Origin: Ypsolopha sequella | Taxonomy: Eukaryota > Arthropoda > Insecta > Lepidoptera > Ypsolophidae | DNA length: 64,000 nucleotides | Direction of reading: 5' to 3' | Assembly (NCBI GenBank): GCA_934047225.1 | Contig: CAKOHE010000042.1 | Span: 452,001-516,000, forward strand | In this document: one piece after another, positions 1 through 64,000 of the stretch | Position numbering within the stretch: the first letter of the stretch is position 1 | Layout of the letters: the number at the start of each line of letters is the position of its first letter | Notes under the pieces: model-generated | Databases searched by the model: none | What the model saw: the letters and a program-made list of their open reading frames with translations, nothing else | Told to the model about the DNA's origin: nothing | Program-made: the position numbers and the translations under genes

Positions 1-332
1 GACGAATGCAAGTCATAGACAACCATAGTGTGAAAAACCCCTCAGCTAGATGTAGCAACAATTGGCACAAAAAGTTATGAGCATTTTTACATTATACCAT
101 GACCGTTACCTCTATGCCACGTCTTAGGCGCCGGGCAGCAAGGCGGGGGGAATAAAAGAAAGAGTAGCATGAGTTCACATGAGATTGATATTATCAGACA
201 GATCTTATGATATCAGTTTACAATATTTTCAAATTATAGTTTATTTCACTTAGCTTTGTATTAGTGTCATATTTTTAATAGATATATATACGAAGTTGTA
301 TCTCTATAGCTTAAAAATATTGAAAGTCTAGA

Positions 333-490
333 ATTGCGTTGATTAGGTGTACCACACCTTATTTGACAGGACTAAAGATAATTTAAGCATTCTGTCTCTT
401 TCTTTCTGTATCGAAAAGACAAAGACAGGACTCTCAAAATAAGATTAGTCCTGTCCAACAAGTCAAGTTGTGTTGCGCCGCATCAACACC
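333..490. mobile_element. Short inverted-repeat element (MITE), copy 1
   Basis: The segment starts with a GCGTTGATTAGGTGT-like end and finishes with GTTGTGTTGCGCCGCATCAA; the ends are imperfect reverse complements. The middle holds matching TTTGACAGGAC and GTCCTGTCCAAC blocks plus TCTTT/AAAGA tracts. A related copy sits at 29181-29305 with the same internal order. It has no coding capacity. The superfamily is unknown and no clear target duplication was found. Confidence 0.55.
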
Positions 491-947
491 ATTCCAAGAT
501 CTGTCAAACTATGTAAATTTCACACTAGTTGCTGTCCCACCCTGCAGCATATAGGTGCAGTACAAAGGTAATGTTCAAGGAATAGGAAAACTTTTTACTT
601 AAGCTTACATGTTTTAAAAATTAATGACAAATAAGAACTGTAAAGACTAATTTTCAATTAGATGCAGTGAAGTGAGTGTCCAGATACGGGATAAAGTAGT
701 ATGAGTAATGAAACAATACAGTTCATCTCGGTTTAGATAGTATTTCAGGTGGCAGGCTAAACACCTTAGAACAACATAGGTGCCAGGATAAATTATTCTA
801 TAAACATATTGGTAAGCAGTTAAGACTGTTCAGAACACCTCTGCCATAGGCTTGTCGTTTTCTACTACTAGCATAGCACATTATCCTAGCTAGCCCCCTG
901 CAAGCTCTAGGGCACAATAATATGTAAAAAGACGATTAAATACTAAC

Positions 948-1152
948 CAGTCTCGAAGAATTTACGTTTCAGTTTTATAATCTGCCAGTCTTCCGCAGGA
1001 TGTTCATGTTTTAAAAGCGATTTGTTGTACTGCGCAGAAAACTTACAATTCGGCCAAAAACTCTCGGTCTTCCGAGGTGTTAGCCAAACTGAACTGATTA
1101 TTACTATATTTCCACCAATGTCCTCATTTGCCTCTTCAGCAACCACATACAT
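948..1152 (-). CDS. First coding exon of an unidentified insect gene (DUF4806-type N-terminus suspected)
   Basis: Read on the minus strand, an ATG at 1152 opens 68 codons plus one base and runs straight into a strong splice donor (G|GTTAGT at 948/947), so this is a plausible phase-1 first coding exon. The peptide has the layout VSS-WL near residue 22, a FWP near residue 32, then an E/D-DW-x-x-x-x-L-K end. This resembles the N-terminal segment that insects repeatedly place before a DUF4806 domain (WL, then CxWPP, then a PxxDW motif). The resemblance is from memory of the family, not a search. The rest of the gene would lie leftwards, partly outside the window; no second exon was recognised between 1 and 940. 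The function of such proteins is not known. An alternative is an exon captured by a repeat. Confidence 0.5.
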
Positions 1153-2800
1153 GGTACTTTTCCGATTCCTCTAAACTCCAAGCAAACAAAAACAGAAGCC
1201 AAAATCCCAGAGTACCTATTCCTTGATATTAGCACACAACCCATAGGTACACAATCAACAAATAGGTACCTAAGGTGTATTACGTTTACAAATAATAATC
1301 TAAATCCACAACAACGTTAACAATACAGAAATAATTACAAAAAAATACCTTTATTTATCAAACAAATCAGAGCAAGGACGAACGCTTCGATGAATTTTGA
1401 CGTTTAAATCAGCGGGAAGAGAAATGCAGTGTTGCCAACTCTGATCTTGGAAAGAACGTAGGTCAAGTTGAATTAGGGAGAGTGTCGTTAAGGGGGCATG
1501 ATACCGGACTTGAAAATTATTCGCTTTTAAGCGCTGCCAGCGTTCCCCTTAGAGTGTAGATAAAGGGGTGGATAAAAAATATTTCAAAAAAAAATCTTTT
1601 TGCGACTTAAAAAACTTCAATTTTTATTATGCTCTTTATTTGCGCATCATGTACACTTAACTTTATCATTTTATGTCATGTCTTTTTATCTCAAGACTTA
1701 TATTTGTCGAGATATGTTAGAAAGAGATATAACTCATAACATAAATCTATTTATTATGTCTCGGAATACAGGGCTATTTTTGGACCCTTGCCAAAAGTAA
1801 ATATGATTTATGGAAAGACATAAAATTATTTTGTAAAAAAATAACGACTTTTCCTTTCTTTTTACGCCACTTTGTAAATCCCGAATTCCTAGTCACGGTC
1901 GGACACCCTTGCGCTCAACACGGTGGTGGATGACGGAGAGGATGGTGAGTGGGGTGGCCGGGTGACGTGCGCATGGTGAGCACCATTTTAATTTGTGTTG
2001 GGAAAAGTTAGTGAAAAAATGTACAAAAAAAATTTAATTTTTTATTTCATAAATTGATTGTACTCCTGCAATAATATAACGTAAAAAAAATTGGCTAGGG
2101 GTCCCAAAAGTAATCCTGTATATTAGTAGTATGAAAAAAGTCACATAACATGAATTTACAAGATAGAGCACCTCCTGTGCCGCCTCTAAATAGCCGTCAG
2201 TATAATCAACCCTACCATTAATATGACTTGAAATTTTGAAAATGTAGGTGGGACATTGAGATTTTTTACTTTTTTACTGTTTTTTACTTTTATAATTTTC
2301 ATTATATTTTGAAATTAATGATATTTAAGTCACATTTTAAAATAAATTTCTGCAATGAATAAGTTAACGGTTATATTTAAACACAATTCATTTGTTAAAA
2401 ATCCTTTAACAAATGGTAAAAAATTGTTGGTTGCTTGGGACAAGCCATTTTGCTAATGTACAAATTTTGTGAAAAATACCCAGATCTACACAAAAAGCCG
2501 TAAGGTTGGCAACACTGAAAATGCTGTCTATTATTTTTTATTAAGTTTTTACAGCTCTGGATTCGTATTCTTTGGAGTCACGCGTTATTTTTCAGTAGGT
2601 TACACCAACCTATTTTTTTACTATAATTAAGCGTTGATACCCCAAATTATAGATTTTCTCCAAATTTGGTAAATATCCCTTGCTACTTATAAAAATAAAA
2701 TACCTACCTATTTCAAAATCTTAGTTGTATCGTATAAACACGACAAAACATTCATTTTTAAGATGGTTGTCTTTTTTAATAGTTGTCAAGCAATAGACGA
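1153..2800. other. AT-rich intergenic stretch, no gene recognised
   Basis: This lies upstream of the minus-strand exon at 948-1152 and may hold its promoter and 5' UTR. Small open frames (for example 1600-1800) have no homologue I recognise and no splice context. Homopolymer runs and GC-poor sequence dominate. A GTTGCCAAC-type sequence at about 1432 and another near 2507 are frequent repeat edges in such genomes, but no complete element could be closed. Confidence 0.4.
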
Positions 2801-2809
2801 TTCACTAGC

Positions 2810-3020
2810 TCAGAATCGTCATTTGATGTCGTCATTTGAAGACGTCATTTAACGTGTAAGACGATACACAGCGCAGGGTCACGTCATTCGAAGACGTCAT
2901 TTACGGCCAATGACGTATTATAGCTATAAATGACGTCATAAAATGACGTCATTTAAGTCGAAGGACGTCATAGTTTAAAAGATGACGGCAGTTTGTCGTC
3001 ATTTTTCACGTGACCATGCA
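2810..3020. promoter_or_regulatory. Cluster of TGACGTCA / GACGTCATTT sites
   Basis: Within about 210 bp there are more than ten GACGTCAT or TCGTCATTT words in both orientations, including two complete palindromic TGACGTCA octamers at about 2930-2960. TGACGTCA is the cAMP-response element bound by CREB/ATF bZIP factors. The spacing is irregular, so this is not a simple tandem repeat. Either it is a dense bZIP-binding region upstream of the short frame at 3199-3399, or a repeat that happens to be made of this word. A functional role is inference only. Confidence 0.4.
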
Positions 3021-3198
3021 TGTTGCTTGGGGCGTTAGTGTTAGTGCTACGTCCGTACACTACACACGCGCGTTGCATGAAAACATAAAAGTACATTCGT
3101 GGAATAATTCTATAATTCGTTAAGTTAATCGTTGAATCTGTTTGTGTTGCCTTTATTTGTTGTTTTGTTGATTTAGTTTGTTAAAGTTTATTGTTGTT

Positions 3199-3399
3199 GT
3201 TATGCCTCGCGGTCGTTATAGCGTTTTAAGGCGACAATTTAGGAAAATGGTGAAGTTGACTCTTTGTCTATGGAAAATATGGACATTTTTAACCAGTATA
3301 ATGATGGTTGATTATCGAAATACTTTACTTCAAATACCTATATCTTATTTATTATTTTTCTATTCGCCTGATGATAAGGGGTCGAAATACAGCGCCTAA
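3199..3399 (+). other. Short open frame after the CRE-like cluster
   Basis: An ATG at about 3199 opens a 66-codon frame starting MPRGRYSVLRRQF. It lies about 180 bp downstream of the TGACGTCA cluster and is followed by AT-rich sequence with AATAAA words near 3455. The arginine-rich start looks more like the N-terminus of a transposon protein than random sequence, but no domain is recognised and the frame soon turns hydrophobic. It may be a truncated first exon or chance. Confidence 0.2.
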
Positions 3400-4311
3400 A
3401 ACCATTTAATTTAGTGTTTATATTTATGTATTTGTTATAACCAAATCATAATTAAATAAATAGTCATACCTATTTCTGTTAAAAGTTCGTTCTTAATATA
3501 ATAACTTACTATTGTGCGTCTCATTTGGTGCGTCAGTATTTATATAAATTTAAGTAACATGTACCTCTTTTTGTAGCACTATTGTGCCCCTAATATCTCG
3601 TGTTTAACAATAAGGTAATTTTTTTAATTTTGTTCTTGAAATTGTTTTGTTCTCTTAAGTTAATAATACTTCATCAGTAAGTGCTTTCACTGTTAATGTC
3701 TCGTAATTTTATATATAGCACACTATGTAATAGTTTTCGAGAACCTATTTTTGTCTATAATAATCTGTTTAATGTTTAGGTTTCTTCCGTCATACTCGTA
3801 GTTAACCCAACTAAAAACTCGAGTGAACAGACTCACGATTGTGCCTTTACTATTTCATGTTTAATATCAAGTTACATAATAACGTACTTCTTGAAAATGT
3901 TCTGTTCTTTTAAGTATAAGTCTAATAAACTAATAAGTCTGTTAATCTTTAACTGTTAACGCTTCGGTATTTTTATAAAGATATACTGTGTGATAATTTT
4001 GGAAAAACTATCTGTCTATAATAAGTCTACTTATCATTTCACTGTTTGTATTTTCTTGTAAGACTGTTTGTTTTTCAAAATAAAATAAAAATAAAAATAT
4101 ACAAAAAATAAAAAGCCCTGAAACGGGGTTTTATAAAAAATGTTTTTTTAACATATAATTAATTTATAATAGATTTCCAGCACGATCGTGTCTACTGCCA
4201 CTTTATTGTTTAAATGAAGGTTACAGTTGCCAAAGTGGATAAAATTATAGTAATTTTTACTTTTATCAGGCCTGTTTTTATTCTCACTGAGACAATACGT
4301 GTAGTTAAAAA

Positions 4312-4500
4312 AACCAGCCAAGTGCGAGTCAGACTCGCGTACCTAGGTTTCCGTATTGTGGATGATAAATTTAATTTTGTAATTTTTTTTCGTGAATTTC
4401 TCAACCGCTTTATTTTTCCTGTAATCTTTACGTAAACACATATTACCATGATTTTTTTTCATATTTTTCGGACTACCAGTTTTGGAGATAAGGGGGAGGA
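4312..4500 (+). repeat. Dispersed GCGAGTC-GACTCGC repeat, copy 1
   Basis: The copy begins CCAAGTGCGAGTCAGACTCG and continues through a TTCCGTATTGTGGATGATAA block to a GATAAGGGGGAGGAC tail. The same order occurs inverted at 19625-19840 and in part at 62302-62430; a longer relative is at 30328-30610. GCGAGTC followed by GACTCGC is a near-palindrome. The family is very common in lepidopteran genomes; its class is unclear. Confidence 0.7.
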
Positions 4501-4632
4501 CATAAATTTTTTGTGGTTTCTCAAAAATTTCTCGAAATAGATGCAATTAAATGTAGTCAAAGTATATATTTTTACTGTCAGCTTTTTAATACCTACAATT
4601 TGATACCCATAATATATTTTTATACAATATAT

Positions 4633-4901
4633 ACAAGGTGACTTTTCACACCGTCCAAATTCATACTGAAGGCTTGGTAAGTAATCAATATCATGAATCA
4701 ATAACAATTTTTGTAAAATTCGTACGATGAAATTTCGACTTCCCATAGTAATTTACTCCCAATCCTGAGTGAATCACTATGGGGAGTCGAAATTTCATTT
4801 TATGAATAAAAAAAATTTCAAAATCGTTATTGGTTCATGATGCTGATCACTTACCAAGGCTCAAGTATGAATTTGGACGATGTTCACAAATTCACCTTGT
4901 A
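4633..4901. mobile_element. Palindromic element with ACAAGGTGA ends, copy 1
   Basis: The left half (ACAAGGTGA, then CGTCCAAATTCATACTGA, then CTTGGTAAGT) is mirrored by the right half (ACTTACCAAGG, then GTATGAATTTGGACGATG, then TCACCTTGT). The arms are about 125 bp around a short centre, so a transcript would fold into a long hairpin. Copies of the same family are at 60029-60220, 16440-17070 (interrupted) and weakly at 40887-41115. Flanks are TATA-rich, consistent with a TA-type target, but this is not proven. Confidence 0.75.
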
Positions 4902-5207
4902 TATATTTCTCATTTGTGCTCAACTTTTTTTAAATCGCCATAGTTTTCCTGTAATTGGCCAGTTATGATCTATAATCGAAATTATTTTCATATTTTTCGG
5001 TCTACCAGTTTACCAGTGTTATTCGGAGATAAGGGGGGGGACATACATATTTTCGTGTTTTTTTAAAGATTTCTCGAAACCATATATATATATATATATA
5101 ATTATAATTCTATATAAAAATTAAAGAAATAAGCCGATAAAGGTAATATAAATTTATTTAATACTATAGGTTACATATACATGCTTACCTCCGCCCATTC
5201 TATTGCG

Positions 5208-7004
5208 CTTTTAAATTTGTTTCTGATTGATTTCTAGTTTGTAATGCATTCTAATAATAATATCTGTTACATACTAAAACTTATACTATACAAATTACTT
5301 ATATCTATTACTTATGTATATTATACAAGGCTTTTCTTTTAAATTTGTTTCTGATTGATTTCTAGTTTGTAATGCATTCTAATAATAATATCTGTTACAT
5401 ACTGAAACTTATACTATACAAATTACTTATATCTATTACTTATGTATATTATACAAGGCTTTTCTTTTAAATTTGTTTCTGATTGATTTCTAGTTTGTAA
5501 TGCATTCTAATAATAATATCTGTTACATACTAAAACTTATACTATACAAATTACTTATATCTATTACTTATGTATATTATACAAGGCTTTTCTTTTAAAT
5601 TTGTTTCTGATTGATTTCTAGTTTGTAATGCATTCTAATAATAATATCTGTTACATACTAAAACTTATACTATACAAATTACTTATATCTATTACTTATG
5701 TATATTATACAAGGCTTTTCTTTTAAATTTGTTTCTGATTGATTTCTAGTTTGTAATGCATTCTAATAATAATATCTGTTACATACTACAACTTATACTA
5801 TACAAATTACTTATATCTATTACTTATGTATATTATACAAGGCTTTTCTTTTAAATTTGTTTCTGATTGATTTCTAGTTTGTAATGCATTCTAATAATAA
5901 TATCTGTTACATACTAAAACTTATACTATACAAATTACTTATATCTATTACTTATGTATATTATACAAGGCTTTTCTTTTAAATTTGTTTCTGATTGATT
6001 TCTAGTTTGTAATGCATTCTAATAATAATATCTGTTACATACTAAAACTTATACTATACAAATTACTTATATCTATTACTTATGTATATTATACAAGGCT
6101 TTTCTTTTAAATTTGTTTCTGATTGATTTCTAGTTTGTAATGCATTCTAATAATAATATCTGTTACATACTAAAACTTATACTATACAAATTACTTATAT
6201 CTATTACTTATGTATATTATACAAGGCTTTTCTTTTAAATTTGTTTCTGATTGATTTCTAGTTTGTAATGCATTCTAATAATAATATCTGTTACATACTA
6301 AAACTTATACTATACAAATTACTTATATCTATTACTTATGTATATTATACAAGGCTTTTCTTTTAAATTTGTTTCTGATTGATTTCTAGTTTGTAATGCA
6401 TTCTAATAATAATATCTGTTACATACTAAAACTTATACTATACAAATTACTTATATCTATTACTTATGTATATTATACAAGGCTTTTCTTTTAAATTTGT
6501 TTCTGATTGATTTCTAGTTTGTAATGCATTCTAATAATAATATCTGTTACATACTAAAACTTATACTATACAAATTACTTATATCTATTACTTATGTATA
6601 TTATACAAGGCTTTTCTTTTAAATTTGTTTCTGATTGATTTCTAGTTTGTAATGCATTCTAATAATAATATCTGTTACATACTAAAACTTATACTATACA
6701 AATTACTTATATCTATTACTTATGTATATTATACAAGGCTTTTCTTTTAAATTTGTTTCTGATTGATTTCTAGTTTGTAATGCATTCTAATAATAATATC
6801 TGTTACATACTAAAACTTATACTATACAAATTACTTATATCTATTACTTATGTATATTATACAAGGCTTTTCTTTTAAATTTGTTTCTGATTGATTTCTA
6901 GTTTGTAATGCATTTTAATAATAATATCTGTTACATACTAAAACTTATACTATACAAATTACTTATATCTATTACTTATGTATATTATACAAGGCTTTTC
7001 TTCT
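5208..7004. repeat. 128-bp tandem array, 14 copies
   Basis: The word CTTTTCTTTTAAATTTG recurs exactly every 128 bp (5331, 5459, 5587 and so on to 6867, with a last partial at 6995), and the first copy enters at 5208. Units are nearly identical; I see only single-base differences, such as ACTGAAACTT near 5401, ACTACAACTT near 5785 and CATTTTAATA near 6911. The unit is about 75% AT, with no open frame, and carries the palindrome TGTATATTATACA. The uniformity implies recent expansion or ongoing homogenisation. It stops 1-2 bases before a TTAA-flanked element. Confidence 0.95.
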
Positions 7005-7009
7005 CTTAA

Positions 7010-7435
7010 GGCGCTACGGAAAAAAATCGACACTTTGAGAACTTGCATATCTACTTCGGTAAATAATATAATTATTTTGATCATTTAATAATATACTATT
7101 TAGTATATTATTTTGGAATCTTTTTCTAGGGATCTGTTAAAACAGAAACGCGATTGGAGAAATTCGGCTCGATAGAAATGTTTGTTAAAATTAGGTCTTT
7201 TTCGACATCAATTCTCCTGGTTTGACAATTTAGAATGACATATGGACTGCAAATATATTTTATTAGATGGGTTTTAACGGTATCTAGGACCTGGTTAAAC
7301 GAAATTTTGATAGCAACTTTAGTACATTTTATATTAATAAAAAACCAACTTTTTGCTACTTTTCCACGAATCCTCCGCACTGAGGGTTTTTTCGCATATG
7401 GAGTAATAGGGACGCTAAAACTTTTACATATCGCC
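7010..7435. mobile_element. TTAA-flanked non-autonomous element (piggyBac-type ends)
   Basis: The segment starts GGCGCTACGG and ends CATATCGCC and is flanked on both sides by TTAA (7006-7009 and 7436-7439), the target used by the piggyBac superfamily. Relatives with the same ends are at 13009-13788. Internally, 7110-7210 shares a GGGA-TGTTAAAACAGAAACG block with the palindrome at 16741-16940. There is no transposase. The superfamily call rests only on target and termini. Confidence 0.6.
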
Positions 7436-7439
7436 TTAA

Positions 7440-8330
7440 TACGTAATAAGAGGAATATTAAATTTATATCTATATTAAAACATAAACATCAAGTTTTCAT
7501 AACAGCAATCGTACTAGGCGCCTGTACACTAAAATATGCAAGTCCATTAGTCATAAAGTAATTCACGACAGTAATATTTCCCTGCTGGGACGTTTCTCAG
7601 GCTGTCTCTATTCGCTGATATTTCGTTATAATTTCTCAAGGAAACGGGCTGATTCTGAATTTTTAATCCAATGAAGAAAGGAAAACAGTGCGAAGTATTT
7701 TGTAAGTCATACATTTTGTAAGTCATAGTAACACAAAAATGTATAGCTGGAAAACGTACCAGATGACGGATGTCCACCCAAGTCTACAATACTTTCTACG
7801 ACTTCTAAGCTTTTCTGAAAAAAATATCTCTATATTTACACAGGACTGTACTCAGGTTCAGGATTAATAGTTATTGAAATCTTGACCAAAGTACGACTAT
7901 ACGTCGTAAAAGTATTTGGTGACAAGTGGGTATACAAGTGTTTCACAATTCAGTTGACATTCGGAACACTTGTGATTGTCCATCAGAGACACCATGTTCT
8001 GATCAAAGATTTCAAAAGTAAAGATAAGCCCTTTTCTAACTATGACAGCACCAAAATGTTTCCACATTTAAATGGTTGACGCTCACACGTTTGGAATCAA
8101 TGCTCATCTGAACACAGTGACACTTAGACGCTTAAAGTTAATCATTTTAACAGCTTTAATAGTCTGATCAGTTTGCTGACCGTAGGTAGACAAATTGCGC
8201 ACTCATAAGTGTGCGCGCGTCGGCATTATGCATTCAAAAACAATGCAATAGATTTTAGGTGCCAGGGCTCATCTAAACTTTTGAAATGTTTGGTTCTGAT
8301 ACGGTATCTGATTTTGTTTTTTATTACTTA
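7440..8330. other. Intergenic stretch, nothing firm
   Basis: Short frames (7882-8079 plus, 7547-7777 minus) carry no recognisable motif or splice signals. I see no RNA gene or closed repeat here. Confidence 0.35.
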
Positions 8331-8331
8331 T

Positions 8332-8590
8332 GTGTCTGAGTAGCAGAACGCTTACCTGCTAATTCAGAGGTCGTGGGTTCAATCTTCGGAAGGCACTTTA
8401 ATCTATCGGTATATTTGTGCCAAGTACGGCGATAGGATCACCGCCCTTCACGTTTGGGACGTAATAATCGTCGGTGAAAAGCGGGTGCACCAAGTGTATA
8501 CTTTGACTTACATTTCACAGTTCCCACTTGGGAATACCTCTGACACTCTCTTGGGGGATGGTATCGTGGCGATAATTATGTCATAAAATA
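8332..8590 (+). mobile_element. tRNA-derived SINE, copy 1 (diverged)
   Basis: A tRNA-like head contains a B-box-like GGGTTCAATC at about 8376. It is followed by the body shared with the copies at 24160 and 30040: GTACGGCGATAGG, then TTGGGACGTAATAATCGTCG, then GGTGAAAAGCGGGTG, then an AATACCTCTGACA tail. The shared order in three places shows a dispersed family. The A box is poor, so this copy is probably old. Confidence 0.7.
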
Positions 8591-8819
8591 TTAAGGTTGT
8601 AAGAGATGCAACGGATGTACCTTTTTAGTTTTGATCTTTATTTTCTTTTACATAAATCGAAATCAAACGTTTAAGAGCCTTTTATTTTTTATATGTTATA
8701 TTCCACATAAATATAAATACATAATTAAATGGCTTTTTTTTTTTTTTTTATTCTATAAACCTTTACTTCTAAAGGACTCAAATCAACCTGCCCATTAATA
8801 CGCAGGTCCTTTTTTTTAA

Positions 8820-8925
8820 ACATCTACGCAATGCTTTAAGCGCTATATTTCAAACCCTCAGTGGGGTCGTCATCAGGCGAATGATGACGACCCCACTGAG
8901 GGGTCAAAATATAGCGCTTAAAGCC
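8820..8925. repeat. Hairpin around GTCGTCATCAGG
   Basis: The left arm (TTTAAGCGCTATATTT, then CCCTCAGTGGGGTCGTCAT) is mirrored by the right arm (ATGATGACGACCCCACTGAG, then AAATATAGCGCTTAAA). Arms are about 45 bp around a 10-base loop. It is a small palindromic insertion with no coding content. Confidence 0.65.
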
Positions 8926-9239
8926 ATTTAATTATGTATTTATATTTATGTTTAAAAACAGTGATATTTTAAAAGTATCAGAATTGATACAGAACATCTT
9001 CATCAAAGAATAAGAGTTCCAGAGTGATTGCGAAACCCGGGGTCCTAGGTTCAACTCGGAAACACTGACACCATAGATTATACTGCAGTATAGTGAGTTT
9101 TCAATACTGATGATTAACTCAATATGCAATAAAAATCAAATTCAATGAAATATTAGAATTAATTGTACCCTTCTTTTACTTTTGAAATTGTCTATTTACT
9201 TTGTTTTTGGTGTGCAATAAAGAATATTGTATTGTAAGC

Positions 9240-9720
9240 AACATAATTCGTAGAATATTTCCGTGAGTCAGTAGACCTTAGGGTATTTTCCCCTAAATTT
9301 AGGGATTTTTTTTCATGTTTAGGGGATTTTTTGGGGTATAAAATTTTTTAAGGTATTGTTTAGGGGAAATTTATTTGGACCGAATTTTGGGTTTAGGATG
9401 CATATGTCCGAACGTGATGTACAGTTCTCTATCGCTAGCGTCAACAATAGATATGTATTTTTGTAAGACATTTTTCTGTTTTGACTTTGATTCTTTAAAA
9501 ATGGACGCTATTAATGACTGTTTTAAAGTTACTGAAATATTTGTAGTTAAATAAACTGATAAATTGAAAACAATAATAGTTAACCTTAAATTGTGTTTTA
9601 CTTTTAATTTAAATGCTTAGGGGAAAAAAGTCTGGAAAGTGTCAAATTTAGAGGATTTTTACAAGGAGTTAGGGGGGAAACCAAAATCCGAGGGTGACAG
9701 CACTGCCGTGAGTTCTCTGT
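9240..9720. other. Block rich in TTAGGGG/CCCCTAA words
   Basis: Between about 9285 and 9390, and again at 9610-9690, TTAGGGG, AGGGGATT and CCCCTAAA words recur irregularly. Insect telomeres use TTAGG in tandem, but here the words are scattered and interrupted, so this is not a telomeric tract. It may be a degraded repeat with ends near 9270 and 9700; no coding frame is seen. Confidence 0.3.
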
Positions 9721-10333
9721 ATTAAAAATTAGTCTCTGAATAGCGTGGCAGCAGTGGCAAATCATAACGAGCATACGTTAATAGCCATATCACGGAACAA
9801 TGGGAAAGCTGGCAACTTGTCTTGAAAGAGGGATTAGTCAACTTTAGTCCTGTAGCTAGCACGCGCCAGAGATAAAGCTTATATCTATCCTAATTGCGCT
9901 CTCACGCATACCGCGTTTGTCATTGTGCGACAGAGCAAGTATGATCGAAAGATTCGAAAGACACTGTATCTACAGCGAGTGCTAGACTCCCAGGACGGCG
10001 ATTCTGGTAAGTGCGAAAAAATTTGCTACGGCAGATTTCGAGTGGATTTTCTTTGGATATTATTGATTTTTCTGCTTTCGCAATTTTTGTGCACGCGCCA
10101 GCATCGCCGTCCTGACTTACAATAAGGACTGCTACAAACGAAGCTTATTAATCTGTAAGATGGATCTGTGGCACGATCTGGACTGCGATCTATTGTTTTA
10201 GCGATAATGAGAATTCAGAGGGTTAATTTGGGCTTATTAATATACGCAAAATATCACAGCATACTGGATAAAAAATTATCATTTTAGGCTCATATAAATA
10301 AAATTACGAAATAAGCTTATTGCATGCTAGGTT

Positions 10334-10579
10334 TTGTTATGCCTCCATGCATGGTTTTTAAGAATGTGGAAACATTCAAGGTATTTTGCATATTTTAGGA
10401 GCATCCTGGCGTATGCTTCATCCATATGGAATCCTCAATACATTGATATGATACAACGAATCCAAAATAAGTTCATTATATACGCAAACTATACATTACC
10501 TCCAGACTCCAAAACTTCAGCCTTATTTCTCTTAAGGATAGACAAACCTCTCATGACATTGAACTTTTATATAAAATAA
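10334..10579 (+). pseudogene. LINE (jockey/CR1-type) ORF2 fragment, C-terminal part of the reverse transcriptase
   Basis: The frame encodes a stretch with AYASSIWNPQ, then IQRIQNKFI, then a short Leu-rich end. In jockey- and CR1-like LINEs the thumb region carries LEYxSxVWxP, then IExIQRKF, so this is recognisable as a remnant of about 60 residues. No polymerase core (YADD) and no endonuclease are nearby. The fragment ends with a stop at 10577-10579. It is clearly dead. Confidence 0.6.
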
Positions 10580-10652
10580 TTGTTAATAGTTGATACCCGC
10601 AAATGGCTAAATTAATTTCCGTTGTGTGTCAAAGGCAACAAGAAGCTTAAGC

Positions 10653-11032
10653 GTCGGCGTTCCGAGATTCGGGGTTATGGCTTTTTAAGACGGTAAAAAT
10701 TAAAATTTCTGGTCAAAATAAATACCTTACAAGATGAAATGCAGGTTCATTAAAAAAATCACGGCACTAATGTATAGTAACTTCAGAAAAAAAACAGGAA
10801 TTTCAAGAAAATCTCGTGAATAGCATTGCGGCGCTACGGGTGTAACCAGAACTTGAATATCCTGTTTTTTTTCTGAAGTTAATATACATTAGTGCCAAGA
10901 TTTTTTTTAATGAACCTGTACTTCATCTTGTAAGGTAACAAGTGGTATTTATTTTGTTCAGAAATTAATATTTTACTATCTTAAAAAGCCATAACCCCGA
11001 ACCCTGTTTTGCCCAATCTCGGAACTCCGACC
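10653..11032. mobile_element. Foldback element with about 160-bp inverted arms
   Basis: Left-arm landmarks (GTTCCGAGATTCGGGGTTAT, GGCTTTTTAAGA, ACCTTACAAGATGAA, CACTAATGTATA) occur in reverse complement and reverse order in the right arm (TATACATTAGTG, TTCATCTTGTAAGG, TCTTAAAAAGCC, ATAACCCCGAA, TCTCGGAAC). A loop of about 60 bp lies near 10830. No coding frame. Confidence 0.75.
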
Positions 11033-11034
11033 CT

Positions 11035-12140
11035 GAAGATTGATTTTTGTGCCATTAACCACACAAAATTATAATTAGTAAATTGCTTTTTATATGAGAC
11101 GTGTAATTTATACAACAAAAAATTTAATGATATTGATTTATTTAATGTATAACTATAAGAATCAAAATTTTAAGATTGTTTGTGTTGAATTTTTCATTTT
11201 ATTTAAATTTTCATACTTTAACTTTAACTTCCTTGTGTCTTGAAACTGTACTGCTTGTTTTTCATCTGTTTGTCTCTTGTGGAAACTTTGTTGGTTTGTT
11301 TGTGTATTTTTTCATGTAATAAACATTTTTATTGAAAACAATTTGAAGTTCTAATATACAGAAACCAATTTAAACTTTGCGATGGCAGCACATTACATAG
11401 GTAATAAGGTTTTGTTGAATAACTATTGAGTGAATTTTGAATTTAAGTTCTCTGTTTCGATTAATTAGAAAAAGGCGGGTTTTTCACAATCCGACTGCGA
11501 AACCGCTCTTCAACAGTCTTTTTGGTGAAATATTAGTTGTTGGCCGCAATCTTTTACAACTACTCGCACCAAGAGACTTATCAAACCACCCTAGTAAATA
11601 AAAATAAAAATAAATTTATTTCTAAGATTTGTAATCAATTTCCTTACTGGTACTTATGTTATAGTAGAAGCGTAAATACAATATATACATATTTTTTCAT
11701 TTAAATACACTACCAATAAACTAATAATAAAATAAATAATTGAAACACTACTCTTACATAATTTCAATAATACGTCTTTATTTAACCCAAGGGTTGCCTG
11801 GAAGATATTGCTATTAGCAACAAGTGCCGCCTTGTACATTTGTTGTGTTTGTTTGTTTTAAGGTAATTTTTTTCTTTGTGTAGTGTAATAATTAAATTAA
11901 TTAGCTTTGCAATAAAAAATTTATAAAAACATGGTGAAAAACTGTTCATTTAAACTTTTTTAACCAAGAACAACCCTAAAAAAGGCAATCTATAACTAAG
12001 GATTTACTGCAGTGCAGGCTAGGGCCTCCATTTAGCTAGATTTTAAAAAGCTCCACTGATTTTCCCACGGATGCTGCAAGGCATTGTCTTTAGTGTTGCG
12101 AATTAAACACGGAGTTCATCGATAATCGAGGGTTTATTTC
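11035..12140. other. AT-rich intergenic stretch
   Basis: I see no gene, RNA gene or clear repeat. There are several AATAAA words and the short minus frame at 11654-11839 has no recognisable motif. Confidence 0.35.
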
Positions 12141-12146
12141 AGTCAC

Positions 12147-12292
12147 TAACTTCCAGTTGCACCAAACCAAGATTAGTTTCACGGCGACTTTAAATTCATG
12201 CCATTACTCACATTTCGTATGAAAAAAATGTGACAGAATCAACTTAAAGTCGCAGTTAAACTAAGCATGATTTCGTGTAACTGAAGATTAGC
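12147..12292. mobile_element. Small degenerate foldback element
   Basis: CCAGTTGCACCAAACCAAGA with TAGTTTCACGGCGACTTTAA on the left is mirrored by TTAAAGTCGCAGTTAAACTA and CATGATTTCGTGTAACTG on the right. Arms are about 55 bp with several mismatches, and the core is GTATGAAAAAAATGTGACAG. It fits an old MITE. Confidence 0.55.
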
Positions 12293-13008
12293 ATGGTTGA
12301 GATTTACTCGTTGTTCTGTTCAACAAAAAACTCAACAACAGAATACGTAAGTTCAATAATACCGTGATGTCAGCTAAATCAAATATTATAGAATTTACGT
12401 CAACAAGTACATTAAAGGCTTGAAAATCGATACAGTTACCATAATGTCAGAACATTTATTTTATTGGAATACCCTATGTCGTTTTTCTATTACATATCAA
12501 TAAACCAGTAGCTTCAGTCGATACCTTCCCATCCTTAGCATATAAGTAGCTACCGTCTAAAAACGTGACTACCTCGACAAACTCCCTCGAACGTATCCCG
12601 ATATGTCGCCGATACGATGTCCCAAACCTACGTTCATTTCACATGACCTTTAAACCTTTATAATAAAGTTTAATATCCTTTGTTTACTTACCAAGATATG
12701 TAAGGTACCCTGGACAATGCAATGAGAAGATTTCGATTGCCAAATGTAAGTTATTGAATGTCTAAATGCTCCTAGTATGCCTAACCGCTTTGGTATGGAC
12801 GTACATAATTTAGTTATCTCTTTTCTTTCTTTCCATGGTTATGCTTCTTAGTTTATGATCGGTATGCGACCTTTAGTCTTTGGTATGGAGGACAATAGTT
12901 AAAATATGTCGATATTTTATTTCTACCGATGGATAATGAATCTATTGGGACATACCACCCTACATGGTGGTACTACTTACTTTACTTTTACTTTACTTAT
13001 TAAGTTAA

Positions 13009-13788
13009 GAGGCTACGCGAATTTTATTTTTGTCAATATCACTCCAAGCGAAAAAACGCGCAGTGCGAGAGGGGTAAAATAGGTAGCAAAATTTCTCAAA
13101 TGAAAAATCGAGATATTGTTAAAACCCATGTAATAAAATAAGCTTCAGTTTTGTGCATGGTTCCTATTCGTCAATTTAGGAGACAAAAATTGTTTTAAAA
13201 CCTCTTTTCAACAACTATTTTTATCGAGGAAAATTTATCCAAACACGTTTTTCAAAAACAAAACTTGACTATATAGTCAAAATTCATATACCAGAAATTG
13301 ATTACAATTTTCCGTGTATTTCATGAAATACACAGAAAAGAAGCACCCGTAGTTTTTAACATATCATCTTAAGAGGCTATGCGAATTTTATTTTTGTCAT
13401 TGTCACTCCAAGCGAAATATCGCGTAGTGCGAGAGGGGTGGATTCAGGGCAAAAGGGAAAAAAGTTGGTTTTATATTTTTATTAAAAAAACTAAAATAGC
13501 TAGCAAAATTTCAAATATCAAATCTCTAGATGTTGTTAAAGCACACCTAATAAATTATGTTTGAGTTCTGTATGTGGTTCCTATTCGTCAAACGAGGAGA
13601 AAAAGTTTGTTTGAAGACCTCATTTCAACAATTATTTCTATCGAGGAAAATTTATCCAAACGTTTTTTCCAATTTCAAAACCCTGGCTTATATAGTCAAA
13701 ATGCATATACCAGAAATTGATTTATATTTTCCGTGTATTTCATGAAATACATAGAAAAGAAACACCCGTATTTTTTTCGCATATCGCC
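13009..13788. mobile_element. Two head-to-tail TTAA-flanked elements
   Basis: Two related units, about 360 bp (13009-13368) and 416 bp (13373-13788), are arranged in the same orientation. Each starts GAGGCTA-GCGAATTTTATTT and ends ACATATCATC or GCATATCGCC. TTAA stands before, between and after them (13005, 13369, 13789). The internal order is shared: CACTCCAAGCGAAA, GCGAGAGGGGT, TGGTTCCTATTCGTCAA, TTTCATGAAATACA. The second unit has an extra stretch near 13440-13500. Ends and target match the element at 7010-7435. Confidence 0.65.
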
Positions 13789-13799
13789 TTAAAGTGTGA

Positions 13800-14213
13800 G
13801 TCTTAAACCTTAAGAACCCGCTCCGTATTTTTCGTCCGTTTGATGCGAAGTATTTTTTTAATATTTTTCTCATCTTTACCGCGATGTTTTGTAAAAACCA
13901 GGGACATACACCAGTTCATATTGGCCGTCTAAATGAAGTCCTAAAATTTATTTGATTGAATTGTTTCTCCCTTGCGAATTATTTTGGTACTTAGACATTA
14001 TGAAGAACCATTCGGAACGGGCTCGTAAGTACCAAAATAATTTGCAAAAGAGAAACAATTCAATTAAATAATTTTAGGCATTCATTTAGACAGCCAATAT
14101 CAAGTGGTGTATGTCCTTGGCTTTTCCTAAAACATCGCGATAAAGGCCAGAAAAATGTTTAACAAAATGCTTTGCATCAAAGTTGTCGTCGTCGTGGACC
14201 GGGCTCTTAAGTA
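13800..14213. mobile_element. Foldback element with about 195-bp imperfect arms
   Basis: The left arm (GTCTTAAACCTTAAGAACCC, ATCTTTACCGCGATGTTTTG, GGGACATACACCA, GTACTTAGACATT) is mirrored by the right arm (TCGTAAGTACC, TGGTGTATGTCC, AAAACATCGCGATAAAGGC, GGGCTCTTAAGTATTC). The centre is near 14005. It directly abuts the preceding TTAA elements. No coding content. Confidence 0.7.
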
Positions 14214-14432
14214 TTCGATATTAATTTCAACTTCATACCTCAAACACTTTTTATTCTGTGCCTCAAACTGTTCTTGAGAAAAGGGATCTTAACACACAGA
14301 TAGACAAACAGACACACAGACAAACGGATAACAAGTGGTTCTATAAAATAATCCCACGAAGATATTTAAAAACATTTTTTGCTTATTATATCACTGAGAC
14401 AGCAGCATTCATTTCGCTTTTTTTCGAAAAAA

Positions 14433-14822
14433 AGCAGCAGCGGGTTATGTTAGAGATACAAATTAATTTGATCTAGTCCCATACTGCAAAAAGGTAATTA
14501 CAACATAAAAAGCAGCAGCGGGTTATGTTAGAGATACAAATTAATTTGATCTAGTCCCATACTGCAAAAAGGTAATTACAACATAAAAAGCAGCAGCGGG
14601 TTATGTTAGAGATACAAATTAATTTGATCTAGTCCCATACTGCAAAAAGGTAATTACAACATAAAAAGCAGCAGCGGGTTATGTTAGAGATACAAATTAA
14701 TTTGATCTAGTCCCATACTGCAAAAAGGTAATTACAACATAAAAAGCAGCAGCGGGTTATGTTAGAGATACAAATTAATTTGATCTAGTCCCATACTGCA
14801 AAAAGGTAATTACAACATAAAA
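14433..14822. repeat. 78-bp tandem array, 5 perfect copies
   Basis: AGCAGCAGCGGGTTATG occurs at 14433, 14511, 14589, 14667 and 14745, and a sixth start (AAAAGCGG) is broken at 14823. I can see no differences among the five units, so the expansion is very recent. Each unit has stops in all plus frames. Confidence 0.95.
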
Positions 14823-15086
14823 AGCGGTTTTATAGTTACCTCCATTGTTTGAAAGATGTTATAATATTACCAAATTTGCCAAATTTATCATAACACCGCT
14901 AGAGAATCAATCACAAGCGATAACGGTCTGTCTTAATTTCTTATTAAGCCACGCCCTCATTACTCTTTTCGGTTCTGATTGGTCTCAGGGTTTTACATAC
15001 TAATTTCATGGGTATCATGACGAGTATCAAGACGAGTGTTCTTTTCTCATTTTTCGTGAAATTGTTTTTGATAGTCGTAGATAAAG

Positions 15087-15441
15087 TATTTTTCAATACA
15101 AGTGCTTGTAAAGGCCCACTTTTTATGCATCAAAACCGAACAGAAAGTCGATTATTTTGCCCTAGGGCTTTTTTTTATTTCTTACGAGAAGCTGGCTAAC
15201 CTGCAACCTTTCCTGTGTACCATAAATGTTATACTTTTTTTTTTCCACTGTTTAACGGCTCTGGTCTGGATACAGCCCTTTTGAGCCAATCATAATTTAA
15301 AGTTCACAAGATTATATTTGTTTTATTTCCTCACACTATGCATTGAAAAACGTAGTATGATACACGGGTGTAAGAGCAATAAATTACTCGGTTACGTTTA
15401 AAAAATTTATTCCTTTTTGCCCATGTAGCATAAACTACTAT
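15087..15441 (+). repeat. Dispersed repeat shared with intron 5 of the P-type gene, copy 1
   Basis: Landmarks in order are AAAGGCCCACTTTTTATGCA, GAAAGTCGATTATTTTGCCC, TTTGAGCCAAT, TATGCATTGAAAAACGTAGT and GTAGCATAAACTACTA. All recur in the same order at 45166-45562. This copy lacks a piece present in the other (CACTCGCTACGCTCGTGTTT). No transposase; the class is unknown. Confidence 0.8.
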
Positions 15442-15689
15442 TGTGCAACTGGACATAATTATACATTGGGACACGTCTCACATTATATCACAGTTGCACA
15501 AAATACTATTACTATACTTTTAATCCAGTCTTTTTGCGCTCCTGCATGTGCCCCAGCACCACAGAAATCTAGTGAACCGTTATAGTTAGACAGTTGAAAT
15601 TTTTACAGATGATGTATTTCTGTTGCCGCTATAACAACAAATACTAAAACAGAATAAAATAAATATTTAAGAGGGCTCCCATACAACAG

Positions 15690-15770
15690 ACATGTTTTTT
15701 TGCCGTTTTTATAGATAATGGTACGGAACCCTTCGTGCGCGAGTCCGACTCGCACGTGGCCGGTTTTTTT
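15690..15770 (-). repeat. GCGAGTC-GACTCGC repeat, fragment
   Basis: On the minus strand this reads GCCACGTGCGAGTCGGACTC, GCACGAAGGGTTCCGTACC and ATTATCTATAAAAACGG, matching the start of the longer copy at 30328. The tail (15603-15690) carries the same CATCATCTG... and TATTTAAGAGGG...CCC pieces as that copy. Confidence 0.7.
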
Positions 15771-16167
15771 ATTTATTATTCCGAACACTAGCAAACAAAT
15801 TACCCGTCGTTAAAGAAGGTAGTACCGGAAGTGACGTACACATTCTGAACAGGCCCCCCTAAACGAGATGCGATTAAAGAAGTATCCACTTCAAAACAAA
15901 GTCAAATGACGTAATTGATTGCGAGACGGTGTGGCAACTATTAAAGTTGTCAGTTAATTAACTCCTCAGTAAAGCTATTTGGTTGGCCAACAGTTAAAAC
16001 TCTCCACAAATATATACTAGCTAATAATTTTCATTATAATTAAGCGAGGAATATCGACTTTATTGGGAACTAGCATGTACAATAAATCACCAATGACTTG
16101 CGTCGTTTGTACCTAATTAACTGAGTACCTCGAGGTCTGTTCCACCATTTTATTTCGCATTTGTCTA

Positions 16168-16442
16168 TAAAAGGTGTAACAGAAAGGTGTAACCATATTT
16201 GAAGAGCTTATTCAGTCAATGATATAGAACAACTTTTACTACGGAACAAACCTTGTATCTCGAATAAAAAATTAACAGTTTCATAGAAAAATGCAAAGCC
16301 GTTCGGCCGAAATGTATGGAAGGGTAGATTTTTTTTTTGAGATTTCGGTGTTGGCTCCATAGCAAAAGTTGTTCTATAATCTATACCATTGACTGAATAA
16401 GCTCTTCAAATATGGTCACACCTTTCTGTTACACCTTGTATA
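16168..16442. mobile_element. Inverted-repeat element with AAGGTGTAACAG ends
   Basis: Left arm AAGGTGTAACAGAAAGGTGT, ATTTGAAGAGCTTATTCAGT and GAACAACTTTTAC is mirrored by the right arm GCAAAAGTTGTTCTATA, ACTGAATAAGCTCTTCAAAT and ACACCTTTCTGTTACACCTT. Arms are about 75-80 bp. The terminal AACAACTTTTACTA block also ends the element at 62257-62752, so the two may share a family. Confidence 0.75.
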
Positions 16443-17070
16443 CATTTATTTATGCAGCGAAATTCATACTGGAGGTTTTGTAAGTGATCAGTATCACGGA
16501 TCGATAACACTTTTTGTTAATTTCGCAAATTTACCTCTCATAGTAATTGACCCGGCGCTGGATTTGCGTTTCTGGGAAACATGAAAAATAGTACATTACG
16601 ATACGAGAGCGATGAAACGTTTTCTGACGAGTGTGAGTTTGCGGCCGAGCCGAAGGCGAGTGCTGCAATCACACGAGTGGAGAAAAAGTTTCTCGCACGA
16701 GTTTCGTATAATTTTTTATAGCACAAGTGCGGAAAATGCCGACTTTACGCACGCGTTTTTGGAATCCTTTTCTAGGGAACTGTTAAAACAGAAACGCGAT
16801 TGGAGAAATTCAGCTCAATAGAAATATTTATTAAAATTACTTCTTTTTAATAAATATTTCTATTGAGCTGAATTTCTCCAATCGCGTTTCTGTTTTAACA
16901 GTTCCCTAGAAAAGGATTCCAAAAACGTGCGTAAAGCGGTCATTTTACGCACAGTGTGCTATAAAAATAATTTACGAATTTCACAAAAAGGGTCATCCAA
17001 CCTTGATACTGAGCACTTACCGAGTGTTCTGTATGAATTTGGCTGTATAAATAAATTTCACTTTGTATAA
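16440..17070. mobile_element. ACAAGGTGA-family element, enlarged and interrupted (copy 2)
   Basis: The left end (AAATTCATACTGGAGG, TGTAAGTGATCAGTATCA, AACACTTTTTGTTAATTTCG) is mirrored by the right end (CGAATTTCACAAAAAGGGTC, GATACTGAGCACTTACCGAG, GTATGAATTTGGCTG, TTCACTTTGTATA). The arms match the 4633-4901 family. The interior is enlarged and carries the separate long palindrome at 16741-16940. Confidence 0.6.
16741..16940. repeat. Near-perfect palindrome, arms of about 95 bp
   Basis: GACTTTACGCACGCGTTTTT, CCTTTTCTAGGGAACTGTTA and AACGCGATTGGAGAAATTCA are mirrored exactly or nearly so by TGAATTTCTCCAATCGCGTT, TAACAGTTCCCTAGAAAAGG and AAAAACGTGCGTAAAGCGGT. The loop is only about 10 bases. 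The arm sequence also occurs once, not folded, within the TTAA element at 7010-7435 (about 7119-7200). Confidence 0.85.
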
Positions 17071-17437
17071 TTAAATTTTGAATAACGTTTCGAAACTTAT
17101 GTGGAATTAAATCAAGTAAAGAAGCATGCAGTTGAGTAAAAGTGAAAAGAAAACGTCAAAGAAAAGCGTTTTAAAGAATATTAAAAGGTTTAAATTGGAG
17201 TAGATTATGCGAAACAGGAGAAAGTATAATAACAAAAAGACAATTAGAAAATACCTTTTTATCACTAATGCTCTAAAAACAAGTTGTATTTAACTCAATA
17301 TGCGGGAGGTAAATTCGATTTACAACCCTAGGGAGGTAATTAAATTTGATAAGTAAAATCGAACGAGGCTCCTTTTTTATTTTTTGGGACAAGATCTCAT
17401 ATTTGAGGTAAGACCCCGGAAAGACACCACAAAACAC

Positions 17438-17556
17438 TTAAATAACAAGCAAGAACACTTATCAACACGTGTTTCGCCTCTAAACGAGGCATCCTCGGGA
17501 TGTGTAGTCCGCCCGACCGCTCGACAGCAAAAGTGTTTGCTTGCTTGTTATTTAAG
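17438..17556. repeat. Hairpin-bounded repeat with GTGTTTCGCCTC core
   Basis: TTAAATAACAAGCAAGAACA at the left is mirrored by TGTTTGCTTGCTTGTTATTT at the right. The core (CACGTGTTTCGCCTCTAAAC, GAGGCATCCTCGGGATGTG) is a motif I associate with dispersed lepidopteran repeats. No gene is supported. Confidence 0.5.
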
Positions 17557-17718
17557 ATTGCTTTATTTTGTGCTCGTACTGCTTGCTTTGCTTGTGCATG
17601 TTTTATGCGGGAGGGCGGGCGGTGCTTGAGTCTGCATTTTGAATAGCATGGTAAGAGTTTTTAGCGGAATATTGCAAATTATTAATATATCCACAAATGC
17701 AGTACCTAATACCCTTGC

Positions 17719-17750
17719 CGAAATTTATTTCTTTCTTTCTTTCTTTCTTC
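17719..17750 (+). repeat. TTTC microsatellite
   Basis: About seven uninterrupted TTTC units are followed by TTCCCGAGACC. Confidence 0.85.
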
Positions 17751-18424
17751 CCGAGACCTACAAAAAGATTTACGGGATCACATTTTAATAAGGGTTAATT
17801 AAACCCTTATGTCTGATCGGATCTTATCCATATAGGTCGGAAAATTTCAAACTTCATCAGATCCAAACAGAGCAAACCTTTTCCCAGCAGCACGTACAAC
17901 TCGTCAGTCGACAAAATCAATTCCTATGAATGGGTTCCGATATCAATGGGTTCCGTATATAATTGGGTGGCTCAGTATTACGTGAATGGGGTCATACATC
18001 GCCTCCCAATGTCTCCAAATGTGGGTATAAACTATCCGAGATGGAGTACTAAGGTAGGTACCGCCACGAAAAGTGGTTGAGCGTTTTGATCGTGTTTCGC
18101 TTGGCATTTCCAGGCCGCTGTACACTCTCGCGAAATACTCTTTATAAAAAGGACCAAGCTATTTTAGTAAAGGGGATGGACTTCATTGCATTTCCCTTTA
18201 CTGATATTGCTTTGTCCCTTTCATGCCGAGTCTCGCGAGAGTGTACTCTTGTACAATGGGCACATGTATACGCGCACGATTTTTAGAAGAGTGAATAATA
18301 GCATGCAACTAGATATGTGGGCTAATTATATTTACAAGAAAAAGTATATACCTTGATTAAATTGGGCCAGGATAAGGATTGTAATTGTACTGACATTCGA
18401 CAGTCATTTGTCAATGATAATGTA

Positions 18425-18760
18425 TAGGTTGGCAACTTCGTGCTTACCGCGCCCACGGGGTATAGGGGTTGGCGGGCGGGGTCTCGGAGGATGTTGTGGC
18501 GGGAGGGTGAGCAAGCAGGACGCGTGGGGCGGACCAAGGCGGATGGCCATTCGCCGGGGAAGTCGCTCCATAGATAAGGGCAGTATAAACCGATGTATAG
18601 TGGATCTCTTTTGTAGACTCTATGATATTTTAAACTTGTCAATGTCATACTTGTGTACATGGAATGCCTTGGGCACGGCCCTCCACACTGAGTCACGTGC
18701 TACCTCGTACCCGCCAACCCCTGTACCCCGTGGGCGCGGTAAGCACGAAGTTGACAACTT
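18425..18760. mobile_element. Foldback element with GC-rich ends
   Basis: GGCAACTTCGTGCTTACCGC, GCCCACGGGGTATAGGGGTT and GGCGGG at the left are mirrored by CCCGCCAACCCCTGTACCCC, GTGGGCGCGGTAAGCACGAA and GTTGACAAC at the right. Arms are about 50 bp, and the interior of about 240 bp has no gene. GC content is well above the surroundings. Confidence 0.7.
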
Positions 18761-18779
18761 ATACTTATCACAGTAGGTG

Positions 18780-19407
18780 TTGCCAATGCTGTTAAAAACG
18801 AGGTGCAAATGCTGATGATAATAAAACTAAATATTTATAGAGCAGTTTCCAGTGTACAACCGATTTCCATTCTAAAAGTAGTGCATCATTATTCTTCACG
18901 ACAGTACCTATTGAAAAGGTTTTGCAGACGTGTGTGGATTTAAATTGGGAGTGAATGGAGATTGATTTATTGAGATGCGGAGAGATTTAGTGCAGTTATA
19001 TTTATCTTGAGAAAATATGGGTTTTGTCTTAAGAAACAACCTGCAACCTACCGTATGGATAGCGCCGAAGTTGATAAAGTTATTGACTATCTCTGTCGCG
19101 ACAAATTAAACTCAAGTTGATTACAAATTTCGCCTGAAAATATATAAATGTGAAATTTATTTTGATCCAAAAGGCACACAATATCTGGTCATACCTAATT
19201 AGGATCTTCCTTTTACCTAGAGACCATAAAAGTAAATAATGTCTACATTAGTACATACTATTTAGGTTATTTTGACAACGATTTTGCTCAGCAAATTTTG
19301 GTCAGCTCCCTGTGGTAATAGTACAATGATAATTCATTTTCAAACCTTTGGAGAGGTGAGCTGAATCGGCGGACCTGCCGTCTGGCGTCAAAGAGTAGAT
19401 GTACTAA
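18780..19407. other. Stretch following the TRMT61A exon (3' side on the minus strand), nothing firm
   Basis: This should hold part of an intron or the last exon of the minus-strand gene whose exon is at 19413-19582. I could not recognise the following exon in it. Confidence 0.3.
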
Positions 19408-19412
19408 CTTAC

Positions 19413-19582
19413 CTTATGTTTGAGGAATGATAGGTCCCTGACTGCCAGCTTCCGCCTGGACACTATCAGCCCCGTCTGCAGCACCTCCATAGTAGCCAGG
19501 TCTTCGAAACCCTGCTCCTGGAGAGCTGAACAGGTGCGCCGAACTTGCTCTATGCAGGGGGAAAAGGAGCAGAATCTGCCAC
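19413..19582 (-). CDS. TRMT61A: Internal exon of tRNA (adenine-58-N1)-methyltransferase catalytic subunit
   Basis: On the minus strand the exon runs from an acceptor (CCTCAG|GTGGC at 19583/19582) to a strong donor (ATAAG|GTAAGT at 19413/19412) and encodes about 56 residues. The order GGRFCSFSPCIEQVRRTC, then L-x-x-QGFEDL, then MEVLQTG matches the C-terminal part of the Rossmann methyltransferase domain of TRMT61A, where GGR-CSFSPCIEQVQRTC is almost invariant. TRMT61A with TRMT6 methylates A58 in the T-loop of tRNAs, using S-adenosylmethionine, in the nucleus. Other exons should lie to the right (SAM-binding part) and left (C-terminus), but I could not find them. The exon itself has no defect; whether the gene is whole is not visible. 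An isolated retained or duplicated exon remains possible. Confidence 0.8.
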
Positions 19583-19624
19583 CTGAGGACAATGAGGAAT
19601 ATTATATTATTTCCTTGAAAACCA

Positions 19625-19840
19625 TAAAAAATGTATGTCCCCCCCCTTATCTCTATAACTAATGGACAAAAATATGAAAAAAATCATACATAGGTAATAC
19701 CTATGTGTTTACGTAAAGATTACAGGAAAAATAAAGCAGTTGAGAAATTAACGAAAAAAATTGACAAAATTAAATTTATCATCCACAATACGGAACCATA
19801 GGTACGCGAGTCTGACTCGCACTTGGCCGGTTTTTTCAAG
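19625..19840 (-). repeat. GCGAGTC-GACTCGC repeat, minus-strand copy
   Basis: Read on the minus strand it gives GGCCAAGTGCGAGTCAGACT, CGCGTACCTATGGTTCCGTA, TTGTGGATGATAAATTTAAT and GGGGGGGACATACA, in the same order as 4312-4500. It stands in what should be an intron of the TRMT61A gene, between that exon and the mariner. Confidence 0.7.
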
Positions 19841-19977
19841 GTCAACCTAGTCATGAGAAAAAAGATAGCATTACACTTTATTTATTACTAATCGTTTATG
19901 ATGTAGTTATTTTGATTTTGCTGTATTTAAGTAATAGTATTAGTAATATTTTGCTATTAATTTTGCCTTTTATAATA

Positions 19978-21285
19978 CGAGGGGCATGCCAAAAGAAGTT
20001 AGATACTCTTTACTCCTTTGATTGACACTGGCAAGTTATACATCATCTTATAGGCTGGTTGTTTGTTTATGTATCTGAAAATAGAACGCACATCATTTCT
20101 TTTTTTTTTTATTTGGATGAGCATCATTTTTCCGAGAATCTGGCGGGAATTCGCTTGCAGCAATGGAGCTCAGTCGAAGTGATTGTCGCGCTATGATTTA
20201 TTATGACTATAAAAAAGTTTTAAGCCTCAAGAATGTTTTGAACTTTTGGCTACTACTTTTGGTGAGTCTGGTTGCTCACGAATAACAGTATTTAATTGGT
20301 TTGCTGAATTTAAAAGAGGACGGGGATGTCTCAAAGATGAAGCGAAGACAGGTCGGCTGCCAACCGCGGTCACAGAAGAAAACGTTCGTGCAGTCGAAAA
20401 ACTTATTCGCGAAAACCAACGAATTATGTATGTAGAGCTGGAGCGAGAACAGGGAATTGGATCAGCAGCAATGCAAACCATAATTCACGACCACCTTTCT
20501 CTCCGTAAATGTTGTTTGAGATGGGTGCCGCACAAACTTACCGATGAGCAGAAAGACCGTCGGTTGGATTGGTGCCTATTCATGATAGATAAATTCGACG
20601 GTGGCGAGAAAAAAAATGTGTATGATATACTGACTGGTGATGAAACATGTCTTTATAACTATGATCCCGAAACAAAGTGACATTCGACTGTATGGTGCTT
20701 TGAAGATGAGCCAACTCCAACGAAATGTTGCCGTGCACGAAGCACACAGAAACAAATGGTCGCTTCGTTTTTCAGCAAAACGGATCATATTGCTACTGTA
20801 GTGCTAGAGAATCAAAGAACGATGAACTCCAAATGGTATGTGACAGTTTGTGCTCCAACAGTAATATCAGCTTGGTGTGACAAGCGACCGAAGTCAGGAA
20901 TCCGACGTCTTCTCAGGCACCACGACAATGCGGCGTCGCACACGTCTTCCAAAACACTTGACTTTTTCGACTCAAAAAATGCGTCAATCCTCCCTCACTC
21001 ACCATATTCCCCTGACCTAGCACCTTGTGATTTTACCTGTTTCCAAAAATCAAAGAAAAAATAAAGGGGAAGAAGTTTGAAAGCAAAGAAGATGCACTGG
21101 CTGCCTATATTTTTGAGATTTCTGAGGTGTCTAAAGAAGAGTGGTCATTGGTATTTTCCAATTAGTTCAGACGTATGGTAAAGTGTATACGTGCTCAAGG
21201 TGAATACTTCGAAAAGATCGATACTTGTAATAAAAAATAAATTTTATAATTTTTGAGTATCTAATTTCTTTTGGCATGCCCCTCG
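19978..21285 (+). mobile_element. Complete mariner element (1,308 bp), transposase disabled
   Basis: Terminal inverted repeats start CGAGGGGCATGCCAAAAGAA on both ends, run about 31 bp with one mismatch, and are flanked by TA (19976-19977 and 21286-21287), the duplicated target of Tc1/mariner transposons. The length is typical of a full mariner. The transposase between them is broken (next entry), so the copy can move only if another copy supplies enzyme. It sits between the TRMT61A exon and a 121-bp triplication. Confidence 0.95.
20163..21239 (+). pseudogene. Mariner transposase (D,D34D), multiply disrupted
   Basis: Translation starts at an ATG at 20163 with the mariner N-terminus (ELSRSD, then AMIYYD). 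A one-base loss near 20221-20232 shifts the frame into the frame starting near 20246, which covers the helix-turn-helix region (SRITVFNWF near 20274), AVEKLIREN and the WVPHKLT linker before the catalytic core (20524). The catalytic core is readable: first Asp in TGDET (about 20638), a TGA at 20678-20680 just after YDPETK, second Asp in HHDNAASH (about 20925), and third Asp in SPDLAPCD. Thirty-four residues separate the last two, giving D34D. A TAA at 21062-21064 and further shifts cut the C-terminus, whose end (MVKCIRAQGEYFEK) is still legible to about 21225. The protein would bind the terminal repeats and do cut-and-paste transposition at TA. At least four lesions make it dead. Confidence 0.93.
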
Positions 21286-21604
21286 TAGTTAGCATGGTGT
21301 TCGTGCGCATTTTTGGATGACATGACAATCTAGCTCCTAGTTTTTGTTATTATCTGTTGTCATATCTCTGATTGTAGCATGTTGTGTACACTATTAAAAA
21401 AAAAACGCATTTGATAAGCCTGTGAATATTTCGTGAACGTAAAAATAAATTAAGTGACGGTAGATTCCCAACTAACAAAAATGAGAAATACATGAGCGAT
21501 AGAGCGTAAGCCGTTAAGTATTGATGAAATACGAACTGGCTTTATATCCGGATATATTCCCGCTATACCTTCGCTGTATGTCCATTTGGGCACAAATTAA
21601 GCGG

Positions 21605-21955
21605 CATTCGTCAATACAAGAGGGTTACAATAGCAATTCATACACACCGAGGGGCTTAAAAAGCGATACAAGAGCGATTCCTACGTCATTCGGGGTCCAC
21701 TAACTACCTTTAATTTCTATTTGCGATTTCGTCAATATAAGAGGGTTACAATAGCGATTTATACCCACTGAAGAGTCCAAAACGCAATACAAGAGCGATT
21801 TATACGTCATTGGGAGTCCACTAACTACCTTGTATTTCTATTTGCGATTTCGTCCATACAAGAGGGTTACAATAGCGATTTATACCCACTGAGGAGTCTA
21901 AAAAACGATACAAGAGCGAATTATACGTCTTCCTTGAATTTCTATTTGCGATTTG
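21605..21955 (+). repeat. Three imperfect tandem copies of an about 121-bp unit
   Basis: The order GTCAATACAAGAGGGTTACA, TAGCGATTTATACCCACTGA, GATACAAGAGCGAT and TTTCTATTTGCGATTT recurs at about 21610, 21731 and 21852. The third copy loses about 20 bases near 21925. Divergence is around 10%, so it is older than the 128-bp and 78-bp arrays. No coding frame. Confidence 0.85.
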
Positions 21956-21959
21956 AGTC

Positions 21960-22690
21960 ATGTTCCATCTCTTTTTTTCCTTGAAATGTTTAATTTGCGA
22001 ACTCTTTCATTTTAAAACTTAACCTAAAATGGTGTAAGATACAAATAAAGTGAACGATATGCGACGCAAATAAATTGGATGTTATTTTTTCCATGGTATA
22101 GTATTATGTGTGTTGTGAGTGAAATTTCCTTACGAAGATAATTTTACTGGTATTCTATTTATAGTTTTCCACTTCGTTTTTAATACGCCTTCCTAATAAT
22201 GTGAAAGAAGATTGAAAATTAGAGAAATGTGCAAAGAGGTTAGGTTAGATATTTCATTTATTTTCTAAATTATTGGCTGCAACTGCAGCAATGTAGTACT
22301 CCTTCATTCTTTTTAAAAATTCTTTCATTCTTTGTCGTCAATATCCTTAACGAAACGATAATTTCGATGAACCAATTCAACAAAATAAAAATAACAATGG
22401 CGGAATATTTCTTAGGAGTATGTAACTTCTCTGAGCATTTCATACGTCGTTAGGACGTAGAAAGTAGGTGACTAAGTTTTAGAGCGATATGATAGCGATG
22501 TATAAAGCCAAATCATGGCCTTGATAGCAATCGATCATAAAATTTTAGGGTACGGTAGCAAATATATAATGGTTTAAAATGAAATACACTGTAAAAGCTT
22601 TTAATGTTTTTTGTTTTATAAATATAAATAATAGGTACTGATAGACATGATAATTTAAATATAAATATTGTTATCCCATCTATATATTTC
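21960..22690. other. Intergenic stretch between two repeats
   Basis: I see no gene or RNA gene. Scattered AGAGCGAT and TAGCGAT words near 22480-22540 may be an eroded fourth copy of the 121-bp unit. Confidence 0.3.
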
Positions 22691-22715
22691 GGGTCGGTGT
22701 CGGTTACATTACGTA

Positions 22716-23395
22716 TAGTATCGTACCGTACTACCGTACCGTACCGTATAGTACCGTACCGTAACGTACCATGTCGTATAGTATCGTATCATACCATATC
22801 GTACCGTATCGTACCGTACCGTACCGAACCGTACCGTACCGTATCCGTACCGTACCGTACTTCTTCGTACCGTACCATGTCATATTGTATCGTATCATAT
22901 CGTACCGTACCGTATCCGTACCGTACCGTACTTCTTTGTACCGTACCGTATCGTATCGTATCATATCGTACCGTATCGTACCGTACCATACCGTACCGTA
23001 TCGTACCGTACCGTACCGTACTTCTTCGTACCGTACCATGTCGTACCGACCCGTACCGTACCATACCGTATCCGTACCGTACCGTACTTATTCGTACCGT
23101 ACCGTACCATGTCGTACCGTATCGTATCATATCGTACCATGCCGTACCGTACCATACCGAACCGTACCGTATCTTATCGTACCGTACCGTACCTTACCAT
23201 ACCGAACCGTACCGTACCGTATCTTATCGTACCGTATCGTATCGTATCGTATCGTATCGTATCGTATCGTACCTGACCAAACCGTACCGTATCTTATCGT
23301 ACCGTATCGTATCGTATCGTATCGTACCTGACCAAACCGTACCGTACCGTACCGTATCGTATCGTATCGTATCGTATCGTATCATATCGTATCGT

Positions 23396-23396
<1 letters not shown>
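22716..23396. repeat. CGTAC/CGTAT pentanucleotide satellite
   Basis: About 680 bp are built from five-base words CGTAC and CGTAT (ACGGT/ATACG on the other strand), with occasional variants such as CCATG, CTTCTTCGTAC or CCTGACC. Runs of GTACC and runs of GTATC alternate in blocks, and short higher-order blocks recur (for example CCTGACCAAACCGTACCGTA at about 23271 and 23329). Open frames on both strands exist only because a five-base repeat avoids stops; they encode low-complexity SYRTVPYR-like peptides and are not genes. Confidence 0.95.
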
Positions 23397-23433
<37 letters not shown>

Positions 23434-23452
23434 ATTATTATTATTATTATTT
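23397..23452. repeat. ATC then ATT trinucleotide tracts
   Basis: The pentanucleotide satellite passes directly into about eleven ATC units and then about six ATT units. The ATC tract could have grown from the ATC in GTATC. Confidence 0.9.
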
Positions 23453-24159
23453 TAAATTATTATAAATTATTTGAAAAGCTAATTTAACAAAAAACATGAA
23501 TTTCATTGAGAAAGTGTGTACGGAACACTCAAGGCACGAGTCCTACTCGCACCTATACGGCGATGTCACGTATAATAGAAATATAAATCGCTCTTGTGTC
23601 ACTGGTCTAAAATGGCAAATTCTTACTGAATTAGGAGAACATAAACTCTAATAGACTCCATTTAAGCATTATGTAACTGTACGAGAGTATTTAAACTCAA
23701 CTGTACGTGCTTAATTCTTGTATCGGAGTTAGTAATATCGGATATACGGCTGCCATACATTGGCGTTATGATTACACTTTTATATTTCCTAAGCATACTA
23801 TTACTGCCTATTGGAGTTGTAAATCGCTAAAATAGCATTTACTAACTCTTTTCTGCACCTCAAAGCTTCAACAATTGCTGAGAGCATTAGCTAACGTTTT
23901 TCTATGTCTACAAGTAAATTTCACCGCTTTTATAACCCTCTTTTGCGTCCAAGAGGATTTACAGAAGCGAATAAAGCAGCTTGTGTGTTAGTTGGGTTAG
24001 CGGGGGCTCGTACCTCGTAATTCTCCTTTGTATCAACTTCAAGCAAATGCATGCGAAATTCAACGCGTTCAAAAGAGATGGCATGTTAGGCGGGCGTCGT
24101 CGCACGCACGTCAAATTTCAATCTCAAGTTGATGTTGATGAAAATGATAATTACGCGGT

Positions 24160-24885
24160 AGACCCGCAGGCGGTAGTACGCTCTATGACCTCTCAATTTT
24201 GAGACCCAGGTTCGATGCCTGGTCATGCACCAATGAGTTTTTCGGAATTTACGTGCATAACCTAATACTTACCACTTGTTGAACGGTGAAGGAAAACATC
24301 GTGAATAAACCTGCATGACCTAAAAAGCGTGTATTTGTACCCGAAGAACGGCGATAGGGCACCATCCATCACGTTGGGACGTAATAATAATCGTCGGTGA
24401 AATGCGGGTGTAGTAAGTGAAAATAAAAATGAATAAAATCTTTATTGACGCAAAAAAATCAAAGTGGAACACAGAATAATTGGAACTCTGGCCACTAGGG
24501 TAGGCGGGAACCTAAATTCCAACGGCCAGCGCTCTCCATATAAGTTTACACATTTAAAAACCTAATTTATATCATGGCATGGAAGTTTCACAAATACATG
24601 GGTTGCTTAACAACAAAAGAAGAATTTTATAACAATATTTTCTTACAAAAACAAACATTCTTTTTGAAACGTAAAGACTTGACAAATAAAATCATTTGTT
24701 AAGACGGAACGCAAAATAGTACCAGCTAAAAAACAAAACCACATTCAAAAATAGGTATTAAAATGGGGAAAATTCAAAAAACATGAAAATTTCATGTTAC
24801 AATACTTGCATTTAATAGTTCACATTCGGAAACACCTCTGAAACCCCCTAGGGGATTCATGTCGTGATGATATACTATATTATAT
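24160..24885 (+). mobile_element. tRNA-derived SINE, copy 2, split by a later insertion
   Basis: The tRNA-like head near 24165-24225 has B-box-like AGGTTCGATGC. The body (CATGCACCAATGAG, CGTGTATTTGTACCC, GGCGATAGGGCACC, GACGTAATAATAATCGTCGG, GAAATGCGGGTGTA) stops at 24419, and its tail (TTCACATTCGG, AAACACCTCTGA, ATTCATGTCGTGATGATA) resumes at about 24823. Copies at 8332 and 30040 show that these two parts belong together. Confidence 0.75.
24421..24822 (-). mobile_element. Insertion inside the SINE, probable 3' end of a minus-strand retroelement
   Basis: About 400 bp separate the two SINE halves. On the minus strand the insert ends AATAAAGATTTTATTCATTT followed by an A/T-rich tail, as expected for the polyadenylated 3' end of a retroposon. 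Its interior includes CTGGCCACTAGGGTAGGCGG. No protein fragment was recognised, so the class is uncertain. Confidence 0.55.
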
Positions 24886-25780
24886 TGTTATAAATTGATC
24901 AAAAAATCTTTGCCAACGGTACGTCGTCGGTAGCTTTTTGGTCTATCTAATGTCAGAGCCGAGATTTTTCAATAGACCAGAAACCATTATCGGACATCTA
25001 GAATTATGTCCGAGATTCAATGGCAGCACCAGATAATGTTCAAAGGATTTCTGACCGTATAATGTTTGACACGGGCCAGGCGATCGACCCCACTATTACA
25101 CAATGCAAACAAAACCATCAAGTTGGTTCACTATGCGCGCGCGCAAGTAAAAAAGACGATCCGGGCATAACAAAACGTCGACAGATGTTTTCATTCTCAT
25201 GTGATACGAGACCGACCGACCGTAGCTGATAACGTACAACCTCTTTGTTAGGATACCGTTTTGAATTTTGGAACACCGAAAAACTGGCTGGAAATGACAC
25301 ATCTTTTATGTGAGCCGCTGGCTTATCTGTCAAATCTTATCAGCCAATAAGGACAGCGGACGTCACTCAGTCTGCCAATCAGCGTTTGGGCTCCGCGGGG
25401 GGTGAAGTTTGAATCGTATTCGGTTTTTGAATTTTCGTATCGCGTGCCTGGATGATATAATAATCCGTGGTTGATTAGCATAATTCACGAACATGTTCTG
25501 GGTAATGAAGCCATTACTGCAATCTAAGGTGTGTTTGACATTGAGTGCTGTGAGTGCTGTTTAGCACACATAACTTTGCATTGCTCTAAAGGCACTTTTT
25601 ATTAGCGATAAAATTGACATCATCAACAAGAGTAGTGTCAAGAAGATGGAAGCGTTCTTGATGTGAATATAGCACCAGATTTTATGTTATTTGTATACAA
25701 ATACAAATATATTTATTCATTATGTAGATTTATAGGACTGGGTGACAGAAAGAAATGTCGATCAATAGTGACTAGGGTAA
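24886..25780. other. Intergenic stretch, nothing firm
   Basis: Short overlapping frames at 25020-25333 on both strands have no recognised domain, and no RNA gene was seen. A short cluster of TTGTCCGGA words lies just right of this, at 25785-25865. Confidence 0.3.
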
Positions 25781-25959
25781 CTATTCGTCCGGATTTGTCC
25801 GGACATGTCCAGACTTTAGGGCTTCCGTCCGGACTTTGTACGTCTTTCTAATTTGTCCGGATTTTTTACTTAGATTGAAATATGTTGAATGACTGTTTAA
25901 TTTTGGCATAAAATTAATTGAAAATAATAATATAATAATTGCCTTGACCAGCCGGCCAG

Positions 25960-26517
25960 AGTGGAGATGCAAGAGCGGAACCTATGCTCCAGGTTGGAAG
26001 TGTAAAATGTCATAACGCCGGGGGCACTTGACTGTTAGAAGGATCTTGCGCCCCGCAGACTCACCTCTCGACAACCTTAGCTGCTTATATAGTGTTGCCC
26101 CCTGGCCGCCCCATGGTGGCTAGATAGGGGGCCCACAACGGCTATCCTGGTGGATAGTTATTAAGCAGCAAGTCACCATCTGCCATATTTAAATTTGTGA
26201 GAGATTTTCGAGGCAGATGTCCGTTATCTCACTCCATAGCCCTGTTATCCGGCCCATTTAGCATCCCATCCTCATAGTCCACTCCAAGTCGCTTCCTTCC
26301 TGGCAATAGTTTGGCAACTGTGGGGGACTGTCCGTTAGTGTATCACAATGATACATTGAGGGAGAGGCCTCCATGGATGCAGCCATCTCACATCTAGATT
26401 AAATGGTACCAAAGGCCTCTTCAATGTTGGCTTCGGCCCCATGAATGCCTTTCAAATGACCGGGTCCCTATGGGCCCGTGACTGAAAAGTGTACCTACAT
26501 AATAATAATAATAATAA
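25960..26517 (+). mobile_element. Probable non-LTR retroelement 3' part ending in TAA repeats
   Basis: A block with higher GC than its surroundings (for example GTTGCCCCCTGGCCGCCCCA, GGCTAGATAGGGGGCCCACA, AATGACCGGGTCCCTATGGG) ends with six AAT/TAA units at 26500-26517. Non-LTR elements of the I and R1 clades often end in short A-rich tandem repeats. No open frame was found, so only an untranslated part is present. The class is a guess. Confidence 0.35.
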
Positions 26518-27059
26518 GAGTTTATTCCATATAAATATGTACATTTATAAACTTACATACTAGATCATAGATCATAAATAAATAAATAAATAATAATAAT
26601 AATCATACACAGATTAAAAGAGTGTACACAAAACAATTTTGAGTGCCCTACTCCCTAAAAAAGGGCATAGCCCTGTAGTCTTAGGATAAGTAGTACTGCT
26701 CAACCCGAAAAATAGGTGACTTAGCTAGCTAACACAATATTACTGTACACCTTGTATTGCATGTTTATAAAAAATATGTTGATTTAAAACTTATTTTTAC
26801 TAATTTACTAAATTAGAAGTGCGCTGCTCTTAGGAATTATTATTTCATTTTGTGACTAAAATGTCCAGAATTTTATTGAAATGTTCGGCTTTTTATCAGG
26901 ATTTTTCAAATTTTGAAATGGTAAGTAATAGTGAGTAAATATTTAAGCACCAAATTTGGCGTATGATTAAAACATTTAAAAGTAACGAAACCTTGCACAT
27001 ATTTTATTTTATATTAAACAAAGTTAGGTGTGTGACATCCATATACTTTGAACAATCAT

Positions 27060-27430
27060 GGCCCAAGCAAAAGTGATGAAAAGTATTATCTAAACGCATC
27101 AGCAGTCACTTCGTGACGATCCTCGTTGGATCAGCTCTCGACCACAATGGTATTCCCACGACACACAGCATTATGTTCTTTAAGACAAGGTACTACGGGT
27201 CCCGAGAACAGGATCCCGTAGAGGATCCAGGGTTATCTTGGGTTGAGATTGATGTTTAATTAAGGCTAATTAATCACCGTTCGCTGGTTCCTGCGCCTGA
27301 TTGTGACAATGGACCCTTAAAGCTTATTGCACTTTACTTATAGACTGTCGGTGCACAGTCGGTAACCCTATGTCATCAAGTAACAGGATGTGACCAAGTA
27401 TTAAAAATCCATAAGTAGGTTATTATTAGG
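27060..27430. other. GC-moderate unclassified segment
   Basis: The section from CATCAGCAGTCACTTCGTGA to CAAGTAACAGGATGTGACC has a less AT-rich composition and looks like the untranslated part of a retroelement, but carries no readable protein. The stretches on either side (26640-27060 and 27430-27640) show nothing further. Confidence 0.25.
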
Positions 27431-27639
27431 CTTAAGGCGAATGGATACGCCAACTGCAATTTGGACCTGTCTTTGAAGACTTACTCTTCCCACACGGGTG
27501 GTCCAAAACTTTCATAAAAATATATGATAGGCATTATAGAGTCAAAAATAAATTTTAAGTTTCCTAAACTGTGTTTCTATTGTAAGTTTTGACAAAACTA
27601 TAGGAAATTTTTAGATCTAAAAAATTCAAGTTCAATTTT

Positions 27640-27790
27640 TTTTTCCGTTCGTGGCGTCCATGTGAAAAGTATTATTTTCTCCTATTTTGCGCTAGCCGGA
27701 GACGCAGTGGTTGTCGTAACAGCCACTTTTCAAGGCGCGCAAGAACATTATTTCAATGTCGTTTCCGTTGATATTTGTACCGACACACAT
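27640..27790 (+). repeat. Dispersed repeat with GTGAAAAGTATTATTTTCTCC, copy A
   Basis: GGCGTCCATGTGAAAAGTAT, TATTTTCTCCTATTTTGCGC, GACGCAGTGGTTGTCGTAAC and CGTTTCCGTTGATATTTGTA appear here, in part at 29575-29715, and inverted at 33185-33345. A TTAAGGCG start at 27434 and at 33172 may mark the element ends, linking it with the TTAA-flanked elements at 7 and 13 kb. Confidence 0.6.
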
Positions 27791-27810
27791 CGAGTTGCTT
27801 ATTTAGATAA

Positions 27811-27874
27811 GTAAAACAAAGGGAACATGTATAAAATTAAATAATAAATTTTATACATGTTCCCTTAGTTTTAC
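27811..27874. repeat. Short perfect hairpin
   Basis: GTAAAACAAAGGGAACATGT and ATAAAATT are mirrored by AATTTTATACATGTTCCC and TTAGTTTTAC around a loop of a few bases. Confidence 0.8.
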
Positions 27875-28258
27875 TAACCTAGTTTTAAGCCTAACACTAA
27901 CCTACCTATCGATGAAAATAAACAGTCATTTATTTATTTATTTATTAGACACAGCTTGGAACACCAAAGTTCCATGGCGAATAAGGACCAATATGCCTTA
28001 AGGTGGGATCTTTTCATTTCAGAGCAAAATGCACATCATAATATTGTTTCCTTTACTTTTGAACAAAAAGTATGCAATAAATGCGTATTATGGCAATTCT
28101 CAATAATAATTAGTTTTTAACAAGTTCTTATTCTTTATTGTAAGCCAACAAAATATTTAATTACACACGTAAACTTAAAGAGCTTATCTCTATTAGAGAT
28201 TTCTTCCAGCAAAACGAAAAAAGGATCAGGAATACATAAAAAGAAAACAGTTATCATT

Positions 28259-28941
28259 ATGTGTACAAACTAAATACTTACTACCAAATGATAAACGAAA
28301 ACACAATAATTTAACTAACTAAAAAACCAATGTACATAGATATAAATATATAATGAATAAAATACATAGTATAATAACACCTTTATGCTCTAAGACACCT
28401 TTCAACTGTTATTTTTTGCATTATATTTTGATTGTATTACATTAAAAAACCATCCAAAAATTTACCAATTTTAGTAAGAGGACAGCTCACAGGCAAAAAA
28501 CCAGGAGCCCACAATGCCTGGGACCGATGGATGGCGGTATATCCATCCCTAATAGCCGGGCTTTATATGGAACAGCCTGGTGACGGGCAGCGGCGTCACT
28601 GGTGCGAGGGTTCCGGCACCGCGCTCACCAACCCGACTGCTCAGCGTGTGTGAGTATGGGCAATTCTTCCAGGATGACCGAGGGGATTGGCAAAGTCCTG
28701 GAAAGACATATGTCCAGCAGTGGACGAACTGGGCTGATGGATGGATCATATGTGTACAAACTTAATACTTACTACCAAATAATAAACGAAAACACAACCA
28801 TTTAACTAACTAAAAAACCAATGTACATAGATATAAATAAATAATGAATAAAATACATAGTATAATTACACCTATATGCTCTAAGACACCTTTCAACTGT
28901 TATTTTTTGCATTATATTTTGATTGCATTACATTAAAAAAC
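28259..28941. repeat. 190-bp direct repeats enclosing a 300-bp segment
   Basis: Two nearly identical stretches (28259-28448 and 28749-28941) begin ATGTGTACAAAC and end GCATTACATTAAAAAAC or GTATTACATTAAAAAAC, with about ten differences. Between them is a GC-rich 300-bp block. The arrangement could be a duplicated target or flank around an insertion, a local tandem duplication, or a very short LTR-like unit. There is no primer-binding site or protein. Confidence 0.6.
28460..28748 (+). mobile_element. Fragment ending in a LINE ORF2 C-terminal tail
   Basis: One plus-strand frame ends with DDRGDWQSPGKTYVQQWT, which matches the closing residues of ORF2 in many lepidopteran LINEs (RDR-x-W, then LGEAYVQQWT). 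The upstream GC-rich part (GGGACCGATGGATGGCGGTA, CTGGTGACGGGCAGCGGCGT) is not recognised. The fragment is enclosed by the 190-bp direct repeats. Confidence 0.5.
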
Positions 28942-29180
28942 TTTAAAGGGTGTTTACAGTTTTGTAATGTAATGCTGTCGTTATGAATATAATTACAGTC
29001 TTTTCTTGTAAAAAACTAATTATTATTAAACAAAAATGCGAATTGCGAACGAACGAACACTTTTTATTCAAAATTCAGGAAAACAAATACCTACCATGTT
29101 GTGCATTTTGCACCGAGGTTCTGTTTTACCACCTTAAAGCGCCTCTTCCCAGCGTCATCCGAAAACGAAAATTAATAAAT

Positions 29181-29305
29181 GGTGTCGATTCGGCTTAACT
29201 AATTTGACAGGACTATCCTTATTTTAAGCGTTCTGTCTTTGTCTTTTCGATACGGAAAGAAAAAGACAAAAGGCTCGTTGAGTCGTGTTGCGCCGAATCG
29301 ACACA
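29181..29305. mobile_element. Short inverted-repeat element (MITE), copy 2
   Basis: It starts GGTGTCGATTCGGC and ends GTTGCGCCGAATCGACAC, and the two are reverse complements. The interior has TTTGACAGGACTA and TCTTTGTCTTTTCGATACGG, as in the copy at 333-490. It is shorter because part of the right side is missing. Confidence 0.65.
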
Positions 29306-30039
29306 AATGTTATTTTTTTTAAACGGTATGTTTAAAAATTATGAAAAAATATATACTGTTTATATAAATATATAAACTATTAAAACAATTTCATTGAAGC
29401 AAATAATTCTGGCGTGTAAGAAACAGCATGAACTTATTGTTCAAAGTCAAGCTGTTTCTAGGCTAAAATTAAGCAAAATTTGTTATTTCTTTGAAACCAC
29501 TAATGGTATTTGTATGGTTCTTGCACTACAATACTATGAAAATATTGCTTCGAAAAATTTTTTATATAATTTTTTTTCCGTCCATCGCGTTCATGTAAAA
29601 AGTGTTATTTTCTCCTATTTTGCGCTATTCGAAGACCCAGCGTTGTAATACAGTGCGCGCTGATATGGACGTTGTTTAAATATGTTTTTTGTCGATATTT
29701 GTACTGGCATAGGTCAAATCAAGGTCGTTGGCGGCTACCTGCTTCTTAATTCACGGGATTGTATTGTATCACTGTGGTGGCTCTACGTATAATAGAAACA
29801 CCATGCGAGTTAGGCTGCTTAAAGGTGGGCTGCAATCACGATTAGCCTACTTTTTTTTTCACTTCAGTTCTAAAAATATACACTCATAGCTGAGAACACT
29901 ATTACATGACATGTAACCATTTAGTGAACAGTTTCTTTTTTTAACATCAAAGGTTGGTACATTATCGAAAGCAAAAAGTTCAATATTAGATCAATCATAG
30001 GGTGGGATCGTGGTGATATTTTGTTAGTAGAATATAATA

Positions 30040-30312
30040 TAAATAAATCCATCGTCACGACATGAATCCCCGGGGGGGTGTCAGAGGTGTTCCAAGTGTG
30101 GACTGTGGAATGAAAATCACAGTCTACACTCGGTCCACTCGCGTTTCACCGACGATTACTACGTCTCAACGTGATGAGTGGTGAACCCTATCGCTGTTAA
30201 TCGGGCACAAATACACGCTTTTAGGGCGTACAGGTTTCTTTACGATGTCTCATTGGTGCATGCCCGACTGAGGACCGAACCTGGATTTTATGAGAGGCTA
30301 CCGCCGCTAGTA
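30040..30312 (-). mobile_element. tRNA-derived SINE, copy 3 (minus strand)
   Basis: On the minus strand the head has GGCGGTAGCCTCTCAT and a B-box-like GGTTCGGTCC. It is followed by CATGCACCAATGAGAC, CGTGTATTTGTGCCC, TTGAGACGTAGTAATCGTCG, GGTGAAACGCGAGTGGACCG and a tail GGAACACCTCTGACACCCCC. This is the most complete copy in the window and reveals the order used to recognise the other two. Confidence 0.8.
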
Positions 30313-30327
30313 GAATAATATCTAAAA

Positions 30328-30610
30328 ACCGACCAAGTGCGAGTCGGACTCGCGCACGAATGGTTCCGTACCATTATCTATAAAAACGGCAAAAAAAACA
30401 TGTCTGTTGTATGGGAGCCCTCTTAAATATTTATTTTTTTAGTATTTGTTGTTATAGCGGCAACAGAAATACATCATCTGTGAAAATTTCAACTGTCTAA
30501 CTATCACGGTTCACGAGATACAGCCTGGTGACAGACGGACAGACAGACGGACAGCGGAGTCTTAGTAATAGGGTCCCGTTGGTTACCCTTTGGGTACGGA
30601 ACCCTAAAAA
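30328..30610 (+). repeat. GCGAGTC-GACTCGC repeat, longest copy
   Basis: It runs from CCGACCAAGTGCGAGTCGGA through GGTTCCGTACCATTATCTAT, GTCTGTTGTATGGGAGCCCT, TTCAACTGTCTAACTATCAC and a GACAGACGGACAGACAGACG tract to TTTGGGTACGGAACCCTAAA. The outer ends carry GGTTCCGTACC and GGTACGGAACC, an inverted pair. This repeat is extremely abundant in moth and butterfly genomes. Confidence 0.8.
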
Positions 30611-31167
30611 GAAGTTTGAATAAAATCTACAGTATGTGGAAATCACTGGATTTCAGTTAAAGTTCATTTCTTCATCACGGTTTCTACACTGAGGTGATCC
30701 ATTATTGACCCTTTTTCTGCAATCCAAGACACAAAAGGGTCAAAGTGTATTTTCGAAACAGTCACCTAGGCCTAAGAACCTACCAGTTAGTCATCCTACA
30801 TAGTTGCGACATCGCTATTAGGTCACAGAACAGGAATGCTGGCTAATTGACAGATTAACTTGGAGTACTTAGCTTAATAGCAAAAGTGCACTGTCAAAGT
30901 CTTTGTTGCATTGTAACAAGCGTTAAAATTCCATGATCTGCGAGACAACACATGTGGCGCGGTGTTAAGCTTGAGTAATCCTAAAATTTTACGAGGTATT
31001 AGAGCTTTGGCAAATAGGTAGGCGGGAAACGTTTGAAGTTTCAAAGAAGCCTTAATGTTTTCATTTACTTGTATAGCAACAAGCAACTTTAACCTAAAAG
31101 GACGGCCATATATCACGTGACTCAAATTAGGGGAGAGGGGGTCGTAGAGTGTTACAGTACTCACAAG

Positions 31168-32022
31168 TAGAGATGAAACGGATAGTGATTTGGCCGGATA
31201 CCGGATACCGGATATCCGGCCTGGCACCAGGCCGGATAGCCGGATATCCGGCGGCCGAATATCCGGCCTCAAGATATGCGTTTCGCACTAATTGAGCAAG
31301 TCTAAACATTACGCACCAAGGTGCGTGCGGGTGCAACTGGACGAGATTATTAGTGCATTTTCTAAATCACAATCATACAAATGCTGGTCTGCAAACGCGA
31401 AACAATTTCCGATTCTAACGAAATTCGTAAATATGTATCTTTTGTCTCCTTGCTGCGGTGTATACTGTATATAAATAAATGGACAGGTATCTTTAAATGA
31501 AACCGCGTAATCTACTGTTCATACTGAACAAATTTCCCAAAGTAACATATTGAAAAAAAATGAACCTGCCCGCCCTCAGAATAACTCAAAATGAGTAAGG
31601 AAACCTGATTTTTTTTTTTATTTCCACAAGTATGTTTCTTTGGAAAAGTTGTTCAGTATGATTCTTAGACCATGTGTTTTTATTAAAAGATACCTGTTGA
31701 GTTACATCCGGTATATTGTGAGAGCAAAAGAAGCTGGTGTAATGTATGAAGAAAAGCACAAACGTTTATTTCCAACAATTGCTGTAAAGCTTGTCTTTAT
31801 CTACCATAGCTCAACTCTTATTCACTTTATGAATTTGAGTTTAGATTATTGAATCATTGATACAATAAAATTATTTTGTGATTTAAACGACTTTTTGTAT
31901 GCTAAGTTAAGTATCCGGTATCCGGCCGGATACTATCTACTATCCGGCCGGATACCGGATACCAAAAATATGGCCGGATAGGCCGGATACCGGATAGTAA
32001 CCGGATATCCGTTTCATCTCTA
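31168..32022. mobile_element. hAT-superfamily deletion derivative (855 bp)
   Basis: The ends are TAGAGATGAAACGG and its reverse complement, directly flanked by an identical 8-bp CTCACAAG at 31160-31167 and 32023-32030. An 8-bp duplication with a (C/T)AGAGATG-type end is the hallmark of hAT transposons. Both subterminal regions are packed with CCGGATA/TATCCGG words (about 31185-31265 and 31910-32010), probably transposase-binding sites. A remnant of the transposase C-terminus lies inside (next entry). Confidence 0.88.
31640..31852 (+). pseudogene. hAT transposase C-terminal remnant
   Basis: Near the end of this frame the residues AKEAGVMYEEKHKRLFPTI are followed by VKLVFIYHS. The hAT dimerisation region typically ends with a G-x-x-Y-x-x-x-R-x-R-L-x-P segment followed by a hydrophobic L-x-F stretch, and the spacing here fits. 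The catalytic core and the BED finger are absent. The frame is enclosed by the terminal repeats of the 855-bp element and is in the expected orientation. Confidence 0.55.
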
Positions 32023-32030
32023 CTCACAAG

Positions 32031-34425
32031 CATATAATGCGCATACAAATCATCGCCGCTGTTCGGCAAAGTTCGTATTACCTTACACTTTCTATACAAT
32101 GAATAAGATCACGTGGTACGTCCGGTCACTTGGCTTTCGATTTCTATACACATTACATTTTTGAGAGTACTGTATTGGGGGGGGGAATAAAAAATCAGTG
32201 ACATTATAAATTTAATAATTTTACTACCAACTACTTACTGATCCCATGCATCTTACGCTCAAAGAAAATGGAAACTTATTACAGCGCAATAAGAGTCTAA
32301 CAGGCTACTACGGTTGTCATACAGTAACTAAAGATCGAATAAATACCACGAATAAACATATTAAGGACACCTAGTTATTTTTTAAAGATCCTCTTACTTA
32401 CTTAATTTCAAGCTCGATTCTTAAATATACGTAAAACTATGCACACAATCAGTTATGCAATAAGCACCACCTAACTAAGTACGTATCAGTTCGCGAGCAC
32501 CCGATGCTCTAATTTGATGACACTACATGTGATAATGAATAAAACGGCAAATTTATAATAATAAAACAAACAAGTACCTTTTTACAGAAGAAGCAAAAAA
32601 GTATTCCTTATCACCATAATCACAAACCAACTGCAGCAACGAATAACAAGGTCATTTAAAAGCTGTGGTCAAGGCATCGACCTCATATGTAGGTCGATAG
32701 GTCAAGGTCCACACCTGCGAGTTGAACGACCGACACAAACCGAGGCGCAGGTGTCGCTTGCGCTAATGTTGAATTTTGAATTAAAATGTTGCTTACGCGC
32801 AGGTAATAGGGTGTCAATTAAGTAATTTGATGTTTGCGCCAGGAAGCGATGCGCTATGTCTGAAAGCGTGTGATTGAACTGTTGCCGCGCGTGCAACCTT
32901 GCGCTTCATAACTTGTATTATTTTATTATGCATAAGTACACGCATAGATGCGTAAGTATGATGATCTCGGCAGAATTTCGTATTGGCATTCGACCGACTT
33001 CATCCGTTCATCCGTCGTACCACAAAATAATTATTTTGTAGTCGTACGTAAGTGTCTATGTGTACGTAGTACGTACGCACGTGCGGCTGTTTTCTAAGGG
33101 GTTATTTTGTGGTGTTCATTCCTTAAAAAATTGCAGCATGGCTACATTGAGCTATGATTACTACGTGGTTTAAGGCGATCACCATCGCCAAATTGGCAGC
33201 TCGATATTTGTCAGTAATAATATCAACGGAAACGACATTGAAATAACGTTCATATCAGCGCGCAATGCATAGTGGCTGTTATGACGCTCGCTGCGTCCTT
33301 GGTAGGGCGAAATAGGAGAAAATTATACTTTTCACTTGGACGCGATTGTTCGATTGAATAATCCTTTGTTATGTTTATAGCTATCAAGTTTATCTATTTA
33401 TCAAAGCATAAATGAATTCAATCGGCTAAGCCACTTAGTTAGGAGCAGTAGGAAATTCAAGCCAAAAAACACCATTTAGCTAATGAATTTTTTCATGTAG
33501 AAGTTTTGGTGGTATGAAAAAGAAAAATGTTGCATATGTTGTCTAAAAGCTGATCATTCATAATAAATTTTTACATTATTTTTGGTTTGGCCGTAAACGA
33601 GGAGTAGGCTTTAGAAAGTACCCATTTGGCAATAGTAAGGCCCTTAATGACTTTATTTGAACCTTGACCTTGAGTTGCCGTGTTTATTCAATTGTAGGGT
33701 TCCGACTCTTTTTACGCTGTAATAATATCCTATTTTGTTTGAGGATTGCGGCTTTCCGTGGCCGCGGCCTTCTGTCTGATGTACTGGCTGGGCCAGCTGA
33801 TTAAAAACTAAGAATTAATTATCTCAAAATCGAATAATTTTAGAGGGTATGTTTCTTTGTGACTGAATAACTTTCCTTCAATTAAAATGGTTCTTGTGTG
33901 CGGTAAATAAGGTGTCAATTAATTTGATGTTATTAGAAATAGAATACAATGAAAATGACATCAGTGGACGGGGGAGTTGCGCGGGGTGGTATGTTGATTC
34001 ATAGACCCTGCGTTCCGAAATAGAATTATATCGCTAAAATCGACTACGAAAGTATGAAGTGAATGGCTTATGATCTATTGTAATTCTATTACGGACCGCA
34101 GGGAGAGTGAACGAGCGAACCTTGTGTCTGTGTTGTCGTATTAATTCATTTGAAGCGTCGACTCTTATTGCGCTGTAATATGTGCCCATTTCGTTTGACG
34201 GTAGTACGGGCACGGTATCGTAACGTAAGTCACGATTCGTGACGTATCAATCAGCTGGTATGAGAATGTAGCGTATTGTAACTTGCGCGAGTATAAAGTT
34301 ACCTTTGCGTATGATATATCTCGCAAACGAAGCATTTTAAAGAATACTTATGTTTCTTAATATTATTAGAGTGCATTACAAACTAGAAAATATCAATCAG
34401 AAACCAATCCAAAGACAAGAATTTG
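32031..34425. other. Long stretch without a recognised gene
   Basis: The part at 32640-33170 is richer in CpG (AACGACCGACACAAACCGAG, GTACGTAGTACGTACGCACG) and could be a promoter-like region, but no exon with splice sites was recognised; the minus frame at 32702-32896 has no known motif. An inverted copy of the 27640 repeat is at 33172-33345. The rest looks like unique intergenic or intronic DNA. Confidence 0.3.
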
Positions 34426-34431
34426 AAAAAA

Positions 34432-34512
34432 ATCCCCGGGCCAGGGATTCGAACCTGCGACCTCATGTTATCAAGACAAGCACGCTACCAATTGCGCCAC
34501 CGAGGTTCCTAC
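34432..34512 (-). ncRNA. tRNA-like sequence (tRNA-derived repeat head or tRNA pseudogene)
   Basis: On the minus strand it has an A-box-like TGGCGCAATTGG and a perfect B box GGTTCGAATCC about 35 bases later, followed by a stem-closing CTGGC. The anticodon arm can be drawn with TGA in the loop but has a mispair, and serine tRNAs need a long variable arm that is missing. The acceptor pairing is poor. It therefore looks like a tRNA-derived SINE head or tRNA relic, not a working tRNA gene. Confidence 0.45.
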
Positions 34513-34519
34513 CCGGACC

Positions 34520-35450
34520 GGTGAATTCTTCCATCATACTTATATATATGTTTATAGATACCTATGTTTCTTGTTAAGTTATTCAGTATCGTTGTCTCTA
34601 GACAAACAGAACAATGAACCCAAAGCCGATATTTTAACAAAAGACAAATATAAAACCTATCGTAAATTAATGTAAACTAATAACCTGATCTCCCCTCTAA
34701 ATGAATTCGGGTTTAATAGTAAGATCTTATATGCAGAAAATTTACCGTGTATAGTATTGAGACGTGTGAACATAAGTATAGACAGAGCGGACATCGTATG
34801 TCACCCTACCTCATCGATTATCAACATGACACATTATTTCACTGTGGGAACACACAAAAAGTAACGAAACCTAGTAGGTTGTGTTCAGTAACGAAAAATG
34901 TGCGCACAATTTGTGACGTAACAATGACAGTTATGATCCACAAAATGGAAATTTCCATGCGCCTTTTATTTTTAAATTTAATTTCCGGATTCTTGTTCAG
35001 GATATTATTTATGTATATTGGGCACGAATATAATTAAAACTACCAAATAGGCATATCCATTTATTTTTATTCAACTATCCATTTATTTTTATTCAGCGTT
35101 AGCAAAATACCACTTTACGCCTTATATATTGGTTCTAAGAAAATATAGCAAATATCATATTTATAGAGCATTTAATTTTATAAATCTTTGTTTATATTCA
35201 TTTATGTCCTTAAATTGATTAATAAATGAGATGACTTTTTTTCCGTTTAATTTGAAAAATATCGATCGCACTGTTAAAATGATGATACGTACTAAATTTG
35301 TTGTAAATCAAATTGAAAACAGCCTAAGTCCTTAATATTAAAATGGCAGCTGACGCAACTAAGGATATAAGTTACCTATTTCAAAGTTTTTAATATATGT
35401 ATTTGTGCCCAATATACTAAAATAATATCTCGTATATAAAACCGGATATT
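34520..35450. other. AT-rich intergenic stretch
   Basis: No gene is recognised; the frame at 34747-35037 has no domain and no splice context. A near-duplicate of CATTTATTTTTATTCA at 35059 and 35082 is the only visible repeat. Confidence 0.3.
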
Positions 35451-35896
35451 AAAATATAAAAATGTTATCTTAAAGATGTCTCCGTTCAATGACTATGTTT
35501 AATGAAGTTTAGGTAAATATACTCTTACTTGTTCTGATCCCAATACCTTGTAAATCATTATAGTCTAAAGATTCTGCTTAAAAACCTAGGAGATCAGATT
35601 TATCATTCGGCCACTCGGCCAAAATCTTGTATTTGTATTTATTATAAAAATACCTTTATGAATTCTTTACAGGTAGCTCTTTGTAAGAGTTCCCAATTTT
35701 CTTTTAAAATAAGGAACCCATAAAACCAGTGAAGTGCGAATAGAACTCGTGGTCTGAGGGTTCTGTAATAATATCCTGGTTAGAAAACCGGATATTAAAA
35801 TATAAAAATGTTGTCTTAAGGATGTCTCCATTTCATGACTATGTTTAATGAAGTTTAGGTAAATGTGCTCTACCTATTCTGATCCCAATACCTAAA

Positions 35897-36440
35897 GTAG
35901 AGCCATCGAGTGATGGTACCTATGACAGATGCGTTGAGTGGTGGGGTACATTTAAAATTTCGGTAAATAATAATAATCAAGTGTGAGTTTACTCAATATT
36001 TAGACACATCATACAACATTCACCATTCAATACAAAAGGCAAATGTGCAAAGTCTGCTTACAAAGTAGCCATAAAATCTACAAAGTGATTGGTTCACAAT
36101 ATATAGTTTGGAAAGAGACGGAGCCGTGGGATTGAAGAGAAGAGAGAGGAGAACCCTTTATTACTTACGATTCAGCCACTTACACTCCCCGTTGAGTTGC
36201 CTTAAACTAGCGACCTCTTGATTTAAAAAAAAAAGAAACTTTTGCTATAGTCTTTGTTTCTATAACAAGTACATAACGGCAACAGGAAAATCGAAAAAAA
36301 TAACCGAAATGAGTACGACACTACAAACAATGAAGTATTACATTGTTTTATTGACACTTACTCATAAATTATTACGAAACTTGGTAGGCATTTAAACGTC
36401 ATAGGTGCCAACACTCGATGGCGCTGTTTTAGTAACCCTT
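35897..36440. mobile_element. Insertion with GAGCCATCGAGTG ends
   Basis: It begins AGTAGAGCCATCGAGTGATG and ends AACACTCGATGGCGCTGTTT; the CATCGAGTG/CACTCGATG ends are inverted. It lies within copy B of the duplication. No coding frame is recognised. The exact borders are uncertain because some bases of the duplicated flank are missing. Confidence 0.5.
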
Positions 36441-36463
36441 TATAATCTTAAGATTCTGCTTAA

Positions 36464-36905
36464 GGCTTGGTCATTGATAATTTAAGGATTTTTAATTATA
36501 TATGCTGGGCCAACTACTTATCTGATCAATGCCAAACTCACAGACATGTTTTTTCAGACCTTCTTCTTTCCATTGTTAAGATGTATACCTAATTGGACAC
36601 ATTTCACTCGATAGATTTTATTTTTGAAAATTATGCCTTTTTAAGTTCTAAATACGATTAATGTCTAAGAGCCTTGTGTTTTATGTCTGAAATTACTGCT
36701 ATAACACGAAAACATGGTTTTATCCGTTGTAAAGACAAAAATTTCCTACAACAAATACTTTTTCGGAAAATCCAGAAAAGCCTCGAAAATTCACTGATTA
36801 CGCGTGCCGTCAGCGCACAAAGCGAGCGTTCTAATGTAGACTTTCTGACAATATAACTAAGTTCAAAATCACTCAATAAGATTCTTGCATCTTATGGACC
36901 AGGCC
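36464..36905. mobile_element. TTAA-flanked element with GGCYTGGTC ends and visible empty site
   Basis: The element starts GGCTTGGTCATT and ends ATGGACCAGGCC, with TTAA at 36460-36463 and 36906-36909. The related copy A reads CTGCTTAAAAACC at the same place, with one TTAA and nothing inserted. That is what a precise piggyBac-type insertion looks like. The internal frame 36674-36856 encodes about 60 residues I cannot place. There is no full transposase, so it is non-autonomous. Confidence 0.75.
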
Positions 36906-37139
36906 TTAAAAACCTAGGAGATCAGATCTATGACTCGGCCACTCGGCCAAAATCTTGTATTTCTGTTTATTATAAAAATACCTTTATAAATTCTGTACAG
37001 GTAGCTCTTTCAAATAATACCTCACATGATTATATTAATTAAAACTTTATTTTTGTTTCACTAATCTGATCCATTTTTTTTTTCATATTTACATCAATGT
37101 CATAATCTAAATTCCTATTTTACATGGTTTTTAAGAAAA

Positions 37140-37262
37140 ACCTCTGTGACAGACGGACGGTCGGACACGAGAAAGATTTAATAAGAGTTCCCATTATCCT
37201 TTTAAGGTACGGAACCCTAAAACCCACTCAAGTGCGATAAAAATTCGTGGCCTGGGGGTTCA
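37140..37262 (+). repeat. GACGGACGG / GGTACGGAACCC repeat fragment
   Basis: CTGTGACAGACGGACGGTCG, then AGGTACGGAACCCTAAAA, then CACTCAAGTGCGA, belong to the dispersed GCGAGTC family, here joined tail to head. A parallel fragment stands at 35700-35770. Confidence 0.5.
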
Positions 37263-38100
37263 GTACATACCGTTTAAAACACAAACGAATTCGACGTGCA
37301 GCTATTAATGACCAAATGAATTTGTCACGTGCTTGTCCATTAAAATTCGTTTAATAACATCTTAATTCATAGGGAACTTTCTGATTTTTCTTCAACCTTT
37401 GAGGTGGAAGTTGGAAGTTAAAATGGTCAGGGCTCACTTAGCAGGGTCCTTGAATACAAAACAAGTAGGAGCTGATTTTCAACCCTGGCTAGATAAACAT
37501 TATGGTATTATCAATAATTTCATTATACATTATACTTAATAAAATAACACGAAAAAAATATTTCAGGCCAGTCAGGCTAAAGACCACCACACTAGGAAAT
37601 TTCATAAATAGGTTGGTCAAGTTCACAAAAATACGTTGGTTGCATACTGACTTAGAAACAACCCCCGAATGTGACCCTAAAATCAGTCGGACAGACTGAA
37701 CGGCTGCATCAGGGTGCCACCTACCAGGTTTTTCTAGTCATACTTATTGCGTCGTATCGTATACGAGTATACATGACAAATTTCAATAATGGTCACTTAC
37801 GAGTCTAGGCGAAAACTTTTTTTTTATTTCTTGATTTTTTTTTCACAAGTATTTGTTTTTATCCATCCTTTACCGATAGGAATAATACATTTATTCCAAA
37901 CTATCTTAAAATGTATAATTTCATATCTACTGGTATATTCTCGATACGGTAGGGCTAACGACAATGCCCGCTCGGTCTACTAGTTATAGAACTTTATTAC
38001 TACAAAGTGATATCAATTTATGTCGCCAAATTCACAATGACAACTCGGTAAGTGCACTAGTTAAATTCGTATTTGTAAATTTGTGGGATAGTACAATTGA
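37262..38100. other. Intergenic stretch, nothing firm
   Basis: Frames at 37502-37699 and 37789-37983 have no recognised domain. No RNA gene or repeat was closed here. Confidence 0.3.
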
Positions 38101-38105
38101 TTTCA

Positions 38106-38252
38106 GGGGATCTAAAAAGGCCAACTTGGGTGAATCATGAAATGATTTGAAAGTAGGATAGAGACAGAGTTCCTTCATGCGTGCAAAAGAGATGGCATTA
38201 CAACAGAATCATAATATGATTCATCCAAAGCGGCCTTTTTAGAGGACCTGTT
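38106..38252. mobile_element. Small MITE with AGGTCCTCTAAAAAGGCC-like ends
   Basis: GGGGATCTAAAAAGGCC, AACTTGGGTGAATCAT at the left is mirrored by ATGATTCATCCAAAG, CGGCCTTTTTAGAGGACC at the right. The total is about 147 bp. No coding content. Confidence 0.6.
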
Positions 38253-38730
38253 CATAATCGTTTTTTTTTTGTGTTCCTTGCAAGCGCAAGGGAGGTCACA
38301 TTTTTTTAGTTACAAGATATAAAGAAATAAAACCCGCTTATTTTATGTTGTAACTAACATTTCAAGTCACATTTAATAATACATAGTTTGAGAAGTGCAT
38401 CAAGAATTATTAACTGCATTTTTTTATCCACATAATTTTCTCTCAAAACCAACATACCTAACTATTGATACTTCATTATAATTGAGAAACATCATTAAAA
38501 CTTAACCCCATCAGCTGTAAAAGCACTAAAAGAAACTAAAAAACACTACCATGCTTAGTCGTTTACATAAGTAGATACAATTCAAACTTACGTCACGACA
38601 CGTCCTTATATATACATGTACACTTTGTATGAGATAGTTTCGGGACAGCACACACTAGCGTTAGGTGTATAAATTTTTGCGTATAAAACATCAGGCTCCA
38701 AAGCAAACAATCAGTAAATTTAATGTATAT

Positions 38731-39750
38731 ACAGGGTGGAAAAAATGAAAGGGCCCTGGAGGGGAACTACCTTAAATCCTTTAGTTAGCTCATTTTACTG
38801 AAAGGAAACATTCCTTTATTTTTTAAAAGAAACAAAACTGCATTCAAAGATCTTCTAAAATTTGCTTGTCTCACCCGGGAACTGAACCAACTAAAAATTT
38901 TAAAAATAAACCCTCGCTATTTTATTATTCGAATCGGTAGGATTATTGTTCAGGATAAAATTTGTCTAATAAACTAAAGTATTACACTCATCTGTTGTAC
39001 GAGATACCCATGAAATTGAATATTTATTACAAGTTCTTTATTAACAATACCTAGTACTGTTCACTTGTAAAGTAATGATTATACGCCATTATTACACAAT
39101 GACAGCACAGAATGAAAGCAAAACAAAACAAAATTTTAATTTCGAACGAAATTTATGGTTCGAACTTCAAATTTGTTTATTTGCAAAAAATGCGTTGCAA
39201 AAAAAATACGTTCCTTTTTTAAACTTTTCGTCAGTACGCCTAGTGCAAGAAGTAATTGTGCTCTGCATACATTTATTATTACCATTTAACGATTTTCTTA
39301 TTGAAGTCTTCAACAAGGTACTTAAGATAAATAACATTAGCAAGCTTGTACTTCATACGATGTCTTTGGATGTAAGAGAGATAAGAAAATTAGAACGTTT
39401 CATTTACTTGTTACAAGTGAACAGTACTAGGTATTGTTAACAAAGAACTTGTAATAAATATTTAATTTCATGAGTATCTCGTACAACAGATGAGTGTAAG
39501 ACCAAATGTTTATTAGACAAATTTTATTCTGAACAATAATCCTACCGATTCGTATGATAAAATAGCGAGGGTTTATTTTTTAATTTTTAGTTGGTTCGAT
39601 TCCCGGGTGAGACAAGTGAATTTCAGAATATCTTTGAATGCAGTTTTGTTTCTTTTAAAAAATAAAGGAATGTTTCCTTTCAGTAAAATGAGCTAACTAA
39701 ACGATTTAAGGTAGCTCCCCTCCAGGGCCCTTAAATTTTTTCCACCCTGT
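38731..39750. mobile_element. Foldback element with about 345-bp inverted arms (1,020 bp)
   Basis: It starts ACAGGGTGGAAAAA and ends TTTTTCCACCCTGT, flanked on both sides by ATAT/TATA. The arms are mirrored over about 345 bp (landmarks GGGCCCTGGAGGGGAACTAC, TCATTTTACTGAAAGGAAAC, CTCACCCGGGAACTGAACCA, CAATACCTAGTACTGTTCAC) with about 5-10% mismatches. About 330 unpaired bases in the middle hold an open frame (next entry). Long terminal repeats of this kind are seen in foldback and some Tc1-like elements; the class is not settled. Confidence 0.85.
39075..39440 (+). CDS. Unidentified open frame inside the foldback element
   Basis: A 121-codon frame fills the single-stranded centre of the element and runs about 30 bases into the right arm. 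It has a basic, Asn/Lys-rich start (NESKTKQNFNFERN), a hydrophobic middle (IVLCIHLLLPFNDFL) and a Leu/Ile-rich helical end. I do not recognise it. An ATG is present, but there is no evidence of expression. It may be a remnant of a transposase or chance in AT-rich DNA. Confidence 0.25.
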   Translation: MIIRHYYTMTAQNESKTKQNFNFERNLWFELQICLFAKNALQKKYVPFLNFSSVRLVQEVIVLCIHLLLPFNDFLIEVFNKVLKINNISKLVLHTMSLDVREIRKLERFIYLLQVNSTRYC

Positions 39751-39876
39751 ATATATCGTTGACCCCATAGTACACGTTCTATATATGGATACTTTGAGAC
39801 CTGTCCTCGAACTATACAAATGTCTTCAAAGTATGCTTGCGCTTCAAATTATGTCCCTGAAGTAAACGTTGTACAT

Positions 39877-40050
39877 ATATTGTCCTCCACTCGGCAATTA
39901 TTGATCACGACGAAATATGCATCAATTATTCATCCACCTTTTTGCCCTGTATACTTTGAACAGTGCGAGTGTATTATTAAGGCAAAAAGGTGGATGAATA
40001 ATTGATGCATATTTCGTCGTGATCAATAATTGCCGAGTGGAGGACAATAT
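39877..40050. repeat. Perfect 70-bp inverted repeat with 34-base loop
   Basis: ATATTGTCCTCCACTCGGCA through ATCCACCTTTTTGCC (39877-39946) is repeated base for base in reverse complement at 39981-40050. No mismatch was found by eye. The loop is CTGTATACTTTG... at 39947-39980. Perfect arms mean a recent insertion or active conversion. It is followed by an AT microsatellite (40047-40066). Confidence 0.9.
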
Positions 40051-40069
40051 ATATATATATATATATCGA

Positions 40070-41570
40070 AAATTTTCTTTTTTATTCAATTTCTACTTTA
40101 ATATTCGTAAGAATCTATATATATATATAATAAAACGGTTAAAAAAAGTTATATTTAATAATTAGTAATTTAGATTATCCCTAATTATTAGTAATTAAGT
40201 TTTTAATGTCGCAAAACCGCTCTCTTAGACGATTTTATAATGTGAATCTAAGTAGCCCTACCACAGACCCTAGTCTTTTTGGGCTGTTACACAGCACATC
40301 ATGAGTAGACGTATATGCTTGCCTGGTTTTTGAGCCAATTGTATTTTAAAATGTTGAAATGTATACTTTTGCATGTACTGAATAAATAAACAAATTAATA
40401 AATCAGGGCGCCTCAATCTTAGAACAAATGATCGGGTAATTCAGAGATTACAATGTTAATAAATTACAAAGTACATCGAATATCTTGATTTATAAGTGTA
40501 GACGGTACATTTTTATTTAATAGCGTTATTTCATTATTCGTACATACTAGTGATAACAGATGGCAGGTCTATAGGACTACTTACCTAACATAAAATTGCA
40601 ATAAGTACTTACCTAGTTCCAATTTTTTTTCTTACATGTCGTCTAATATTGTGGTTCAATTATGATTACGTATTTTTGTTATTTCTCTGTTTTATTTAGG
40701 CAAATAGGTAATTTAATTTGAAAATTTATATAAATAAATATAATATTATAACTTCGAGTTTATTTATTTTTTACAAACGGCAATAAATGTTACAATATGT
40801 ACTTAACATGACATTGTTAGGGTTGTTATGTAGCCGTTGTAATATAGTATTATACTATATTTCGGTGTAATTAGTTACTTATTTAAGGTGCCTTTTGTTT
40901 ATATAGCCAAATTCATACTGAAGACTCGGTAAGTGGTCAGAACCAAGGTTCAAGGACCATTTTTGTGAAAAACGCAAATTAAAATTTAGGCTTCCTATAC
41001 TAATTAACTCGGAGTTGTTCGTAATTAATATAAGGGCATAAACTTTTTTTTCGTTTTTCACAAAAAGGGTCATTAAAGTGTCCTGACCACTTACTTGAAA
41101 GGTAAACTGCACGAATCCTATCTGCCCATGACCTGATGGGATGTCTAATTTGACATTTGTAATTTATAAAGTCTGTGTGCATTGTTTGTAAACATTTTAC
41201 AGGACGTTTTAAAATAATAAAGTTATGTTAGATAGTTTGATAACATGAAAAATGGCACCAGCTGTTCAGGCGATTATTTTCGAAGTTTTACCAGACTTGG
41301 AGATGGACTCCGGCTCTGAATTTGACACTTCTGAATCTGACTTTGAATTTGGAATGAAATGAAACTTAAATAAGGCTGCACTTGAAAAAAAAATGTACTA
41401 GAAACATTTTTAGACAAACGAAACTATGACGGCGATTCGCGTCAATATTGTTTCAATGTATGAAACACAATGAAAAAATATGCAAGTGGGGCAAAAATGT
41501 AGATATAGTTTTTATAAGTAAGAAACAAAAATCTTTGTCTTTTTTCAACTCTTTCCGTAGTATACGTAGG
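40070..41570. other. AT-rich stretch with a weak ACAAGGTGA-family copy
   Basis: At 40887-41115 the words AAGGTGCC, AAATTCATACTGAAGACTCG, TAAGTGGTCAG, TTTTTGTGAAAAACGC and the mirrored TTTTTCACAAAAAGGGTC, CTGACCACTTA indicate a degraded palindrome of the family at 4633. No gene was recognised in the rest. Confidence 0.45.
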
Positions 41571-41578
41571 GTCGCCTA

Positions 41579-43247
41579 AGTTCGGACGCATTTGCTGTTT
41601 TTTTTAGGCATGTTGCAAAATAAATATTTCCTCATTTCCTATCACCATTTTTTTATTGGATTGTAGTGTAAATTGATAACAATAGATCATAGCTTAGCCA
41701 CAATTTTATTAGTGTTCGTAAATGCAACGGTTTATGCACGACACGTGTTCAAAGTGTCAACATATTTTTTCTGACTGTGCTTGAAAAAAGGTCAGCGTAG
41801 CCAAAGTTCGGACTACTGTCTAATTTCACTTCTGCAGCTATGATTATTAAGTGCACAGAAAAAAAACATCCGGTGTTAAGTTAACAACAACGTATTACAT
41901 TATGGTCAATAAATTCTACCTGGTGTGGCTGGAACAACCTTTCGTTTTTTTTTTGCTCCATAAGCTAATTTGAAGCTAAATTGAGTTTCTCAAACTTTAT
42001 GTAGGGGATAGTGCATTCTAGAATAGTAAGACCTGAAAGATTTATTTTCAAAAGAAACGTAAAATTCATAGTACTGACAATATCATTTGGTTTAAGTAAT
42101 TATGTCTTTTCATTATAATAGAAAATAAATGAAAAAAAAAAATTGCAATTGAATCAACTTTTATTGTAAACTCTTAAGTTCTTTGAACAGTTTTAATAAA
42201 TAGGTACTTAATCAGTCTTATTATTTTATGATATTAGTGTTAAAATCTAACAGTCTTAATCTCTGATACTAGTAAAACAAGATGATATTAGAAAAAATAT
42301 AGCAAGTAAGTTTAATTAAGTACTTAGTGAGTGTTCTATCAGGTAACTTTAGGAACATTTAAAACATAGCAAGTAAATTTCACTTAAACAATAGAATTAC
42401 TTAATGAGTATTCTATCAGGTAACTTTAGGAACATTTAAAATCTAACAGTCCAAATCTCTAAAAAATAAATTAATAAGCGTTTCATTAATTATTGGTATG
42501 ACATAAGACAGTCTTTGATAAAGTACCTACTAATGAAAAGTCAAGTAATAAAACAATATCAGAAAAAAATACGAAGTATCATAAATACAATGTTTTTAAA
42601 GGAGTGTTCTAGGTCACTAAAGGAACATTAAAAATATAATAACAGTTTTGTTTTTTAGTTTTTCTTAACTAATCGTAGTACAAAAATCACATTTTCTACT
42701 TATTGACTAGTAGGTATCTCTATTATTAAAGCTCCTTAATGAATTTTTGTTACCAACTCACCTCGTTTTCGGGTATTTCAAAAATAGTAATATTTAATAA
42801 AAAAAATCTGATGTTATTACTAATTATTTTTGGTGGATATGAATATTTGAGAACCGCTGCCATAGTCCGATGTTTGGCAACGGGAGGGAAGTCCGGATCT
42901 AGGGCTACAGACGTCCTAGGCGTTATCGAAGTATAGAACTCTAGAGAGCATTTCCTAATTCTGCGCAAAATCCAACTTAAAAAGCTATAAAACGATGAGA
43001 AGTCACCATAAAATCCTAATAAACTTTTGGATCAAAGACCGGATCACCGAATTTTTGCGAAAAATGACACTTTTTCTTGTATTGTCCATAAAACACGTCC
43101 AGTTCGTCGCAACGCTGACTGTGGTATGAAGGGACGGATAGAATAAAATGGCGTTGTAAACCATGTAGCCATCTATTAAAAATATCGCACCATTTGCGAT
43201 TAATTCTATGCAACCGGTCTTCGGTCACATCCGAACTTAGGCGACCC
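41579..43247. mobile_element. TA-flanked element with GGGTCGCCTAAGTTCGGA ends (1.67 kb)
   Basis: The left end GGGTCGCCTAAGTTCGGACG and the right end CATCCGAACTTAGGCGACCC are reverse complements over about 18-20 bp. TA flanks each side (41577-41578, 43248-43249). A second AAGTTCGGACTA word stands at about 41811, inside the left end. The interior is AT-rich, with local duplications (TATCAGGTAACTTTAGGAAC twice, at about 42339 and 42415). Minus-strand frames at 42750-42968 and 43016-43228 are unplaced. Length and TA target suit a Tc1/mariner-type element that has lost its transposase. Confidence 0.65.
43016..43228 (-). other. Unplaced minus-strand frame at the end of the TA-flanked element
   Basis: Seventy codons start about 20 bases inside the right terminal repeat and read inwards, which is where a transposase would begin. 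The peptide has several Cys, His and Trp (KWCDIFNRWLHGLQRHF, then CDELDVFYG, then KKKCHF), hinting at a DNA-binding segment. It cannot be matched to a family. A second frame (42750-42968) in the same orientation may be its continuation after a break. Confidence 0.25.
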
Positions 43248-43649
43248 TACTTATATTTTTTTTAAGTATATTAAATATATATTTTTGATAATAATATAGT
43301 CAAATTTACTATACTTTATTTTGAAAAATACTATATACTATAAAATACTATAATGCGAAAACATGTTGGCAGCCCTACATGAAAAAGGGAACGCACGTTT
43401 GCTTTTCAAAATTTTAAAATGTCCGCTGATATTTTGTGATATATTTGTGTTTGTTTCTCCGTTACGTTGAGTTGAGTATATGTTCCTCCGGTTAATGTAA
43501 GCTGCTGTGATTAATCACGTGTTTTTCGAGTTATGTACTTTGACTTCGTAGTTTTTAGAACTGTGATAAGACTCCTTGTGCTGTTTTGAATTTTGGGAAG
43601 GTGATGGACCCTTTTTTGCTAGTGCACTGCTCTTAATCTACTCATCATT

Positions 43650-44166
43650 ATGTCAGACAAGTATTGCTGCGTTCCTTTGTGCAGAGAGAGCGGAGGTATG
43701 TCAAATTATACCATTAAAAGCATTGATTGAAACAAAGTCTAGGTTATTTACCCCATCTAGCTGGGCTTGCTTCAGTGCTGAAGGAATTAAGAAATTTTCT
43801 TTTTTCATATAGTGCCCTAGCATACAAGGGGGCACTATGGGAAAAAACCTAATCTACACTGACCAAATACCATAATGAGATATTGTTTTTTGTCAGAATA
43901 GCCTGGGTATTCTTTAACTTGACTCACAATTCCAATATGTTTATTTGTTTTAGGTATGCATCAAGTTATTCATGGGTTCCCTAACCCTGATAAAGATAAA
44001 AAACGATACAACATGTGGTTGTATTCAATTGGGAGTGATATCTTGGGGTTAGAAAATGAGCGAATATACAAGTATCGCCGTGTATGTCACTCGCACTTTG
44101 AAGATAGATATCTTTGTCGCAACAACAAAATCAGCAATGTTGCTGTGCCAACTTAACGTCTGCGAG
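43650..44166 (+). pseudogene. P-type gene exons 1-2: THAP zinc finger, with stop codon
   Basis: Exon 1 (ATG 43650 to donor G|GTATGT at 43695) gives MSDKYCCVPLC, holding the first cysteine pair of the C2CH finger (C-x4-C). Exon 2 (after TTTTAG at 43953) continues HGFP, then W near residue 32, then CHSHF, the second C and H, then NVAVPT. This is the THAP order (C2, HxFP, W, CxxHF, AVPT) that reads short DNA sites. Directly after AVPT comes TAA (44154-44156), and the following codons read RLRG to the donor at 44166/44167. In THAP proteins the AVP block is normally followed by a hydrophobic residue, so the TAA is most simply a substituted leucine codon. It truncates the product to about 84 residues. 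Confidence 0.9.
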
Positions 44167-44284
44167 GTTTGTATTTATCTATTGTGATATCTGAATGAAT
44201 GTTAAAATAATTTCAGAGGCTGTCCTGGCTGGGCTGGTTGACCAGAATTGAAGCTATTTTTTAATAGTTTTTTTTTTTTTTCAG

Positions 44285-44569
44285 GTCTGTTATCACCGAA
44301 TAGTTCATCTGGAATTAGAAAGCCAATGCAATCTATCTTAAACTTGACAAATCCATCAACATCATCAGGTATTTACTCAATCTTTATATAGCTGCATTAT
44401 GTAAAGTGACTGGACTAAACTCAACATTTCATAAATAAATATTTTTTTATTTTGCTATTTTCTTATGTATATTCTCTTTCAGATCCCAGTCCCAAACAAT
44501 TTCATTGCGAAGATGTGCCTCATACATCAGTGAACATTGGCAAAAATATATCAAAAAAAGAAAATATTG
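44285..44569 (+). pseudogene. P-type gene exons 3-4: Ser/Pro linker
   Basis: Exon 3 (44285-44368, 84 bp) follows TTTCAG and ends at G|GTATTT; exon 4 (44483-44569, 87 bp) follows TTTCAG and ends at G|GTGAGT. Both are multiples of three in phase 1 and encode a low-complexity linker (LSPNSSSG, then NPSTSS; then DPSPKQFHCED). Linkers between the THAP finger and the catalytic part are unconserved, so this assignment rests on splice sites and frame only. Confidence 0.65.
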
Positions 44570-44639
44570 GTGAGTACACTATCATGCCATGATTCAGTCA
44601 AAACTGAAACTTATTTGGATGTGTTAAAATTAACATTAT

Positions 44640-44751
44640 GTAACCAAATTTTTTTAGCTGTGCACTTCGAGTTGCCAAAATTTATATTGAATTCACCCAA
44701 ATTTCATACTAATTTTGACAGCTCGAAGTGCACAGTTAAAAAAATTGGGTA
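44640..44751. mobile_element. Hairpin element in intron 4
   Basis: AACCAAATTTTTTTAGCTGT and GCACTTCGAGTTGCCAAAAT are mirrored by ATTTTGACAGCTCGAAGTGC and ACAGTTAAAAAAATTGGGT. It is about 110 bp in total, a typical small MITE inside an intron. Confidence 0.7.
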
Positions 44752-45026
44752 ATACCTTAGAATCTGGTGTAGTTTAACCCAATTACTGCAAAGAAAAGGA
44801 AGGATCAAATATTTAACAGTCGTATGTACTTATGTATTATTGTTCAGATATTCCTCTGTAACATCACCCCTATTACAACAATCTTTCATCGAACAAAAAT
44901 TTGTCTTAGTTGCAAAAATGTCCTAGGATGTATATATACATATATTAAATCTAAAATGGCATCCTTGCTAATTCAAGAAAGGTGCATCTGATTACATGAA
45001 AACATTAACACATTTATTTGTTTTAG

Positions 45027-45104
45027 CTCCAAAACCATTGATGCTTGAAGAATTGCTCCCTTCAAATACTTTACATTCAGACACTAAGAACCAACAAATT
45101 CCTG
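45027..45104 (+). pseudogene. P-type gene exon 5 (78 bp, duplicated)
   Basis: It is bounded by TTTTAG and G|GTAAGT. It encodes APKPLMLEELLPSNTLHSDT and six more residues. Exon 6 repeats it with about ten nucleotide changes, and the flanking intron (ATCTGATTACAT upstream of the acceptor) is also repeated. It is an in-frame, phase-1 linker module that can be gained or lost without changing the frame. Confidence 0.75.
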
Positions 45105-45165
45105 GTAAGTTGCTTGTCTTTACTGCAAGTGTCCTAGTCTATAATTATATTATATATATATTATA

Positions 45166-45562
45166 TTTTTTTCAATGCATGTGCTCGTAAAGGCCCACTT
45201 TTTATGCATCAAAACCGAACAGAAAGTCGATTATTTTGCCCTAGGGCTTTATTATTATTTGTTTTTTAATTTATTTACAATGGTTGGCTAACCTGAATCC
45301 TTTCTTGTGTACCATAAATCTCATACTTTTTTTCCACTGTTTAACGGCTCTGGATACCTAGTCCTTTTGAGCCAATTACAATTTAAAGTTCACAAAATTA
45401 TATTTGTTTTATTTCCTCACACTATGCATTGAAAAACGTAGTATGATACACGGGCGTAAAAGCAATAAATCACTCGGTTACGTTTAAAACACTCGCTACG
45501 CTCGTGTTTTAAATCGTCCTCGTAATTTATTCCTTTTCGCCCTAGTAGCATAAACTACTATA
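45166..45562 (+). repeat. Dispersed repeat in intron 5, copy 2
   Basis: It has the same landmarks as 15087-15441 (AAAGGCCCACTTTTTATGCA to GTAGCATAAACTACTA), with an additional CACTCGCTACGCTCGTGTTT palindromic piece. It separates the duplicated exons 5 and 6, so it inserted after the exon duplication or beside it. Confidence 0.8.
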
Positions 45563-45625
45563 ATCCTTGGTAAATCAAGATAAGTACATCTGATTACATC
45601 ACAATAACAGATTTATTAATTTCAG

Positions 45626-45703
45626 CTCCAAAACCATTGACGCTTGAAGAAGTACTCCCTTCAAATACATTGAATTCAGACACCAAGAGCCAACACATTC
45701 CTG
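45626..45703 (+). pseudogene. P-type gene exon 6 (78 bp, copy of exon 5)
   Basis: It is bounded by TTTCAG and G|GTAAGT and encodes APKPLTLEEVLPSNTLNSDT and six more residues. Length, phase and both splice sites are kept. The next recognisable exon starts only at 56432, so intron 6 is about 10.7 kb, nearly all of it the 81-bp array. Confidence 0.75.
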
Positions 45704-46670
45704 GTAAGTTTCTTTTTAATCCATGTCTTATTTTATTATCAATTTAATTTAAGAGCCGTGCTCTTGTTTGTGGAGTCCTCTGTATTCACTTCTGCACTCC
45801 GCCTTTTCTTTAACTTTTTGATTATATATTATTATATATAATATTAATTGATACAAATCAAAATTTACTTGCTTTTTCACCTGATCCATGAGTGTTCTCC
45901 TGGGCCCTAAATATATAATATATTTATAGTTTAATTTATTTAATAATAAAATGTGTCTGGTAGCAACTAAACTGCTGCCGTTAATTCGAGAGAATGATGA
46001 CAGATGGAGTGTGGCGATATCTCGAAAAAATACTACAAGTCAACAAGAGCTTCTTCACGACAAAAATAAATACAGGCACGTTAAAAAAATATCAACGGTA
46101 CAACAAATGGGACGAAATAAATCCAAATCATGATTATTTAAACTTTTTTTATAAATAAAAACCCTGGAATAGAATATATATACGATCTTATTATTTGGTA
46201 AGGTATATCAGTTTTATAATACGACAACACTGCCTTACACCGCAGATATTATAAACCTTTTTCTGAAATGTCGATTCAAAAAGTCGAGGATTCATACTGC
46301 AGGCATTATGATTGCTGATTTGACAGAAATAACTTGACAGTATCGCTAATAGACAACTTTTCGCCAAAAATAATTTTTTTTGCGCTTTTTTTTAACTTTT
46401 ACGTAGAAATTGAGTCAGCTGATTCATTAAGTTTTGTACTAGGAAGTGGAAAATATATACGACAAAAATAATTTTTATTAACAAATGGGACCTTTTAACG
46501 ATATACAATCTACCCTAAAATCATCATGATAAATATAAAATATTGAAATGCAAAACAGTAAAAAAAAGGTTTTATCCCCTGACATTTGCAAACGTCACCA
46601 TTCTCTCGAATGAACGGCCGGAGTTTAGTTGCCGACTGTTTAAATAAAACACATTTGGTGACTGACTTAG
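45704..46670. other. Intron 6, part before the array
   Basis: This is AT-rich sequence with a short frame at 45951-46133 that shows no domain and no splice sites in the required phase. Its end (CATTTGGTGACTGACTTAG) partly resembles the end of an array unit (CTCTGTTACTTAG), suggesting where the first unit came from. Confidence 0.4.
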
Positions 46671-49600
46671 TGTCAATGTGCCACTACTGATACTATCTCC
46701 ACCTCAGACACCACAGCCCCCTCAGGCTACAGCTACAGCTCTGTTACTTAGTGTCAATGTGCCACTACTGATACTATCTACACCTCAGACACCACAGCCC
46801 CCTCAGGCTACAGCTACAGCTCTGTTACTTAGTGTCAATGTGCCACTACTGATACTATCTACACCTCAGACACCACAGCCCCCTCAGGCTACAGCTACAG
46901 CTCTGTTACTTAGTGTCAATGTGCCACTACTGATACTATCTACACCTCAGACACCACAGCCCCCTCAGGCTACAGCTACAGCTCTGTTACTTAGTGTCAA
47001 TGTGCCACTACTGATACTATCTCCACCTCAGACACCACAGCCCCCTCAGGCTACAGCTACAGCTCTGTTACTTAGTGTCAATGTGCCACTACTGATACTA
47101 TCTACACCTCAGACACCACAGCCCCCTCAGGCTACAGCTACAGCTCTGTTACTTAGTGTCAATGTGCCACTACTGATACTATCTACACCTCAGACACCAC
47201 AGCCCCCTCAGGCTACAGCTACAGCTCTGTTACTTAGTGTCAATGTGCCACTACTGATACTATCTACACCTCAGACACCACAGCCCCCTCAGGCTACAGC
47301 TACAGCTCTGTTACTTAGTGTCAATGTGCCACTACTGATACTATCTACACCTCAGACACCACAGCCCCCTCAGGCTACAGCTACAGCTCTGTTACTTAGT
47401 GTCAATGTGCCACTACTGATACTATCTACACCTCAGACACCACAGCCCCCTCAGGCTACAGCTACAGCTCTGTTACTTAGTGTCAATGTGCCACTACTGA
47501 TACTATCTCCACCTCAGACACCACAGCCCCCTCAGGCTACAGCTACAGCTCTGTTACTTAGTGTCAATGTGCCACTACTGATACTATCTCCACCTCAGAC
47601 ACCACAGCCCCCTCAGGCTACAGCTACAGCTCTGTTACTTAGTGTCAATGTGCCACTACTGATACTATCTACACCTCAGACACCACAGCCCCCTCAGGCT
47701 ACAGCTACAGCTCTGTTACTTAGTGTCAATGTGCCACTACTGATACTATCTCCACCTCAGACACCACAGCCCCCTCAGGCTACAGCTACAGCTCTGTTAC
47801 TTAGTGTCAATGTGCCACTACTGATACTATCTCCACCTCAGACACCACAGCCCCCTCAGGCTACAGCTACAGCTCTGTTACTTAGTGTCAATGTGCCACT
47901 ACTGATACTATCTACACCTCAGACACCACAGCCCCCTCAGGCTACAGCTACAGCTCTGTTACTTAGTGTCAATGTGCCACTACTGATACTATCTCCACCT
48001 CAGACACCACAGCCCCCTCAGGCTACAGCTACAGCTCTGTTACTTAGTGTCAATGTGCCACTACTGATACTATCTACACCTCAGACACCACAGCCCCCTC
48101 AGGCTACAGCTACAGCTCTGTTACTTAGTGTCAATGTGCCACTACTGATACTATCTACACCTCAGACACCACAGCCCCCTCAGGCTACAGCTACAGCTCT
48201 GTTACTTAGTGTCAATGTGCCACTACTGATACTATCTCCACCTCAGACACCACAGCCCCCTCAGGCTACAGCTACAGCTCTGTTACTTAGTGTCAATGTG
48301 CCACTACTGATACTATCTACACCTCAGACACCACAGCCCCCTCAGGCTACAGCTACAGCTCTGTTACTTAGTGTCAATGTGCCACTACTGATACTATCTC
48401 CACCTCAGACACCACAGCCCCCTCAGGCTACAGCTACAGCTCTGTTACTTAGTGTCAATGTGCCACTACTGATACTATCTACACCTCAGACACCACAGCC
48501 CCCTCAGGCTACAGCTACAGCTCTGTTACTTAGTGTCAATGTGCCACTACTGATACTATCTCCACCTCAGACACCACAGCCCCCTCAGGCTACAGCTACA
48601 GCTCTGTTACTTAGTGTCAATGTGCCACTACTGATACTATCTACACCTCAGACACCACAGCCCCCTCAGGCTACAGCTACAGCTCTGTTACTTAGTGTCA
48701 ATGTGCCACTACTGATACTATCTACACCTCAGACACCACAGCCCCCTCAGGCTACAGCTACAGCTCTGTTACTTAGTGTCAATGTGCCACTACTGATACT
48801 ATCTCCACCTCAGACACCACAGCCCCCTCAGGCTACAGCTACAGCTCTGTTACTTAGTGTCAATGTGCCACTACTGATACTATCTACACCTCAGACACCA
48901 CAGCCCCCTCAGGCTACAGCTACAGCTCTGTTACTTAGTGTCAATGTGCCACTACTGATACTATCTACACCTCAGACACCACAGCCCCCTCAGGCTACAG
49001 CTACAGCTCTGTTACTTAGTGTCAATGTGCCACTACTGATACTATCTACACCTCAGACACCACAGCCCCCTCAGGCTACAGCTACAGCTCTGTTACTTAG
49101 TGTCAATGTGCCACTACTGATACTATCTCCACCTCAGACACCACAGCCCCCTCAGGCTACAGCTACAGCTCTGTTACTTAGTGTCAATGTGCCACTACTG
49201 ATACTATCTCCACCTCAGACACCACAGCCCCCTCAGGCTACAGCTACAGCTCTGTTACTTAGTGTCAATGTGCCACTACTGATACTATCTACACCTCAGA
49301 CACCACAGCCCCCTCAGGCTACAGCTACAGCTCTGTTACTTAGTGTCAATGTGCCACTACTGATACTATCTCCACCTCAGACACCACAGCCCCCTCAGGC
49401 TACAGCTACAGCTCTGTTACTTAGTGTCAATGTGCCACTACTGATACTATCTACACCTCAGACACCACAGCCCCCTCAGGCTACAGCTACAGCTCTGTTA
49501 CTTAGTGTCAATGTGCCACTACTGATACTATCTACACCTCAGACACCACAGCCCCCTCAGGCTACAGCTACAGCTCTGTTACTTAGTGTCAATGTGCCAC

Positions 49601-52600
49601 TACTGATACTATCTCCACCTCAGACACCACAGCCCCCTCAGGCTACAGCTACAGCTCTGTTACTTAGTGTCAATGTGCCACTACTGATACTATCTACACC
49701 TCAGACACCACAGCCCCCTCAGGCTACAGCTACAGCTCTGTTACTTAGTGTCAATGTGCCACTACTGATACTATCTCCACCTCAGACACCACAGCCCCCT
49801 CAGGCTACAGCTACAGCTCTGTTACTTAGTGTCAATGTGCCACTACTGATACTATCTACACCTCAGACACCACAGCCCCCTCAGGCTACAGCTACAGCTC
49901 TGTTACTTAGTGTCAATGTGCCACTACTGATACTATCTACACCTCAGACACCACAGCCCCCTCAGGCTACAGCTACAGCTCTGTTACTTAGTGTCAATGT
50001 GCCACTACTGATACTATCTCCACCTCAGACACCACAGCCCCCTCAGGCTACAGCTACAGCTCTGTTACTTAGTGTCAATGTGCCACTACTGATACTATCT
50101 ACACCTCAGACACCACAGCCCCCTCAGGCTACAGCTACAGCTCTGTTACTTAGTGTCAATGTGCCACTACTGATACTATCTACACCTCAGACACCACAGC
50201 CCCCTCAGGCTACAGCTACAGCTCTGTTACTTAGTGTCAATGTGCCACTACTGATACTATCTACACCTCAGACACCACAGCCCCCTCAGGCTACAGCTAC
50301 AGCTCTGTTACTTAGTGTCAATGTGCCACTACTGATACTATCTACACCTCAGACACCACAGCCCCCTCAGGCTACAGCTACAGCTCTGTTACTTAGTGTC
50401 AATGTGCCACTACTGATACTATCTACACCTCAGACACCACAGCCCCCTCAGGCTACAGCTACAGCTCTGTTACTTAGTGTCAATGTGCCACTACTGATAC
50501 TATCTCCACCTCAGACACCACAGCCCCCTCAGGCTACAGCTACAGCTCTGTTACTTAGTGTCAATGTGCCACTACTGATACTATCTCCACCTCAGACACC
50601 ACAGCCCCCTCAGGCTACAGCTACAGCTCTGTTACTTAGTGTCAATGTGCCACTACTGATACTATCTACACCTCAGACACCACAGCCCCCTCAGGCTACA
50701 GCTACAGCTCTGTTACTTAGTGTCAATGTGCCACTACTGATACTATCTACACCTCAGACACCACAGCCCCCTCAGGCTACAGCTACAGCTCTGTTACTTA
50801 GTGTCAATGTGCCACTACTGATACTATCTACACCTCAGACACCACAGCCCCCTCAGGCTACAGCTACAGCTCTGTTACTTAGTGTCAATGTGCCACTACT
50901 GATACTATCTACACCTCAGACACCACAGCCCCCTCAGGCTACAGCTACAGCTCTGTTACTTAGTGTCAATGTGCCACTACTGATACTATCTACACCTCAG
51001 ACACCACAGCCCCCTCAGGCTACAGCTACAGCTCTGTTACTTAGTGTCAATGTGCCACTACTGATACTATCTACACCTCAGACACCACAGCCCCCTCAGG
51101 CTACAGCTACAGCTCTGTTACTTAGTGTCAATGTGCCACTACTGATACTATCTACACCTCAGACACCACAGCCCCCTCAGGCTACAGCTACAGCTCTGTT
51201 ACTTAGTGTCAATGTGCCACTACTGATACTATCTACACCTCAGACACCACAGCCCCCTCAGGCTACAGCTACAGCTCTGTTACTTAGTGTCAATGTGCCA
51301 CTACTGATACTATCTCCACCTCAGACACCACAGCCCCCTCAGGCTACAGCTACAGCTCTGTTACTTAGTGTCAATGTGCCACTACTGATACTATCTACAC
51401 CTCAGACACCACAGCCCCCTCAGGCTACAGCTACAGCTCTGTTACTTAGTGTCAATGTGCCACTACTGATACTATCTACACCTCAGACACCACAGCCCCC
51501 TCAGGCTACAGCTACAGCTCTGTTACTTAGTGTCAATGTGCCACTACTGATACTATCTACACCTCAGTCACCACAGCCCCCTCAGGCTACAGCTACAGCT
51601 CTGTTACTTAGTGTCAATGTGCCACTACTGATACTATCTCCACCTCAGACACCACAGCCCCCTCAGGCTACAGCTACAGCTCTGTTACTTAGTGTCAATG
51701 TGCCACTACTGATACTATCTACACCTCAGACACCACAGCCCCCTCAGGCTACAGCTACAGCTCTGTTACTTAGTGTCAATGTGCCACTACTGATACTATC
51801 TACACCTCAGACACCACAGCCCCCTCAGGCTACAGCTACAGCTCTGTTACTTAGTGTCAATGTGCCACTACTGATACTATCTACACCTCAGACACCACAG
51901 CCCCCTCAGGCTACAGCTACAGCTCTGTTACTTAGTGTCAATGTGCCACTACTGATACTATCTACACCTCAGACACCACAGCCCCCTCAGGCTACAGCTA
52001 CAGCTCTGTTACTTAGTGTCAATGTGCCACTACTGATACTATCTACACCTCAGACACCACAGCCCCCTCAGGCTACAGCTACAGCTCTGTTACTTAGTGT
52101 CAATGTGCCACTACTGATACTATCTCCACCTCAGACACCACAGCCCCCTCAGGCTACAGCTACAGCTCTGTTACTTAGTGTCAATGTGCCACTACTGATA
52201 CTATCTCCACCTCAGACACCACAGCCCCCTCAGGCTACAGCTACAGCTCTGTTACTTAGTGTCAATGTGCCACTACTGATACTATCTACACCTCAGACAC
52301 CACAGCCCCCTCAGGCTACAGCTACAGCTCTGTTACTTAGTGTCAATGTGCCACTACTGATACTATCTACACCTCAGACACCACAGCCCCCTCAGGCTAC
52401 AGCTACAGCTCTGTTACTTAGTGTCAATGTGCCACTACTGATACTATCTACACCTCAGACACCACAGCCCCCTCAGGCTACAGCTACAGCTCTGTTACTT
52501 AGTGTCAATGTGCCACTACTGATACTATCTACACCTCAGACACCACAGCCCCCTCAGGCTACAGCTACAGCTCTGTTACTTAGTGTCAATGTGCCACTAC

Positions 52601-55600
52601 TGATACTATCTACACCTCAGACACCACAGCCCCCTCAGGCTACAGCTACAGCTCTGTTACTTAGTGTCAATGTGCCACTACTGATACTATCTACACCTCA
52701 GACACCACAGCCCCCTCAGGCTACAGCTACAGCTCTGTTACTTAGTGTCAATGTGCCACTACTGATACTATCTACACCTCAGACACCACAGCCCCCTCAG
52801 GCTACAGCTACAGCTCTGTTACTTAGTGTCAATGTGCCACTACTGATACTATCTACACCTCAGACACCACAGCCCCCTCAGGCTACAGCTACAGCTCTGT
52901 TACTTAGTGTCAATGTGCCACTACTGATACTATCTCCACCTCAGACACCACAGCCCCCTCAGGCTACAGCTACAGCTCTGTTACTTAGTGTCAATGTGCC
53001 ACTACTGATACTATCTACACCTCAGACACCACAGCCCCCTCAGGCTACAGCTACAGCTCTGTTACTTAGTGTCAATGTGCCACTACTGATACTATCTCCA
53101 CCTCAGACACCACAGCCCCCTCAGGCTACAGCTACAGCTCTGTTACTTAGTGTCAATGTGCCACTACTGATACTATCTCCACCTCAGACACCACAGCCCC
53201 CTCAGGCTACAGCTACAGCTCTGTTACTTAGTGTCAATGTGCCACTACTGATACTATCTCCACCTCAGACACCACAGCCCCCTCAGGCTACAGCTACAGC
53301 TCTGTTACTTAGTGTCAATGTGCCACTACTGATACTATCTCCACCTCAGACACCACAGCCCCCTCAGGCTACAGCTACAGCTCTGTTACTTAGTGTCAAT
53401 GTGCCACTACTGATACTATCTACACCTCAGACACCACAGCCCCCTCAGGCTACAGCTACAGCTCTGTTACTTAGTGTCAATGTGCCACTACTGATACTAT
53501 CTCCACCTCAGACACCACAGCCCCCTCAGGCTACAGCTACAGCTCTGTTACTTAGTGTCAATGTGCCACTACTGATACTATCTACACCTCAGACACCACA
53601 GCCCCCTCAGGCTACAGCTACAGCTCTGTTACTTAGTGTCAATGTGCCACTACTGATACTATCTCCACCTCAGACACCACAGCCCCCTCAGGCTACAGCT
53701 ACAGCTCTGTTACTTAGTGTCAATGTGCCACTACTGATACTATCTACACCTCGGACACCACAGCCCCCTCAGGCTACAGCTACAGCTCTGTTACTTAGTG
53801 TCAATGTGCCACTACTGATACTATCTCCACCTCAGACACCACAGCCCCCTCAGGCTACAGCTACAGCTCTGTTACTTAGTGTCAATGTGCCACTACTGAT
53901 ACTATCTACACCTCAGACACCACAGCCCCCTCAGGCTACAGCTACAGCTCTGTTACTTAGTGTCAATGTGCCACTACTGATACTATCTCCACCTCAGACA
54001 CCACAGCCCCCTCAGGCTACAGCTACAGCTCTGTTACTTAGTGTCAATGTGCCACTACTGATACTATCTACACCTCAGACACCACAGCCCCCTCAGGCTA
54101 CAGCTACAGCTCTGTTACTTAGTGTCAATGTGCCACTACTGATACTATCTACACCTCAGACACCACAGCCCCCTCAGGCTACAGCTACAGCTCTGTTACT
54201 TAGTGTCAATGTGCCACTACTGATACTATCTACACCTCAGACACCACAGCCCCCTCAGGCTACAGCTACAGCTCTGTTACTTAGTGTCAATGTGCCACTA
54301 CTGATACTATCTACACCTCAGACACCACAGCCCCCTCAGGCTACAGCTACAGCTCTGTTACTTAGTGTCAATGTGCCACTACTGATACTATCTACACCTC
54401 AGACACCACAGCCCCCTCAGGCTACAGCTACAGCTCTGTTACTTAGTGTCAATGTGCCACTACTGATACTATCTACACCTCAGACACCACAGCCCCCTCA
54501 GGCTACAGCTACAGCTCTGTTACTTAGTGTCAATGTGCCACTACTGATACTATCTACACCTCAGACACCACAGCCCCCTCAGGCTACAGCTACAGCTCTG
54601 TTACTTAGTGTCAATGTGCCACTACTGATACTATCTACACCTCAGACACCACAGCCCCCTCAGGCTACAGCTACAGCTCTGTTACTTAGTGTCAATGTGC
54701 CACTACTGATACTATCTACACCTCAGACACCACAGCCCCCTCAGGCTACAGCTACAGCTCTGTTACTTAGTGTCAATGTGCCACTACTGATACTATCTCC
54801 ACCTCAGACACCACAGCCCCCTCAGGCTACAGCTACAGCTCTGTTACTTAGTGTCAATGTGCCACTACTGATACTATCTACACCTCAGACACCACAGCCC
54901 CCTCAGGCTACAGCTACAGCTCTGTTACTTAGTGTCAATGTGCCACTACTGATACTATCTACACCTCAGACACCACAGCCCCCTCAGGCTACAGCTACAG
55001 CTCTGTTACTTAGTGTCAATGTGCCACTACTGATACTATCTACACCTCAGACACCACAGCCCCCTCAGGCTACAGCTACAGCTCTGTTACTTAGTGTCAA
55101 TGTGCCACTACTGATACTATCTACACCTCAGACACCACAGCCCCCTCAGGCTACAGCTACAGCTCTGTTACTTAGTGTCAATGTGCCACTACTGATACTA
55201 TCTCCACCTCAGACACCACAGCCCCCTCAGGCTACAGCTACAGCTCTGTTACTTAGTGTCAATGTGCCACTACTGATACTATCTCCACCTCAGACACCAC
55301 AGCCCCCTCAGGCTACAGCTACAGCTCTGTTACTTAGTGTCAATGTGCCACTACTGATACTATCTACACCTCAGACACCACAGCCCCCTCAGGCTACAGC
55401 TACAGCTCTGTTACTTAGTGTCAATGTGCCACTACTGATACTATCTCCACCTCAGACACCACAGCCCCCTCAGGCTACAGCTACAGCTCTGTTACTTAGT
55501 GTCAATGTGCCACTACTGATACTATCTCCACCTCAGACACCACAGCCCCCTCAGGCTACAGCTACAGCTCTGTTACTTAGTGTCAATGTGCCACTACTGA

Positions 55601-56140
55601 TACTATCTCCACCTCAGACACCACAGCCCCCTCAGGCTACAGCTACAGCTCTGTTACTTAGTGTCAATGTGCCACTACTGATACTATCTCCACCTCAGAC
55701 ACCACAGCCCCCTCAGGCTACAGCTACAGCTCTGTTACTTAGTGTCAATGTGCCACTACTGATACTATCTCCACCTCAGACACCACAGCCCCCTCAGGCT
55801 ACAGCTACAGCTCTGTTACTTAGTGTCAATGTGCCACTACTGATACTATCTCCACCTCAGACACCACAGCCCCCTCAGGCTACAGCTACAGCTCTGTTAC
55901 TTAGTGTCAATGTGCCACTACTGATACTATCTCCACCTCAGACACCACAGCCCCCTCAGGCTACAGCTACAGCTCTGTTACTTAGTGTCAATGTGCCACT
56001 ACTGATACTATCTCCACCTCAGACACCACAGCCCCCTCAGGCTACAGCTACAGCTCTGTTACTTAGTGTCAATGTGCCACTACCGATACTATCTCCACCT
56101 CAGACACCACAGCCCCCTCAGGCTACAGCTACAGCTCTGC
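46671..56140 (+). repeat. Giant minisatellite, 117 units of exactly 81 bp
   Basis: TGTCAATGTGCCACTACTGA starts at 46671 and the last unit starts at 56067, which is 116 x 81 bp with no length change anywhere. Units differ almost only at one base (unit position 29, A or C). The rare extra changes are one A-to-T (unit 61, near 51568), one A-to-G (unit 88, near 53753) and one T-to-C in the last unit. Because 81 is 27 x 3, one plus-strand frame stays open for 3,166 codons, while every other frame on both strands has a stop in each unit. Each unit ends CTGTTACTTAG, which resembles a splice acceptor, and holds CTGAT, which resembles a branch site. Confidence 0.98.
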
Positions 56141-56431
56141 CCACCGACAGCGCTTCACAGCAAGAAAACAAAAAATAAGGCGGGAGACTCTCTGTCCCGC
56201 CTTTCAAGGCAAAGTTTTAATGGCCAAAAGGCAAAAAACAAAGAAGAACGATCAAAAAAAAAAAATGATACTATCTAGGTCACACCTTCTAGACAAGCAT
56301 GCTCCATCTCTGGTGAAAAAAATATTGTGACTAATCTTCTGGGCCAGTGTTTCCCAGGGGCATATTATATTGCAAACTTATATAATTGTATTAAGAATAT
56401 TTCTTAATTTCACGTGTTTCTACTTTTACAG
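56141..56431. other. Intron 6, part after the array
   Basis: Unique sequence with a poly-A run (56253-56264) and a TGATACTATCTAGG near 56266 that echoes unit positions 18-28 of the array (TGATACTATCT). It ends in a good acceptor (TTTTACAG at 56431). Some of it could have been an exon, since lysine-rich frames run through it, but no supported splice pair was found. Confidence 0.4.
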
Positions 56432-57801
56432 GAAAAAAGGATGCTGCTCGCAAGATTACAACAAAGAAAATGTTCACCCTGGCAGAACATGAGATGTACA
56501 ACAAAATTGTTGCTGCAAGAATAAAATTATGCAAACTGAAAAATTAACTAAGAAAACAGTCGGCTCACATAAAAGCAGCAAAAAAACTGGCAAATAATCC
56601 TGCAGCCTTAGAAGTCTTTGAGAATTGCTCAAGTACTGCAAAATTACTGATGCAGATGCAATGGCGGGAGAACAAAAAAAAGGAGAAAGGTCGTTTCACG
56701 CTAGAAGAAAAGATTACTGCCTTGTCGATTTTGAAACAAAGTGCCACAGGTTATCGATTTCTACGGAAATTAACTATTTTACCTGCCGAACAGACATTAA
56801 TAAAGCTCATACAAAGGTGTAATCTGAGACCAGGGATAAATAAAAACGTATTTTCACAGTTAAAAAATAAAGCTAAAAATATGACAACGGAGCAAAAGCT
56901 GTGCGTGGTTTTGTTTGACGAAGTTTCGTTAAAAGCCAACGTCACATACCAAGAAAGAAAGACCGCATAACGGAACTTGTTGATAATGGGCATAATAGAA
57001 TAGCAGAATTTGCAGACCACGCCCAAGTTTTCATGGTGCGTGGTCTCGTACATAATTATAAACAAGCAGTGTACTACACTGTTTCAAAAAGTGCAACCAA
57101 GGGACCTGAGTTGGCAAAACAATTTAAAGAAGTTGTCAGAGGACTGGAAGAAGCAGGGTTGATAGTGGTGGCATCAGTCTGTGACCAGGGAACCAACAAC
57201 AGACAGGCTCTCAAAATATTAATCAATGAGACCCGGGGAGTCTATCTAAGAAGAGAAGAAGAACCAAAAGAAAATATTATACTGATAGATGATCAAGAAA
57301 TCATTCCTATCTATGACCCCCCACACCTTAAAGGAATGAGAAATAATTTATTAACAAAAAATCTAAACTACACTTCAAAAGAAGGTGTGACGAAAACCGC
57401 CAAGTGGTCTCTATGGCGGCACGTCTACACGTTTGCCGCATTCCTTTTAGATATCAATAATCACGTACAATTAAGTATAAATAAGGATTCATCTTTCATC
57501 AATATACATTACATACTTAACCATCAAACTAATAACAACTATTATATTTTATACCGCCTCCAAATTGGTGACCCCGACGTGATTATTCATATCTAAAAGG
57601 AATGCGGCAAACGTGTAGAAGTGCCGCCATAGTCTCATTTACAGCAACTCTACAAAGAAAATCCAGGCTACAAAGGCATCAGACTGATCCCAAAACTTAC
57701 AGAAAATCATGTCAACCCAGAAAAACTCAACAAAATGAAGGTTAAATTTGCCTCGCAAGTTTTTAGCCGAACCATGGCATCTAATATGGGATACCTAGCA
57801 G
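56432..57801 (+). pseudogene. P-type gene exon 7: transposase core with stop, frameshift and inserted element
   Basis: The exon starts KKDAARKIT and contains a basic coiled segment, then the P-transposase N-domain (RFTLEEKITALSILKQS, then GYRFLRKL). The catalytic-type motif DEVSLK has its Asp at 56917-56919; a second Asp lies in VCDQGTNN at 57183-57185, followed by YDPPHLKGMRNNLLTKN, a hallmark of P-type enzymes. A TAA interrupts at 56545-56547. One base is missing within 56951-56960, bringing a TAA at 56968. The element at 57412-57631 adds another stop at 57594. The reading then resumes with LYKENPGYKG and FASQVFSRTMASNMGYLAG to the donor G|GTAATG. Apart from these lesions the protein is well preserved, so decay is not very old, or some breaks are assembly errors. 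Confidence 0.88.
57412..57631. mobile_element. MITE inserted in the transposase exon (220 bp, GTCTC target duplication)
   Basis: The ends (TATGGCGGCACGTCTACACG and CGTGTAGAAGTGCCGCCATA) are reverse complements over about 43 bp with one mismatch. GTCTC flanks both sides (57407-57411 and 57632-57636). Removing the element and one GTCTC restores a continuous W-S-H-L-Q-Q reading across the site, which proves an insertion after the gene existed. Because C and G at the border are also complementary, the target duplication could be as short as TCT. With its duplication the insert is 225 bp, so it keeps frame but carries a stop. Confidence 0.9.
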
Positions 57802-57841
57802 GTAATGTTTCACATCTTTTCTCTGTACTTAATATACTCTC

Positions 57842-58030
57842 TTCCCTTTTAGAATGCATACTACTCCACCAAGCCAAGTATGGATGGCAAAAAAAATAAA
57901 ATGAAAATGGGTGCAGCAAAAGTCCGTCAACATTGAAATTTAAATTCAAGTTATATCTATTGCAATATCAGAATTAATTCGCCATCCATTCCACCCAGGT
58001 GCCTACTTGGCTTGGTGGAGTAGTACAGAA
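57842..58030. repeat. Inverted pair in intron 7
   Basis: ACTACTCCACCAAGCCAAGT at about 57859 is matched in reverse complement by ACTTGGCTTGGTGGAGTAGT at about 58005. Shorter ATGGATGG/CCATCCAT words lie next to them. It could fold the intron or be a remnant of another small element. Confidence 0.7.
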
Positions 58031-58174
58031 ATTGTAGAAAAGAAAAAGTTTAAACTTGCAATAATACCTACGTGCAAAATTGATAACTTTGTCAAATGCC
58101 ACCCTCTTTTTACAAACACATGATTTACTGTGTTAATGTAATTTAATTGGATAAACATTTCTTATTGTTTTCAG

Positions 58175-59268
58175 ACAAGGGTATTCTTCCTGCAGAATGC
58201 AAAGAAACAGCGGATTTGTTGATATTCATGGACAACATGTTTGATAGCGTAAATGGAAGCTACATGAAAAATAAACATGCGAAGCCACTGCTAGGTCCGG
58301 CCACGCCGAACTCTGTCCACCATAAAACATGGGAAGAAGGTATGGAAGTGTTTAAGTCGATGGCATTTGAAACGTCCAAGGGGAAAAAAGAAAATGTTCC
58401 CACGGTTGCCAATTGGATGTGGACACTTAAGGGAATAAAAGTTTTATTGAAGAAACTGAAAGATGACTTTAACATTACATCCGTTTGGTTGCGACACCTA
58501 AATCAGGATCCCCTCGAAAACTTCGGAGCGGTGAGAAGTCATGGATGTCGCAACACTAACCCGACTTGTGACCAATTTGAGGCAGCTTTCGCCACTCTTT
58601 TGATAAATAATTTAAACAGTGTTCACACTCGGGGGAAAAATTGCGAAGCAGATTTTTGTGATGCTTTGCACACTCTCATCATTGACAAAAATGTAGAAGC
58701 AACGCCGACCTGTACTTTTGATTTTGCGTCTATAATCGATTTTGATTTTACTCCAGTAGAGAGCAAAGAAAATGACCCTCGCATAATTGCTCCAATCCAA
58801 TACATGAGTGGATATTTTTTAAAGAAAGCAAAATCCAGCGTTTTTAAATCGTGCACTGATTGCAATGCCAATTTGTCATCCAGTAATGAAATAGAATATA
58901 TTAAGTACAGGGAATATACAGGTCGACGATGGCTTTGCACTCCCAGCAATGATTTGATAAAGGCGATATCAAATATGCAAGACATATTAAATCAAATGAT
59001 TAGAGATCATTTTGAAATTGATAATATGAAAGAAATTTTAAAAACTGCTATAGTGATCTTGGTTGATTTTAAATTTATACAGTGTAATGTGCACAAAGAT
59101 AAATTAATTAATCATTTAATTAGCATTGTAATTAGATGTCTGACTTTCAATTATTGTAAAAACATAAATCAAATATTAATTGGGAGAAGGCAAGTTGATG
59201 ATGATGAGGACAAGTGGCAAATGAAAGCAAAGAAATTTAATAAATGTTTTATAAGGCACCATAAATAG
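58175..59268 (+). pseudogene. P-type gene exon 8: catalytic Glu and C-terminal domain, intact
   Basis: Starting after TTTTCAG at 58174 and ending with TAG at 59266-59268, 364 codons are open. The order is KGILPAE, then HKTWEEGMEVF, VPTVANWMWTLKGI, then LNQDPLENFGAVRS. Its Glu (58516-58518) is the third acidic catalytic residue of P-type enzymes. IQYMSGYFLKKA, a Cys pair (SCTDCNA) and REY lie in the C-terminal domain, as in THAP9-like proteins. No stop is present, unlike in the other exons. AATAAA follows at 59277. Preservation of this exon suggests that loss of function was recent. Confidence 0.88.
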
Positions 59269-59299
59269 TAAGTTGAATAAATAATTAATTTCAAATTAA

Positions 59300-60028
59300 T
59301 GTATTTCATTTATGAGAATCCCTTCTCCAAGATATACTAATAGAAAGGAGTTAGTATGTATATGTATAGTATATATGGCTATGGGTACCTGTGCGCTAGC
59401 TATAGATGGATACATTTTCCTCTTTGGATAGATATAACGGGATTTAGTTCTGACTAATGAAAATAGATGGCGACAAAAACGCATTACCCATTTTGATGTC
59501 AAAGACAGGGCTCTATTTCTGTATATAATAATGTATATAATAATGTACTCTGTGCACTCATCTATCATTGATCAAAAATATAATAAATAAGTGCTGAGAG
59601 AGGAATAATTATTTTTAAATTATCTATTTTTGGTTATTAGTCTGAAAGTTTGAAAAATAATATAAAAACCTTCGTAACTCGGAGACCATTCATTTTCGAC
59701 ACCTAGTAGATAGGACTTAATTCGTTGGAAATGATCTCTAGTATAACCCCTTTCAAGGAATAGGTCGAATTACCAAGCACCCTGTATACATACAGTAGTT
59801 AAGATAAGTACGCCATTGATGTGTAATTTGGTAACACACACAGCAAAATTAGCATGGTGTCTTGGACGACATTAACAACAAAGGACATTTCAATGTCATG
59901 CATTAACTATTACTTATATATACCCATTACATACCTACATACAAACAAACCAAAATCGCAACATCTAAACACAGGTGCACACTTTTAATTAATTAGGATT
60001 TGTATATAAATAGATGAATAGTTTGTTA
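59300..60028. other. Region downstream of the P-type gene
   Basis: It holds no supported gene. The frame at 59296-59568 (minus) has no domain. If the P-type gene was a transposon its right terminal repeat should be here, but none was seen. Confidence 0.35.
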
Positions 60029-60220
60029 TACAAGGTGACTTTTTGATCATCGTCCAAATTCATACTGGAGACTTGGTAAGTGACAAGCATCATGAATCGA
60101 TGAAATTTTTTGTGAAATTCGTATAATGAAATTTACAAACATCGTTTTTGGTTCATGATGTTGATCACTTACCAAGGCTCAAGTATGAATTTGGACGATG
60201 TTCACAAATTCACCTTGTAT
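60029..60220. mobile_element. ACAAGGTGA palindromic element, copy 3 (compact)
   Basis: ACAAGGTGACTTTTTGAT, TCGTCCAAATTCATACTGGA and GACTTGGTAAGTGA are mirrored by TGATCACTTACCAAGGCTCA, GTATGAATTTGGACGATG and TTCACCTTGT. At 192 bp it is a shorter relative of 4633-4901. Confidence 0.75.
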
Positions 60221-60239
60221 AAGTTGGACCAGGCCGCTC

Positions 60240-60430
60240 TAGAAGGACGCATGCTGACCAAATTAGCGGCATACTGAAGAAGGATTACGTCAAAAGTACC
60301 CGGAATAGAAGAGCTTGTATGACTATAGTTAGATTGATGGACGTGGAAGAGGTGTGTCAGGATCGTAGCAGATGGAAATCTGTAGTCTCTGTCTACCCTC
60401 CGCAAGAAAGGCGTGAGTATATGTATCTAT
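60240..60430 (+). repeat. Dispersed repeat with GTGTGTCAGGATCGTAGCAG, copy 1
   Basis: CGGAATAGAAGAGCTTGTAT, TGGACGTGGAAGAGGTGTGT, CAGGATCGTAGCAGATGGAA and GTAGTCTCTGTCTACCCTCC lead into GCGTGAGTATATGTAT. An inverted copy is at 62875-63010. It resembles the 3' tail of a LINE, where Asp-Arg-x-x-Trp-rich codons precede the stop, but it is too short to classify. Confidence 0.6.
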
Positions 60431-60639
60431 GTACGTGTATGTCATTGGCAGATCGTTAAGTATATGCATAGTAAAACCAGAACAGTAGATTAACTCACGC
60501 CCCGTACGAGACTTCAATACCTACTGTGTCAGGGTTGTTCCTTCTTTTATTTTCATACCTAGCTAATACAAATCAATATTTAAATACATATATTATACAT
60601 ATACTACGTAGGTATGTATTATGTTTGTAAATATTAAAT

Positions 60640-60920
60640 TCATTTACATTGGGCCTTCAACTCGATGGCAGCAGCAGCGACAGCCGGTACGAATAGCGAT
60701 ACGTTAAATGAACGTGTTACCAACTTATCTGTTGCCGTAGGCCAAACTAAAATGACTTCTATATTCATTAGTAACAGTCTTCGTTGCCGCGAGTCGCCGA
60801 AATAGATAAGTTTGTGGTGCGAAACTGTTCTCAAGGCGGCCCCCTTTGGTGGCACGTTTGATCTACAAAGATGCCGCCGCGCCGCTGCGCCGCGCCGTAG
60901 AGACCCGAATTGACCTTTAT
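60640..60920. other. CpG-rich patch
   Basis: It contains GCAGCAGCGACAGCCGGTAC and GCCGCCGCGCCGCTGCGCCG in an otherwise AT-rich region. A minus-strand frame (60640-60855) crosses it without a recognisable domain. It could be a first exon or promoter of an unseen gene. Confidence 0.3.
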
Positions 60921-60929
60921 GTAGACCGG

Positions 60930-61836
60930 GAGCTCAGTACCGTATTTTAACCTTATATGAGGTAGACATTAATAAAAAGCACATTTATTTAAATAAGACT
61001 TCTTTAATTTAAAATGCTTACAATTTATAATATGAAGCACGATATTTTGAAACATTATCTGTCAAATCCTCACGTGATATTAATTGTAGCCATTGTAAGC
61101 GCCTGAAAACAACAAAATAAAAATTATGACAAATCAACTGACATTTTGAAGCCGATTATGACAAATGAGCTATCAATCGACGACGTAGTGAAACATTCAA
61201 ACATACATACATTCATATCATACATAATAAACGTATAGACCTTATAACTCATAAAGAAATCTTACTTGCTTATATTAAATAAAGTAAGAAAACTTGAAAA
61301 TAATCAATTATAAAATTAAAGATAAGCTCCTGAATTTACCTTAAAAACATGGGCATCGTCAAAAGGGGGAAGGGGGCAGCTGTCCCCCCCTAGAGATTTG
61401 AAAAACTTTGAGATTTTTATAATAAAGTAACCGAAAAATTCGCGAGAAACCCAAGCACATTATGTTTATAAGACAATTATTTTGTTTCTTGTAATGAACA
61501 ATTAAAAACTTTACATTTGTTTATTTTACCTACAATTCATGTCATCTTGCCCCCCTGGCAACGCTTTTGCTTAAAAATCTTTGTGATTGTTGACTAAATT
61601 AATCAGTTCAATTCATTTAAGTACATAATAAAATTTAAGTATCTAATCGAACATTGGCTCCTAGTCTATAATTAAAAAATCTTTGCGATTTCAACCATAT
61701 CAGCTCTACATTTAAAAACACTTTGACTAACTGACAATCATAGCACAGTTATGATCATAGGTACCTATGTTAAATGTGAACAAAGAAAGTACGGTTTACA
61801 TCTCTCATTATTATTTATATGTACCATAAATTGTGT
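60930..61836. other. Probable intron of the minus-strand THAP gene
   Basis: AT-rich sequence left of the exon at 61843-61949, where further exons are expected. None with the second half of a THAP finger (W, then CxxHF) was found. A pair of TGTCCCCCC / TTGCCCCCCTGG words near 61380 and 61550 are the only marked features. Confidence 0.3.
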
Positions 61837-61842
61837 ACTCAC

Positions 61843-61949
61843 CTTTCTTGTTGAGTTGGTATTGAGAAGAACGATAATTCTGGATTTGAGGAATTATTAT
61901 TGAGGCATCCGAAGACAGAACAATATGTACGACAGCGTGCTGTCGACAT
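61843..61949 (-). CDS. First coding exon of a THAP-domain protein
   Basis: On the minus strand an ATG (61949) opens 35 codons and two bases to a strong donor (AAG|GTGAGT at 61843/61842). The peptide has YCSVFGC, giving the first two zinc cysteines (C-x4-C), followed by LSFFSIPTQQER. THAP fingers have this order: C2, about 10 residues, then SFFRFP and a charged segment, with the other C and H supplied by the next exon, as in the P-type gene at 43650. The reading frame reported as longest here (from 62095) is out of frame with it and is not used. The upstream CpG-rich region (61950-62100) suits a promoter and 5' UTR. What follows the finger is unknown: it could be a regulator or another transposase. 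Confidence 0.75.
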
Positions 61950-62110
61950 ATTTGAAGTGATCGGTGCCGCGCTGGCGCGCTTGTTCGAAAGACTTGACTG
62001 AGCGCGACCGCGGCGTAACCCCGACTAGCACCGGCCTTGCATACCGAGATATTGCTGTTGTGTGCGTACTGTAGTTCGTGCGTACTAGCACGCACACATA
62101 TTAGCCGCGC
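61950..62110 (-). promoter_or_regulatory. CpG-rich promoter / 5' UTR candidate of the THAP gene
   Basis: GGTGCCGCGCTGGCGCGCTT, GAGCGCGACCGCGGCGTAAC and TTAGCCGCGCGATG (plus strand) form a CpG-rich patch immediately upstream of the exon. A short upstream ATG (ATGTGTGCGTGCTAG on the minus strand) lies about 150 bases before the start. No TATA box is obvious. Confidence 0.4.
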
Positions 62111-62256
62111 GATGTACCTTTGGTTGAAGATAAACTACTTTTCTGGTTTTACTTGACCACGAACGGAGCGGGGAGGAGCTTGTTACGTTTACGAAGCGAG
62201 GCAACCCTCTTAGTTTTAACAGAAATATGATATGCCTAATTCTGCGATTATGTCTA

Positions 62257-62752
62257 TATGAACAACTTTTACTATAGAGTCAACCCTCGAATCGCAAAAA
62301 AAACCGCTCAAGTGCGAGTCAGACTCACATACCTAGGGATCCGTATCGTGGATGAAAAATTAAACTTTGTCATTTTTTTTTTCGCGAATTTTGTAGTTAC
62401 ATATAGGGGGAATTAGGGGGACATCATTTTTTTAATATTTACTTGCACCTATTTCTAGGATTTCCCGAAATAGGTGCAAGTAAATATAGTCTCGCGTTTC
62501 GTACACATTATAATATATATAATCGGGTCTACCGCGATCAATTTTTACCTTTTTTACGAAAAGGGGACACCCGACGTTTCGAGACAAAATGGGCTATATT
62601 AGGGGGGGGGGTAATATATATTATAATGTGTACGAAACGCGAGAGTTTAAAGTCATATATTTTGGTCGGGTGGCTATGTAATTTTTCTATGGAACAGCTG
62701 ATTTTTTTCCGCGATTCGAGGGTTGGCTCCATAGTAAAAGTTGTTCATATTA
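62257..62752. mobile_element. Inverted-repeat element with nested repeat and inner palindrome
   Basis: The left end (TATGAACAACTTTTACTATA, GAGTCAACCCTCGAATCGC) is mirrored by the right end (GCGATTCGAGGGTTGGCTCC, ATAGTAAAAGTTGTTCATAT). Inside lies a GCGAGTC-family copy (62302-62430). There is also an inner inverted pair, TCTCGCGTTTCGTACACATT at 62491 and AATGTGTACGAAACGCGAGA at 62624. It shares AACAACTTTTACTA ends with 16168-16442. Confidence 0.75.
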
Positions 62753-62874
62753 ATGGATAGAACACCCTGTTCGAAGGAAAAAGGTTTTCAGTGATTTAAT
62801 TTAGTCATTATTTCCATACATTATCTTTAGCTGGAGTTTATTTTAGGGCGCTATAGTTATTTATTACATACATA

Positions 62875-63010
62875 TATACTCACGCCTGTCTCCATGAGGC
62901 GTAGGCAGAGACTACAGTCTTCCATTTGCTACGATCCTGGCACACTTCTTTCGCTTCTTCCATATCCATCAATCCAGTCGAACAGGCTCTTCTATTCCGG
63001 GTGTTTTGAC
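62875..63010 (-). repeat. Dispersed repeat with GATCGTAGCA, copy 2
   Basis: On the minus strand it reads CGGAATAGAAGAGCCTGTTC, GATATGGAAGAAGCGAAAGA, GTGTGCCAGGATCGTAGCAA and GTAGTCTCTGCCTACGCCTC, the same order as 60240-60430. Confidence 0.65.
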
Positions 63011-63232
63011 TTTGCCCTTCTTCCGTATCTTCAAGATTTCGTTTGAAATAATTAGCAACAAATTAGAATACACCTGTAGTTAGACGTAGGAAGGAATATT
63101 ACAATAACAGTTAGCAGTGATTGCGTTCCGAAATCTCATTCAAAACGGTTTTTTCACCCTTTATAAAGTAATACTGCGTTACACCACGCGTACCTATTAC
63201 GAATTCTCTCCAGTGAACCTAAAATGTCGGAC

Positions 63233-63855
63233 ATACCTAAGTGTGTCCCTCTTACAAGTGCACAGCCGAAAAGGAGTGAAACTAGACCTTATTTTATCGA
63301 AAAAAAATTTTTTTTTTTTTGGAAAATCTTTGTTTTATAAATTTACGTTTTAAAATTTTTTTTGCCTACCATGGAGACTATGTATAAAATATGTCATAAC
63401 TTTTAACCTATCGCGAGTAATGCAATGAAATAAAACTGTTATAATTCTTAAGAATAGACGTTGCATACCAAATCAAAAACAAAACATAATCAACTACCAT
63501 TACCATAAAAATAATGTCCTAAAAGATGATTTCTTTAATTTTTCTTTTTTCAGTAATAGTCAATTTATTCAAAATAATGTCCCCATTTCACTATACTTTT
63601 ATTACTATTTATCATTGCCTATTCCATTATCTTTCTAACAAAAAAAAATACAACGTTCTATCATAAATACAATATTTTCTACGAGCGGTTAACCAAAGGC
63701 ACTGCGCTCGCGTCCCATACAAAGATACCCAGGTGGAGTATTTTTTCATGATTAAAAAAAAATCAAAAAAATTTTTTTTCTTTGTTTTTGTCGATATATT
63801 TATATCTAGTTTCACCCCCTTTGGGGTTGCACTTTTACGGGGACACACTGTATAA
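63233..63855. mobile_element. Inverted-repeat element with GTGTGTCCC ends
   Basis: The left end (AAGTGTGTCCCTCTTACAAG, TGCACAGCCGAAAAGGAGTG, AAACTAGA) is mirrored by the right end (TCTAGTTTCACCCCCTTTGG, GGTTGCACTTTTACGGGGAC, ACACTG). A tract of T and A runs follows each arm. The interior (63360-63660) has no gene. Arms are about 100 bp with many mismatches. Confidence 0.65.
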
Positions 63856-64000
63856 TGACCGCAGTGAGTCACCCGTCCCATTCACTCACTGTATCAACCA
63901 AGCTTTTTTGAATTCCTTCACTTATTCGGAGATCCTTGGGTAACGAAAAGCCGTTCGAGCTTTCACTTTCAGAGATAAATGGAATAACCTTTTAGAGCAG

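Follow-up and report, generated by a model that had tools for sequence, protein, structure and literature searches.

A young minisatellite in Ypsolopha sequella that very probably arose at the edge of a LINE insertion in an intron of a dead transposon

In a 64,000-nt stretch of the Ypsolopha sequella genome (contig CAKOHE010000042.1, positions 452,001–516,000; hereafter the window), an 81-bp sequence is repeated 117 times head to tail. We are highly confident that this is a young minisatellite that was born at the junction of a LINE insertion in an intron of a dead transposon and amplified from one founder. Each unit joins 34 bp inherited from the intron to 45 bp from a LINE 3' end and closes with a TT scar. 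Arrays of this kind are already known, and the interest lies in the unusually complete record of birth and in the speed of turnover: the start of a tandem array is usually lost, whereas this one genome still contains the site as it was before the insertion, the insertion itself, the founding join and seven descendant arrays of differing length.

Minisatellite units measure about 10–100 bp; those described here are 81 bp each, and copy number varies from 29 to 117 units over seven paralogous arrays of one assembly. TRF, run on the window, returned positions 46665–56139 with period 81, 117.0 copies, 99% matches and 0% indels, and reading unit by unit gave 117 units with 116 of 116 steps of exactly 81 bp. 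An earlier note on this DNA had claimed 117 units without length variation, which these counts bear out; the array it described is real, and its start by register is 46665 rather than 46671. According to the note, a single A/C site per unit also accounts for almost all of the variation, and this agrees with the reading. The consensus is matched exactly by 71 of 117 units, and A35C is the sole difference in 43, site 35 being A in 73 units and C in 44. Besides site 35, variation amounts to three substitutions and a CC at the edge: A44T (unit 61) and A42G (unit 88), each the sole difference of its unit, and unit 117, which carries T24C and C35 and has CC replacing TT at positions 80–81. C stands at site 35 in 11 of the last 12 units but in 33 of the remaining 105 (Fisher 7.6e-05, for a stretch picked post hoc and units that are non-independent). 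G+C differs between the unit halves (0.38 and 0.60). Scans of public DNA with the unit core and with the hairpin of the LINE 3' UTR gave 0 matches, and no title among the papers listed in literature searches names this array, which shows little.

The nature of the unit emerged from the 3' side of the array. Downstream of it stand 112 bases and a poly-A of 12, directly followed by TGATACTATCTA, a sequence that A-type units also carry at positions 24–35. Outside the array the two strands contain 55 runs of A with a length of at least 8, and a 12-base unit match follows one of them, the poly-A just named; the next best match is 6 bases, and 3 of 16,975 random places reach 11. The poly-A and the unit match together pointed to a poly-A retroelement whose insertion had duplicated its target site and whose 5' end lies at unit position 35/36. 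Such an element predicts dispersed copies that match only from about position 36, as well as an empty site. In a search of the species' own genome (867 Mb, 151 contigs; 64 candidates, 40 of them scored, with counts as lower bounds), the alignments among the matches listed, the seven arrays aside, start at query 33–36, or at 53 in two cases. The locus L008 extends the sequence into a 526-aa frame with the same peptide end (..TDSASQQENKK) and an RVT_1 domain (E 2.6e-41). The sequence thus derives from a reverse-transcriptase element, and a poly-A is present at the array locus, the dispersed copies have a common 3' end, and the target-site duplication has a matching empty site, as in a LINE, which may be Jockey-like. 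A protein search with the LINE tail gave no match; the identity of the element came instead from the genome search, through the dispersed copies and L008. By script, 4 of 23 dispersed loci (L010, L015, L022 and L026) share this 5' end and are flanked by separate target-site duplications. The fold of 56142–56265 is better than expected for its composition, both as RNA (z -2.47, 1 of 200 shuffles as good) and as DNA (z -3.42, 0 of 200).

The predicted empty site exists at 7 other places in the genome, of which four are exact, two have one mismatch and one has two; the reversed control gave 0. Six of the seven places were read (L051–L056). Five of them (L052–L056) show the same intron on both sides and one target copy, without LINE, array or MITE-like insert, while L051 agrees in its core and on the right and has another left flank. 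The 34-bp intron part of the unit includes the 11-bp target-site duplication. The base at site 35 is A in the extended LINE copies and after the target copy at empty sites, and the first whole unit carries C there in 7 of 7 arrays.

Table 1. Features of the array, its LINE and the surrounding transposon relic (window coordinates).
Feature	Position	Strand	Basis or remark
THAP-domain exons of relic	43650..44166	+	PF05485 E 6.9e-07; one in-frame stop
Linker exon	45027..45104	+	
Linker exon duplicate, 599 bp downstream	45626..45703	+	87% identical over 114 bp
Intron holding the array (predicted)	45704..56431	+	gtaagt after exon 45626-45703, tttacag before exon from 56432; phases fit
Inverted-repeat (MITE-like) insertion 5' of array	45970..46625	.	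inverted arms, 2-bp TA overlap at ends; absent from L052-L056
81-bp x 117 array	46665..56141	+	TRF and unit-by-unit reading; unit 117 ends CC, not TT
Intron-derived part, unit 1 positions 1-34	46665..46698	+	single copy at empty sites L052-L056; L051 has inner part only; present in every unit
Target-site duplication, 5' copy, TGATACTATCT (unit positions 24-34)	46688..46698	+	A-run match, empty sites
LINE 3' fragment and poly-A, begins in unit 117	56095..56265	+	first ~45 bp in every unit; dispersed copies; ORF tail as in L008
Hairpin in LINE 3' UTR	56179..56201	+	fold of 56142-56265
Poly-A tail, 12 A	56254..56265	+	
Target-site duplication, 3' copy	56266..56276	+	match to A-type units extends to 56277
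P-type transposase HTH and RNase H N-terminal pieces	56432..57410	+	PF21787 E 2.3e-10 and 6.4e-16; stop and frame break
MITE-like insertion in transposase exon	57411..57632	.	56-bp arms, 96% complementary
GTP-binding insertion domain and RNase H C-terminal pieces	57633..59268	+	PF21788 E 4.3e-06, PF21789 E 2.4e-10

The founding event has left a single scar. Joins between units read ..CTCTG-TT-ACTTAG.., whereas the outer edges read ..GACTG-ACTTAG on the left and ..CTCTG-CCCACC on the right. TT closes 116 of the 117 units and is missing from both outer edges, so the simplest origin of the first repeat is a single duplication with a 2-base filler, from which the remaining repeats descend. No locus carrying the LINE with a single unit was found among the matches listed, the full-length places all being arrays. 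Growth by single units was ruled out by simulation, as it produces one-letter runs, with a mean of 115 of 116 neighbours alike, as against the 64 seen. Simulated growth in blocks of mean 2–10 units, with or without turnover, fits the neighbour counts; a random independent A/C order fits them as well but rarely yields a repeat of 20 units (0.01). Such a 20-unit A/C block is repeated in units 40–59 and 60–79, with a chance of 11 and 14 of 2,000, or 50 of 3,000 by a stricter information score, and with one copy removed nothing further appears (633 of 1,500). We regard this internal repeat as suggestive at most.

The full unit with its tail occurs at no fewer than seven places, all seven of them arrays. 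Six arrays of 29–93 units sit in related duplicated segments on five contigs other than that of the window (C72), with 33 units in C133, 56 in C104, 47 and 48 in C115, 29 in C142 and 93 in C141, all copy numbers being taken from one assembly. With whole units located by their first 23 bases (up to 3 substitutions allowed), 416 of 416 pooled steps are 81 bp, a count that omits the truncated left-edge unit of the second C115 array. Site 35 and the edge CC apart, variation among the 423 units of the seven arrays amounts to single occurrences of A44T, A42G and C33A, together with T24C, which is found in four units belonging to three arrays. The second C115 array, with its different left edge and truncated unit, adjoins a right-flank copy ending at about 58466, as expected from array-mediated duplication.

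Flanks were compared over aligned rows only. The left flank of C133 differs from that of the window by 2 mismatches in 25,154 bases, a count that leaves aside a 209-bp row of 94% identity, any rows in which other repeats were paired, and window positions 21467–23996 and 31168–32020, which lack a collinear match in C133. The left flank of C104 shows 3 mismatches and 4 gap positions in 25,346, and that of C142, rearranged farther left, 1 mismatch and 1 gap position in 9,580, in two blocks; those of C115 and C141 are common only over 44736–46664, at 97.8–99.5%. On the right, agreement is 99.7–99.9% over the first 1.6 kb; over 56142–59918 it is 98.4–98.5% (15–18 mismatches, 41 gap positions) in C133, C104 and C141, while the rows of C142 and C115 extend to 64000 at 99.7–99.9%, except for one C115 row at 95.9% and one row at 99.5%. 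The window, C133, C104 and C142 thus have nearly identical left surroundings, yet these border 117, 33, 56 and 29 units. For none of the 21 pairs of arrays is the A/C order closer than in shuffles (lowest 15 of 200), so growth steps are not traceable. Because copy number and A/C order differ despite so small a flank difference, the number of repeats changes faster than point mutation. The C133 flank gives an age of about 10,000 generations, if gene conversion has been absent, and private substitutions date the array to 77,000–109,000 generations, a rough figure since homogenisation resets it. The mutation rates used for the latter were 0.41e-8 and 0.29e-8 (PMC10048334). Very recent expansion or strong homogenisation, which the earlier note had offered, is supported by the near-universal scar, the spread of copy number, the flank identity and the shuffle-like A/C orders. 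The flanks serve as a clock, against which the rate of array change can be set beside that of point mutation, and the two-letter A/C order is a natural barcode that can be used to fit models of array growth.

Pieces of a P-element/THAP-type transposase surround the array. THAP, RNase H N-terminal, GTP-binding insertion and RNase H C-terminal domains score above cut-off and HTH (PF12017) below it (19.1 bits, cut-off 23), and this set of domains places the relic in that group. The strongest of 28 homologues from the protein search are named after Lepidoptera, for example Chilo, Parnassius and Heliothis; a PDB search with a transposase piece gave 0 matches. In-frame stops, a frame break and a MITE-like insertion mark the gene as broken. 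In nine aligned relatives, no segment like the array was found between the neighbouring exons, the window's row in this alignment having been joined at the phase of exons 45703/56432. Since the exon phases fit and the nine relatives lack the segment, the array is read as intronic, a prediction from phase and homologues. The description of an old, broken gene therefore holds for the transposase relic with its stops, while the array itself would lie in an intron of it.

Three other readings of the regular spacing were weighed. The array could be an exon for a 27-residue repeat protein, its multiple-of-three unit being kept by selection, given that 81 is a multiple of three and a single frame stays open through 3,170 codons. 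All five remaining frames are closed, however, and the long open frame is incidental, as near-identical units repeat one open 81-bp frame. An exon conserved in relatives was not found, the nine aligned relatives having no such segment; a single 4-residue piece of the repeat occurs in 3 of 28 homologues (P0021, P0024 and P0028) and the whole repeat in none. Protein searches with array pieces gave 8 candidates, none at E 10, and among 7,983 scored none at E 1. With 34 of 81 bp also seen as intron at empty sites, and with a broken host gene, a coding repeat is scarcely credible and was rejected. Pfam matches on the array (DUF498, MTD and HolB_lid) are below cut-off, no stretch passing alone, and were taken as composition noise. 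An over-expansion of a short array during assembly would not predict the scattered A/C order, the singletons, the edge-specific units or six other arrays of differing length on five other contigs, and we think it very unlikely, though the lengths of single arrays may be off.

A constraint on length, for example through phasing or protein binding, might seem to be favoured by the exact steps in all seven arrays. Mutations are too few for indels to be expected, however: given three private substitutions and an assumed indel:substitution ratio of 0.1–0.2, 0.3–0.6 indels are expected (P of none, 0.55–0.74), so that zero is the likeliest result. Unit folding is no better than that of shuffles (DNA z 0.52 and -0.70). 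Moreover, another array of the window (5208–7002), with a 128-bp unit whose length is not a multiple of three, is equally exact in spacing, with 14 full copies in register and three singletons. The constraint that the earlier note had proposed is not needed at the assumed ratio, and we consider it highly improbable. Exact spacing follows instead from a single founder and low age, and presumably nothing selects for the array.

The birth of the minisatellite from one founder may be reconstructed as follows. A short LINE 3' end with its poly-A inserted into a lepidopteran transposon copy of the P-element/THAP type, within an intron, and produced a target-site duplication of 11 bp. A 79-bp stretch over the 5' insertion junction (34 intron, 45 LINE) was then probably duplicated once in tandem, the 2-bp TT filler yielding the 81-bp unit. 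Recombination or replication steps of several units each may have amplified this unit to tens or more than 100 copies, whether by unequal exchange, break-induced replication or a circle-based process. The locus was also copied inside larger duplicated segments, and each array changed its length and A/C order independently. The target-site duplication and its empty site, the identity of the LINE, the lone scar and the variation in copy number are directly demonstrated; we infer the order of the steps that followed the insertion.

Minisatellites and satellites derived from transposable elements have been described (PMC6947457, PMC12628747) with an element fragment in the unit, a short segment duplicated and then amplified, and composite units. 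The array resembles them in its element fragment and in duplication followed by amplification; it differs in that the unit spans one LINE/host junction and that the empty site, the insertion and the founding scar are all visible. The Tetris TIR-220 satellite of Drosophila virilis (PMC4079207) likewise forms kb-size arrays from part of a transposon, but its repeats are internal to the inverted repeats of the element, whereas in the present unit 34 of 81 bp come from the host intron. The 128-bp array carries a piece of a tRNA-derived element in each of its 14 full copies (51 bp aligned, 86–88%); both arrays of the window are regular and both contain an element piece, while element, unit and scale differ. 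It is conceivable, though we consider it unlikely, that the recurrent short form of the LINE tail is a discrete retroelement of a SINE-like kind with a 5' end prone to seeding arrays, and that its insertion itself triggers the birth of satellites. By reading, about eight of the 23 dispersed loci have the same start, CACCTCAG, and at L023, a separate insertion, an array of 28 bp x 9.2 is built from the same 5' end of the LINE tail.

The tail of the LINE that supplies part of the 81-bp unit is also tandemly repeated within L023, an insertion separate from the main-array locus, where its 5' end makes up a 28-bp array. The dispersed insertions L009, L010, L013, L015, L021, L022, L023 and L026 have, in our reading, the common start CACCTCAG, with target-site duplications called by script at L010, L015, L022 and L026 and recognized by eye at L009, L013 and L023. 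This start represents a recurrent 5' end of the LINE tail, and the insertions that share it are perhaps a SINE-like derivative.

Five further copies of this LINE (L008, L012, L024, L028 and L029) are clustered at about 16.0 Mb on contig C28, and the sequence following their poly-A is alike (..ACGTAAGC or ..AGTAAGC); they are possibly site-preferring. At L008, a further open frame lies downstream.

The seven 81-bp arrays found are located on contigs C72, C104, C115, C133, C141 and C142, which measure 0.14–0.76 Mb, whereas the contigs bearing the six empty sites read measure 26–34 Mb. Partly duplicated segments surround the seven arrays.

Tandem arrays and other features in the window and at L023
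Feature	Location	Strand	Copies	Matches
28-bp array	L023 1581-1837		9.2	99%
128-bp array	window 5208-7002		14	
78-bp array	window 14429-14825		5.1	100%
Candidate Mariner-like transposase piece	window 20213-20680			HTH_48 and HTH_32, both below cut-off
5-bp GTACC-type array	window 22718-23396		about 136	77%
tRNA-derived element	window 34358-34506	minus		

ARAGORN called no tRNA genes in the window. The unit of the 128-bp array contains a piece of the tRNA-derived element (51 bp aligned, 86–88%), making it a second array with transposable element sequence within its unit.
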